IMG/VR virus record: IMGVR_UViG_3300044655_001686
Coordinates: 1 to 34,902 of that record
Length of the DNA stretch: 34,902 nt
Direction: 5' to 3' (one strand)
Source of the DNA: a virus
In this document: in pieces, positions 1 to 34,902 of the stretch
How positions within the stretch are numbered: the first letter of the stretch is position 1
Layout: every line of letters starts with the position of its first letter
Program-made: the position numbers and the translations under genes
The notes under the pieces: generated by a model
Told to the model about the DNA's origin: nothing
The model's input: the letters and a program-made list of their open reading frames with translations, nothing else
Databases searched by the model: none

Positions 1-200
1 GTTGAAGAAAATCCTTCTATTCCGTTTTTGATATTTACAAAATCTTGGTCAAGTGCCTGGGCCAATTTATTTAATTGCAACTCATGGTTTGTTACCACGT
101 GGAGAATACCTTCCAGCACTCGCACAGCTTCTTGACACTCAGCACTCATACTCAATGAGTCTAGCAAATTTATATAAGCAACAATTTGTTGTAGTTTCAT
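1..200 (-). CDS. hypothetical protein, N-terminal 66 residues only (gene runs off the left edge)
   Basis: An ATG at 200 opens a minus-strand frame that stays open to the window edge. It overlaps the polymerase stop codon in an ATGA junction, so it is probably translated by coupling as the next gene of the polymerase operon. The visible part begins MKLQQIVAYINLLDSLSMSA and is mostly predicted helix with regularly spaced Leu, Val and Ile, which suits a small helical or coiled-coil protein. I recognise no family. The reading frame, the overlap and the absence of any competing gene are the support. The C-terminus is not visible. Confidence 0.6.
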   Translation of the reverse strand, partial: MKLQQIVAYINLLDSLSMSAECQEAVRVLEGILHVVTNHELQLNKLAQALDQDFVNIKNGIEGFSS

Positions 201-2857
201 TCGAAGTCAAATAAGTTAGTAAATGTATTTTCTGTGTTGGTTGCTGATGCTAGGTCCCAGTCCAAGACACCCAACAAGTTATCAACTTTGCCATCCACCA
301 CAGTGGCTTCCATCTCTCCGTCATCAAATGGCAACTCAGTAAACCATGTGGGCAGTCGTTGTTCATCTGTGGGATAGCCAATGCTGGTCCAGCCCAGGGC
401 ATTTGGCTTGAGTTTACACACAATAGTTTTCATGCCATCAACAATAGCCATTGAGTAGTTATCACCGTTCATCTTTCTCATGTTGTTCCAGTTGATTGCG
501 GCTCGCACATGTCCCGGCATGTTTGCTTTGCCCAATCGAGTTTCCTCTGCCTGGTACTTGGTCAAGTTGTTCACACGCTTGGGCGAACCTTTTTCCCAGC
601 CTGGACGCTCCATGAATTCATACTTAAATTCTCTAATGCGTTCCACAATCTCATCTTTACCTGCACCAGCCAGCAGTTTATTTAGAATTTCTAGCAAGAA
701 GTCTTGAATAACTTTAGGGGTATCTGAGCGTTTTAGATCAAGACCTGTGGCCTTGGTTTTACCAATCTTGCCTTCTACGTCAAGTCTCTTGCCTTCGATG
801 TCAATGGCATTCACAGCATAACGCTTTTTGGTAATAAACAATCCACGGTCTGCTACGGTTTCACGGCCACATTTGATAAGTGAGCCCATATCTCTTGGGC
901 AGTGGAATGCTTGTTCCATGAAGCCAGGGAAACTTTCGTTGACCTGCTCGGCAAGGCTGTCATACAATTGAATACAAGCCTCTTTTGACCACGCCATACG
1001 TCCTTCCTCAACTTCTTTCTTGAGTACAGGCCAAGCACTGAAGTAGCAAGAGTCTGTGTCTCCATAGATGACTGCTTTGCCCACGTGGTCATATTCTCCG
1101 GTAATGAGTTCATTGAGGTGAGCATCCATGTGCCGGGCGATACTGCGACCAGTAAGAGTGGTTGATTGTCCAATACGCTTGTCAAAGAATCTACAGCCCG
1201 GGTTAAGAATAGCCCCGTAGAGACTGTTGAGGTTAATCTTCTTGACCAACTGACGCTTGTCCCAGAATGCAATTTCTTTGGCATCTTTGGCTTCCTTTTT
1301 CTTTGCTTGCAGTTCCTTGCGTTCTGAGTACCAACGCTCTAGCAGGCCAGGGATAATGCCCTTCTTTTCGAATGTGAGAATAGTACCGTTGGCAGTGAGG
1401 ATCCAGGGTTGGTTTGAGTCAAAGATAATGTTCCAGATCTCTGCGGCTGAGTGTACCGACTCTTCGCCGTTCTCCCAGTCAATAGTGATCTCAGTGCCAC
1501 GCTCTTGATTCATCACAGCAGTATATTCCAAGCTGGCAAAGATGCCTTCCCAAGCAGCCGCAAAACTCTGTCCCTTGGCCATGTTGCTCTTGATCAATCG
1601 ATCAGTCATGGTCTGGCGCAGTTGACCAACCACAGTCTCTGGACCCATGTTCATGGCACGAATTGCACTCGGATACAGACTGTTGATGTCCACTGATCCA
1701 ATCCACTCATGCACCCCTTTCTTGGGGTATGCCACATAAGCACCTGCGGCCTGTGTGTCTTCGTCTGTAAGGCGTTGCTTGCGGTTGGGCACAACCATGC
1801 CACGTTCATGTGCTTCGTTGATAATGGCCTGTTCAGTCACGGCCACAGCACCCATGGTGGTCTGTAATAGTACTGTGTTAGCGTGTGCCAGTTCATTGGC
1901 TAGATCCAAGAAACGCAATTTCTTGTCCAGTTTGCCAATCAGCAATGTGTCTTGGCGGTTGTACTCAATAAATGTCTTGAAGTGTTGATTGTACAAACTA
2001 TCCAGGGTACCTTCGAACTGTGTCTTGCGTTCGCCTAGTTCGTATTCGCAAATGGCATCTAGACTATATGAGTGACGTTCTTCATATGTGTACTTGCGAT
2101 ACAGTTGCATATAGTCCATATGCACACGACCAATCAAGTCATAAGTTTCGTTCTCTGCACCAAAGCGTTCGAACATGCGCTTCTTGGGCAGTTGCCCCCA
2201 TAAACAGAATTTGCGTGTGTCATCTTTGCTCAACACTCTAGTGCATCTGTTCACAGTATAAGGAATGTCATAGCCTTCTGAGTTCCAACCCGACACCACG
2301 TCTGCATCATCGATTAGATCCAAGAATGTCTTGATCATTTCCGACTCTTCAGCAAACAAGATGGTGTTTTCAAAGTCTTTAACCAAGTCTTGTGCAGTCT
2401 CCCAACTTAGATGTTTGGGCGGCACAGCCAATGTGACCAGTTGATCTAGCCAGTCGAGATAGACTGAAATTGCAGTAATTGGGTTAAAAGGATCCGATAC
2501 CGGGGAAAAACCGCGTTCTTGATCAAAAGCCACCTCAATGTCAAAAAACGCTGTGTGAAGCTCAGGCGCATCTTGATCCTTGTAGTTTTCTTCAAGGCAT
2601 CTAAAGATTGGATTGATGTCGCTTTCATAAAGCGGCTTATGGCTGTGAACACGCACTTCCTTGCGGAACTCTTTGTTATTCCTCGTAGAAAATCTTGATA
2701 CGGATGTGCCGTAGATACTTTTAAACTTTCCACGTGGATCATCGTAGTAAAAAATGTAATTTGCTGGATACTCTTTGTAGACCCGCTCACCATTGCGTCG
2801 TTCTACAGTATGAATACGATCGTGTTCACGATCAAATAGTGCGTCAATATAACTCAT
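197..2857 (-). CDS. 43: T4-type family B DNA polymerase with 3'-5' exonuclease (gp43-like)
   Basis: Replicative DNA polymerase of 886 residues, close to T4 gp43 (about 900). The exonuclease motifs are present: Exo I FFDIEVA (D106, E108), Exo II around GWNSEGYD (N192, D197) and Exo III YNRQDTLL. Polymerase motif A is DINSLYPS, motif B is KKINLNSLYG and motif C is YGDTDS near residue 598, so both activities should be intact. The start is supported by GGAGA eight bases upstream of the ATG. A sigma70-like promoter lies just upstream, suggesting expression by unmodified host RNA polymerase. The gene is uninterrupted, with no intein or split as seen in some T4 relatives. The usual T4 replication neighbours (clamp, clamp loader, helicase) are not in this window. 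Confidence 0.97.
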   Translation of the reverse strand: MSYIDALFDREHDRIHTVERRNGERVYKEYPANYIFYYDDPRGKFKSIYGTSVSRFSTRNNKEFRKEVRVHSHKPLYESDINPIFRCLEENYKDQDAPELHTAFFDIEVAFDQERGFSPVSDPFNPITAISVYLDWLDQLVTLAVPPKHLSWETAQDLVKDFENTILFAEESEMIKTFLDLIDDADVVSGWNSEGYDIPYTVNRCTRVLSKDDTRKFCLWGQLPKKRMFERFGAENETYDLIGRVHMDYMQLYRKYTYEERHSYSLDAICEYELGERKTQFEGTLDSLYNQHFKTFIEYNRQDTLLIGKLDKKLRFLDLANELAHANTVLLQTTMGAVAVTEQAIINEAHERGMVVPNRKQRLTDEDTQAAGAYVAYPKKGVHEWIGSVDINSLYPSAIRAMNMGPETVVGQLRQTMTDRLIKSNMAKGQSFAAAWEGIFASLEYTAVMNQERGTEITIDWENGEESVHSAAEIWNIIFDSNQPWILTANGTILTFEKKGIIPGLLERWYSERKELQAKKKEAKDAKEIAFWDKRQLVKKINLNSLYGAILNPGCRFFDKRIGQSTTLTGRSIARHMDAHLNELITGEYDHVGKAVIYGDTDSCYFSAWPVLKKEVEEGRMAWSKEACIQLYDSLAEQVNESFPGFMEQAFHCPRDMGSLIKCGRETVADRGLFITKKRYAVNAIDIEGKRLDVEGKIGKTKATGLDLKRSDTPKVIQDFLLEILNKLLAGAGKDEIVERIREFKYEFMERPGWEKGSPKRVNNLTKYQAEETRLGKANMPGHVRAAINWNNMRKMNGDNYSMAIVDGMKTIVCKLKPNALGWTSIGYPTDEQRLPTWFTELPFDDGEMEATVVDGKVDNLLGVLDWDLASATNTENTFTNLFDFE

Positions 2858-2915
2858 TGTTCTCCGTTTGTGGCCGGTTAGCCGTGATACATGCTCTTTG
2901 AGTGAGCGATTCTAT

Positions 2916-2944
2916 ATTGTACTTATTTGTTTTGATAAAGTCAA
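2916..2944 (-). promoter_or_regulatory. sigma70-like promoter of the DNA polymerase gene
   Basis: On the minus strand TTGACT (2939-2944), a 17-base spacer and TACAAT (2916-2921) lie about 60 bases upstream of the polymerase ATG. The -35 box overlaps the stop codon of the preceding gene. Each hexamer has one mismatch to consensus and the spacing is ideal, which suits an early or middle gene read by host polymerase. Confidence 0.7.
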
Positions 2945-3645
2945 GCATTTTTTAACAATGGCGCCAAAAAAGTATCTATGTACTGTTGATGTGCGATTGT
3001 TGCAGGATAGTGTGCATTCAAAAACGGCTGAGACGTTGAGATTGCCCAGGGCAAAAATCCACCAATGTCAGCAAACTTGCTTAGATCAATATGATCAGTA
3101 ATTTTGATCTCTTTGGTAAAAGTCCCGTGATGATAGTTGATTGGACAGTCAAATGGCAGCGCAGTCATCATGTGATATGTGATGCCTTTGGTCGCTAGAT
3201 ACAACTGAGCAGTGATAATCGAAGTATACCAATTATGCACAGCCTGATATGGACTGTAAAAATATTTAAAATATTTGTGCTTGTATCCACGAGGAACACT
3301 ACCGTTTAATATGTAACCTTGGTCCAGCTGAGCCTGACCATGTAGATCTACCAGTTGAGGCTGTGTGCCATCTGGCCAACTGGCATGTACATAGTCTTGC
3401 AACAGATGAGGAGTGGTCTGATCTGCCCAGAGATCGTACCGGTCGGCACTGGGCCACATTATTATCACGAGATCATCAATGCCAATGTCTGATGTTAGTA
3501 TTCTTTTGCTAACATAATCTGCGCCGGCACCACGTTCAGCATGATTGTGCAATTCTAAATTGAGATCTTGTGCCAGCAGATCTGCCCAGGTATCTTGATA
3601 ATTGTCCTTGGTAAAACTGCACCCAAATGTAAATAATTTTTTCAT
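2941..3645 (-). CDS. SGNH/GDSL-like hydrolase domain protein
   Basis: A 234-residue protein beginning MKKLFTFGCSFTKDNYQDTW. The GCSFT block matches the nucleophile region of SGNH/GDSL esterases. A second block, ERGAGADY, carries the expected Gly, and the C-terminal segment NAHYPATIAHQQY holds a candidate catalytic His. Such enzymes remove acetyl or acyl groups from carbohydrates and lipids; in phages they are often found beside glycan genes. The actual substrate is unknown, and phage copies of this domain can be degenerate. It is the last gene of the amidinotransferase operon and overlaps the preceding gene by ATGA. A second, diverged protein with the same GCSF opening lies at 17732-18538. 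Confidence 0.6.
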   Translation of the reverse strand: MKKLFTFGCSFTKDNYQDTWADLLAQDLNLELHNHAERGAGADYVSKRILTSDIGIDDLVIIMWPSADRYDLWADQTTPHLLQDYVHASWPDGTQPQLVDLHGQAQLDQGYILNGSVPRGYKHKYFKYFYSPYQAVHNWYTSIITAQLYLATKGITYHMMTALPFDCPINYHHGTFTKEIKITDHIDLSKFADIGGFLPWAISTSQPFLNAHYPATIAHQQYIDTFLAPLLKNA

Positions 3646-4757
3646 GACAATAGGGTTGCAATCCGTTCATCTTGCGTACGATTGTAGGCTCTGGGTTCTT
3701 CTAAAAACGCAGGATCTAATAGGATGTCTTGTACTTGAGCACAAGTGTCTATGTTAGCATCGATCAGATCTTGCAATGGAACCTGGGCCAACTGTTTGAC
3801 CATGTCAATGACCAAACGGAATCGATCAAAGTCTTGTTGCACAGAATCGTGTGATTGGTCAATGCTGTAGTCCAGAGGCAGATGGTAATCGTTCTTCAAG
3901 TATTCAATAGTACGTGGTTGACCAGAGTTCAGCAACACACAACCGGTAAGCAAAGTTTTCCAAGTTTTTTCTGTGATAAAAGGCCCCGGGCGATTATAAC
4001 GTTCTTGGCCGTTGTCAAGCCAGCCCATGCTGTCAGTCTCATTGTTAAAATTACACAACGATGATTCAAACGCTGGATTGAATATATCCATCATGTTATT
4101 TTTAACTGTATTACGCCCCCAGTTGTACTCGTCTACAGTTAGTTCTTGTTCCAACACACTCCAGTCAAGGTCACTGAATACTGGGCTGTCCTGAAACGAT
4201 TGTATAAGATCTTTTTGAATTGTGCTAGGACTATTATCAAGCAAATGCCAACTCATGATACTTTGAGCTCGGGCATAGTTACACAACGCGGCGGTAACTG
4301 TTGCACGAGCCTGTCTCATAAAGTAACTCAGACTACTAAACTTGTATTTGATCTTTTTGTCTTTGACTCTCAAAACTTGAGATACATCAAAGCAGTCATG
4401 AAACATTTCCATTCTGATGTAATAATGACGATATTTGATATGTGTCACGTTGCTGGGCAATGGATAGTCATATGGATCTAAATCAGCCAACCACACAACG
4501 GGCACGTCAGGATATCGAAGACCCAATGCCCTTACATCGTCGTATCTTGGGCTTTCGGCGCAACTAGTAAACAGTATGGATTTATGTTGTGGGGTCAATT
4601 GTATAAGATCAACAGCCGGCCCATCTGAATTCAATAGCATGCACACACGATCAAGGTCGATGTTTTTCATAAATCCATAACGGCGATACCAAAAATCAAA
4701 TTGAGCATGCCCAACAGACACATCGTTTGGGAATAACGTATCCAACCATTTGGTCAT
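3642..4757 (-). CDS. glycosyltransferase-like phage protein, TEKTW family (type A)
   Basis: A 371-residue protein of a phage family I know only as hypothetical or glycosyltransferase-like. The most telling segment is FITEKTWKTLLTGCVLLNSG at about residues 262-281. It resembles the EK...G nucleotide-sugar-binding segment of GT10/GT-B enzymes. It is followed by the family block DYSIDQSHDS...DFDRF. The product at 8199-9302 has the same architecture (YVTEKTWKPLLAGC, then DLSHDSETRDFDR), so these two are paralogues. The gene overlaps the upstream amidinotransferase by ATGA and the downstream SGNH gene likewise, so the three should be translationally coupled. Glycosyl transfer is inferred from the C-terminal motif and context only; donor and acceptor are unknown. 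Confidence 0.6.
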   Translation of the reverse strand: MTKWLDTLFPNDVSVGHAQFDFWYRRYGFMKNIDLDRVCMLLNSDGPAVDLIQLTPQHKSILFTSCAESPRYDDVRALGLRYPDVPVVWLADLDPYDYPLPSNVTHIKYRHYYIRMEMFHDCFDVSQVLRVKDKKIKYKFSSLSYFMRQARATVTAALCNYARAQSIMSWHLLDNSPSTIQKDLIQSFQDSPVFSDLDWSVLEQELTVDEYNWGRNTVKNNMMDIFNPAFESSLCNFNNETDSMGWLDNGQERYNRPGPFITEKTWKTLLTGCVLLNSGQPRTIEYLKNDYHLPLDYSIDQSHDSVQQDFDRFRLVIDMVKQLAQVPLQDLIDANIDTCAQVQDILLDPAFLEEPRAYNRTQDERIATLLS

Positions 4758-5839
4758 TTAAAAAAACTCTGTAAAGTGCCTTGTCGATCCAAGTCATTGG
4801 TGATGCAGTGAATACCTGCGTCCCAGAAATAGCGATGTCTGAAAGGACTAACGTGTACTTCAATACCATGTCTGGCACAAGCCTGCTCAACTTGATCATT
4901 GTGACTGCTCACCACAATGTTCTTGTGATCAATCACAAGGATGTTGACATCAAACACAGTTTCGCAGACGTTGCCAACCCAGTCTTCAAAGTAGTATTCT
5001 ACTGTGTTGATAAGATTAGAATCTTGATCAAATCCGGGAATGTGCCAACGACCGCGATTGATTCTCATGCTGGCTTGAAACTCACGCATGTGTTCATAGT
5101 TGCTGGGTGGCAAGTATACCACTTCCCAGTCAGGAAATGTATCAGCGTATGTGGGTATATCTTGTAGGCTAATAATCAATCCAGGAGTCACTGGACAATA
5201 TGTAGCATCGCCGTGTCCACCTGCATTCACAATCTTGTTGTGTGTGGTGGGAAAGTGTGTGTTCACTGTTGCGAGCAATGCCGCTTGATCTTCGCTGTAT
5301 TCTTGTGTGGCAAAATACAAGTTTTTACCAATGCGACTCACAAAAGAACCGTTTACAAAATCCAAATCTGTTTGTTGCACTGTGTTGCCTTGATCACGAA
5401 CATGTTGGAAAATGTCTGTGTAACAACTTAGTTTGGCGTTGAGTTGTGCTTGATCCTGCCGATCAAATTCTTCACGATTCAAAATATTTTGTCTTGCAAA
5501 TGCACGATCCGTGTGTATACGATTGGGCACAGTGGGAACCCACAGTCGATCTTGTATCATGACAAAGTAATCTCTGGGGCAAACCGGTGGTTGCATCCAG
5601 CGACCTTGTATATTCAACGAACTGAGATCCACAGGCAGTTGAGGCCGCAACACACGGATTCCGAACTTGCCTTGTAATAAACTAATAAGGGCTTGATAGT
5701 CTTGTTCGGTTTCTTCTGCCAACTGTTCAAATCGTTGGCGTGTGTTTGCGTCTTGGATCCATCTATAAAATTCCGGCGGGTAACTCGTACCTATGACGCA
5801 TACCTTTAACGGATCCCAGTGTTGAAAAACAGAATACAT
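4754..5839 (-). CDS. GATM-type amidinotransferase, copy 1
   Basis: A 361-residue protein of the glycine/inosamine amidinotransferase family, which moves an amidino group from arginine to an amine. The C-terminal nucleophile block GIHCITNDL..QGTLQSFF (C345) closely matches the HCxTxDxRRxGTLQSY block of animal AGAT. NAGGHGDATY (H209, D211) corresponds to the MHIDATF block and CPRD (D90) to the substrate-binding PRD. AGAT has a triad Asp in FDAADF, but here the aligned stretch reads FVNGSF (Ser165), so the acid may be lost or moved to D160. It is about 70 % identical, without gaps, to the product of 6798-7898. The ATG lies three bases after the previous stop. The acceptor is unknown; neighbouring glycosyltransferase-like genes suggest an amino sugar or similar metabolite. 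Confidence 0.88.
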   Translation of the reverse strand: MYSVFQHWDPLKVCVIGTSYPPEFYRWIQDANTRQRFEQLAEETEQDYQALISLLQGKFGIRVLRPQLPVDLSSLNIQGRWMQPPVCPRDYFVMIQDRLWVPTVPNRIHTDRAFARQNILNREEFDRQDQAQLNAKLSCYTDIFQHVRDQGNTVQQTDLDFVNGSFVSRIGKNLYFATQEYSEDQAALLATVNTHFPTTHNKIVNAGGHGDATYCPVTPGLIISLQDIPTYADTFPDWEVVYLPPSNYEHMREFQASMRINRGRWHIPGFDQDSNLINTVEYYFEDWVGNVCETVFDVNILVIDHKNIVVSSHNDQVEQACARHGIEVHVSPFRHRYFWDAGIHCITNDLDRQGTLQSFFK

Positions 5840-5842
5840 TTG

Positions 5843-6808
5843 TTAAGTAATTTCCAATGCAGCAATTTCTTTAAGAGCTTGTTTAAATTTGTCGGGCCAG
5901 GCCAGTCGCAATTTTAACAGCAGTTGTTGATTGCGTTGTGCTCGTTGTTCAAAATCTTCAAGTACTGCATCTGTATAATCAATAGGTGTAGACAACTGAT
6001 CCAGGATCATTGTTTGTCTTTTAAAATTCAACGGCTCTTGATCGTAACTGTGATCAATATAGTCATCAAACACATCAAACCCCCAATCACGCAAACATGA
6101 CACTGCACCAACAGAACTTAACAACAACCAGGGTCTCGGTAACTGTATACTACGCCAGGTCTTTTCAGTAAAAACATTGGCGTCAGGATCATCAAAAAAT
6201 GTTTCAAGTATCACAGTTCTTTCACTATCAAGTATGGCGTCTTCTATCGAACATGTAAAATTTTTGTATGGAATTTTTCCCTGTAATTGTTGATGTTCAT
6301 CTTTAAAAATTTCATTGCCAATCAACAAAGATTCAAAATTTTCACTAGCGGACAACGGGCCCAATCGATTCTCACACCAGTAACTTATGTGCCCATGGTC
6401 CAATAGAGATCGACGAACAAACTGGTACATCCAACTTTGTCTAAATTGACATCCTCGATTTATAAAACAGTTGAATTTTTTTGTGGGTTTCGAATTGACA
6501 TAGTCAAAATTGTAATGATACACACCAAAGTACTCAGGTGCCAAGGTTATGGTTTTCCAATCCAGAGAATTTACAACTCCGTCAGTAATGTAGTAATCTC
6601 TTTGATCCTCCTTGACTGGATTATGACAAAAATTTATTTCAAGAGTGCAGTTGTTTTTTGTGTATGTTGCATGGTCTTTACGATTGGTAGAATTAATTTT
6701 CCAGTTATTGTGATCCAGCACTTGGGAAACAGTTTTCAACACTACCTTACTCCAGTCTCGACTGGGGTGGTGCAGCATCAACTGATCCTTGTACAGGTCA
6801 TTGACCAT
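5843..6808 (-). CDS. glycosyltransferase-like phage protein, TEKTW family (type B)
   Basis: A 321-residue protein with VFTEKTWRSIQLPRPWLLLS at about residue 210, followed by SCLRDWGFDVFDDYIDHSYD. The second block is nearly repeated in the plus-strand protein at 16683-17744 (HYRDWGFETFGDVIDETYDN), which marks a second subfamily beside type A. I chose the ATG at 6808 because GAGG lies seven bases upstream; the longer frame from 6856 lies within the preceding gene. The gene sits between the two amidinotransferase copies and overlaps the upstream one by 11 bases. A transferase role is inferred from the EK-type C-terminal motif and the context; no catalytic residue can be assigned with confidence. 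Confidence 0.55.
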   Translation of the reverse strand: MVNDLYKDQLMLHHPSRDWSKVVLKTVSQVLDHNNWKINSTNRKDHATYTKNNCTLEINFCHNPVKEDQRDYYITDGVVNSLDWKTITLAPEYFGVYHYNFDYVNSKPTKKFNCFINRGCQFRQSWMYQFVRRSLLDHGHISYWCENRLGPLSASENFESLLIGNEIFKDEHQQLQGKIPYKNFTCSIEDAILDSERTVILETFFDDPDANVFTEKTWRSIQLPRPWLLLSSVGAVSCLRDWGFDVFDDYIDHSYDQEPLNFKRQTMILDQLSTPIDYTDAVLEDFEQRAQRNQQLLLKLRLAWPDKFKQALKEIAALEIT

Positions 6809-7898
6809 GCGGATCCTCAAGGAAAGTTTGCATTGTTCCTTCACGATGTAAATCATTGGTCACACAATGAATACCGCAGTCCCAAAAATATTTGTGACGG
6901 AATGGCACAACATGAACATCAATGCCATGTCTAGCGCAAGCCGATTCAACTTGATCATTGTGGGCTGACACAACAATGTTTTTATTATCCACAATCAAAA
7001 TGTTGACGTCGAACACTGTTTCACTCACTTGTCCTACCCAAGTATCAAAATAATATTCGACCATGTTCACAAGGTGTTGATCATACTCAAAGCCTGGCAT
7101 GTGCCATCGCCCTTTGGTACTTTTCATGGACCCTTCAAACTCTCTCATGTGTGCATAATTACTAGGAGGCAAGTATATCACTTCCCAGTCAGGAAATGTA
7201 TCAGCATAAGTAGGAATGTCACGCAAACTTATGATCAAGCCAGGTGCAACTGGACAATATGTTGCATCACCGTGACCTCCTGCATTGACAATTCTGTTAC
7301 GAGTGTCTGGAAACAACTGATCAACTTTGTTTTTAAGTACAGATTGATCTTCATCATAACTTTGTGTGGCAAAAAATAAATCCCTGCCAATTCGACTTAC
7401 AAAGCATCCACTGACAACATCTAGTTCAGTTGGCCTCACTTGATTGCCCTGTTGCTGAACTAGATCAAAAATATTCTGATAGCACATGAGTTTGGCAGTG
7501 TGTTGCTGTTGATCTCTACGATCAAATTCTTGTCGGTCCAATGTTGTCTGACTATTAAACACATGATTTGCATGACTACGGTTAGGCACAGTAGGAACCC
7601 ATAGCTGGTCATGGATCATCAGATAATAGTCTCTAGGAGTTACTGGTGGTTGTATCCATCGATCATTTATTTTTAACACTGATAGATCTTCGGGCAACTG
7701 TGGTCTCACTACTTGTACGCCGAATTTTTTTTGCAATAGATTGATAAGACCTTGATAGTCTTGTTCGGTTTCTTCGGCCATGCGTTGGAAACGTTGACGC
7801 ATGTTGGTATTCTGGATCCATGAATAAAATTCTGGATCGTAAGTTCTTCCTACCACACAGACCTTTAGTGGATCCCAGTGTTGAAATACAGAATACAT
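6798..7898 (-). CDS. GATM-type amidinotransferase, copy 2
   Basis: A 366-residue paralogue of the protein at 4754-5839, colinear from the shared N-terminus MYSVFQHWDPLKVCV to the C-terminus, with 251 of 360 positions identical by my hand count. It keeps PRD (D90), GGHGDATY (H209, D211) and the nucleophile block GIHCVTNDL (C345). Where AGAT has its triad Asp this copy has VVSGCF (Cys165). The two copies are also alike in DNA: a block of about 27 bases near 7169 matches one near 5123 exactly. Divergence is concentrated around residues 110-200, which could mean different acceptors. It follows the DsbA-like gene directly and should be driven by the promoter at 8181-8209. A tail of six residues after position 360 is unique to this copy. 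Confidence 0.88.
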   Translation of the reverse strand: MYSVFQHWDPLKVCVVGRTYDPEFYSWIQNTNMRQRFQRMAEETEQDYQGLINLLQKKFGVQVVRPQLPEDLSVLKINDRWIQPPVTPRDYYLMIHDQLWVPTVPNRSHANHVFNSQTTLDRQEFDRRDQQQHTAKLMCYQNIFDLVQQQGNQVRPTELDVVSGCFVSRIGRDLFFATQSYDEDQSVLKNKVDQLFPDTRNRIVNAGGHGDATYCPVAPGLIISLRDIPTYADTFPDWEVIYLPPSNYAHMREFEGSMKSTKGRWHMPGFEYDQHLVNMVEYYFDTWVGQVSETVFDVNILIVDNKNIVVSAHNDQVESACARHGIDVHVVPFRHKYFWDCGIHCVTNDLHREGTMQTFLEDPHGQ

Positions 7899-8159
7899 TT
7901 AGAGGGTTTTACCTACAGTTTCTAAAATAGTCTCAAGTGTCTCGTGGTCTTGTTTTTCCTTGCCGAACTCAGCCTTGTGTGCCAATTTGATAGCCTTTTT
8001 CAAGATAGCCGGTTTCACTTCCAGTTCCTCAGCAATGGCTTTGATGGTGTCATTGAGTCCACCTTGTAAGGTATCAATTTCGTGCATGACCTGCATGCCC
8101 TCGTTGATGATTTGGGTGAGTTTGATCTTTTGATCGCCGTTGAATGTTTTTGCTGACAT
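7899..8159 (-). CDS. DsbA-like small double-stranded-DNA-binding protein (T4 type)
   Basis: An 86-residue, charged, all-helical protein. Its size and its pattern (a helical N-terminus, then ELEVKPAILKKAIKLAHKAE, then an acidic tail) resemble T4 DsbA, a dsDNA-binding protein that assists late transcription. The T4 protein has a comparable ELGVDGKMFNRLLALYHK segment followed by an acidic end. A strong Shine-Dalgarno (AAAGGAGAT) precedes the ATG and a sigma70-like promoter lies upstream, so it should be well expressed. It heads the amidinotransferase operon. The assignment rests on pattern similarity in a short protein and could be wrong. Confidence 0.6.
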   Translation of the reverse strand: MSAKTFNGDQKIKLTQIINEGMQVMHEIDTLQGGLNDTIKAIAEELEVKPAILKKAIKLAHKAEFGKEKQDHETLETILETVGKTL

Positions 8160-8180
8160 AGAAATCTCCTTTAATGTACT

Positions 8181-8209
8181 AGTTTACACGGTTACTTGTT
8201 ACAAGTCAA
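8181..8209 (-). promoter_or_regulatory. sigma70-like promoter of the DsbA/amidinotransferase operon
   Basis: On the minus strand TTGACT (8204-8209), a 17-base spacer and TAAACT (8181-8186) lie directly upstream of the AAAGGAG ribosome-binding site of the DsbA-like gene. The -35 matches 5 of 6 and the -10 matches 4 of 6. It is the only promoter-like sequence I see for the six-gene run that ends at 2941. Confidence 0.5.
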
Positions 8210-9302
8210 CAAGTTTGGATCTAATTTGTTCTAATGATTTTTTGTTACGATTGGAACATTGTGTTCCAAAGCGGCCACTGGCTATCCAGTCTAGATTATG
8301 TTGTGTGCTGTGTTTGGTAAGCTCAGTCAATTCCTGTGTACTGCGATCAAGCACCTGATCAATCACATTGAAAATTTTCTCAATCCGGTCAAAGTCCCGT
8401 GTTTCCGAATCGTGACTCAAATCTAATCCATAATCAAAACGCAGGCCCAGTTGTTCCAGATATTGATATATGTGTGCCTGCCCCACACTCACAAACGCAC
8501 AACCTGCCAGCAATGGCTTCCATGTTTTTTCTGTCACATACGGACCAGGCCAATAAAAATCCACGCCATCCTTGATGGTGTAACTGTAGTGAAATCCTTC
8601 GTTGGTAAAATTTACCGCAGCATCTGTATAAGGCGCAACACGCCAGTCGCAATTGGCCATGGGATAATTTTTACCGGCATTAAACCCATCTAGTTCCAAG
8701 TGCGGTTGTTCTGCTTCCATAAATGCCAGGACGCTGTCCAAGGGTTTTCTGCCTGTGGGTTCAAAGAAGTAACGATATTGATGGCGGCCATGATAACTGA
8801 TAACACAGTCATCTGCATTGGCATGTTTGAGCAAGTAACCAGTGACATAGTGTTTGAACTGGTCCGTTCGGAAACATAGACTACTGATCTTGTGTGTTGG
8901 TTGATTGGGTTCTGCAGCTATGCCGTACAACAACGCAATTTGATCCAATTGTTTATGCCATGTGATCCAAGATACAAATTCACAGTTGGTTGGCCACCAA
9001 GTTCCGGGCGCAACATCGTTGTCGGTTATGACTAGAATCCGGCTACTGGTGTTTGTTTGTGCTACATGTTTTACAAACTCCACATCCATTTGCTCTAGAT
9101 GAAATGACAACACATACAAACTGTGAGCTGTGGGCAGTTTGCACCACTCGGTAGGCCATTGCAAGTTTAATGCAAACAAAGTATCTTTGGGCCAGGCAAG
9201 GTCAAGGAATTCAGGATATATGTAGCGTACCAAGGCCTGTTGTCCAAGGTCGTGACTCGACGTTATGATGTTTTGATCAAAATAATCGGGGAGTCGAGCC
9301 AT
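8199..9302 (-). CDS. glycosyltransferase-like phage protein, TEKTW family (type A)
   Basis: A 367-residue protein beginning MARLPDYFDQNIITSSHD. Its C-terminal part carries PYVTEKTWKPLLAGCAFVSV and then DLSHDSETRDFDR, the same order as in the product of 3642-4757, so the two are paralogues. The N-terminal half is diverged and contains alternating hydrophobic strands (LFALNLQW, RILVITDND), in keeping with a Rossmann-like first domain of a GT-B enzyme. I chose the ATG at 9302; the frame extends to a GTG at 9368, but that extension (GGCCLRCRIRYL) looks non-coding. The Shine-Dalgarno is weak. Its end lies inside the promoter region of the DsbA-like gene. Confidence 0.58.
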   Translation of the reverse strand: MARLPDYFDQNIITSSHDLGQQALVRYIYPEFLDLAWPKDTLFALNLQWPTEWCKLPTAHSLYVLSFHLEQMDVEFVKHVAQTNTSSRILVITDNDVAPGTWWPTNCEFVSWITWHKQLDQIALLYGIAAEPNQPTHKISSLCFRTDQFKHYVTGYLLKHANADDCVISYHGRHQYRYFFEPTGRKPLDSVLAFMEAEQPHLELDGFNAGKNYPMANCDWRVAPYTDAAVNFTNEGFHYSYTIKDGVDFYWPGPYVTEKTWKPLLAGCAFVSVGQAHIYQYLEQLGLRFDYGLDLSHDSETRDFDRIEKIFNVIDQVLDRSTQELTELTKHSTQHNLDWIASGRFGTQCSNRNKKSLEQIRSKLVDL

Positions 9303-9360
9303 GCAAGTAATTATGCTCACTTTCGATATCAGGTAGCGAATCCGACATCTGAGGCAGCAG

Positions 9361-9405
9361 CCGCCCACTCGGTCCTAAGGCTGAGTTAGTGGGCCGCTTT
9401 CCGGC
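9361..9405 (-). terminator. weak hairpin at the end of the large LysM protein gene
   Basis: On the minus strand GCCCACT pairs with AGTGGGC across an 18-base loop that includes the stop codon of the gene ending at 9386. No T-run follows. The 83-base gap 9303-9385 holds only this stem and no other convincing signal; it may slow or end transcription between the two genes. Confidence 0.25.
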
Positions 9406-12400
9406 TGTGTTCTCTACGACGTTGAGCACCTGCTTGTGTCACATGCTCAATAATTTTGTTACGCACAGCAAATGCTGATTCGCTTACAGCACCGTAACGA
9501 GTAAATGTTTGATCAACAAACTGTTTGATCTTTTGCACATCTTCTTTGGTTTCAACCATTTGTAACATTTCTGCTACTGGTTGTTTCAATGCCTGTGCAA
9601 TACGTTGATCTAGTTTGGCTTTTTCGTCTGGTGTTGGGCCACCTGAGGTTACTTTGGTACCAGCAGGAGCTGCTGTGGGCGCAGGTGCAGGAGTAGTTTT
9701 CATACCTGGGACACCAGTCATAGGCTTGACGCTCATAGTAGTTTTGCCATATCCTGTGGGACCACCTGCAAAGTTAGGTGTCTTTGCAGGAGTAGATTTA
9801 GCATACTTCTCCATGCCAGGTAGCTTGAAGACATTGCCAGCGTTGAATCCTGCGGGCCCACCAGCAGTTGTTTTAGTGGCAGTTGGTGCAGGTGTTGTGT
9901 TAGTTGCTGTAGTATCTGTTGCTGTAGTATCAGTAGGCGTATCGGCCGCTGGTGTTTTACCGGCATTGGCTTTGGCCTGCAACTCGTCGTAAGTCCAGGG
10001 CTTCTGAGTAACTGGATTGGTACCGTAGAATGACATGGACTTTTGTGCGCCACCAGTTCTGGCCTGCGCATCAGTTGCGGCAGGTTCAGTTGCGGCAACA
10101 GGTTCTGCAGAAACTGGCAGTCCCATCTTTTCATAAACACCGTTCACAACGCCAATTGGCACACCTTGCTTGACCAACCAAGCAGACAGTTGATCACTGT
10201 CAGTAGGCTTGCCAGCTTGGTGCCAGTTCATCTTGAGTTTTTCTTTTGTGACATTGGTTGTGAGCTGGCGCCCAAAAGTGCTCAATGCACCGCCTACTGC
10301 CTTGGTACCGCGATCTAATGCATCAAGTCCACGACCAAACCAGCTCTTTTTTGCAGGATCAGCAGGCTGTGTTGGAGCGTCGGACATGTCGGGGCGAAGC
10401 AAGTCTGGCAATGCTTCACGACCCGGGCCAGCGGCATCGCCTGTTGGTGTGGTAGGTGTTGGTGCTGGTGTAGGCGCAGGAGTAGGGTTTAGTGGTACTG
10501 TTGTTGCAGAATTACGTCGGCTTCTATTAATAGTATCTTCTGGAGAGCCAAAATTCAATTTAGGCTCTGGAGTAGGTGTTGGTATTGTTGGTTTTCTGTT
10601 CGGTACTGTAATTACACCAGGATCACCCGCTTTAACGTCTCGTGGTTCTGGTGTCGGGGTAGGGCCTGGCTTGGGTGCCGGTGTTGGTGCCGGACCTGGC
10701 TTGGGTGCAGGTGTGGGCGCAGGAGTAGGCGTTGGCTTAGGTGCCGGTGTAGATATTTCTAAGCCAGGAATAGGTTTAGATGTTCCTATGAGATTAAAGT
10801 CGTCATCATAGTACAATTGAGCATTTGGCCCTGGACCTTCAGGATCATCGGGATCTGGAACAAAACCCACTAATCTTCCATCAGCAGCTCTCTCTAAACC
10901 TCGACCCTGGGTAGCCTGATACATTTTCTGTATACGTTCGTTACGAGCTATTTCTTCAGGTGACAGTTCATCTGTTGGAACTTTATCAAGCTCAGCAATT
11001 CTTTGTAGGTTTTCAAAAACTGTGTAAACGCCTAGCGGTGTCAAATGCATGCTACGACCCTGTGGCTTGCCTATGCTTTCGTTCAGTGCCCAACTCAGTG
11101 TTGTGAGCTTCTGATCAATCAGCTTGTCCACAGGCAATCGACGTAGTTTTACTTTGTTTATCCAGTTGGTGCTTTCCTTCACTGCACCTGCCATGGCGGC
11201 CTTGGCCTTCATTGTGGCAATTTGCTGTGCTGTTTGAATAGCGCGAGCCGAAGGTTCTGCTCCGTATCTAGCAATCTCTTGTGCGTATGCTTGTTGATAC
11301 ACAGGGCTAGCCATAATTTGATCACTAGTGACACCAGACAGTGTGCCAGCAGTGCTAGCACCTGCACTACTAGATCCAGCAGCATCTACCAATTCTGCTG
11401 GGAATTTAGTAAAGTATGCCTGGCCCCTATAGACGTATCCAGTTACTTCTTGTCCACCGTAAGGAATTTTGATATATTCACCACCGGGCAGCAATCTTGG
11501 TTGAAATTGACCACCTTGCGGGAACACTGATGCTTTGATAGTTTCGCCAGATGGTAATGTTACTGTACCTGAATTTGTGGCTGGATCAAATGTCAATGGA
11601 CTTGGTGCGGGGGCAGCAGCCGCGGTGGCAACATCAGCAGCTGAAGCAACATCGCCTGCACCGGGCCCGCCCAGGAGTTCAGGACCTCCTGATTGCCGTG
11701 CAGCATCCGCTGCCACACGGTCGGCTGCTATGCCACCGTCAGGACCAAGGCGACCCATTCCTTGTTGTTTTAAATTGGTTGTGGCATCAAGACTGTATGC
11801 ACTGTTGTTTGGATTGTACTGACCAGTGTAGAAGTTAGGATCGTCAAGGAACCGTTGCAAATTGCCACCAGCTGAATCTGGAGTGGTATAACTCATTCTA
11901 TTCAAGTCAGCTATATCAGCTGGATCGGGCAACTTGATAGTCTGTCCTGCTTTTATTATGTTGGGATTACCATCGGGTCCAAAATACACTTCATTGCCAG
12001 GAAGGCGTCTAAATGCTTCTGGATTGATTTTTTTATCTGCCAGGATTTGAGACAAGGTGTCGTCTGGTTTAATTTTATAATCAATAGCATTTTTTACAAT
12101 ATCATCAAATCTTGAAGCACCAGCAGCAGCTTCTGCTCCTGTTAGGCCAGCTGCGCCATCTGGTCCATAGCCAGCGGCAATGTCAGTGGGAGTAGGCGCC
12201 AGGTCGCCGGTGTAATAAGGCATCTTATCGTCGGGACTGATATGAAATCCTGGAGAAAGATTACCGGCATCGTCAAAGGGTGGCAGTTGGCTAGGATCAC
12301 CCATGCCCCCAGCCTCGGCCCCTGCGGCAGCTTGGTCGCCGCCAAAAAATCCTGCAACTTTGTTTGCCGCCCAGGCAAATGCGGCTGTACTGCCAGCCTT

Positions 12401-13162
12401 GAGTACAATGTCTGAAAACTTCTCGCCTTTGATTGCTGAGTCTAGTCCAACCACAAACGCACCAATGGCTGGTAAACTTGCACCACCGGTGGCAAGACCA
12501 GTAATGGCGATCAGTGCGGCTTTGGCCAGGCCGGCTGTCTTGGGGTATTCTTTGGCCAACATGCGATATTTTTTGATGGCTTGCATGACTCGGCCATCTT
12601 GACCACCAGCTACATTAGCCAGCGCATCTGTTGCCTTATCATAGGCCACATCCACAGCTTCCACCTTAACGTTGCTTTGTATACCGCTCCAGACACCTTT
12701 CAACGCATCGGCTACACCACCTGCAAAGTCCATGGTGGTATCTTTGCCACGGCCCAAGAATGTACGGTTGGCACCAGTGGCCTTGTCGGTCATGCCTGTT
12801 TCAGCATCTGCAAAAATTTTAAGGATTTCTGGTTCTGTTAGTTTACGTTCAGCAATGTAACGACCTACTCGCTTGAACTTGATGTAGATGGGATCTTCCA
12901 TCAACCAGGCTTCGTTTACAGGTTTCTTTTTCTTTGCAAAGTATTCAGCATTTGCTTTACGAACACGCTCTTGGTCAGCACGTAGTCTACGTTGATCTGG
13001 ATCCATGAAGTCAGGATCATCTGGATGACGTCTTGGAATGGCGCTGCCTGATGGTCTTGGCTTGCGCGGTGTATCACCTGGACGGTCATAGTCAATGCCT
13101 GGCAAGTCGTATGGGCCACCTTCTTTAAGGGGTTTGGGATTGAATAATTGGTCTACTATCAT
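9386..13162 (-). CDS. large LysM-containing, proline/alanine-rich putative virion protein
   Basis: A 1258-residue protein, probably structural or injected; I know no single named homologue. It opens with a basic, Pro/Arg-rich region that has a candidate prohead-protease site (PLKE before GG, residues 11-14). Next come a conserved-looking helical segment (about 85-205), a hydrophobic Gly/Ala stretch (about 211-240) that could insert in membrane, and a LysM-like peptidoglycan-binding segment at about 360-412 (YKIKPDDTLSQILADKKI ... AGQTIKLPD). Long low-complexity linkers follow, including proline repeats near residues 804-835 and Ala/Thr-rich stretches further on. The C-terminus is a charged helical domain. 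Wall-binding, membrane-like and flexible parts together suit a protein acting at the cell envelope during infection. It has a regular composition for its frame and no frameshift. Confidence 0.65.
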   Translation of the reverse strand: MIVDQLFNPKPLKEGGPYDLPGIDYDRPGDTPRKPRPSGSAIPRRHPDDPDFMDPDQRRLRADQERVRKANAEYFAKKKKPVNEAWLMEDPIYIKFKRVGRYIAERKLTEPEILKIFADAETGMTDKATGANRTFLGRGKDTTMDFAGGVADALKGVWSGIQSNVKVEAVDVAYDKATDALANVAGGQDGRVMQAIKKYRMLAKEYPKTAGLAKAALIAITGLATGGASLPAIGAFVVGLDSAIKGEKFSDIVLKAGSTAAFAWAANKVAGFFGGDQAAAGAEAGGMGDPSQLPPFDDAGNLSPGFHISPDDKMPYYTGDLAPTPTDIAAGYGPDGAAGLTGAEAAAGASRFDDIVKNAIDYKIKPDDTLSQILADKKINPEAFRRLPGNEVYFGPDGNPNIIKAGQTIKLPDPADIADLNRMSYTTPDSAGGNLQRFLDDPNFYTGQYNPNNSAYSLDATTNLKQQGMGRLGPDGGIAADRVAADAARQSGGPELLGGPGAGDVASAADVATAAAAPAPSPLTFDPATNSGTVTLPSGETIKASVFPQGGQFQPRLLPGGEYIKIPYGGQEVTGYVYRGQAYFTKFPAELVDAAGSSSAGASTAGTLSGVTSDQIMASPVYQQAYAQEIARYGAEPSARAIQTAQQIATMKAKAAMAGAVKESTNWINKVKLRRLPVDKLIDQKLTTLSWALNESIGKPQGRSMHLTPLGVYTVFENLQRIAELDKVPTDELSPEEIARNERIQKMYQATQGRGLERAADGRLVGFVPDPDDPEGPGPNAQLYYDDDFNLIGTSKPIPGLEISTPAPKPTPTPAPTPAPKPGPAPTPAPKPGPTPTPEPRDVKAGDPGVITVPNRKPTIPTPTPEPKLNFGSPEDTINRSRRNSATTVPLNPTPAPTPAPTPTTPTGDAAGPGREALPDLLRPDMSDAPTQPADPAKKSWFGRGLDALDRGTKAVGGALSTFGRQLTTNVTKEKLKMNWHQAGKPTDSDQLSAWLVKQGVPIGVVNGVYEKMGLPVSAEPVAATEPAATDAQARTGGAQKSMSFYGTNPVTQKPWTYDELQAKANAGKTPAADTPTDTTATDTTATNTTPAPTATKTTAGGPAGFNAGNVFKLPGMEKYAKSTPAKTPNFAGGPTGYGKTTMSVKPMTGVPGMKTTPAPAPTAAPAGTKVTSGGPTPDEKAKLDQRIAQALKQPVAEMLQMVETKEDVQKIKQFVDQTFTRYGAVSESAFAVRNKIIEHVTQAGAQRRREHSRKAAH
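10662..10751 (-). repeat. three tandem 30-base units encoding a Pro/Ala/Thr linker
   Basis: Units at 10662-10691 and 10692-10721 differ at few bases, and 10722-10751 is a more diverged third copy. On the minus strand each encodes ten residues of the APTPAPKPGP type. They lie in frame inside the large LysM protein, so they are a protein linker that grew by duplication and could vary in length between strains. Confidence 0.8.
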
Positions 13163-13163
13163 A

Positions 13164-13883
13164 TTATCGTTCTTCTATATAATCTTGACTCTGGTCCTGT
13201 CGCTGTCTGCGCTTTTGAAACAGTTTCACTGCCATGTCAGCATGGTCAATGCGGGGGAAACGTGTGGGTAAACTGCGCTCGCCATGACGAACTTCGTAAC
13301 CTGATTCATCATCGCCCCAGCACTCTAGACACGTGCCATCTTCTAGGGTGTATGTTCTCACTGGAGATTCACTCATGGCCGACATTGGGGAGGCCGGTGC
13401 TGCTACCGCAGCCGCTATGTGATCTTCAACGCCGTGTGCTACTTCTGTGTCAGCAGGATCACCAATGGGTTGTACATCCTGGTCCCAGGTAGCATTTTCT
13501 TCAACTTCGTCTTCAGTTTGTGGATCATCGTCGATGTTTAGTTCTGCTTTGGCTTTGCGTACCAAACGACTGTCAAGGTGATTTTCTTTTTCTAACTTTT
13601 CCAAGTAGTCAGCAAATTGCCCCTTCACACGACTGATCATGTCTTCTTCAACTTCTTGCATGGCTTCAGCAAGAGCATTTTCACCCACCATGTAACCATC
13701 AAGTGGATGCGCCTGATAGGGTTTCTTTGTGAGTGTAGGAGAGATGTTGCGTGGTTTCAGCAAAGCAGGCAACTGAGGCACACCCTGTTGCTGTTTGTTT
13801 AGTCCGTGGCGCACCGAGACTGGGGTAGTTTTACCCTCAATCAAGGCCAGGCGTTCAATTATGCCGTAAATGGGATCTGTCAT
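13164..13883 (-). CDS. hypothetical acidic protein, possible capsid-packaged cargo
   Basis: A 239-residue protein I do not recognise. It begins MTDPIYGIIERLALIEGKTT; the L-I-E before Gly at residues 14-16 fits the (L/I)-x-E cleavage rule of T4 prohead protease. The middle part (about 90-135) is helical and acidic, followed by an Ala-rich spacer. The C-terminal part (about 175-225) is compact, with TYTLEDGTCLECWGDDESGYEVRHGER recoverable as a small beta-rich unit around two Cys (write-up split: TYTLEDGTCLECW, then DDESGYEVRHGER). It overlaps the Dps-like gene by ATGA and lies two bases from the LysM protein gene, so the three are likely co-transcribed. Function unknown. Confidence 0.6.
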   Translation of the reverse strand: MTDPIYGIIERLALIEGKTTPVSVRHGLNKQQQGVPQLPALLKPRNISPTLTKKPYQAHPLDGYMVGENALAEAMQEVEEDMISRVKGQFADYLEKLEKENHLDSRLVRKAKAELNIDDDPQTEDEVEENATWDQDVQPIGDPADTEVAHGVEDHIAAAVAAPASPMSAMSESPVRTYTLEDGTCLECWGDDESGYEVRHGERSLPTRFPRIDHADMAVKLFQKRRQRQDQSQDYIEER

Positions 13884-14323
13884 GCTCTAGCGTCTTTCAG
13901 AAAACTTCTCAACATCCAGCCGTGCTTGCCGTGTGCATCAATACGGGCGGCCAAAAAGTCCATGATGCCTTGCTGACTTTCTTGTTCAGCAATTTGGAAT
14001 GTTTTGTTCAGTAAGTCTATCATTTGACCGTTGTTGGCATACAACTCTTCGATCATGAGTCGAGCACGCGGAATCTTGGTTTGGCCAGAAATCGTAGACA
14101 GCTCGCTAAAACGTTCAAAGCTGCCAGGAGTGTAATCATCTAAAATGCGGATAAATTCAGCAGTTTGGTCTATGCTGTTTTCGTAGACTTCTTCGTAGAT
14201 CTTGCCAAAGAACTTGTGCAGTTGAGCAAAGTCAGGACCCTCCACGTTCCAGTGAAATAGCTGGGCTTTGATTACGAATGCGTATTCAGTTGCCAGGAGA
14301 GTTTTTAAAGCGTCCGCGAGCAT
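13880..14323 (-). CDS. Dps/ferritin-like protein
   Basis: A 147-residue four-helix protein of the Dps type. The N-terminal helix ends in AQLFHWNVEGPDF and is followed by LHKFFGKIYEEVYENSIDQTAEFIR, matching the Dps ferroxidase pattern HWN...H...Y...D..AE. The acidic pair usually found after the second His (FEE in many Dps) reads FGK here, so iron oxidation may be weakened. Family members store iron, protect DNA from peroxide, and occur in some T4-like phages. I chose the ATG at 14323 because AAGGA precedes it and the Dps fold starts there; the 20-residue extension upstream is antisense-like. The start overlaps the preceding gene by 38 bases. It may protect packaged or host DNA. Confidence 0.8.
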   Translation of the reverse strand: MLADALKTLLATEYAFVIKAQLFHWNVEGPDFAQLHKFFGKIYEEVYENSIDQTAEFIRILDDYTPGSFERFSELSTISGQTKIPRARLMIEELYANNGQMIDLLNKTFQIAEQESQQGIMDFLAARIDAHGKHGWMLRSFLKDARA

Positions 14324-14489
14324 GTTTGTTCCTTTTGTATTCCTTGGGCGTGTTAGGCGTAGGATCGTTTGTATATTTACCACTCAACAACGATCCGCCA
14401 TTTCTTGACACGGTGCCCATGGCCATGCTTACTGGCGCTATACCACCGGCTGTGGTGCTGGTTTCAGCAATGAATTCTCGAGCTCTCAT
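14286..14489 (-). CDS. small protein with T4-like capsid-targeting N-terminus (MRAREFIAE)
   Basis: A 67-residue protein beginning MRAREFIAE, very like the T4 capsid-targeting peptide MKTYQEFIAE, with an I-A-E cleavage site before Thr. The rest is Gly/Ser-rich and then basic (EYKRNKHARGRFKNSPGN), with no hydrophobic core, so the mature form would be a short, positively charged peptide such as T4 internal proteins. It overlaps the upstream gene by ATGA and the Dps-like gene by 38 bases. The unusually long overlap is a mild reason for doubt, but the N-terminus recurs in another gene of this window (20566-21144), which supports it. Confidence 0.65.
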   Translation of the reverse strand: MRAREFIAETSTTAGGIAPVSMAMGTVSRNGGSLLSGKYTNDPTPNTPKEYKRNKHARGRFKNSPGN

Positions 14490-14773
14490 TCAGTTCTTTC
14501 GGGGGTATATATCTGCACACGACCTTCGCGAGTGATAATAGCTGGGCCTGTGTCTATACGCAGGTTATGGACTTTGATCCTGGCATGCTCAGGTTCAACC
14601 AATTCATATCGTATGGTATAGTGCCCGGGGCCTGCTTGAATTGGAATGTATTCTTCAAGGTACTGTTCGCGCCAGATCCATGATCGTTCTGTGAACAATT
14701 CATCGTTCACATAGCATCTATAACGTGGGGGGTCGCCCTGTTTCCACTTGACATATACATCACACACAGCCAT
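14486..14773 (-). CDS. hypothetical small beta-rich protein
   Basis: A 95-residue protein from the ATG at 14773 (MAVCDVYVKWKQGDPPRYRC). It alternates hydrophobic and polar residues and carries the block NDELFTERSWIWREQYLEE, then GHYTIRYELVEPEHARIKV, as expected of a small beta-sandwich. Such folds often bind sugars, but nothing here proves it. Two further in-frame ATGs (14791, 14806) are possible starts; none has a Shine-Dalgarno. A T4-type late promoter would begin transcription at about 14791, making that ATG leaderless. It starts the minus-strand run that goes on through the Dps-like gene. Confidence 0.6.
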   Translation of the reverse strand: MAVCDVYVKWKQGDPPRYRCYVNDELFTERSWIWREQYLEEYIPIQAGPGHYTIRYELVEPEHARIKVHNLRIDTGPAIITREGRVQIYTPERTE

Positions 14774-14796
14774 AACAAATTCAGTTTGCATAAAGA

Positions 14797-14804
14797 TATT
14801 TATC
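14797..14804 (-). promoter_or_regulatory. T4-type late promoter (GATAAATA), minus strand
   Basis: GATAAATA on the minus strand differs from TATAAATA only in the first base. By T4 spacing the transcript would start near 14791. It forms one arm of an inverted repeat with the plus-strand promoter at 14817-14824. Confidence 0.6.
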
Positions 14805-14816
14805 AAAAACTACGCC

Positions 14817-14824
14817 TATAAATA
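14817..14824 (+). promoter_or_regulatory. T4-type late promoter (TATAAATA), plus strand
   Basis: An exact TATAAATA. T4 late transcripts start six bases after its last base, which here is the A of the radical SAM ATG at 14830. The mRNA would then be leaderless, and no Shine-Dalgarno is visible. Confidence 0.7.
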
Positions 14825-14829
14825 TCTGC

Positions 14830-15816
14830 ATGCTGAAACTTCAACACATACAGTCGGTGCATGTGGAACTTACCACACGATGCAATGCCCGATGTCCCAT
14901 GTGCATGCGCAACTATCGCGGCAGTGATTTTAATTCTGGCTATCCAGATACTGAACTGTTGTTGGAACACATACAACACATACTGACTCCAGCAGTATTA
15001 GAACAGGTTGAGCATGTGAATTTCAATGGTAATCTTGGGGATTTCGGCCTGGCGCGAGATGCAGCAGAAATTGTAGAATATCTGGTGGCCAATCGCACAG
15101 AAGTTTCTATCAATACCAATGGCAGCATGCGATCCAAATCCTGGTGGTCGCGCCTGGCTTTACCAAATGTCACCATTGGATTTGCACTAGACGGCCTGGC
15201 GGATACTCACAATTTGTATAGACAAGACACTGACTGGAACCGTGTGATTGAAAATGCCACTGCATTTATAGCAGCGGGTGGTCAAGCCATATGGCGGTTT
15301 GTGCCATTTGATCATAATCGACATCAAGAAGCAGAATGCCGCAGACTTGCTGAAAAACTTGGGTTTGTGGCGTTTGAAAACATCTATGATGGCAGAGATT
15401 CAGGCCCAGTATACACACGCACTGGTGCGTTCAGTCATTGGCTTGGACCTGCAGGTGATCCGCCGCCCATCAAAGACATGTTGCAAAGCCATATCACTTG
15501 GTATGACAGCAAGACTGTAAAGATATCCAAAGATACTGCCACTCTCAACTTACGGTGTCGTCACAAGATGGCCAAAGAAATATATCTAGCCGCAGACGGC
15601 ACTGTGTACCCTTGTTGTTACTTGGGATTCTACCCGCACAGCATGAACCACCCCGGCAACCAAGAACTTGCTCATCTGGTTGCTGAAAACAACGCACTTG
15701 AATACCCACTTGAACATTGTTTGAACTGGTTTGACCGTGTAGAACAATCATGGAACCAGACCAGTGTACGTGATGGTAGAACATTTCAATGCGTGAACAC
15801 ATGCAATCAAACATAA
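14830..15816 (+). CDS. radical SAM enzyme with SPASM-type C-terminus
   Basis: A 328-residue radical SAM enzyme. TTRCNARCPMC gives C18, C22 and C25, the CxxxCxxC site of the [4Fe-4S] cluster that cleaves S-adenosylmethionine. FNGNLGDFG and INTNGS are typical later strands of the barrel. The C-terminus holds further Cys at 243, 262, 263, 297, 321 and 325 with LAADGTVYPCCYLG, the pattern of a SPASM/twitch auxiliary-cluster domain. Relatives modify peptides (anSMEs, mycofactocin maturation) or act in sugar chemistry. The substrate is unknown; immediate co-transcription with two glycosyltransferase-like genes suggests a carbohydrate-linked step, and there is no obvious small precursor peptide next to it. 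It is the first gene of a plus-strand island inside minus-strand DNA. Confidence 0.88.
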   Translation: MLKLQHIQSVHVELTTRCNARCPMCMRNYRGSDFNSGYPDTELLLEHIQHILTPAVLEQVEHVNFNGNLGDFGLARDAAEIVEYLVANRTEVSINTNGSMRSKSWWSRLALPNVTIGFALDGLADTHNLYRQDTDWNRVIENATAFIAAGGQAIWRFVPFDHNRHQEAECRRLAEKLGFVAFENIYDGRDSGPVYTRTGAFSHWLGPAGDPPPIKDMLQSHITWYDSKTVKISKDTATLNLRCRHKMAKEIYLAADGTVYPCCYLGFYPHSMNHPGNQELAHLVAENNALEYPLEHCLNWFDRVEQSWNQTSVRDGRTFQCVNTCNQT

Positions 15817-15823
15817 GGACTTT

Positions 15824-16702
15824 ATGACATCAGCAAAAATTTTATACCTGGCACGATATCGTGTTCCTCATGCTATCATGAGCCTGCAACCAGAGTTTAC
15901 TAAACATCTTATTGGTGTAGATAGAACTTGCATTGCCAGCCCTGTGCCCAAGGATGAGCTGTGGGCAGTGTTTGAACAGTATGGCGTGGACACATCAAAG
16001 TTTGACTACGCACCAGATTCTGAAATTTATAAACGATACCCCGAAGTCAACAACTGGGTGTTCGACGGGGACTACAGAACATACTGGCTACGTCAGCAGG
16101 CCATCAAGTTTGCTTTCCTGGACATGTTGGATTATGATCTCATGATCATGCATGACTGTGATTGCTTGTTGATCCGAGACTATGAACCTTTCAAGGACGG
16201 CAAACTCAACTTCATGGTGTTGGAGAATGAACGCCATAGCTGGGGCTATTACGAAACGATCAAGAATGCCCTAGGCTTTGAACGCTTGACTCCGCACTGC
16301 TTTATCAGTGAGTTTGTGCCGGTGTTGAAAAAAGACTTCAACGACCTTGTGAAATTTCTCGAAGACAAACACAAAAAGAAATGGCTGGATGCCATGATTG
16401 ATTCATGCCCACCTGAGCCCACAGTGCCGCCCTGGGGCAATGGTGAACTCATACGCTGGTTCTCAGAGTACGAGTTCATTGGCAATTGGGCCATGAGTCG
16501 CAATGACATCACCATGGAATTCCAACGACGCTATCACTACGATGACATGGAAAAGATTGGCGACTTTGATCCCACATACCACACTGCTGTGTGTGATGCT
16601 GTGCCTGATCTTAGATTTAGTTTGCAATACGACTGGGATAAAAAAGTGATTCCCAAGTTTGATTACTACATGGACAAGATACGTGAGCGCCTTGCCCGAT
16701 AA
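15824..16702 (+). CDS. glycosyltransferase-like protein (DUF6492-like, GT-A type)
   Basis: A 292-residue protein with YWLRQQAIKFAFLDMLDYD followed by LMIMHDCDCLLIRDYEPF. The DCD triad fits the DxD metal and nucleotide-sugar site of GT-A glycosyltransferases, and the preceding QQ..KF helix is shared with the minus-strand product at 19041-19883 (WVSQQALKLLAA), so the two are related. AAGGAC precedes the ATG with correct spacing, eight bases after the radical SAM stop. PPWGNGELIRWFSEYEF near residue 205 probably forms the acceptor side. It should act in the cytoplasm. Donor and acceptor are unknown; the DUF6492 label is from memory of the motif. Confidence 0.65.
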   Translation: MTSAKILYLARYRVPHAIMSLQPEFTKHLIGVDRTCIASPVPKDELWAVFEQYGVDTSKFDYAPDSEIYKRYPEVNNWVFDGDYRTYWLRQQAIKFAFLDMLDYDLMIMHDCDCLLIRDYEPFKDGKLNFMVLENERHSWGYYETIKNALGFERLTPHCFISEFVPVLKKDFNDLVKFLEDKHKKKWLDAMIDSCPPEPTVPPWGNGELIRWFSEYEFIGNWAMSRNDITMEFQRRYHYDDMEKIGDFDPTYHTAVCDAVPDLRFSLQYDWDKKVIPKFDYYMDKIRERLAR

Positions 16703-17744
16703 AATTCGAGTATTCTCTCCAGGATACCAGGCCATTGAGTGGGGATTTGATTACGATCAAATTGTAGACCTTGACACAGCACTGCGACAGCCTCACAAGG
16801 TGGCTGTGATGCCAGTGTTCTACAGTTTGCCCAACAAGTTTGATTACCGGCCCGAGTACATGCAATTTCCTTTGCATAAATTTGATCTGGTGTTGTTTAC
16901 TGACATTGAATGGCATTCACAACGTGAACTCATTGCCTGGATTGCGACCACAGGTGTCAGCAACTGGCTATTACACACGGCTGGTGTATGGCTGGATGAA
17001 CCGCAAGATCCAAGAGTGATCTATCGACCAGCTTGGAGTTTTAATTTCTTAAGATGGAATCCGCCCCGGGAAGATTTTCCACTGGAACGTCCATTTGCGT
17101 TTGAATGTTTGCTGGGAGCCCGGCGTGAACACAGAGATTTTGTGATGTTGAGCTTGCAAAAATCTGGCCTGTTGGAACAGAACATTGTGACTTACCGTGA
17201 TCTATTTGTGGGTCACTGGATTGATCAAACCCCTGCCCGTGTGGCTCAGTTGTTTGACAATACAAAATTACAATATCCTTATGTGAGTGCAAATCTTGAC
17301 CCTGCCTGGGAAGTCAAACCACAAATGGACAACTCAGTCAGCGGCCTGGTGCCCTGGGAAATCTACAATAGAACTTGGTTTTCAGTAGTGTGCGAAACAC
17401 TGGGCAAGGATCGTGTGTTCCTGTCCGCAGAAAAAATAGCCAAATGTTTACAGGCCCGTAGACTGTTTGTGGTGTTTGCCATACAGGGATTTCTACAACA
17501 CTATCGAGACTGGGGATTTGAAACATTTGGCGATGTCATTGACGAAACGTATGACAACGAACCAGATGATGTTCAACGCTGGAGTCAAGCATTTGAACAA
17601 GTGCAGTGGTTGTGCAAACAAAATTTACCAGCACTGTTGCAGAAACTACAGCCTAGATTGGAACACAATCATCACAGGCTGTATGAGTTTGAAAAAGAAA
17701 AAACTCAACAACTACAAAATTTTGTGCAAGATCACTTGAAGTGA
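16683..17744 (+). CDS. glycosyltransferase-like phage protein, TEKTW family (type B)
   Basis: A 353-residue protein in the same subfamily as the product of 5843-6808. It has AEKIAKCLQARRLFVVFAIQ at about 249-268, then HYRDWGFETFGDVIDETYDN, matching CLRDWGFDVFDDYIDHSYDQ there. The TEKTW core has become SAEKIAK, so the type-B motif is partly eroded. The frame also runs upstream to a TTG at 16659. I prefer the GTG at 16683, which has GGA eight bases before it; the start overlaps the previous gene by 20 bases. It ends in a hairpin shared with the convergent gene at 17732. The protein is presumably part of the same glycan route as the radical SAM gene two positions upstream. Confidence 0.58.
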   Translation: MSALPDKIRVFSPGYQAIEWGFDYDQIVDLDTALRQPHKVAVMPVFYSLPNKFDYRPEYMQFPLHKFDLVLFTDIEWHSQRELIAWIATTGVSNWLLHTAGVWLDEPQDPRVIYRPAWSFNFLRWNPPREDFPLERPFAFECLLGARREHRDFVMLSLQKSGLLEQNIVTYRDLFVGHWIDQTPARVAQLFDNTKLQYPYVSANLDPAWEVKPQMDNSVSGLVPWEIYNRTWFSVVCETLGKDRVFLSAEKIAKCLQARRLFVVFAIQGFLQHYRDWGFETFGDVIDETYDNEPDDVQRWSQAFEQVQWLCKQNLPALLQKLQPRLEHNHHRLYEFEKEKTQQLQNFVQDHLK

Positions 17745-17750
17745 TTTTGC
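17726..17750. terminator. candidate bidirectional hairpin at a convergent gene junction
   Basis: GCAAGATCACT (17726-17736) pairs with AGTGATTTTGC (17740-17750) across a three-base loop, an 11-pair stem with one G-U pair when read on the plus strand. It spans the overlapping ends of two convergent genes, and a 12-base palindrome sits next to it at 17714-17725. There is no clear T-run, so intrinsic termination is likely to be partial. Confidence 0.5.
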
Positions 17751-18538
17751 CAGATTTCATAGAAGTGTTCTGCTATTAACCGCTGCCCCTGGGGACTGGA
17801 ATGATAGCCGGGATCTTCGCCAGTAAACGGATTGTTCCCACATATGGCCTGCGGTGATCGTGCAGAGTCCAAGTTGATATAGTGATCAGGAATCAGGGCA
17901 GGAAATGCATCTCTCCATTGGGCTTGATTGTCGGGATCAAACGGCCACAACAGATTTGGGCAAACAATAAATTTTATACCATCCAAGTACATCATGATCA
18001 TGCCTTCTCGCATGATCCATTCATCGCATTGCTTTTTCCAGGCATTGTCGTAGATTGAATCTATCCAGGCTCGTATGCCATTTTGAGCTTGCTTGGTAAT
18101 ACGTGCCATTCTATAAGGGTGTTCGTAATTTTCTGCCAGGGTAAAGATAGTTTCGCAAATCATGTTGGATGGTTCCTGACCGTAGTTTACATTACGGATG
18201 CCATCTTTTCTGTTGTAGCCAATGCCTAAATTGCGATTTTGCAGATGCCGCTCCAAGGGAGGGTTCTCTCCTGAGCTGGGTGATTGACTCCAATCATACG
18301 GTGCTGAGTCAGCAGGAATTTCCATGCGGTCCCAAAAGGTTGGAGTAATGATTGCAAAGTCTGGTCGCTGTCTACGTATTTCGTCAATTTGAATACGAAT
18401 GCCGCCGTTTGAACAGCCTTGACGTGCTAGGTTAGTCAAGCGCCATCCTAGTTTTTCTGCCAATACTTCTGACCAGGCAGTGCCCGGAAGTGTTTGTGAC
18501 ACTGCTGAAAATGAGCATCCTGCTACCATTAAGTGCAT
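17732..18538 (-). CDS. SGNH/GDSL-like hydrolase domain protein
   Basis: A 268-residue protein with the SGNH nucleophile block AGCSFSAVSQT at the N-terminus, LARQGCSNGG as the second block, and DPGYHSSPQGQRLIAEHFYE near the C-terminus, which supplies the Asp-x-x-His pair of the family. All the expected pieces are in order, more clearly than in the protein at 2941-3645. Enzymes of this type remove O-acyl groups from sugars. I chose the ATG at 18538, with AAGGA seven bases upstream, over the internal ATG at 18529. It follows the PIG-L-like deacetylase gene with a ten-base overlap, so a paired role in tailoring the same glycan is a fair inference. Confidence 0.68.
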   Translation of the reverse strand: MHLMVAGCSFSAVSQTLPGTAWSEVLAEKLGWRLTNLARQGCSNGGIRIQIDEIRRQRPDFAIITPTFWDRMEIPADSAPYDWSQSPSSGENPPLERHLQNRNLGIGYNRKDGIRNVNYGQEPSNMICETIFTLAENYEHPYRMARITKQAQNGIRAWIDSIYDNAWKKQCDEWIMREGMIMMYLDGIKFIVCPNLLWPFDPDNQAQWRDAFPALIPDHYINLDSARSPQAICGNNPFTGEDPGYHSSPQGQRLIAEHFYEIWQNHFK

Positions 18539-19044
18539 TGTGGTTCCTTGTAACTGTTGGTATGTTTGGTGCCGTGAAAGCCGGCTATGATCTCGCCGTG
18601 TTCGGGCAATTCATCTAGTGTGTATGTGCCTGCGGGAATCGAGTATTCTGTGCCTTCGCCGGGTCGAGCAAATGTAACCAGTCTAGGATGATGTTTGGCA
18701 CAGTCATGCACAAACACATGATGCAAGTGACCGTAGTCTCCTTGTGCATCGTGCGTGAGCACTAGATCATATGATTCAATTATGTTGCCAATTTCTCTAC
18801 GTGCTTGTTCCTCATTGAAACTTATTTGTTTGTTTTCAATGTCTCGGTAGTCATCTGTATAACCCAGGAAGATACAAGTGATACCACGCTTTGCCCAAAA
18901 CTCTTTGAGCTCGCGACCACGTGGATCCCACTCACAATAAGTCAAATAACAGACGTGCCACTTCATGTCAGGATGGTTGTGTATGTAACTGTAGCCAAAG
19001 ATCACACAGTCATCTGGATGTGCGACCAAGCACAATGCCTTCAT
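18529..19044 (-). CDS. PIG-L/LmbE-family N-acetyl-sugar deacetylase
   Basis: A 171-residue protein of the LmbE/PIG-L family, zinc enzymes that remove acetyl groups from N-acetylglucosamine-type sugars. The opening MKALCLVAHPDDCVIFG holds the AHPDD metal site (H9, D11, D12), LTHDAQGDYGHLHHVFVHD the second metal and catalytic block (here GHLHH in place of the common HPDH), and the strand order fits. It is shorter than many relatives (about 230), lacking part of the C-terminal region. The ATG at 19044 puts the AHPDD motif in its usual place and overlaps the previous stop by ATGA. Removal of an acetyl group would expose an amine, which is the kind of acceptor an amidinotransferase needs; that link is my inference. 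Confidence 0.8.
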   Translation of the reverse strand: MKALCLVAHPDDCVIFGYSYIHNHPDMKWHVCYLTYCEWDPRGRELKEFWAKRGITCIFLGYTDDYRDIENKQISFNEEQARREIGNIIESYDLVLTHDAQGDYGHLHHVFVHDCAKHHPRLVTFARPGEGTEYSIPAGTYTLDELPEHGEIIAGFHGTKHTNSYKEPQCT

Positions 19045-19883
19045 GGCAATTCCCATGCGCAGAATATTCCGCGGTCCAGTAAAAAGTGTTGATAGGCTTG
19101 TTTTTGTTGGTCTGTGAGTTCTAGCCAGGCCTTGCGGTGAATACTCACCGTGAGTGGATTGTTAGTTTTCATCTGGTTGAGTTTGTCTTCAAACTGCGAT
19201 ACCTCAGTATGGCAAACATTTACAACCCCAAAACTACACTCGGGATTGTAGAAAGTTTCAAAGCCGCCGAATCTATACTGCAAGTACCCTGAGTATAACA
19301 TAAACTCTGTGATACGCCCTTTGCCCTGAAACCAAAGTGGAAACTTTTGTTTAACCTTAAACGTGGTTTCGGCAATCATTAGTCTTACTGCATCATTTTG
19401 GAACAAGAATGGCACACCACCTGGTCCCAGTTGCTTGGTCATGTCAATGTCATAGGTTTGATTCACCATGAGTCGGGTGGTTTCAAACACAGGATAGATA
19501 TCCAGTGTTCCAACTCGAGCACAACCTTGTTCGTCAATGATGTCTTTTAGTTCCAGTTCCTTGACAAAAATGGTTTTGGCATCCAGTACCATGGTCCAGG
19601 TGTTGTGACTCATGCTGGCGGCCAGGAGTTTCAGTGCCTGCTGGCTGACCCAACCGTCTTCAACAAACAAGGTGCTGAATGCCGAACGTGGCACAACCAA
19701 CACATGATTGGCCGCAGCACCCCACCACCCAGCATCAATTTGGTGTATGGTATCATCGTCGTCGTTGACAATTACATAGATGTTGCGGATGCCAATATGT
19801 CGGCAATAGCGTTCTATGCTCTGGGCTTGTAATTTGAGAATTGGTAGTTCGTCTCGAAATACCACTGTTGCAATGTCTATCAT
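19041..19883 (-). CDS. glycosyltransferase-like protein (DUF6492-like)
   Basis: A 280-residue protein with IYVIVNDDDDTIHQI near residue 35, WVSQQALKLLAASMSHNTW near 78 and VLDAKTIFVKEL near 100. The last block sits where the product of 15824-16702 has HDCDCLLIRD, so the canonical DxD is here D-A-K, which could alter metal use. The QQ-x2-K helix supports common ancestry of the two. It should be a cytoplasmic transferase acting before the deacetylase and SGNH-like genes that follow in the operon. No Shine-Dalgarno stands out before the ATG. Activity cannot be taken for granted because of the changed DxD. Confidence 0.55.
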   Translation of the reverse strand: MIDIATVVFRDELPILKLQAQSIERYCRHIGIRNIYVIVNDDDDTIHQIDAGWWGAAANHVLVVPRSAFSTLFVEDGWVSQQALKLLAASMSHNTWTMVLDAKTIFVKELELKDIIDEQGCARVGTLDIYPVFETTRLMVNQTYDIDMTKQLGPGGVPFLFQNDAVRLMIAETTFKVKQKFPLWFQGKGRITEFMLYSGYLQYRFGGFETFYNPECSFGVVNVCHTEVSQFEDKLNQMKTNNPLTVSIHRKAWLELTDQQKQAYQHFLLDRGIFCAWELP

Positions 19884-19911
19884 GCACTTATGTATCAGTG
19901 ATTACTGACAG

Positions 19912-20136
19912 TTATGCAATTTGTACCACGTTGGTAATTACCGAATCTCGACCATATTGTGCCATTAGCAATTGGCGTGCCATGAGTGAGTTTTTGGCAA
20001 ATATGGCCACGTCCATTGAGTTTGAGTACAACTCGTTCTTGACTTTGACTCTGGCTTGGTACACATGGAATCCAGGTGCAACTGATTCCTTTAGGTTGTA
20101 TTGTGAGCCTTGTGATTTGTTTCCGTATGGTATCAT
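19912..20136 (-). CDS. hypothetical small protein
   Basis: A 74-residue protein starting MIPYGNKSQGSQYNLKESVA. The sequence has amphipathic strands (FHVYQARVKVKNE) followed by a helix (DVAIFAKNSLMARQLLMAQYG), a beta-alpha layout typical of small phage proteins. The ATG lies four bases after the stop of the Cys-rich gene; a longer frame from 20316 is only the antisense-like overlap with that gene and I reject it. There is no Shine-Dalgarno; an AT-rich TAAATTT precedes the ATG. Function unknown. Confidence 0.5.
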   Translation of the reverse strand: MIPYGNKSQGSQYNLKESVAPGFHVYQARVKVKNELYSNSMDVAIFAKNSLMARQLLMAQYGRDSVITNVVQIA

Positions 20137-20140
20137 AAAT

Positions 20141-20569
20141 TTAGTCAGCAGATTTATTTTTGTCTTTTTCAGTAATAGGACCACCTGTGATCCAGGCCTT
20201 GCACGAGCGTGTGCCTGCGCACTTGAAATGTAAGAAATTACAGTAGCCAAGATCTGCCAAGTTGATGCTGGCATTGGCATCCACTCCAGTCTCATCTCCT
20301 TGGATACCACTGGCAATGCATTCTCTCATGCTGTCGCTGACGTCAAATGCACCGCAATTGCCACACAGCATGGTACGGGCGGTGGCCACTGAGACTTTAA
20401 ATATTTTAGAACTTTTGCTCCAATAATCTTCGGCACGGTCAGGATTGGCAGGTCCGTAGTGATAGTCATCAATGGCCTTTTGACGATTTTTTAAATTGAC
20501 ATCTATGTCGTGCGTTGCTGTAGGACAACCTTTTTCAATTGCTTCCAGTAGATTGATATAGTTTCTCAT
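20141..20569 (-). CDS. Cys-rich small protein, probable metal or Fe-S binding
   Basis: A 142-residue protein beginning MRNYINLLEAIEKGC. Cysteines occur as LCGNCGAFDVSDSMREC, then DLGYCNFLHFKCAGTRSC, giving a CxxC plus at least four more, a typical zinc or iron-sulfur arrangement. I recall similar proteins of unknown role in T4-like phages of aquatic bacteria. The N-terminus fits a shortened capsid-targeting peptide with L-L-E before Ala at residues 7-9. The tail is Lys/Asp-rich. It begins inside the stop of the ParB-like gene (ATGA) and so is likely coupled to it. What metal is bound and why cannot be told. Confidence 0.65.
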   Translation of the reverse strand: MRNYINLLEAIEKGCPTATHDIDVNLKNRQKAIDDYHYGPANPDRAEDYWSKSSKIFKVSVATARTMLCGNCGAFDVSDSMRECIASGIQGDETGVDANASINLADLGYCNFLHFKCAGTRSCKAWITGGPITEKDKNKSAD

Positions 20570-21144
20570 TTTTTGCGGGCCTTTGCTCGTCCAGCCTTCA
20601 TGTTGGCCATCCAATGTGCTAGTTGTCCTTTGCGACCGCCTTGCTTGGCAACCCGGCGTAGTGTACTTACCGATGCTTTTGTAGGTACGCCATATCTTTT
20701 GCTGTCGCCTTTGTCTTGGGGATTCCGACCATCTGCAAAGTTTTCCGCCACACTTTGTTTAGCAGGAACCCAAGCCTTGATATCATGACGATTCAACAAC
20801 TCGGCAGCGGCCCAAGCTCTGTGATTGCCATCTATAATCCAACCTTCAGCATCCACCACAATGGGTCGTCGATCCACAAAGTTTGCGCTGTATTCACCGG
20901 CGTGGTCAGGATCTATTGCCTGTACTCGATTGTATGGATCCTGTTCGGGCTCTTGTTCTTCATCGTCATACTCTTGATCAGGTATGTGCAAACTGTTCAA
21001 CGGTACAGATCGCAATTCCCAACGTGGATGGCTCAATACTGCCTGTTGTAATTGTTTAGTTAGAGGTTCATGATGTGTGCCATGAATATAATCTAGCACC
21101 TGTTGGCCATCGGCATCTTCTCTAACAAACTCTTTTGCTCTCAT
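20566..21144 (-). CDS. ParB-like domain protein with capsid-targeting-like N-terminus
   Basis: A 192-residue protein. It begins MRAKEFVREDADG, almost the same as the 14286-14489 protein and like the T4 capsid-targeting peptide, with V-R-E before Asp as a possible cleavage site. The core has RRPIVVDAEGWIIDGNHRAWAA, the GNHR motif of ParB/Srx-type domains, which bind nucleotides or nick DNA. The C-terminus (DSKRYGVPTKASVSTLRRVA, then KGQLAHWMANMKAG, then RAKARKK) is basic and resembles a tail I associate with other phage proteins. It overlaps both neighbours by ATGA. A role in DNA handling soon after injection is an inference from the domain and the N-terminus. Confidence 0.72.
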   Translation of the reverse strand: MRAKEFVREDADGQQVLDYIHGTHHEPLTKQLQQAVLSHPRWELRSVPLNSLHIPDQEYDDEEQEPEQDPYNRVQAIDPDHAGEYSANFVDRRPIVVDAEGWIIDGNHRAWAAAELLNRHDIKAWVPAKQSVAENFADGRNPQDKGDSKRYGVPTKASVSTLRRVAKQGGRKGQLAHWMANMKAGRAKARKK

Positions 21145-24100
21145 ATCATCACCGGTAACACTTCGACATCTGCACCGTCAACTGGACTCAATTGTCTATT
21201 ACGTATTTGATCCAAGATCCAGGTTTGAGCAATGCGATTAGCATCTGCTTGATTGTTTCCCACACCACGGAAGCGCCATACTTCTTCTCCATCAATCATG
21301 ACTTTCCACTGTCCACTAAAACTATTGCCTGCAGGTGCTGGCTGTGCAGGTGAGCGTGGAGGAGCTATTTCTATATCTAAAGGAACTTCTGGAATCTGTG
21401 GACGAATCTCTTGGAATCCGTAGTCTTCAGTAGTTGTGGGCAGGCCAGCGGCTGCCAGCCACTCTCCATAAATTCTGTTGGCATCTCTGCGATCGTCAGC
21501 ACGGAATCTAAACACAGGGTTAGTATTGAACCGATCCACAACTGCATAGTTGGCCGTGACAGATTGACTTGGCAAGCCCAGGCGGTTCTCCATGTCAGTT
21601 TGTGTGCCTATGTTGGCCCTACTGCCTGTACCTATAGTTCTCACACCGTAGAGATCGTGCGGTCCAGTGGAAATAAGTGCCATGGCTTGACGTTGTGCCT
21701 GGGCACGATCAGTTATGGGTTGACCATCCTGTATAAGGTTAACCGTACTGTTGCCAGTTTGTCTATTGTATACTTCCCAAGGTCCGGGTCCGGTGGGTCT
21801 CAGAGGGTTGGTGGAGTCGCCTTGATCGGCATCAGCACTACCGCCAGGTTGACCAAGACTTTGATCAGGATCGTGTTTGAATGTCCATTGTGTTGCGCCG
21901 CGATTGGCAGAGATCCATTGCCGTAGAACCAACAAGCCATCGTTGGAGTCTGAAGCCATATAACGATATACTGGCCGGGTTGGATTGGCTTGATCTATGA
22001 TCACATAGTTGCCATCTGGGTTGCTAGGACGGCCGTTTAAGGTTGGACCTTTTGGTTCTTCTTTATAGGGACGTAACGGTGTTACCACAGCGCCAGCAAG
22101 CTGACTTTCAGGAACTCCCCATTCTTCAGCAGCTACTTGCTTGGCTACTTCTGCACTACCAGCAACAACTTCTATGCGTCTATTGTTATCCCACTGCACG
22201 TTCCACCACATTGGGCCCATTACTTTACCTTTGGCCAAGCTACGTTGCAACTGTGCTTGTTTAACAAAACTACGCAAGGCCGCTTGTGGAATCTTGCCTG
22301 CCACATATTCACTGAAGTATTTGATTGTGTCAGTATTGCCCTTGTCATTCTCACTCAACAACTTGTACAACTTGGTCAAGTATTCTTGACGATACATTTC
22401 AGGATTCAAGGCCGCACTCATGGCCACTGTGAAACGCAATAGAGTATTTTCAATTTGATCAAAATTGTCGCCCAACCAATCGCCACCGGGTGAACGGAAT
22501 TCAATGTGTCCGTCCTTGGTGTTGATACTGGTATACTTGCTGGTAATGCCTGAGTGTATGGCCTTGGTGGCCAACTGATCCAAGTTGCCCTTCATTTTGT
22601 CCAACAGTCTAGCCGCATCTTCAGGCTTGTTACGAACCGCATCTTTGATAATACCCAGTGCTGACTTGGCATAGGTGTTACCGGTGCGACCAAATGCATC
22701 CAGCACATATTTGTCGCCCATGAGCAAGGCCAACTTAACAAAGTCCAAGTTTTCTCTACTGTAGTCAGGCACTGAGATATTGATGTGCAAGCCTGTAGAG
22801 TCGTTGGTATAGCAACCATATTCCTTGGCCCATGCCCGTACTTTGTTCAAGTCGCTGAGTATTTCATCTATAGGCAAGGGCGGGCTCACAAACTCCAGAC
22901 CTCGATCACTGGAATTGTCTGGTTCCAAACTACCGTCGGGCTCAACCACATAGCGCAGTGAAGTTGGACTTGGTCTAGTTACACTGCCCGAATGATAATT
23001 GTCACTTGCCCGGGTGTCACGACCTATGGCATTTTCAAACTCTTGTGCCACATCAGAAATTTCAGCTTCGCCGCTGCCACCACCACTGGTCCAGTGTGGC
23101 CAGCTCATGCTGTAGCGATTTTCAACATAACTCATGAGATCTAGATCTTCTGCATCTAACCAGTCACTTTCGTCCCATGACTCTTGATTTTCTTCGCGGA
23201 ACTCTTCATAGGCTGACTGATAGTAATCACTGCCGGGATCTGCCCGTACATTGGCCGCAAAATTGTCTAGTCGTTCTTCGCGACTGGACTCAGGGTCGTC
23301 ATCGCCATTGTTCCATTCTTCTTCGTCTACGTTGTTAGCAACCCATTCACGTACATAATCGTCACCTTGTGAGTCCCACTCTTCGGAGATCTTGTCATCT
23401 AGCCATTCCACATAGTCGTTGCGCATTTCATCACGCATGGCATCGCAACTGCGTCGACTGTTGAAGTCACCGTCATAAAAAAAGTCATATGCGTCTTGTA
23501 TGCTACGGCACCGTTGATCGTATTCGTAGTCGGGTTCTTGATCTTCGTCTTCGCCGCCTTCTACATTGGGCACAATCATTTCAAATTCCATGCCTGCAAT
23601 GGCACCTGTCTTGGCAGCCTCTCGACGCAGATTTTTGCTACCCATGTTGATTTCAAACAGGTCTTCTTCAAACAGGGTCAGCTCTTGCGCCAGGCTCTCT
23701 GCTAGTGTGTTAGCAGTCTTCATCAACAACTGTGGCTCGCCATTCCGGCCTGTTTGCAGACCTAGTTTGTTGGCTTCCTTGCCCACTTGCCCTGGCTTGA
23801 TGTCCACAGTCACAGCCATTGAGTAACGTGGATCGCGGGCTTCTTTTTTGTTCCGGGGAATGTAACCTGATGCGTTTTCAAACATTCGAGGATTGTGTTC
23901 AGCATAGTCACGCATGATAACACCAGCCATGGCGTTGGCTTCGTTTTCCCAACGACTGCCGGTATCGCCTGCTTGATCAGGCAAGGCATGTTCTTGATTT
24001 TGTTTACAATGCACCAGTTCATGTGCTGTGGTACGCAAGACGTCCATGATATGACGGTTGGCTAGATTTACTTCTAGCGTGTGCATTTCGGGAGTGTATC

Positions 24101-25112
24101 TTCCGAAACTGTGATTTTGTTCGCTCCAGGCAGGGTCATTATGCAAAACAATTTCAGGTAGGTCATTGATGCCCAACTGGTCAACCACAAAGTCAATGAA
24201 CTCTCTTACAGTAATTTCATTTTGATCTTCCGGCTGTTCCAAGAACATCTTGGTTGTGGGGTTGACTCCATCTGGACTTTCGTGAATTCGACTTTCGCCG
24301 CCACCGCCATCACCTCCACCCCCTTCATCGCCGAACGCAAAGCCCGGGGACCAATAGGTACCAAACCCATATTTGACTTTTTTCTTTTTCTTTTTTGCTT
24401 CATCAAGGCTGAGTTCTAGATCACGAGCAGCATTTTTAGCATCCACTAACTTTTTGATGTAACCGTTGTTGCGCAACAGTTTGAATGCAAGATTATCAGC
24501 ACCAAACTCGCCCTGTTGTTCCAGCCCTGACTGGCGCATGGCACGAATCTTTTTCATCAATTCACTCATGCGGTCATGGTTGCCTGTGTCAATAGTTGCA
24601 TCAATACGTGCCACCAAGTCTTCGTACTTGCTACGAGTACTGATATCGTCTATGTCGGCTTTCTTGCGCCGGGGCACACTGACCCAGGCATTGCGTAACA
24701 AACTGTAGATGCCTTGTGAGTGATGTTCTTGATTGGGATTTTGTACATACAACTCAACGTCATAGCCACCAATCTTGATGTTGTGTGTTTCGTTGTACTG
24801 AAACTTCTTGGCATCAAACAGTTCGCGATAGACTTCGCTTGAATCTGCTTCGGGCAAGTCTATCACAAGATGCAGATCAATGTCTGACGTTGGGGTGTAA
24901 TTATAAGCGGCGTTGCTACCGGAGACGGTGATGTCTTTTACATCCAAATCCGGAACGCCTAAGAACTCTTGGAAATCTTGTGCAATTTCCATGAGCTTGG
25001 CATGCACTTCAGGGTGCAGATGTTCACTGCGATCCCACAACCGGTGGTTTAACCGGTCATGGAATTTGACAGCGTCAGCAAGATTGTAAGAGTCCAGTTC
25101 AAGAATGTTCAT
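21141..25112 (-). CDS. giant fusion: nucleotidyltransferase, zinc metallopeptidase, amidoligase-like domain and five C-terminal repeats
   Basis: A 1323-residue protein in one frame. Residues 1-230: nucleotidyltransferase-like, VSGSNAAYN ... SDIDLHLVID (G65-S66, D77, D79). A linker with K-runs and Gly-runs (239-274) follows. Residues 300-430: zincin with TTAHELVHCKQ (H364, E365, H368) and WENEANAMA (E391 as third ligand), like IrrE/ImmA-type peptidases. Residues 500-930: amidoligase-like, with GMEFEM (507-512), RGLEFVSPPL (737-746), STGLHINIS (772-780) and HIEFRSPGGDW, the pattern of the glutamine-synthetase-like amidoligase family. A strongly acidic insert lies at 515-660. Residues 968-1323: five related beta-alpha repeats. 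Possible (L/I)-x-E cleavage sites lie at linkers (LDE before A239, IHE before S279). It may be packaged and cut apart; I infer this from the sites. Confidence 0.78.
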   Translation of the reverse strand: MNILELDSYNLADAVKFHDRLNHRLWDRSEHLHPEVHAKLMEIAQDFQEFLGVPDLDVKDITVSGSNAAYNYTPTSDIDLHLVIDLPEADSSEVYRELFDAKKFQYNETHNIKIGGYDVELYVQNPNQEHHSQGIYSLLRNAWVSVPRRKKADIDDISTRSKYEDLVARIDATIDTGNHDRMSELMKKIRAMRQSGLEQQGEFGADNLAFKLLRNNGYIKKLVDAKNAARDLELSLDEAKKKKKKVKYGFGTYWSPGFAFGDEGGGGDGGGGESRIHESPDGVNPTTKMFLEQPEDQNEITVREFIDFVVDQLGINDLPEIVLHNDPAWSEQNHSFGRYTPEMHTLEVNLANRHIMDVLRTTAHELVHCKQNQEHALPDQAGDTGSRWENEANAMAGVIMRDYAEHNPRMFENASGYIPRNKKEARDPRYSMAVTVDIKPGQVGKEANKLGLQTGRNGEPQLLMKTANTLAESLAQELTLFEEDLFEINMGSKNLRREAAKTGAIAGMEFEMIVPNVEGGEDEDQEPDYEYDQRCRSIQDAYDFFYDGDFNSRRSCDAMRDEMRNDYVEWLDDKISEEWDSQGDDYVREWVANNVDEEEWNNGDDDPESSREERLDNFAANVRADPGSDYYQSAYEEFREENQESWDESDWLDAEDLDLMSYVENRYSMSWPHWTSGGGSGEAEISDVAQEFENAIGRDTRASDNYHSGSVTRPSPTSLRYVVEPDGSLEPDNSSDRGLEFVSPPLPIDEILSDLNKVRAWAKEYGCYTNDSTGLHINISVPDYSRENLDFVKLALLMGDKYVLDAFGRTGNTYAKSALGIIKDAVRNKPEDAARLLDKMKGNLDQLATKAIHSGITSKYTSINTKDGHIEFRSPGGDWLGDNFDQIENTLLRFTVAMSAALNPEMYRQEYLTKLYKLLSENDKGNTDTIKYFSEYVAGKIPQAALRSFVKQAQLQRSLAKGKVMGPMWWNVQWDNNRRIEVVAGSAEVAKQVAAEEWGVPESQLAGAVVTPLRPYKEEPKGPTLNGRPSNPDGNYVIIDQANPTRPVYRYMASDSNDGLLVLRQWISANRGATQWTFKHDPDQSLGQPGGSADADQGDSTNPLRPTGPGPWEVYNRQTGNSTVNLIQDGQPITDRAQAQRQAMALISTGPHDLYGVRTIGTGSRANIGTQTDMENRLGLPSQSVTANYAVVDRFNTNPVFRFRADDRRDANRIYGEWLAAAGLPTTTEDYGFQEIRPQIPEVPLDIEIAPPRSPAQPAPAGNSFSGQWKVMIDGEEVWRFRGVGNNQADANRIAQTWILDQIRNRQLSPVDGADVEVLPVMI

Positions 25113-25122
25113 AATGAACTGT

Positions 25123-25130
25123 TATTTACC
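25123..25130 (-). promoter_or_regulatory. late-promoter-like GGTAAATA before the fusion-protein gene
   Basis: The minus strand reads GGTAAATA, six of eight matches to TATAAATA, ending ten bases upstream of an ATG that lacks any Shine-Dalgarno. It is the only signal in the 19-base gap to the glycosyltransferase gene. Confidence 0.35.
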
Positions 25131-25131
25131 G

Positions 25132-26049
25132 TTACTTGCTGTTGGCTGCTTTCTTGGATTTTTTACTGCTGGCCACCACTTTGGCCACAGGTTCTGCTTG
25201 CAACACCGCTTCTGGAACTTCGTGTCCGCCTTGTGGTGCCATTGGAACGGCTGTGTTGGTAGGAGGATTAATCATGGTTGCAAAGTCTTGAACAAGTTTT
25301 TCTTGTGCATCGTGTGCAAATGTATATGTGCCAGTGTGGCGTAATAGAACACGCTTGTCCACCCATACTTGACCGCCGATGTCGCGCCAGTTTTCACAGA
25401 ATGTCCAGTCTTCTGAGTAGTAGCGACCTTCACGCACAGCAGTGTCAAAGTAGGTTTTCATGTAAGGATCCAGCGCAGGATCCAGGCCAATGTCGTTCTT
25501 GAAGGGCTTGGTAGCAGGGTGTGCATCAAGTTTTTCAAACACGTCACGCTTGATCAACATAAATCCTGTGCCTGTTTTTGAGACTTCAATCAAGTTGTCT
25601 TCAGGACCTGGTTCAGGTTGTCCAGGAATGCCGTTAACACACCACTTGATGGGCAGGCTCTTCATGGGATACAAACCACCAATCACGTCCTTTTGTGCAT
25701 CCAGCATGACCAACAAGTGCCAAGGTTCCCAGCCAATGTCAGCGTCAATAAACATCAAGTGGGTTGATTCTTTGGTGTGCAAAAACTTAGCAGTTAATGT
25801 GTTTCTAGCACGTGAAATCAAACTCTCGTTAGTCATGGTTTCCACAGTCCAGTCCAAGCCCAGTTGGCGAGCTGTGTTGGCCCACTTGATATAGCTCATG
25901 AAAGTGGATTCTGTAAGCTGACCACCATAGCAAGGCATGCACATGTGGACTCTTGTGGTTTTCAAATAATCAAGGTTAACTTGAATATTCATTTGACCTG
26001 TTTGTGCAGGATTGCTTGGGGCGGTTGTTGTTGGTTGGGCGTCAGCCAT
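25132..26049 (-). CDS. GT-A-type glycosyltransferase
   Basis: A 305-residue protein. After a short Pro/Thr/Gln-rich start it shows VHMCMPCYGGQLTESTF, an N-terminal nucleotide-binding strand and loop, then ETMTNESLISRARNTLTAKF and HLMFIDADIGWEPW, where DAD is the DxD metal site of family 2-like and Anp1-like glycosyltransferases. GLYPMKSLPIKW and TGFMLIKRDVF continue the fold, and GRYYSEDWTFCENW holds the probable ED acceptor-side acid. All landmarks of a GT-A enzyme are present, so this is the best-supported transferase in the window. The C-terminus is Lys-rich. A GGAG ribosome-binding site and an extended -10 element lie upstream. It acts on unknown donor and acceptor. Confidence 0.78.
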   Translation of the reverse strand: MADAQPTTTAPSNPAQTGQMNIQVNLDYLKTTRVHMCMPCYGGQLTESTFMSYIKWANTARQLGLDWTVETMTNESLISRARNTLTAKFLHTKESTHLMFIDADIGWEPWHLLVMLDAQKDVIGGLYPMKSLPIKWCVNGIPGQPEPGPEDNLIEVSKTGTGFMLIKRDVFEKLDAHPATKPFKNDIGLDPALDPYMKTYFDTAVREGRYYSEDWTFCENWRDIGGQVWVDKRVLLRHTGTYTFAHDAQEKLVQDFATMINPPTNTAVPMAPQGGHEVPEAVLQAEPVAKVVASSKKSKKAANSK

Positions 26050-26082
26050 GTTTACTCCATAAAAGTTGTGTATTATTTACAG

Positions 26083-26091
26083 AGTATAACA
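26083..26091 (-). promoter_or_regulatory. extended -10 promoter-like element
   Basis: TGTTATACT on the minus strand fits TGnTATAAT. No -35 is visible. A TGTAAATA (26074-26081) follows, so the 63-base gap before the GT-A gene may hold both a host-type and a late start. Confidence 0.4.
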
Positions 26092-26112
26092 CGCCTGGAG
26101 ATTTTTTCCTAG

Positions 26113-26691
26113 CTATTTGATTCCAATAACCATGAAACGAGTGTATTCAGTTTCAGGATCTTCTAGTTCTAAACCGCCGGAATAAAGTACTTGACTTAAT
26201 GGAAACTTTTGTTCAATATCCGCTGGGCTATGAAACTGCGCACCAGGATCATGGTCTCGTGCTTGTAGTGCAACTAACGTACCTTCGGGAATGTTCTCAA
26301 ACCAGTCAGTGCCCTTTATGTCAGTGAGGCTGGTATTGATCACAACGCCATTGGGACCTAGTTGTCTATAGTCTATGTCATTGGCATCTGCTTGCATGTA
26401 TTCAACATTGCCAGCTCCTGCTTGATCCAGCATGTTTTTGCCTATGCTCAAGAACTCTGAGTTTGTTTCAACGTTGATGATTTTGTCAACGTTGACCTGT
26501 TGGTAACGATCAACAAACAGCGCAAGATTACAGTACCAAGCACCCAAGATATACATGGTGCTGATCTCGGGTTGAATTTTTGCCAGTTCGTGTATGAGCC
26601 AAAATTTGCTGAACACAAGATCTCTAGTAAAACTTCCCTCTAAACTATAACCTGAGCTTTCGTCTAGAGTAAAAATATCTTCCAGGATCAT
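26113..26691 (-). CDS. class I SAM-methyltransferase-like protein
   Basis: A 192-residue protein with a Rossmann-type order: YILGAWYCNLALF (motif I region), IINVETNSEFLSIGKNML with an acidic residue at the end of the second strand, VEYMQADANDIDYRQ, then GVVINTSLTDIKGTDW. I read this as an S-adenosylmethionine-dependent methyltransferase fold. The glycine-rich loop is poor, so activity is uncertain. I chose the ATG at 26691 because it overlaps the stop of the NMNAT-GNAT gene by ATGA. Early residues LEDIFTLDESSGY include L-D-E before Ser, a possible prohead-protease site. Target unknown. Confidence 0.5.
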   Translation of the reverse strand: MILEDIFTLDESSGYSLEGSFTRDLVFSKFWLIHELAKIQPEISTMYILGAWYCNLALFVDRYQQVNVDKIINVETNSEFLSIGKNMLDQAGAGNVEYMQADANDIDYRQLGPNGVVINTSLTDIKGTDWFENIPEGTLVALQARDHDPGAQFHSPADIEQKFPLSQVLYSGGLELEDPETEYTRFMVIGIK

Positions 26692-27890
26692 TTTTTGCGC
26701 CCAGCGCAATGAGCTCGTTGACTGAATCCCTTGGGACTGGCACAGTTAATTGAACTTTTGTATTTTTGACTCCATTTTTCATCAATGTAGTCTTCGTCAA
26801 TGGGTTGGTTTTCACGGGCTTGGTATCCCGCCCACATGCCGCCTATGGCAGGGGTGCCGGCCATCTGTCCTGTTTCTTCGCTGGTAAACGTAGCGGCCCA
26901 GCCTTGATTTTCTGACATGTCTGACCCAGGTAAACTTCTACCTGTGGCAATGATAGTTTTGTCAGGATTTATTCTAATAATCTTATCTGCTAACAAACTT
27001 CGATACACATTGCCTTGTGCAGGAGTAACGCCATTGCGGTCTACCTTGAATGGCAAGTTGTGCTCTTGGGCTGTTTCTATGGCCTTTAACAATAACATTT
27101 TGCCGTAGCCTTGGCCCCTGAATTGATCAGAGTGGATGTCAACATCATTTTCCACATCGTTGGTTTCGGGAAAATATTGATATGAGAAAAAGCCTGCGTT
27201 GTTGTTGTCAATAATCATTTCAACTTCGAATGCTGTGTTGAAGTCGTCGTATGATGATACTTGAAAAGTTGGTTGAGTACCCAGCATGTTGCTTTCCGCT
27301 AGTTCACTGCCAATAGCAGTGTCCAGCATCTTGACAACATTTTTTGCCAGTTTGGGATTTTGTTGGGTCTGTGGATACAAACTCATGACCAAGGCGGTCT
27401 TGCGTTTGGGATTCAGTGTGGGCCAAGCAGTGCGAATTTCTGTGGCTGATGTCATGCCAGGGCCAAACTCCACTGTGGGCAGATAGGCCATGTAGGCATG
27501 CTCTTTGAATGGACGAATGTTTGTCTGTCCTGCCAGTGGTTGCAGGTAGGCAGGGCTACCGTCTTTTTTGTTGCCGCCTGCTTGTGGTGGTTTGTTTGCG
27601 TCCTTTTCTGAGCGTACAAAGATCAGTCTATCTTTAGCAGGATCAAACTGTGCGGTGATTTCTTCTGCACGAAAAGGGCTTTTTACTTGTACAAAGTGCC
27701 CTGGAGCCACACCGGCTAGTTTGGCCAGCTTTTCTTTGATTGCAAAAGGGAAAGGTCTCGTGGATGTATCGTTGGTTGCGGCCACAAACACTTCGGCACC
27801 AGGAAATGCTTTTACTGCTGATTGATAAAGGGCCGCATGTCCTGCGTGAAAAGGGTGGAATCCACCAGGCATGATAACGATTGTACTCAT
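26688..27890 (-). CDS. nucleotidyltransferase (NMNAT/cytidylyltransferase type) fused to a GNAT acetyltransferase
   Basis: A 400-residue two-domain protein. Residues 1-190: MPGGFHPFHAGHAALY carries the HxGH nucleotide-binding motif (H15, H18) of adenylyl/cytidylyl transferases; some T4-like phages use an NMNAT in NAD salvage. Residues about 205-310: a GNAT domain with FRGQGYGKMLL (acetyl-CoA-binding Q/RxxGxG/A, 257-266). A linker with L-A-E before Ser (197-199) joins them. The last residues, KSSINCASPKGFSQRAHC and then AGRKK, form a conserved-looking Cys tail that I recall on other phage proteins. The start lacks a Shine-Dalgarno and has GCTAAATA just upstream. Whether the domains act in one pathway or are cut apart is unknown. 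Confidence 0.75.
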   Translation of the reverse strand: MSTIVIMPGGFHPFHAGHAALYQSAVKAFPGAEVFVAATNDTSTRPFPFAIKEKLAKLAGVAPGHFVQVKSPFRAEEITAQFDPAKDRLIFVRSEKDANKPPQAGGNKKDGSPAYLQPLAGQTNIRPFKEHAYMAYLPTVEFGPGMTSATEIRTAWPTLNPKRKTALVMSLYPQTQQNPKLAKNVVKMLDTAIGSELAESNMLGTQPTFQVSSYDDFNTAFEVEMIIDNNNAGFFSYQYFPETNDVENDVDIHSDQFRGQGYGKMLLLKAIETAQEHNLPFKVDRNGVTPAQGNVYRSLLADKIIRINPDKTIIATGRSLPGSDMSENQGWAATFTSEETGQMAGTPAIGGMWAGYQARENQPIDEDYIDEKWSQKYKSSINCASPKGFSQRAHCAGRKK

Positions 27891-27896
27891 AATGAG

Positions 27897-27904
27897 TATT
27901 TAGC
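27897..27904 (-). promoter_or_regulatory. late-promoter-like GCTAAATA before the NMNAT-GNAT gene
   Basis: Six of eight matches to TATAAATA, with the last base six bases upstream of an ATG that has no Shine-Dalgarno. The same GCTAAATA occurs in front of the gene at 28721-28888. Confidence 0.35.
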
Positions 27905-27905
27905 G

Positions 27906-28349
27906 TTACATGTTCTCTAGGAGCCAGAGATAAATGGGAGTGGTAAATTTCAAAGTCACAGTACCGTTACAGCCCATCAATCCAAAGAACTTGTGATCTT
28001 CTGGGGTGTTTGTACCGTTAAAATCATGATGATAAACTGATATCTTTTTAAACATTTGCAGTATATCAATCCCATCTATTTCTATACTGTCGATGGACAA
28101 TAATGCATCTGTTAGAATCTCACCAGCTTCGTTGATTTTGGTATGCTCAAGTTTTTTACCAAACAGCTCAAATATCAAATTATGTTCGGCATCAGCGTCA
28201 GATACTGTGTGTTTAATTTCTACTTCGCCAGCAACATGAGTGCTTTCGTAAATGACATTGTCGTCAAGAAGAACTCGAAGACCCAGTGCTGCTGAGTAAT
28301 CTGTAGAGGTCATAGAGACGTTTAATTCAATTAATTCAGTTGTTTCCAT
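27906..28349 (-). CDS. hypothetical beta-rich protein, possible virion component
   Basis: A 147-residue protein of alternating strands. It has LRVLLDDNVIYESTH, VEIKHTVSD and, near the C-terminus, VYHHDFNGTNTPEDHKFFG then GCNGTVTLKFTTPIYLWL. The last part looks like a conserved motif I associate with uncharacterised proteins of T4-like phages. AAGGA precedes the ATG. It follows the 120-residue beta-rich protein by nine bases and they are probably one unit. A structural or binding role is likely from the fold; no catalytic residues show. Confidence 0.55.
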   Translation of the reverse strand: METTELIELNVSMTSTDYSAALGLRVLLDDNVIYESTHVAGEVEIKHTVSDADAEHNLIFELFGKKLEHTKINEAGEILTDALLSIDSIEIDGIDILQMFKKISVYHHDFNGTNTPEDHKFFGLMGCNGTVTLKFTTPIYLWLLENM

Positions 28350-28358
28350 TTCTAATCC

Positions 28359-28721
28359 TTAATAGGTAATGGTGACAGTGTTGATTGTGCCGCCGGAAAA
28401 TCCTTCAACTCGCACACGCATCCATGTGAAGTTTCCGGTAATACTTGCTGGATGATAGTCAGTCAATGGAGTAGTAGATCCATCACCGTAAGTGAACACA
28501 TCAAACCATCCTGCAGAATCTGACGTGGGATCCAGTGTGGCTTCCAGGGTCAAAACGCCTTCAAATCCTGAAACTGAAAAAAGCACAGTTTGTACAGACC
28601 CTTGCCCGCGATAGTATGCGGCGGCCTTGACAGCATCTGAATACCAGTCCTGACTGCTTCCGTCATAGTTGCCGGAAGGCGTACCATAAACTGTGGTAGC
28701 AAGAATGGTTTCAGTAGTCAT
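28359..28721 (-). CDS. hypothetical small beta-sandwich protein, possible virion component
   Basis: A 120-residue protein. SVQTVLFSVSGFEGVLTLEA, then GWFDVFTYGDGS, then GNFTWMRVRVEGFSGGTINT show a beta-sandwich with Gly/Ser/Thr loops and no Cys. Such composition is common in phage decoration, neck or tail proteins. It begins inside the stop of the 55-residue gene (TAATG) and is followed within nine bases by another beta-rich gene. I cannot name a family. Confidence 0.55.
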   Translation of the reverse strand: MTTETILATTVYGTPSGNYDGSSQDWYSDAVKAAAYYRGQGSVQTVLFSVSGFEGVLTLEATLDPTSDSAGWFDVFTYGDGSTTPLTDYHPASITGNFTWMRVRVEGFSGGTINTVTITY

Positions 28722-28888
28722 TATGCTCGTTCAACTTCCACAACAACACCTGCGCCAGCAAGTTCTTCTGCCACTGCCTGCAAGGCTTCACAAACTTCGT
28801 TGGTAGCAATGTATTGCTCACTGCCGTCTTTTTCCTTGACCAATTTTGATAGTTTGATCACAACTATTTCTTCGTGTATTTTTGCCAT
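28721..28888 (-). CDS. hypothetical small charged protein (55 residues)
   Basis: A 55-residue frame reading MAKIHEEIVVIKLSKLVKEK, then DGSEQYIATNEVCEALQAV and AEELAGAGVVVEVERA. It has the clear beta-alpha-beta pattern of a folded small protein, with good coding composition. It is too short to be picked up easily but is certain in frame: its ATG lies seven bases after the stop of 28895-29545 and its stop overlaps the ATG of the next gene as TAATG. GCTAAATA precedes it. Function unknown. Confidence 0.7.
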   Translation of the reverse strand: MAKIHEEIVVIKLSKLVKEKDGSEQYIATNEVCEALQAVAEELAGAGVVVEVERA

Positions 28889-28894
28889 AGTATA

Positions 28895-29545
28895 TTATTT
28901 AGCACGGGCTATAATGGGCAGGGTCTTTCTGACAACACCGGGCACAGCCATGTTGATCAAGAAATCAGCATTGGGTTCGTTGTGATCCACAAAATAGTTG
29001 CTCATCAACCACATTCTTTTGCCTTTTACTAAGTTAGCAAAGCCCGGGCCTTGTCTAAACATGTCAGGCCTGGCGGCAAAATAACGACGCAAGGTCGACA
29101 TGTCGTCGTTTGAAAGCCAGCGTTCCCGGAAATATGTTCTAAATGCATGACGTGGATTTTTCAATGTCACTGCGTCTGGATTCATGTTTACCAAGGCTTG
29201 ATTTACGTACAGAATCTCGCCTGTGGGTATGGTCACAATATCCTCAAAATCTTCAGGATCGTTGGTGTATAACCATAGCCCGTTGCCACATACCACTTTC
29301 TTGTAAGGATGCGCTCGGGCCAACAAATAATCACAGGCCTGGTGCAATGTTTTTTCAACCTCAGGAGTGATATGTCTTGCACCACCACGGCGAGCAATCC
29401 ATTCGTTTCTGTAGCGAATACTCTGATTGATCCGCTCATGTTTGAGTTCACGCAAGAAACTGGCCTCGGGCAAGATAAACAAGATCACATACTGCCACTT
29501 GTGAAAGTACAGGCTACTGCGTGGTACTAGAACAGGCTTACGCAT
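28895..29545 (-). CDS. hypothetical protein (216 residues) next to clpA
   Basis: A protein from the ATG at 29545 (MRKPVLVPRSSLYFHKWQYV), overlapping the clpA stop by eight bases. It is rich in aromatic residues and Arg (RTYFRERWLSNDDMSTLRRYF, split here as RTYFRERW and DDMSTLRRYF), with GLWLYTNDPEDFEDI in the middle. I recognise no family. A longer start at 29569 lies inside clpA and adds only eight residues. Tight spacing suggests it could be an adaptor or partner of the ClpA-type unfoldase, but that is a guess from position only. It looks complete and stable in composition. Confidence 0.6.
   Translation of the reverse strand: MRKPVLVPRSSLYFHKWQYVILFILPEASFLRELKHERINQSIRYRNEWIARRGGARHITPEVEKTLHQACDYLLARAHPYKKVVCGNGLWLYTNDPEDFEDIVTIPTGEILYVNQALVNMNPDAVTLKNPRHAFRTYFRERWLSNDDMSTLRRYFAARPDMFRQGPGFANLVKGKRMWLMSNYFVDHNEPNADFLINMAVPGVVRKTLPIIARAK
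28896..28903 (-). promoter_or_regulatory. late-promoter-like GCTAAATA before the 55-residue gene
   Basis: GCTAAATA overlaps the stop codon (TAA) of the upstream gene and its last base is seven bases from an ATG without a Shine-Dalgarno. It has the same sequence as the element at 27897-27904. Confidence 0.35.
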
Positions 29546-31805
29546 CCGGGAATCTGATAATGCCATCATCTGCTACTACAGGAACCACTCGTGTTGCAAC
29601 ATCAAACACAACTTTATCGTTGGCCAAGTCTGCGGTGATATCACATTCGGCCAGGCGATCAAACAAGATCCGCTTGCTCAGTGGTACCCGAATAAGTTCA
29701 TCAATCTTCCTCGAGAGTGGTCGCGCACCCAACTTCGAATCGTAGCCTTTGTCAGCAAGCATGTCAACGACTGATTCGGATAAATTGAGGTGTATACCTT
29801 TTGCAAGCAAACTTGTCTTGAGCTCATCCACAAACTTGACAACGACTTTCTTGACCGCCAAAGTATCCAACTTGGTGAATTTAACAATTTGGTCGATACG
29901 GTTGCGTAGCTCGGGTTTGAAAAATTCCTTGACAGCTTTGTCGTCCTCACCAGTCTTTTCAAAGCTACCAAAGCCAATGTTATTTGCTTCACTGTCTCGG
30001 GCTCCCAGGTTTGATGTCATGATGATGATGCAGTTCTTGCAGTTGGCTTTTTTGCCGTTGCTACTGGTAATGACACCTTCATCCAGCATTTGTAGCAAGA
30101 TGTTGGTAACGTCGGGGTGAGCCTTCTCTATCTCATCAAACAATATTACTGAGAAGGGATTCTTGCTGAGATCGGAGATTAGTTTGCCACCACCCACGTT
30201 ACCATCTTCAAAACCCACATAGCCCGGAGGAGCACCAATCAAGCTGGATACTGAGTGGCGTTCTTGATATTCGCTCATGTCATACTTGAGCAGTTTCATG
30301 TCCAAGTTATCACTCAGCAGTCTGGCAAGTTCTGTTTTACCTGTGCCTGTTGGGCCCAGGAACAAGAAACTGGCCATGGGTTTCTTTTCATTGGCAATGC
30401 CAGCAAAGTTGATGTACACACGTTCCAGCACTGAATCAACAGCACCATCCTGCCCGTACAATTTCTGCTTGATGTTGCCTTCCAGTTCCACAATCTTTGT
30501 GCTACGCTCGTTTTGAAGTTTGTCTGCAGGTACACCTGTTACTCGTGCCAGTTGTTGTTCGATCATGGCCTTGGTAATGGTCACAAGGCCCAGATCTTTC
30601 ACACGCTCACGGGCACAAGCCGCATCAATCAAGTCGATTGATTTGTCGGGATTCTTGCGATCGTGTATGTAACGGTTGGCCAGTTCCACTGCGGCAGTCA
30701 TTGCTTCTGTATCAATCATCACATTGTGAAACTGTTCTAAGCGTGGTGAGAGTCCGATTAGAATCTGTTCAGTGGTGTTCGCATCCGGTTCGTCTATGGA
30801 CAACCTGTAGAAGCGGCGCATTAACGCACGATCCTTTTCGAAACTCTCGTAATATTCTTCCCATGTGGTTGACGCCACGACTTTGAGATTGCCTTTGGTG
30901 ATAGCAGGCTTCAGCATGTTGGCAAAGTCCAAACTGCTTTGCGATCCAGCACCAGCACCCTTCATGGTGTGTGCTTCATCCACAAACAAGATGCAGTTCT
31001 TTTTGGCTTCTAGTGCCGCAATCACTGCCTTGAACTTTTCTTCAAACTCGCCACGGTATTTAGATCCTGCCAGCAAGTCGCCCACTTCCAGGCTCCATAC
31101 TTCTGAGCCCTTGATAAACTCCGGCACACGGCCTGCATGAATCTCTTGTGCTAGACCTTCGATGATGGCAGTTTTGCCCACACCAGGATCGCCTACCATG
31201 AGCACGTTGGCCTTGAAACGGCGTGCCAACACAGTGATCATTTCGTGCAGTTCTTCTGTACGACCGATCAAGGGCTCCAGGCGATTATCATGAGCCATCT
31301 TGCTGAGATTGGTACAGTATTCTGTGAGAATCTCATTGGCTTGATCTTGACTCATTGAGCTTTCACTTGCTGACGCTGACTTGTAGTGCTTTTGCCAGTG
31401 ATCCACAAACTCTTGTTTCTTCACACCATACTTGAGCAGGAAGTAGTGAGCATGGCTGTTGCCTTCGCTCATGATTGACAGATACAAATCCACAGTGCTC
31501 ATGGCACGACGACCAGTAAACATCACCTGTACATTGGCACGATTGAACAGTCTTTCCAGTGCTGTGGTCTTGCGAGGCTGTGTGTCCGGGATTTTACTGA
31601 CCAGGCCAGTTAGACTCACTAGATAGTGTTCTACTTCATGTTCCATCTTGTCCACTTCTACCCCAAAACTTGTGAGGGTTTTTCTAAATGGAGGATGTTT
31701 CAACATGGCCAGCAACAGGTGTTCTGTGACCACGTACTCGTGTTTGAGGTTGGAGGCAATCTTGACTGCTTGTTCCACAATGCCGGTGATTTCAGGGTTG
31801 TTCAT
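29538..31805 (-). CDS. clpA: ClpA-type AAA+ unfoldase with ClpP-docking loop
   Basis: A 755-residue protein, the length of bacterial ClpA (about 758). The order is: Clp N-domain (1-145), first AAA+ with Walker A GDPGVGKT (205-212) and Walker B ILFVDEAH (272-279), then second AAA+ with GPTGTGKT (484-491) and ILFDEIE (554-560). LIGAPPGYVGFEDG is the pore and sensor region. N-N-I-G-F (608-612) lies where ClpA has IGL and ClpX has IGF, the loop that docks on ClpP. It lacks the long ClpB middle coiled coil. It should feed proteins to the host ClpP, and no clpP is seen here. A consensus-like promoter (TTGATC-17-TATAAT) precedes it, so it could be early. DnaJ-like follows on the far side of the promoter. 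Confidence 0.95.
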   Translation of the reverse strand: MNNPEITGIVEQAVKIASNLKHEYVVTEHLLLAMLKHPPFRKTLTSFGVEVDKMEHEVEHYLVSLTGLVSKIPDTQPRKTTALERLFNRANVQVMFTGRRAMSTVDLYLSIMSEGNSHAHYFLLKYGVKKQEFVDHWQKHYKSASASESSMSQDQANEILTEYCTNLSKMAHDNRLEPLIGRTEELHEMITVLARRFKANVLMVGDPGVGKTAIIEGLAQEIHAGRVPEFIKGSEVWSLEVGDLLAGSKYRGEFEEKFKAVIAALEAKKNCILFVDEAHTMKGAGAGSQSSLDFANMLKPAITKGNLKVVASTTWEEYYESFEKDRALMRRFYRLSIDEPDANTTEQILIGLSPRLEQFHNVMIDTEAMTAAVELANRYIHDRKNPDKSIDLIDAACARERVKDLGLVTITKAMIEQQLARVTGVPADKLQNERSTKIVELEGNIKQKLYGQDGAVDSVLERVYINFAGIANEKKPMASFLFLGPTGTGKTELARLLSDNLDMKLLKYDMSEYQERHSVSSLIGAPPGYVGFEDGNVGGGKLISDLSKNPFSVILFDEIEKAHPDVTNILLQMLDEGVITSSNGKKANCKNCIIIMTSNLGARDSEANNIGFGSFEKTGEDDKAVKEFFKPELRNRIDQIVKFTKLDTLAVKKVVVKFVDELKTSLLAKGIHLNLSESVVDMLADKGYDSKLGARPLSRKIDELIRVPLSKRILFDRLAECDITADLANDKVVFDVATRVVPVVADDGIIRFPDA

Positions 31806-31832
31806 GTGAGTTGCTTATAGTAAGGATAGTGT

Positions 31833-31861
31833 ATTATATTACTTAATCCAGATTTGATCAA
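31833..31861 (-). promoter_or_regulatory. sigma70-like promoter of clpA
   Basis: TTGATC (31856-31861), a 17-base spacer and a perfect TATAAT (31833-31838) lie about 30 bases upstream of the clpA ATG. No Shine-Dalgarno of note follows. It should fire by host RNA polymerase and heads the long minus-strand operon. Confidence 0.75.
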
Positions 31862-31875
31862 GCATTCTGACAATA

Positions 31876-32655
31876 TTATGCATGATTTTGGATGGCTGTG
31901 ATAATTTCGGGCGCGATTGTCTTGGGAATTTCTGTTTGTATCTGCACCATGAGATCACCTTTTTGCCCCGACTGATCCCCCAGGCCTTGTGATCTCAGTC
32001 GCAATGTGGTTCCGGGTTGAGTGTGTGGCGCAACCCTTACCACTAGTCGATTGCCTTCCACAGTTTGCACTTCGGTCTCGCCGCCCAGAATCAAGGTCCA
32101 TATGGATACCTTGTGTGTGGTTGCAAGATTGAGGCCTTGTCGTTGAAAGTTAGCATGTGGTTGTATTCTAAATTGGATCACTAGATCCTGTCCTCCGGGT
32201 GCAATACCAGGGTACTGTACATTGTCACCATCATTGATGCCCAGGGGTATTTCAATTTCAACTGTGCTGGTTCCGGCCTGTGTGCCCAGGGCCACAGGCC
32301 GCTTGCCGCCACGAGCCACGTCCAACAACGTGATCCAAAGGCTCATGCGCACATGATTACGACGCGGCTGTTGTCCAAATGGTGATTGTCCCCCGAACAT
32401 TTGGCCAAAAATATCATGGATGTTTACGTGTACCCCACCGCCATTGAATCCCGGGAATTGTGGTGCAGGATTGTCGTAGGCCTGTCGTTTGGCTTCGTCA
32501 CCTAGTGTGTCATAGGCCGCTTGTATCTCTTGAAATTTCTTTGTATCTCCACCTTTGTCAGGATGATGCTGGCTGGCCAGCCGGCGGAAAGCACGTTTGA
32601 TTTCATCCTGAGTGGCGTTTCGCGCAACGCCTAGTGTTGCATAGTGATCGGTCAT
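31876..32655 (-). CDS. dnaJ: DnaJ/CbpA-like co-chaperone (no zinc finger)
   Basis: A 259-residue class B Hsp40. The J domain (1-66) has HHPDKGGDTKKF with the essential HPD (31-33), which stimulates the ATPase of DnaK. A Gly-rich stretch follows (PQFPGFNGGGVHVNI, then QSPFGQQPRR), then two C-terminal peptide-binding subdomains (VEIEIPLGINDGDNVQYPGI and the ILGGETEV block). There are no CxxCxGxG repeats, as in CbpA and unlike DnaJ proper. No dnaK is in view, so it must use the host one. It could support assembly or divert host chaperones. The ATG at 32655 lies right beside a terminator hairpin and a perfect promoter. Confidence 0.92.
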   Translation of the reverse strand: MTDHYATLGVARNATQDEIKRAFRRLASQHHPDKGGDTKKFQEIQAAYDTLGDEAKRQAYDNPAPQFPGFNGGGVHVNIHDIFGQMFGGQSPFGQQPRRNHVRMSLWITLLDVARGGKRPVALGTQAGTSTVEIEIPLGINDGDNVQYPGIAPGGQDLVIQFRIQPHANFQRQGLNLATTHKVSIWTLILGGETEVQTVEGNRLVVRVAPHTQPGTTLRLRSQGLGDQSGQKGDLMVQIQTEIPKTIAPEIITAIQNHA

Positions 32656-32656
32656 T

Positions 32657-32688
32657 AAAAAGCCCTGTATGTTTAATTATACAGGGCT
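32657..32688 (-). terminator. intrinsic terminator of the holin/secreted-protein unit, upstream of dnaJ
   Basis: On the minus strand AGCCCTGTA (32680-32688) pairs with TACAGGGCT (32661-32669), nine perfect pairs and a ten-base loop, followed by TTTT at 32657-32660. This is a classical rho-independent terminator for transcripts arriving from holin. It lies two bases from the dnaJ start and contains the dnaJ -10 element. Confidence 0.85.
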
Positions 32689-32704
32689 GGTGGTGCTGTG
32701 TCAA
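32676..32704 (-). promoter_or_regulatory. perfect consensus sigma70 promoter of dnaJ, overlapping the terminator
   Basis: TTGACA (32699-32704), exactly 17 bases, then TATAAT (32676-32681). The start would be near 32669, inside the hairpin, so dnaJ mRNA lacks the first arm and cannot be terminated there. The AGGG of the second arm then serves as the Shine-Dalgarno, seven bases before the ATG. Confidence 0.85.
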
Positions 32705-32929
32705 TTACTTCTTTTTAGGCTCAGGTACTTTTTCTGCACCTTCTAGTTTTTTGTGTTGCTTGACTTCTTTGCAATTTTGTTTGACTTTTTTGGTTTTGGG
32801 ATCAATTACATCCTTGCCTTGTTTGTCTTTGACGTCCACGCAGACTCGTTTGGTTTCTTTCTTGGGCTCTTCGGCAATGACAAATTGACTACCTAGGGCC
32901 AGTGCGAGTGCAATTAATAAATGTTTCAT
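32705..32929 (-). CDS. small secreted lysine-rich protein
   Basis: A 74-residue protein. MKHLLIALALALGSQFVIAEE is a signal peptide with probable cleavage after A19. The mature part is very rich in Lys and Glu, with VKDKQGKDVIDPKTKKVK at its centre flanked by two Cys (C29, C52) that could form a disulfide in the periplasm. A good Shine-Dalgarno (AAGGAA) precedes the ATG; the gene lies 13 bases after holin. Its place next to the holin suggests a role at the envelope or in lysis, but the sequence does not look like a known spanin or an inhibitor of lysis. Function unknown. Confidence 0.7.
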   Translation of the reverse strand: MKHLLIALALALGSQFVIAEEPKKETKRVCVDVKDKQGKDVIDPKTKKVKQNCKEVKQHKKLEGAEKVPEPKKK

Positions 32930-32942
32930 TTTTGTTTCCTTT

Positions 32943-33437
32943 TTATCTTTCTGGGAACGGTGGAATCACAGGTGCAGGTTTGCCTCCGAATCCTGTGGTG
33001 ACTTCAGCCGCTGGCGTTCCAGTTCCTGTACTGCTATTAAAGCCGCTTGGTGTTGTTGGAGTAGTACCCCAGCTTGGCGCAGGCGTAAAACTTGTGCCGG
33101 GTGCTGGTGTGCCAAATCCTGTTGAGGGTGCGCTTGTTGTTTGTGCTCCGCCATTGTTTGCTCCTGCCATTTTTTCCTGTGTGCGACCAAATGCCGCAAT
33201 ACCTAAAACTGCACCCATTGCAATGTGGAATAGTCCAGCACCTTGTAAGGTCAGTGGGTTCCATTGACTTGTAACTTGTCCGTGATTCAACGACTGTAGT
33301 AGACTCCATAACACTGGAAATACCACCATGTCCATGGTACAGACCAGCATGTACATCCAACCCATCATTGGACGCCATTTTGAGTTCATCCAATCTTCTT
33401 TTTTCTTTTCACTTTCGCTTTTGACTTCTTCTGCCAT
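32943..33437 (-). CDS. holin, 3TM phage/GTA family
   Basis: A 164-residue protein with WRPMMGWMYMLVCTMDMVVF near the start, then SQWNPLTLQGAGLFHIAMGA, which I match to the phage/gene-transfer-agent 3TM holin family. Predicted helices are at about 23-47 and 65-84. The N-terminus is charged. After residue 90 a long Gly/Pro/Thr-rich tail (GFGTPAPGTSFTPAPSWG) extends the protein well past the usual holin core. Holins open the inner membrane to release the endolysin. AAGGAG lies six bases before the ATG, and an exact T4-type late promoter (33461-33468) starts transcription 18 bases upstream. This is consistent with late lysis timing. No endolysin gene is seen in the window. Confidence 0.85.
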   Translation of the reverse strand: MAEEVKSESEKKKEDWMNSKWRPMMGWMYMLVCTMDMVVFPVLWSLLQSLNHGQVTSQWNPLTLQGAGLFHIAMGAVLGIAAFGRTQEKMAGANNGGAQTTSAPSTGFGTPAPGTSFTPAPSWGTTPTTPSGFNSSTGTGTPAAEVTTGFGGKPAPVIPPFPER

Positions 33438-33460
33438 GTCGGCTCCTTGTTGTTATGAAA

Positions 33461-33468
33461 TATTTATA
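33461..33468 (-). promoter_or_regulatory. T4-type late promoter (TATAAATA) of the holin gene
   Basis: An exact TATAAATA on the minus strand. T4 spacing gives a start near 33455, and the 18-base leader carries AAGGAG. This is the clearest late promoter in the window and matches the expected timing of a holin. Confidence 0.8.
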
Positions 33469-33513
33469 TCAAAATCGTCCAACAATAGTGTAGGTTATTG
33501 ATGCAGCCATCAT

Positions 33514-33521
33514 AATAAATA
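33514..33521 (+). promoter_or_regulatory. T4-type late-promoter-like AATAAATA of the csg genes
   Basis: Seven of eight bases match TATAAATA. Transcription would begin near 33527, with GAGG (33528-33531) directly behind it and the csgF ATG at 33539. It lies back to back with the holin late promoter. Confidence 0.6.
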
Positions 33522-33538
33522 CCATATGAGGCTTTTCT

Positions 33539-33979
33539 ATGAAAAAAACAATAACACTATTAGCCCTGATGCTGATTTCAGCTGGAGTTTCTGCCACTGA
33601 ACTAGTACATCAGTTCAATTCCCCAGCTTTTTCAGGAGTCGGTTACAGTAGCCACGTGCTTACAATCGAGCAACTGGAAGCCACACGCCGACAAAAGCTA
33701 CGAGAAGAAGAAGCCAGCAGGCTAGCCAAGGCCGAGCTTGCGGCCAAACAAACCAACATAGCCAAATTCCTAGTCAACGTAGAAAGTCGCATCTATGCTC
33801 AGTTGAGCAAGCAGTTGGCAGACTCGTTATTCAGCGGTGGGGGCACCACAGGCAGCATGGATTTTCAAGGCACCAACATCAGTTGGGTCAAAACTTCTAC
33901 TGATGTCACCATGACCATTCTAGAAAGCAATGGCAATCGCACAGAAATCACTGTGCCACTAGCGAGTTTTGCATTTTGA
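33539..33979 (+). CDS. csgF: CsgF-like curli assembly protein
   Basis: A 146-residue secreted protein. The signal peptide MKKTITLLALMLISAGVSA is followed by TELVHQFNSPAFSGVGY, which matches the FQFRNPNFGG start of mature E. coli CsgF that plugs the CsgG pore. A helical Lys/Glu/Ala-rich middle (about 43-80) and a beta C-terminus (FQGTNISW ... TEITVPLASF) follow the CsgF layout. CsgF couples curli secretion and nucleation at the cell surface. GAGG precedes the ATG by seven bases. It is followed by csgG with a one-base overlap. A phage location for curli machinery is unusual. Confidence 0.85.
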   Translation: MKKTITLLALMLISAGVSATELVHQFNSPAFSGVGYSSHVLTIEQLEATRRQKLREEEASRLAKAELAAKQTNIAKFLVNVESRIYAQLSKQLADSLFSGGGTTGSMDFQGTNISWVKTSTDVTMTILESNGNRTEITVPLASFAF

Positions 33980-34803
33980 TGAAAGCACTGGTGTTGTCAT
34001 TGTTGTTGATGTTGAGCGGGTGTGCCAGTTTGGATCAAACTCAATTTGATTCACAGCCGCCTAAATTAGTGCCACGACAGAACCTGTTGGCCACACTGCC
34101 TGAATTGGATGGACCAAGAATACCAATTGCTGTGTACGGGTTCGTGGACAAGACCGGGCAGAAAAAAAGCAACGACAAGCTGGCGCTGTTTTCAACTGCG
34201 GTCACACAAGGTGCCGAAGTATTTCTGATCAAGGCCTTGCAGGACACGCCAAACTGGTTTACAGTGGTTGAACGTGTGAGCTTGGACAACTTGATCAAAG
34301 AACGTCAGTTGATTCGCAATCAGCGCGAAGTGTACGAAGGTAAAGATGCCAAGCCACTCAAACCACTTTTGGTGGCTGGGCTCATGATCGAAGGTGGCAT
34401 CATAGGTTATGACACCAACATAACAAGTGGTGGTACTGGCGCCAGAGTACTGGGCATTGGAGCCAGTACACAATATCGTGTGGATGAAATTGTTATTTCC
34501 ATGCGAGTAGTTTCAGTCAACACCGGGGAAGTGTTGCTGAATACGGCTGTGAGTAAAACTGTTTTCAGTACAGCTCACAATCAAGGTGTTCTCAAATTTA
34601 TTGATGTTGGAACAACGTCTATTGAATTTGAGAACGGGGCTGCTGTGAATGAGCCCACTACATACGCTGTTCGAATAGCCATTGAACAAGCGGTGTATGA
34701 AATGATCCAAGAAGGAGCAAAACGGAAACTTTGGTCATACAAAAAGGGTACACCCCCAAGGAATGCGGCTGAGGATAGTAACTCGCCCACAAAACAAAAA
34801 TGA
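33979..34803 (+). CDS. csgG: CsgG-like curli secretion lipoprotein
   Basis: A 274-residue outer-membrane lipoprotein. MKALVLSLLLMLSGCASL has a lipobox (LSGC) with acylated C15. PRIPIAVYGFVDKTGQKKSN, LIKALQDTPNWFTVVERVSL and LDNLIKERQLIRNQ, then GVIIGYDTNITSGG-like (here GGIIGYDTNITSGGTGARV) and RVDEIVISMRVVSVNTGEVL are the classic CsgG blocks, in order. CsgG forms a nonameric channel that exports curlin. It looks complete in length and motifs. The ATG at 33979 overlaps the csgF stop; the upstream TTG at 33976 adds one residue only. It is followed by a curlin-like gene, so the triplet can in principle make and export a fibre. Confidence 0.93.
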   Translation: MKALVLSLLLMLSGCASLDQTQFDSQPPKLVPRQNLLATLPELDGPRIPIAVYGFVDKTGQKKSNDKLALFSTAVTQGAEVFLIKALQDTPNWFTVVERVSLDNLIKERQLIRNQREVYEGKDAKPLKPLLVAGLMIEGGIIGYDTNITSGGTGARVLGIGASTQYRVDEIVISMRVVSVNTGEVLLNTAVSKTVFSTAHNQGVLKFIDVGTTSIEFENGAAVNEPTTYAVRIAIEQAVYEMIQEGAKRKLWSYKKGTPPRNAAEDSNSPTKQK

Positions 34804-34902
34804 AAATAACAAGATCTCTTAAAGGGACAATATTTGCATTGAGCATGATGGCGTTATCGCATGTTCAAGCGTCAAATGAAATTTACATAGAGCAAGTTGG
34901 CG
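34800..34902 (+). CDS. curlin-like (CsgA/CsgB-type) protein, N-terminal 34 residues only
   Basis: The ATG at 34800 overlaps the csgG stop by ATGA and the frame stays open to the right edge. MKITRSLKGTIFALSMMALS then HVQASNEIYIEQVG shows a signal peptide cleaved after HVQA and the beginning of a curlin-type repeat (N-x-I-Y-I-E-Q-V-G, like the x-x-x-Q-x-G repeat ends of CsgA and CsgB). With csgF and csgG upstream, an amyloid subunit or nucleator is the natural reading. Number of repeats cannot be seen. Confidence 0.75.
   Translation, partial: MKITRSLKGTIFALSMMALSHVQASNEIYIEQVG

Follow-up and report, generated by a model that had tools for sequence, protein, structure and literature searches.

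Guanidino sugars have been described in a small number of antibiotics, streptomycin among them. In arginine:glycine amidinotransferase (AGAT, or GATM), Cys407 and His303 are catalytic, Asp170 and Asp305 bind the guanidinium group, D254 of the FDAAD motif is the catalytic acid, and R322 binds the carboxylate of the donor. Amidinotransferases as such have been annotated in phages before: in the Campylobacter phages CP220 and CPt10, where a "possible glycine amidinotransferase" lies in a cluster of radical-SAM and sugar-transferase genes (PMC2853527), in the isolated Synechococcus phage S-SCSM2R, and in an uncultured-phage entry of BFVD. In the open-access literature, we found no publication on the function of a phage amidinotransferase or on the class-B gene cluster described below. 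Here, we analyzed a stretch of 34,902 nucleotides (hereafter, the window) that makes up a 34.9-kb record, classed as linear and probably a fragment, of a large uncultivated phage. Its DNA polymerase is closest to that of Sinorhizobium phage Phosso (50% identity), followed by those of other jumbo T4-related phages.

Two amidinotransferase-family genes between phage core genes

The genes of interest all lie on the minus strand, where the order is TEKTW-motif gene, DsbA-like gene, P0002, TEKTW, P0001, TEKTW, SGNH-like gene, and DNA polymerase. Two core genes border the slot, one encoding a DsbA-like late transcription regulator (7899..8159) and the other a family B, gp43-like DNA polymerase (197..2857). 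Between them stand P0002 (6798..7898; 366 aa), a first TEKTW-motif protein (5843..6808; ORF open to 6856), P0001 (4754..5839; 361 aa), a second TEKTW-motif protein downstream of it (3642..4757), and a putative SGNH-like hydrolase with a GCSFT start motif (2941..3645), while a third TEKTW gene lies upstream of DsbA (8199..9305; ORF listed to 9368). The middle TEKTW gene probably starts at 6808, within the 3′ end of P0002. The operon is tight, with the DsbA stop immediately before the P0002 start and an overlap of 4 bp between P0001 and the next TEKTW gene. A sequence-only reading of this DNA had described such an operon with two glycosyltransferase-like TEKTW genes and an SGNH-like hydrolase. 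The operon stands, but the TEKTW genes number three, the hydrolase is without Pfam support, and the TEKTW proteins, which we treat as putative glycosyltransferases, matched nothing in Pfam, among known-family profiles, or among PDB sequences, glycosyltransferase profiles included.

That P0001 and P0002 are GATM-type amidinotransferases, as proposed from the sequence, was borne out by profile searches and by the predicted pentein fold. As a single sequence, P0001 retrieved HsvA (E = 1.2e-10), StrB1 (3e-7), AGAT (3.5e-5), and SxtG from the PDB, with no supported match to any other enzyme, and a 44-member profile found the same amidinotransferases. A 57-member phage profile, in which three canonical sequences are included, matched amidinotransferases at E-values of 1e-26 to 1e-37. 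Neither protein matched Pfam (including PF02274) or NCBIfam, and both matched PHROG 25854, of unknown function (E = 1.4e-9). The predicted structure of P0001 (57-row alignment; pLDDT 88.7, pTM 0.89) displays the five-bladed pentein propeller, and its best seven PDB matches are all amidinotransferases (HsvA, SxtG, AGAT, and StrB1; E = 2e-18 to 9e-17), whereas deiminases (ADI, DDAH, and agmatine deiminase) match far more weakly, from 6e-10. The top viral fold match is the BFVD entry, an uncultured-phage protein named inosamine-phosphate amidinotransferase (TM 0.81/0.86). P0002 was modeled from a 44-row alignment with a pLDDT of 75. By sequence and predicted fold, both proteins thus belong to the amidinotransferase family, and they quite probably carry out its chemistry.

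The two proteins are colinear paralogues, identical at 251 of 361 residues (70%) in a gap-free alignment. First and second codon positions are 79 to 81% identical and third positions 45%, which indicates that both copies are under purifying selection. The pair had been taken for a tandem duplication, a history contradicted by a quick tree, which places P0001 inside an 11-row resident clade of single copies (support 97) and P0002 outside a 20-row single-copy clade (support 89), and on this ground we rejected a recent duplication. The P0002 lineage is confined to the window and two other loci (L001 and L002), all three of which carry both copies. As judged from these sequences, the DsbA-polymerase slot has P0001 as its resident copy, and P0002 represents an older, diverged lineage. 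Differences between the two are denser within residues 110 to 200 (43 of 91 positions, versus 67 of 270 elsewhere; p = 1e-4), as had been noticed before. Identity in this region (52.7%), however, is close to that of single-copy family pairs at the same overall distance (mean 53.6%). Because the region is variable family-wide, its dense change provides no evidence for the two separate acceptors that had been suggested.

Uncultivated T4-like phages commonly carry close relatives of these genes, at least 115 of which were found in viral contigs. A single pattern scan of 84,980 prokaryote genomes yielded just two distant relatives, both on contigs with phage-like genes, and we therefore rejected a cellular origin. 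In phages, the gene occupies several slots between T4-like core genes, either alone or together with TEKTW and radical SAM genes. Among the window's close relatives, the usual arrangement is DsbA-amidinotransferase-polymerase with one amidinotransferase.

The active site of the phage enzymes

The PRD, HGD, and HC..D blocks that had been recognized in both proteins are near-invariant among 84 relatives. In HMMER alignments, D90, H209, D211, and C345 of P0001 correspond to AGAT D170, H303, D305, and C407, and the expected catalytic Cys and His are thereby accounted for. Two further AGAT residues are replaced. At the D254 position, P0001 has N163 and P0002 has S163, and at the R322 position, the window's class (class A hereafter) has I or V at residue 228. 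R322 is not strictly family-defining, because aligned HsvA also has no Arg there. Because both the D254 and the R322 equivalents are replaced, the proteins cannot be assumed to use arginine, or even to be active.

There is a candidate for the missing acid. P0001 carries D340 five residues ahead of the catalytic Cys345 (Cys-5), and across 160 distinct phage sequences the two positions exchange: six canonical sequences keep D/E at the 254 position and G at Cys-5, while the atypical sequences have Asp at Cys-5. The sole exception is L084, from marine virus AG-345-D19, a clearly degenerate homologue, which is likewise the only atypical sequence in which D90, H209, D211, and C345 are not all invariant. 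The catalytic residues are retained in practically all of ~150 phage sequences. The D254 equivalent is nonacidic in practically all members of classes A, B, and D, and D/E is kept in class C (see below for the classes). We infer from these alignments that D340 may take over the work of D254. As far as we can tell, this atypical clade, in which the acid has been exchanged, is a new active-site variant. An exchange so consistent over about 150 viral sequences lends itself to testing in what ways a pentein amidinotransferase can be rewired.

Sister classes and an amino-sugar cluster

The large genomes behind these loci hold several amidinotransferases. Class B (about 345 aa) resides in a cluster that comprises an NAD epimerase/dehydratase, a DegT/StrS aminotransferase, a 600-aa protein, two TEKTW genes, the amidinotransferase, a TobZ/NodU-type carbamoyltransferase, a 362-aa protein, and radical SAM genes. 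Using class B as bait, we obtained 52 loci with full flanks, all of which contained the carbamoyltransferase and TEKTW genes, with DegT and the epimerase in 50 each and PIG-L in 5. As far as we can tell, this conserved viral amino-sugar cluster is new. The flanks of 81 class-A loci, by contrast with the 50 of 52 class-B loci that join a StrS/DegT aminotransferase to the amidinotransferase, contained no cluster-type DegT, epimerase, or carbamoyltransferase at all. Two loci that appeared to place class A inside the DegT cluster (L208 and L224) were rejected, as the extra enzyme there forms a separate class, about 25 to 28% identical to the window pair. Class D is a second amidinotransferase between the epimerase and DegT in two class-B clusters. 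Class C resembles StrB1 (E = 4e-58), and its neighbors are a UDP-sugar dehydrogenase, a 172-aa protein, and UvdE.

The classes nonetheless meet within genomes. All six class-A contigs that reach 120 kb carry a further atypical amidinotransferase, which belongs to class B in five of them and to class D in the sixth, and 7 of 22 large class-B contigs hold a class-A–like match. Class B usually occurs without class A, so its pathway does not require the latter. In phage S-SCSM2R, an atypical amidinotransferase stands beside KdsA/KdsB, and the operon of a second, canonical one also encodes several glycosyltransferases together with a "3-amino-5-hydroxybenzoic acid synthase," a DegT-type aminotransferase. 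As an isolate with both enzyme types, this phage makes the question open to laboratory test.

Class A itself is associated with TEKTW genes. After removal of near-duplicates, a TEKTW gene adjoined the amidinotransferase in 23 of 48 class-A loci, compared to 30 of 300 other genes of the same loci that served as control (odds ratio 8.3, a figure biased by TEKTW profiles built partly from amidinotransferase neighbors). TEKTW genes are common anyway, as eight large genomes gave 55 matches in about 1.57 Mb, and most loci found with a TEKTW bait had no amidinotransferase. The association exceeds chance on these counts. A PIG-L family de-N-acetylase, previously pointed out elsewhere in the window (18529..19056, minus strand; 10.6 kb from the amidinotransferases), was confirmed by Pfam PF02585 (E = 2.2e-11; 44.8 bits, cut-off 28.2) and is a possible source of a free amine. 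We rejected it as a constant partner, since PIG-L was present in just 5 of 21 related contigs, three of them class A.

Proposed function and comparison with known systems

In the mechanism that we favor, both window proteins would be active amidinotransferases: an amidino group, for which arginine is the most likely donor, would be carried as a thioimidate on C345 and transferred to the amine of a sugar or glycan that the phage makes or modifies. Neighboring TEKTW proteins would place or modify the guanidinylated sugar, and the product would end up on the virion or on host surface glycans. A sugar or glycan amine is the best reading of the acceptor because of the class-B cluster, S-SCSM2R, and the TEKTW association, all of which bear on the window's class indirectly. 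An arginine donor, a sugar-amine acceptor for class A, and a surface-glycan destination are inferred here, and for the proposal as a whole, from arginine-type transfer via C345 to placement by TEKTW proteins, we see the case as evenly balanced. The presence of relatives in a conserved amino-sugar cluster of other phages indicates that these phages probably make unusual, positively charged guanidino-sugars. More tentatively, large T4-like phages might possess a guanidino-sugar route of their own, running from a keto-sugar through amination, amidino transfer, and carbamoylation to TEKTW-mediated transfer, with a virus-specific amidinotransferase clade whose acid moved from FDAAD to Cys-5 and with the class-A pair of the window decorating additional amines on a glycan of this type. 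If true, such a viral pathway would give the surface of the phage, or of a host modified by it, a sugar that is carbamoylated and strongly basic, which might matter for adsorption, superinfection exclusion, and glycan-directed defence.

An acceptor of another kind is conceivable, though we consider it unlikely: The enzyme may stand alone and act on a small host amine (a polyamine, an amino acid, or similar), as HsvA and AGAT do, yielding a guanidino metabolite that is later N-methylated in some phages. HsvA is indeed the best single-sequence match, and many class-A genes are the sole insert between phage core genes, with no adjoining sugar gene. Furthermore, of six loci that hold a PRMT-like methyltransferase (PRMT1/PRMT7, E = 1e-8), five have it only a few genes away from the class-A amidinotransferase and the sixth is cut off, and GAMT is the most virus-enriched step reported in ocean viruses (PMC11360552). 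Together, these two observations make it conceivable that some phages N-methylate the newly formed guanidino group. Yet the methyltransferase is rare (5 loci), no polyamine gene was recognized as a recurrent neighbor among neighbors that are mostly unannotated, and TEKTW adjacency together with the class-B cluster favors sugars.

Three further explanations fare worse. A hydrolase of the deiminase or dihydrolase type that acts on a guanidino compound, for instance to remove arginine or agmatine, would share its pentein fold with DDAH, ADI, and agmatine deiminase, and the loss of both the D254 and R322 equivalents could signal a remodeled donor site. We find it improbable, as the best sequence and fold matches are all amidinotransferases, by at least 7 orders of magnitude in fold E-value, and class B belongs to a cluster for amino-sugar biosynthesis. 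Slightly more doubtful still is a loss of catalysis in one paralogue or both, with a binding or regulatory role retained. While nearly all members have lost the acid at the D254 position and the degenerate L084 homologue sets a precedent, this reading is at odds with the strong purifying selection on the pair and with the four invariant residues and Asp at Cys-5 in every other atypical sequence. Guanidinylation of an aminated DNA base or nucleotide is very improbable: The slot does adjoin the DNA polymerase gene, but the same gene occupies several other slots in related phages, no base-hypermodification gene was recognized beside it, and relatives occur in sugar clusters. Where the sequence-only reading had left the acceptor as a sugar or a nucleotide, the sugar gained an amino-sugar context, found with sister class B rather than in the window, and the nucleotide or DNA target found no support.

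The guanidino-sugar proposal can be set against described proteins. PHROG 25854, the phage family matched by both window proteins, is listed as of unknown function. The CP220/CPt10 enzyme matches the canonical StrB1-like class and not the window's class, and a search with P0002 gave no match to it. The glycine and inosamine amidinotransferases of S-SCSM2R, of which one is atypical and the other canonical, both stand among glycan genes; with about 26% identity to P0002, they represent a separate marine clade. HsvA, the polyamine amidinotransferase of Erwinia amylovora (5wpi), is the best sequence and fold match of P0001, but with 17% identity in the fold alignment, and its D254 acid is retained, with G at Cys-5. 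AGAT (1jdw) shares with the window pair its fold and the equivalents of D170, H303, D305, and C407, while the pair has N/S for D254 and I/V for R322 and lacks a guanidinoacetate-type context in the window. StrB1, the inosamine-phosphate amidinotransferase of Streptomyces griseus (1bwd), differs from classes A and B, which have Asp at Cys-5 and no equivalent of the AGAT D254 acid or of R322, and from class A also in that the latter has no adjoining aminotransferase. StrB1 has the pentein fold and the PRD/HxD/HC motifs in common with the phage amidinotransferases, and the logic of its pathway, a StrS-type aminotransferase together with an amidinotransferase, matches that of sister class B.

Amidinotransferase gene neighborhoods

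We observed that a gene cluster encoding an amidinotransferase of the sister class B is conserved across many large phage contigs (related viral loci L199-L278, L187, L188, and L190-L193), where its members are an epimerase, a DegT aminotransferase, a 600-aa protein, two TEKTW genes, a TobZ-like carbamoyltransferase, a 362-aa protein, several radical SAM/SPASM genes, and the class-B enzyme itself. In other loci, a PRMT-like methyltransferase adjoins or lies near the amidinotransferase gene (L033:4159-5007, L036:7641-8483, L039:1848-2699, L060:5550-6398, and L117:5001-5837). Alignment by eye of the double-E loop of these methyltransferases showed that the first Glu is retained, and the second appears to be substituted.

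Other genes in the window

The window also encodes a phage chaperone pair, in which a DnaJ-like protein (31876-32655, - strand) adjoins a ClpA/ClpB-like double AAA protein (29538-31805, -). A radical SAM/SPASM gene (14830-15816, +), whose neighbors lie on the opposite strand, occupies an identical position in the relatives L010-L012. Further genes encode a Dps/ferritin-like protein (13880-14383, -; Pfam E = 4e-20; PHROG DNA binding protein) and a phage-encoded homologue of the curli secretion protein CsgG (33976-34803, +; Pfam E = 6e-53).

Degenerate and canonical homologues

The marine virus AG-345-D19 carries a degenerate amidinotransferase homologue (L084:9001-10296) that has lost the PRD and HxD motifs as well as the catalytic Cys. 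The canonical StrB1-like amidinotransferase was found in an operon (L101, L093, L089, L196, L197, and L198) with a UDP-sugar dehydrogenase, a 172-aa protein, further unknown proteins, and the UV endonuclease UvdE, a DNA repair gene.

Follow-up and report, generated by a model that had tools for sequence, protein, structure and literature searches.

A conserved overlap of promoter and terminator-like hairpin, probably a compact insulator, ahead of dnaJ in uncultured T4-like phages

The stretch of viral DNA analysed here (34,902 nt, hereafter the window) carries, in the gap between a small gene, p74, and dnaJ, a consensus sigma-70 promoter whose -10 hexamer lies within a terminator-like hairpin. 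This composite is real, conserved and functionally coherent, and its probable role is that of a compact insulator, through which dnaJ is switched on by its own promoter only. Comparison of sequences establishes its geometry, its conservation, the compensatory changes in its stem and its link to a co-directional upstream gene. The window phage encodes an 886-aa DNA polymerase B with best matches in large T4-like phages, which places it among them, and the arrangement is kept in more than 100 related contigs of a large group of uncultured T4-like phages. The genes around the element and its parts are as follows.

29538..31805, minus strand: gene for a Clp-family AAA+ ATPase, downstream of dnaJ
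31876..32655, minus strand: dnaJ, 259 aa, with a J domain and a DnaJ C-terminal domain
32657..32661, minus strand: U-tract of the putative terminator (T5), shortened by the dnaJ start codon
32666-32663, minus strand: AGGG Shine-Dalgarno, part of the 3' arm and 7 nt ahead of the dnaJ ATG (32655-32653)
32668..32670, minus strand: predicted transcription start, 6 +/- 1 nt past the -10, where loop and 3' arm meet, placed from the 6-nt peak described below
32681-32676, minus strand: -10 hexamer TATAAT, bases 1-3 in the 5' arm and the others in the loop
32674-32681, minus strand: extended -10 TATAATTA, which contains TATAAT
32688-32661, minus strand: terminator-like hairpin AGCCCTGTAT-AATTAAAC-ATACAGGGCT, 10 bp with an 8-nt loop and co-varying stem pairs
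32704-32699, minus strand: TTGACA, the -35 hexamer, which immediately follows the stop codon of p74
32705..32929, minus strand: p74, an ORF of 74 aa that is rich in Lys, begins like a signal peptide and is conserved as the immediate upstream neighbour of the element
32943..33437, minus strand: holin (phrog_3427 / Pfam GTA_holin_3TM)
33461..33468, minus strand: T4-type late promoter motif TATAAATA, 23 nt ahead of the holin ATG

The Clp-family gene has a promoter-like site of its own (TTGATC-17-TATAAT, 31861-31833). Next to holin, the phage bears the curli secretion genes csgF and csgG (window 33539-34803, plus strand; Pfam matches), which come with a late-type promoter motif, AATAAATA, at 33514-33521.

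The dnaJ promoter agrees with the sigma-70 consensus at 12 of 12 bases with a 17-nt spacer, 16-18 nt being allowed, and a promoter scan found it to be the single perfect sigma-70 promoter of the window. The hairpin stem has 10 pairs, or 9 if the closing A-U is left out, and its RNA is predicted to fold with -15.8 kcal/mol (z = -4.8), a stability reached by 0 of 200 shuffles. In sequence, this is an intrinsic terminator, namely a stable GC-containing hairpin followed by a U-tract, and transcript release is predicted from it; the terminator score is moderate (d = 4.2, with what we take to be the formula and cut-off of that score). The p74-dnaJ intergenic gap of 49 nt holds the whole composite element, which matches no known RNA family in Rfam up to E = 1. 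Re-reading the DNA bears out the coordinates and geometry given by the sequence-only reading, which had placed the -10 of a TTGACA-17-TATAAT promoter inside a nine-pair stem-loop and AGGG 7 nt ahead of the ATG. The same reading had taken holin for the direct upstream neighbour, and this was wrong, as p74 (32705-32929) sits between holin and dnaJ.

The mechanism that we propose, and regard as quite probable, is a promoter-embedded intrinsic terminator by which late holin-p74 RNA would be ended or attenuated. Upon passing through the gap, this RNA would fold the hairpin and its U-tract, whereas the same gap as DNA would act as a consensus host sigma-70 promoter with the -10 within the hairpin. 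RNA begun locally would start in the loop without the 5' arm, so that no terminator would form and elongation would continue, and dnaJ would thus be expressed mainly from its own promoter. For the window phage and relatives of the CCTGTA type, release of the 3' arm would also provide the Shine-Dalgarno, which read-through RNA would keep paired. By folding, the predicted accessibility of the start region is 0.41 in read-through RNA versus 0.77 in the local transcript, the shorter transcript being more accessible almost by construction. Termination itself, the start site, the early and late timing and the Shine-Dalgarno switch are what we infer from these features, with the timing read from the type of promoter. 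The insulation of dnaJ from holin transcription had already been put forward by the sequence-only reading and gains strong comparative support (covariation, a co-directional upstream gene, overlap across lineages), except that, with a terminator score that is only moderate (d = 4.2), "stop" may mean "attenuate". Hiding of the Shine-Dalgarno in read-through RNA, which it had also proposed, is plausible in the window phage and the CCTGTA-type relatives but is not general: no clear Shine-Dalgarno is seen in the arm of the GGTATAGTA-type hairpins or of L019 and L023, and the GGTATAGTA lineage makes that part of the model lineage-specific.

Chance is excluded as the origin of the composite ahead of dnaJ. 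Promoter/terminator overlaps number 29 in 693 kb of relatives, where shuffles give 1-4, and with a single exception they are found directly ahead of dnaJ or directly behind p74. Scans of 2.9 million viral contigs with two hairpin sequences, in which dnaJ was not used as an anchor, both returned mostly dnaJ promoters. In particular, the GGTATAGTA-type query pattern, AAGGTATAGTA-N3..8-TACTATACCTT, yielded 80 loci for analysis; a -35 of at least 5/6 is found at 16-18 nt in 80/80, and a readable DnaJ ORF lies behind 73/80; the other 7 gave no complete ORF, and several of these sit at the end of the locus. Among 65 CCTGTA-type matches, 44 stand ahead of dnaJ and 8 ahead of other ORFs with a good -35, including two (L172 and L181) that still follow p74; the remaining matches are mostly without a good -35. 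A survey of six large records found the -10-in-terminator form only at dnaJ, and this survey together with the unanchored hairpin scans led us to reject, for the -10-in-stem form, a mobile cassette present at many loci.

A few genes besides dnaJ have similar composites (L133, L139, L158, L161, L163 and L143), and in G016, G020 and G021 further early genes have the form with the -35 in the loop. At G016:50920, G020:35031 and 25462, and G021:96913, TTGACA lies in a terminator loop, the -10 follows past the U-tract and the ATG comes 6 nt on. In L133, L139, L158, L161 and L163, a CCTGTATAATTA composite with AGGAG in the 3' arm precedes a 100-102-aa gene (MSKVFGAPEQ...) and not dnaJ; by eye, its product looks similar to that of window ORF 7899-8159. 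The neighbouring window ORFs 4754-5839 and 6798-7898 (minus strand) have very similar N termini (MYSVFQHWDPLKVCV...), probably as a result of duplication.

At the dnaJ locus itself, the 76 relatives recovered by a DnaJ scan of viral contigs fall into several designs. Type A, with the -10 within a terminator-like hairpin, comprises the window and 16 dereplicated relatives whose stems are mostly CCTGTA (the count includes L040, whose element precedes an inserted gene), and 5 further relatives with GGTATAGTA stems. Type B has the -10 in a hairpin that lacks a U-tract and an ATG 6-13 nt further on, mostly 6-9 nt past the -10, so that the mRNA should be leaderless or nearly so. In type C it is the -35 that lies in a terminator loop, with the ATG close behind the -10 (6 nt in L051, L053, L054, L055 and L063). 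In types A and C, most members show a U-tract and score positive as terminators, some relatives scoring below 0, and no good hairpin is found in L035, L025 and L030 despite an adjacent p74. The arm sequences vary (CCTGTA, CCCAGTA, CAGACAGTA, GGTATAGTA, TGTGTGTA) and the pairing is retained. Nearly all dnaJ promoters of the CCTGTA type and of type B conserve the extension TATAATTA and not just TATAAT; overall, TA follows TATAAT in 15 of 108 early promoters. In the isolates Atu_ph07 and Phosso, the dnaJ-clp order is present, the genes are tightly packed and no composite is found.

These designs bear on another, simple explanation, that the hairpin is just the 3' end of the p74 message and overlaps the promoter from lack of space. 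A gap of 49 nt in compact phage genomes would agree with this, and the canonical tandem order, terminator then promoter, does exist in L067 and in phage RB49. Against it, overlap with either the -10 or the -35 is retained across lineages, all 80 GGTATAGTA-type copies hold the -35 at 16-18 nt, and a promoter outside the terminator is the exception among the relatives. Crowding as the sole cause is therefore quite unlikely.

The promoter-embedded terminator also accounts for a tie to the upstream genes. Most relatives have holin and p74 homologs upstream of dnaJ and co-directional with it, and 33 of the 39 with an adjacent co-directional p74 carry an overlapping hairpin versus 0 of 16 otherwise (Fisher 2.5e-9, a value that ignores phylogeny). 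Where holin-p74 is inverted and thus divergent (L020, L026, L029, L031), an ordinary promoter, 25-32 nt ahead of the ATG, serves dnaJ and there is no hairpin; this arrangement represents at least 2 changes on the tree, with the hairpin always absent. Similarity of the upstream DNA suggests that the holin-p74 module has been moved by recombination. Genes have been inserted at the site in L009, L040, L172 and L181, and in the last three, where the insertion lies ahead of dnaJ, the element remains behind p74, which fits a terminator of the p74 message and not an operator of dnaJ. The exact motif NATAAATA stands before holin in only 9 of 44 relatives, so that late control of holin may not be general.

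Whether RNA or DNA is under selection can be read from the stem. In the alignment of CCTGTA-type elements (17 sequences, 11 pairs), 5 of the 11 stem pairs change on both sides and 96.8% of cells are paired; 0 of 500 shuffles match the paired fraction or the covariation score, and sliding the partner destroys the pairing. Read on the dnaJ-sense strand, the stem has 18 G.U wobbles, or 12 if the outermost pair is set aside, and 0 A.C; 7 of the wobbles face an unchangeable -10 base and 6 are in the outermost pair beside the U-tract. Sense-strand G.U without any A.C points to selection on RNA of the dnaJ-sense strand and not on a DNA palindrome. This is a difficulty for the idea that a repressor covering the -10 uses the inverted repeat as its DNA operator, an idea which would otherwise draw on a palindrome centred on the -10 even without a U-tract and on the conservation of TATAATTA. 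Indeed, the arms differ in sequence with pairing kept, the hairpin is missing where the upstream gene is divergent or absent, and in type C it covers the -35 instead, so that an operator is extremely unlikely.

A role of the RNA hairpin other than termination has to be weighed as well. The hairpin might mainly block translation of read-through RNA, as at T4 gene e, with termination weak or absent and the local RNA translated via the freed Shine-Dalgarno or as a leaderless message. Such a block has precedents in T4 gene e and I-TevI (PMC3014915, PMC2988022), and it would explain why type B keeps a hairpin over the -10 without a U-tract and with the ATG mostly 6-9 nt past the -10, which implies that termination is not the sole role everywhere. 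In the leaderless L004, L011 and L017, the AUG itself lies in the 3' arm and its predicted accessibility in read-through RNA is 0.00; thus a block of read-through translation may be a second, shared role. As the main role it appears rather unlikely, since a U-tract and a positive terminator score are the rule in types A and C, the arm of the GGTATAGTA lineage carries no Shine-Dalgarno, the distance from hairpin to ATG is variable, and the AUG is on average no less accessible than with shuffled upstream sequence.

The start site on which the preferred reading, a terminator embedded in the promoter, depends is likely marked by leaderless genes of the relatives. In six large relatives searched genome-wide (G001, G005, G009, G016, G020, G021; L078-L126), an ATG stands exactly 6 nt past the -10 in 20 of 137 early promoters versus 36 of 7846 control -10 sites, a peak suggesting that leaderless early genes are common in these phages. 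A start near 32669 in the window, as predicted, would fit this 6-nt spacing between -10 and start codon. A second ATG peak lies near 30 nt past the early -10 and comes with AAAGGAG-like Shine-Dalgarnos, and some late TATAAATA sites stand 5 nt ahead of an ATG, in the window before 14830.

The overlap might instead couple the two operons. Bacterial RNAP is reported to stay on DNA and to re-initiate after intrinsic termination (PMC6978380, PMC6978322); polymerase terminated at the U-tract, about 25 bp or less from the dnaJ -10, could do so at dnaJ. In this way, transcription of the chaperone gene would be fed by late holin transcription with no need for read-through. The conserved TATAATTA, being close to the late motif TATAAATA, could also make this start usable by the late sigma factor. 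We consider this coupling very doubtful.

With insulation as the probable function, the element matters in several respects. One 50-bp stretch is under promoter, terminator and, in one lineage, Shine-Dalgarno constraints together, and is conserved and locus-specific. Its variation over more than 100 phage contigs shows trade-offs among a -10 in the stem, a -35 in the loop and a leaderless start, and it offers a ready design for compact insulators.

Several known systems resemble the element in part. Compared with an ordinary intrinsic (Rho-independent) terminator, it has the GC-containing stem, short loop and U-tract, but the U-tract is shortened by the next start codon and the bases double as a promoter. 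Promoter-early stem-loops (PeSLs) are present in many copies per genome and are linked to gene shuffling. They are described as composite promoter-terminator motifs of T4-type phages (Arbiol 2010, among the papers cited in PMC4503421). Like them, the element combines a sigma-70-like early promoter and a stem-loop terminator between phage genes; unlike the many dispersed PeSLs, the -10-in-stem element occurs once per genome, mostly at dnaJ. As to gene shuffling, the site shows insertions in L009, L040, L172 and L181 and an inverted holin-p74 in L020/26/29/31. In RB49, a phage of E. coli, such sites commonly have the terminator right before a TTGACA promoter, and one site is a comparable composite: on the minus strand at 3201 of NC_005066 (L128), after gene 39, a terminator with a 13-bp stem has TATAAT exactly in its loop, with the Shine-Dalgarno, unlike that of the window element, outside the hairpin. 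This region matches 58 phage records, in one of which a terminator is annotated, and it makes the composite testable in E. coli.

At T4 gene e, I-TevI and mobE, the promoter is placed so that local RNA loses the 5' arm of a hairpin hiding the ribosome binding site (PMC3014915, PMC2988022). As in T4 gene e, soc, I-TevI and mobE, the local promoter of the element lies in the region of the 5' arm, and the ribosome binding site is predicted to be paired in read-through RNA and freed in local RNA (0.41 vs 0.77). In the gene e group, however, a late (gp55) promoter lies inside early or middle transcripts, whereas here a sigma-70 promoter lies downstream of a late gene; indeed, the dnaJ promoter, TTGACA-17-TATAAT(TA), does not have the gp55 late-promoter sequence TATAAATA. 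The element also differs from that group in its U-tract, so that termination is expected. No paper on an overlap of promoter and terminator came up in a phrase search of the literature. Collectively, hairpins of the gene e type, PeSLs and the RB49 site at 3201 mean that the principle is not new; what is new is a dnaJ-specific, co-varying, single-copy element in a large clade, with a Shine-Dalgarno in its arm and alternative designs at one locus.
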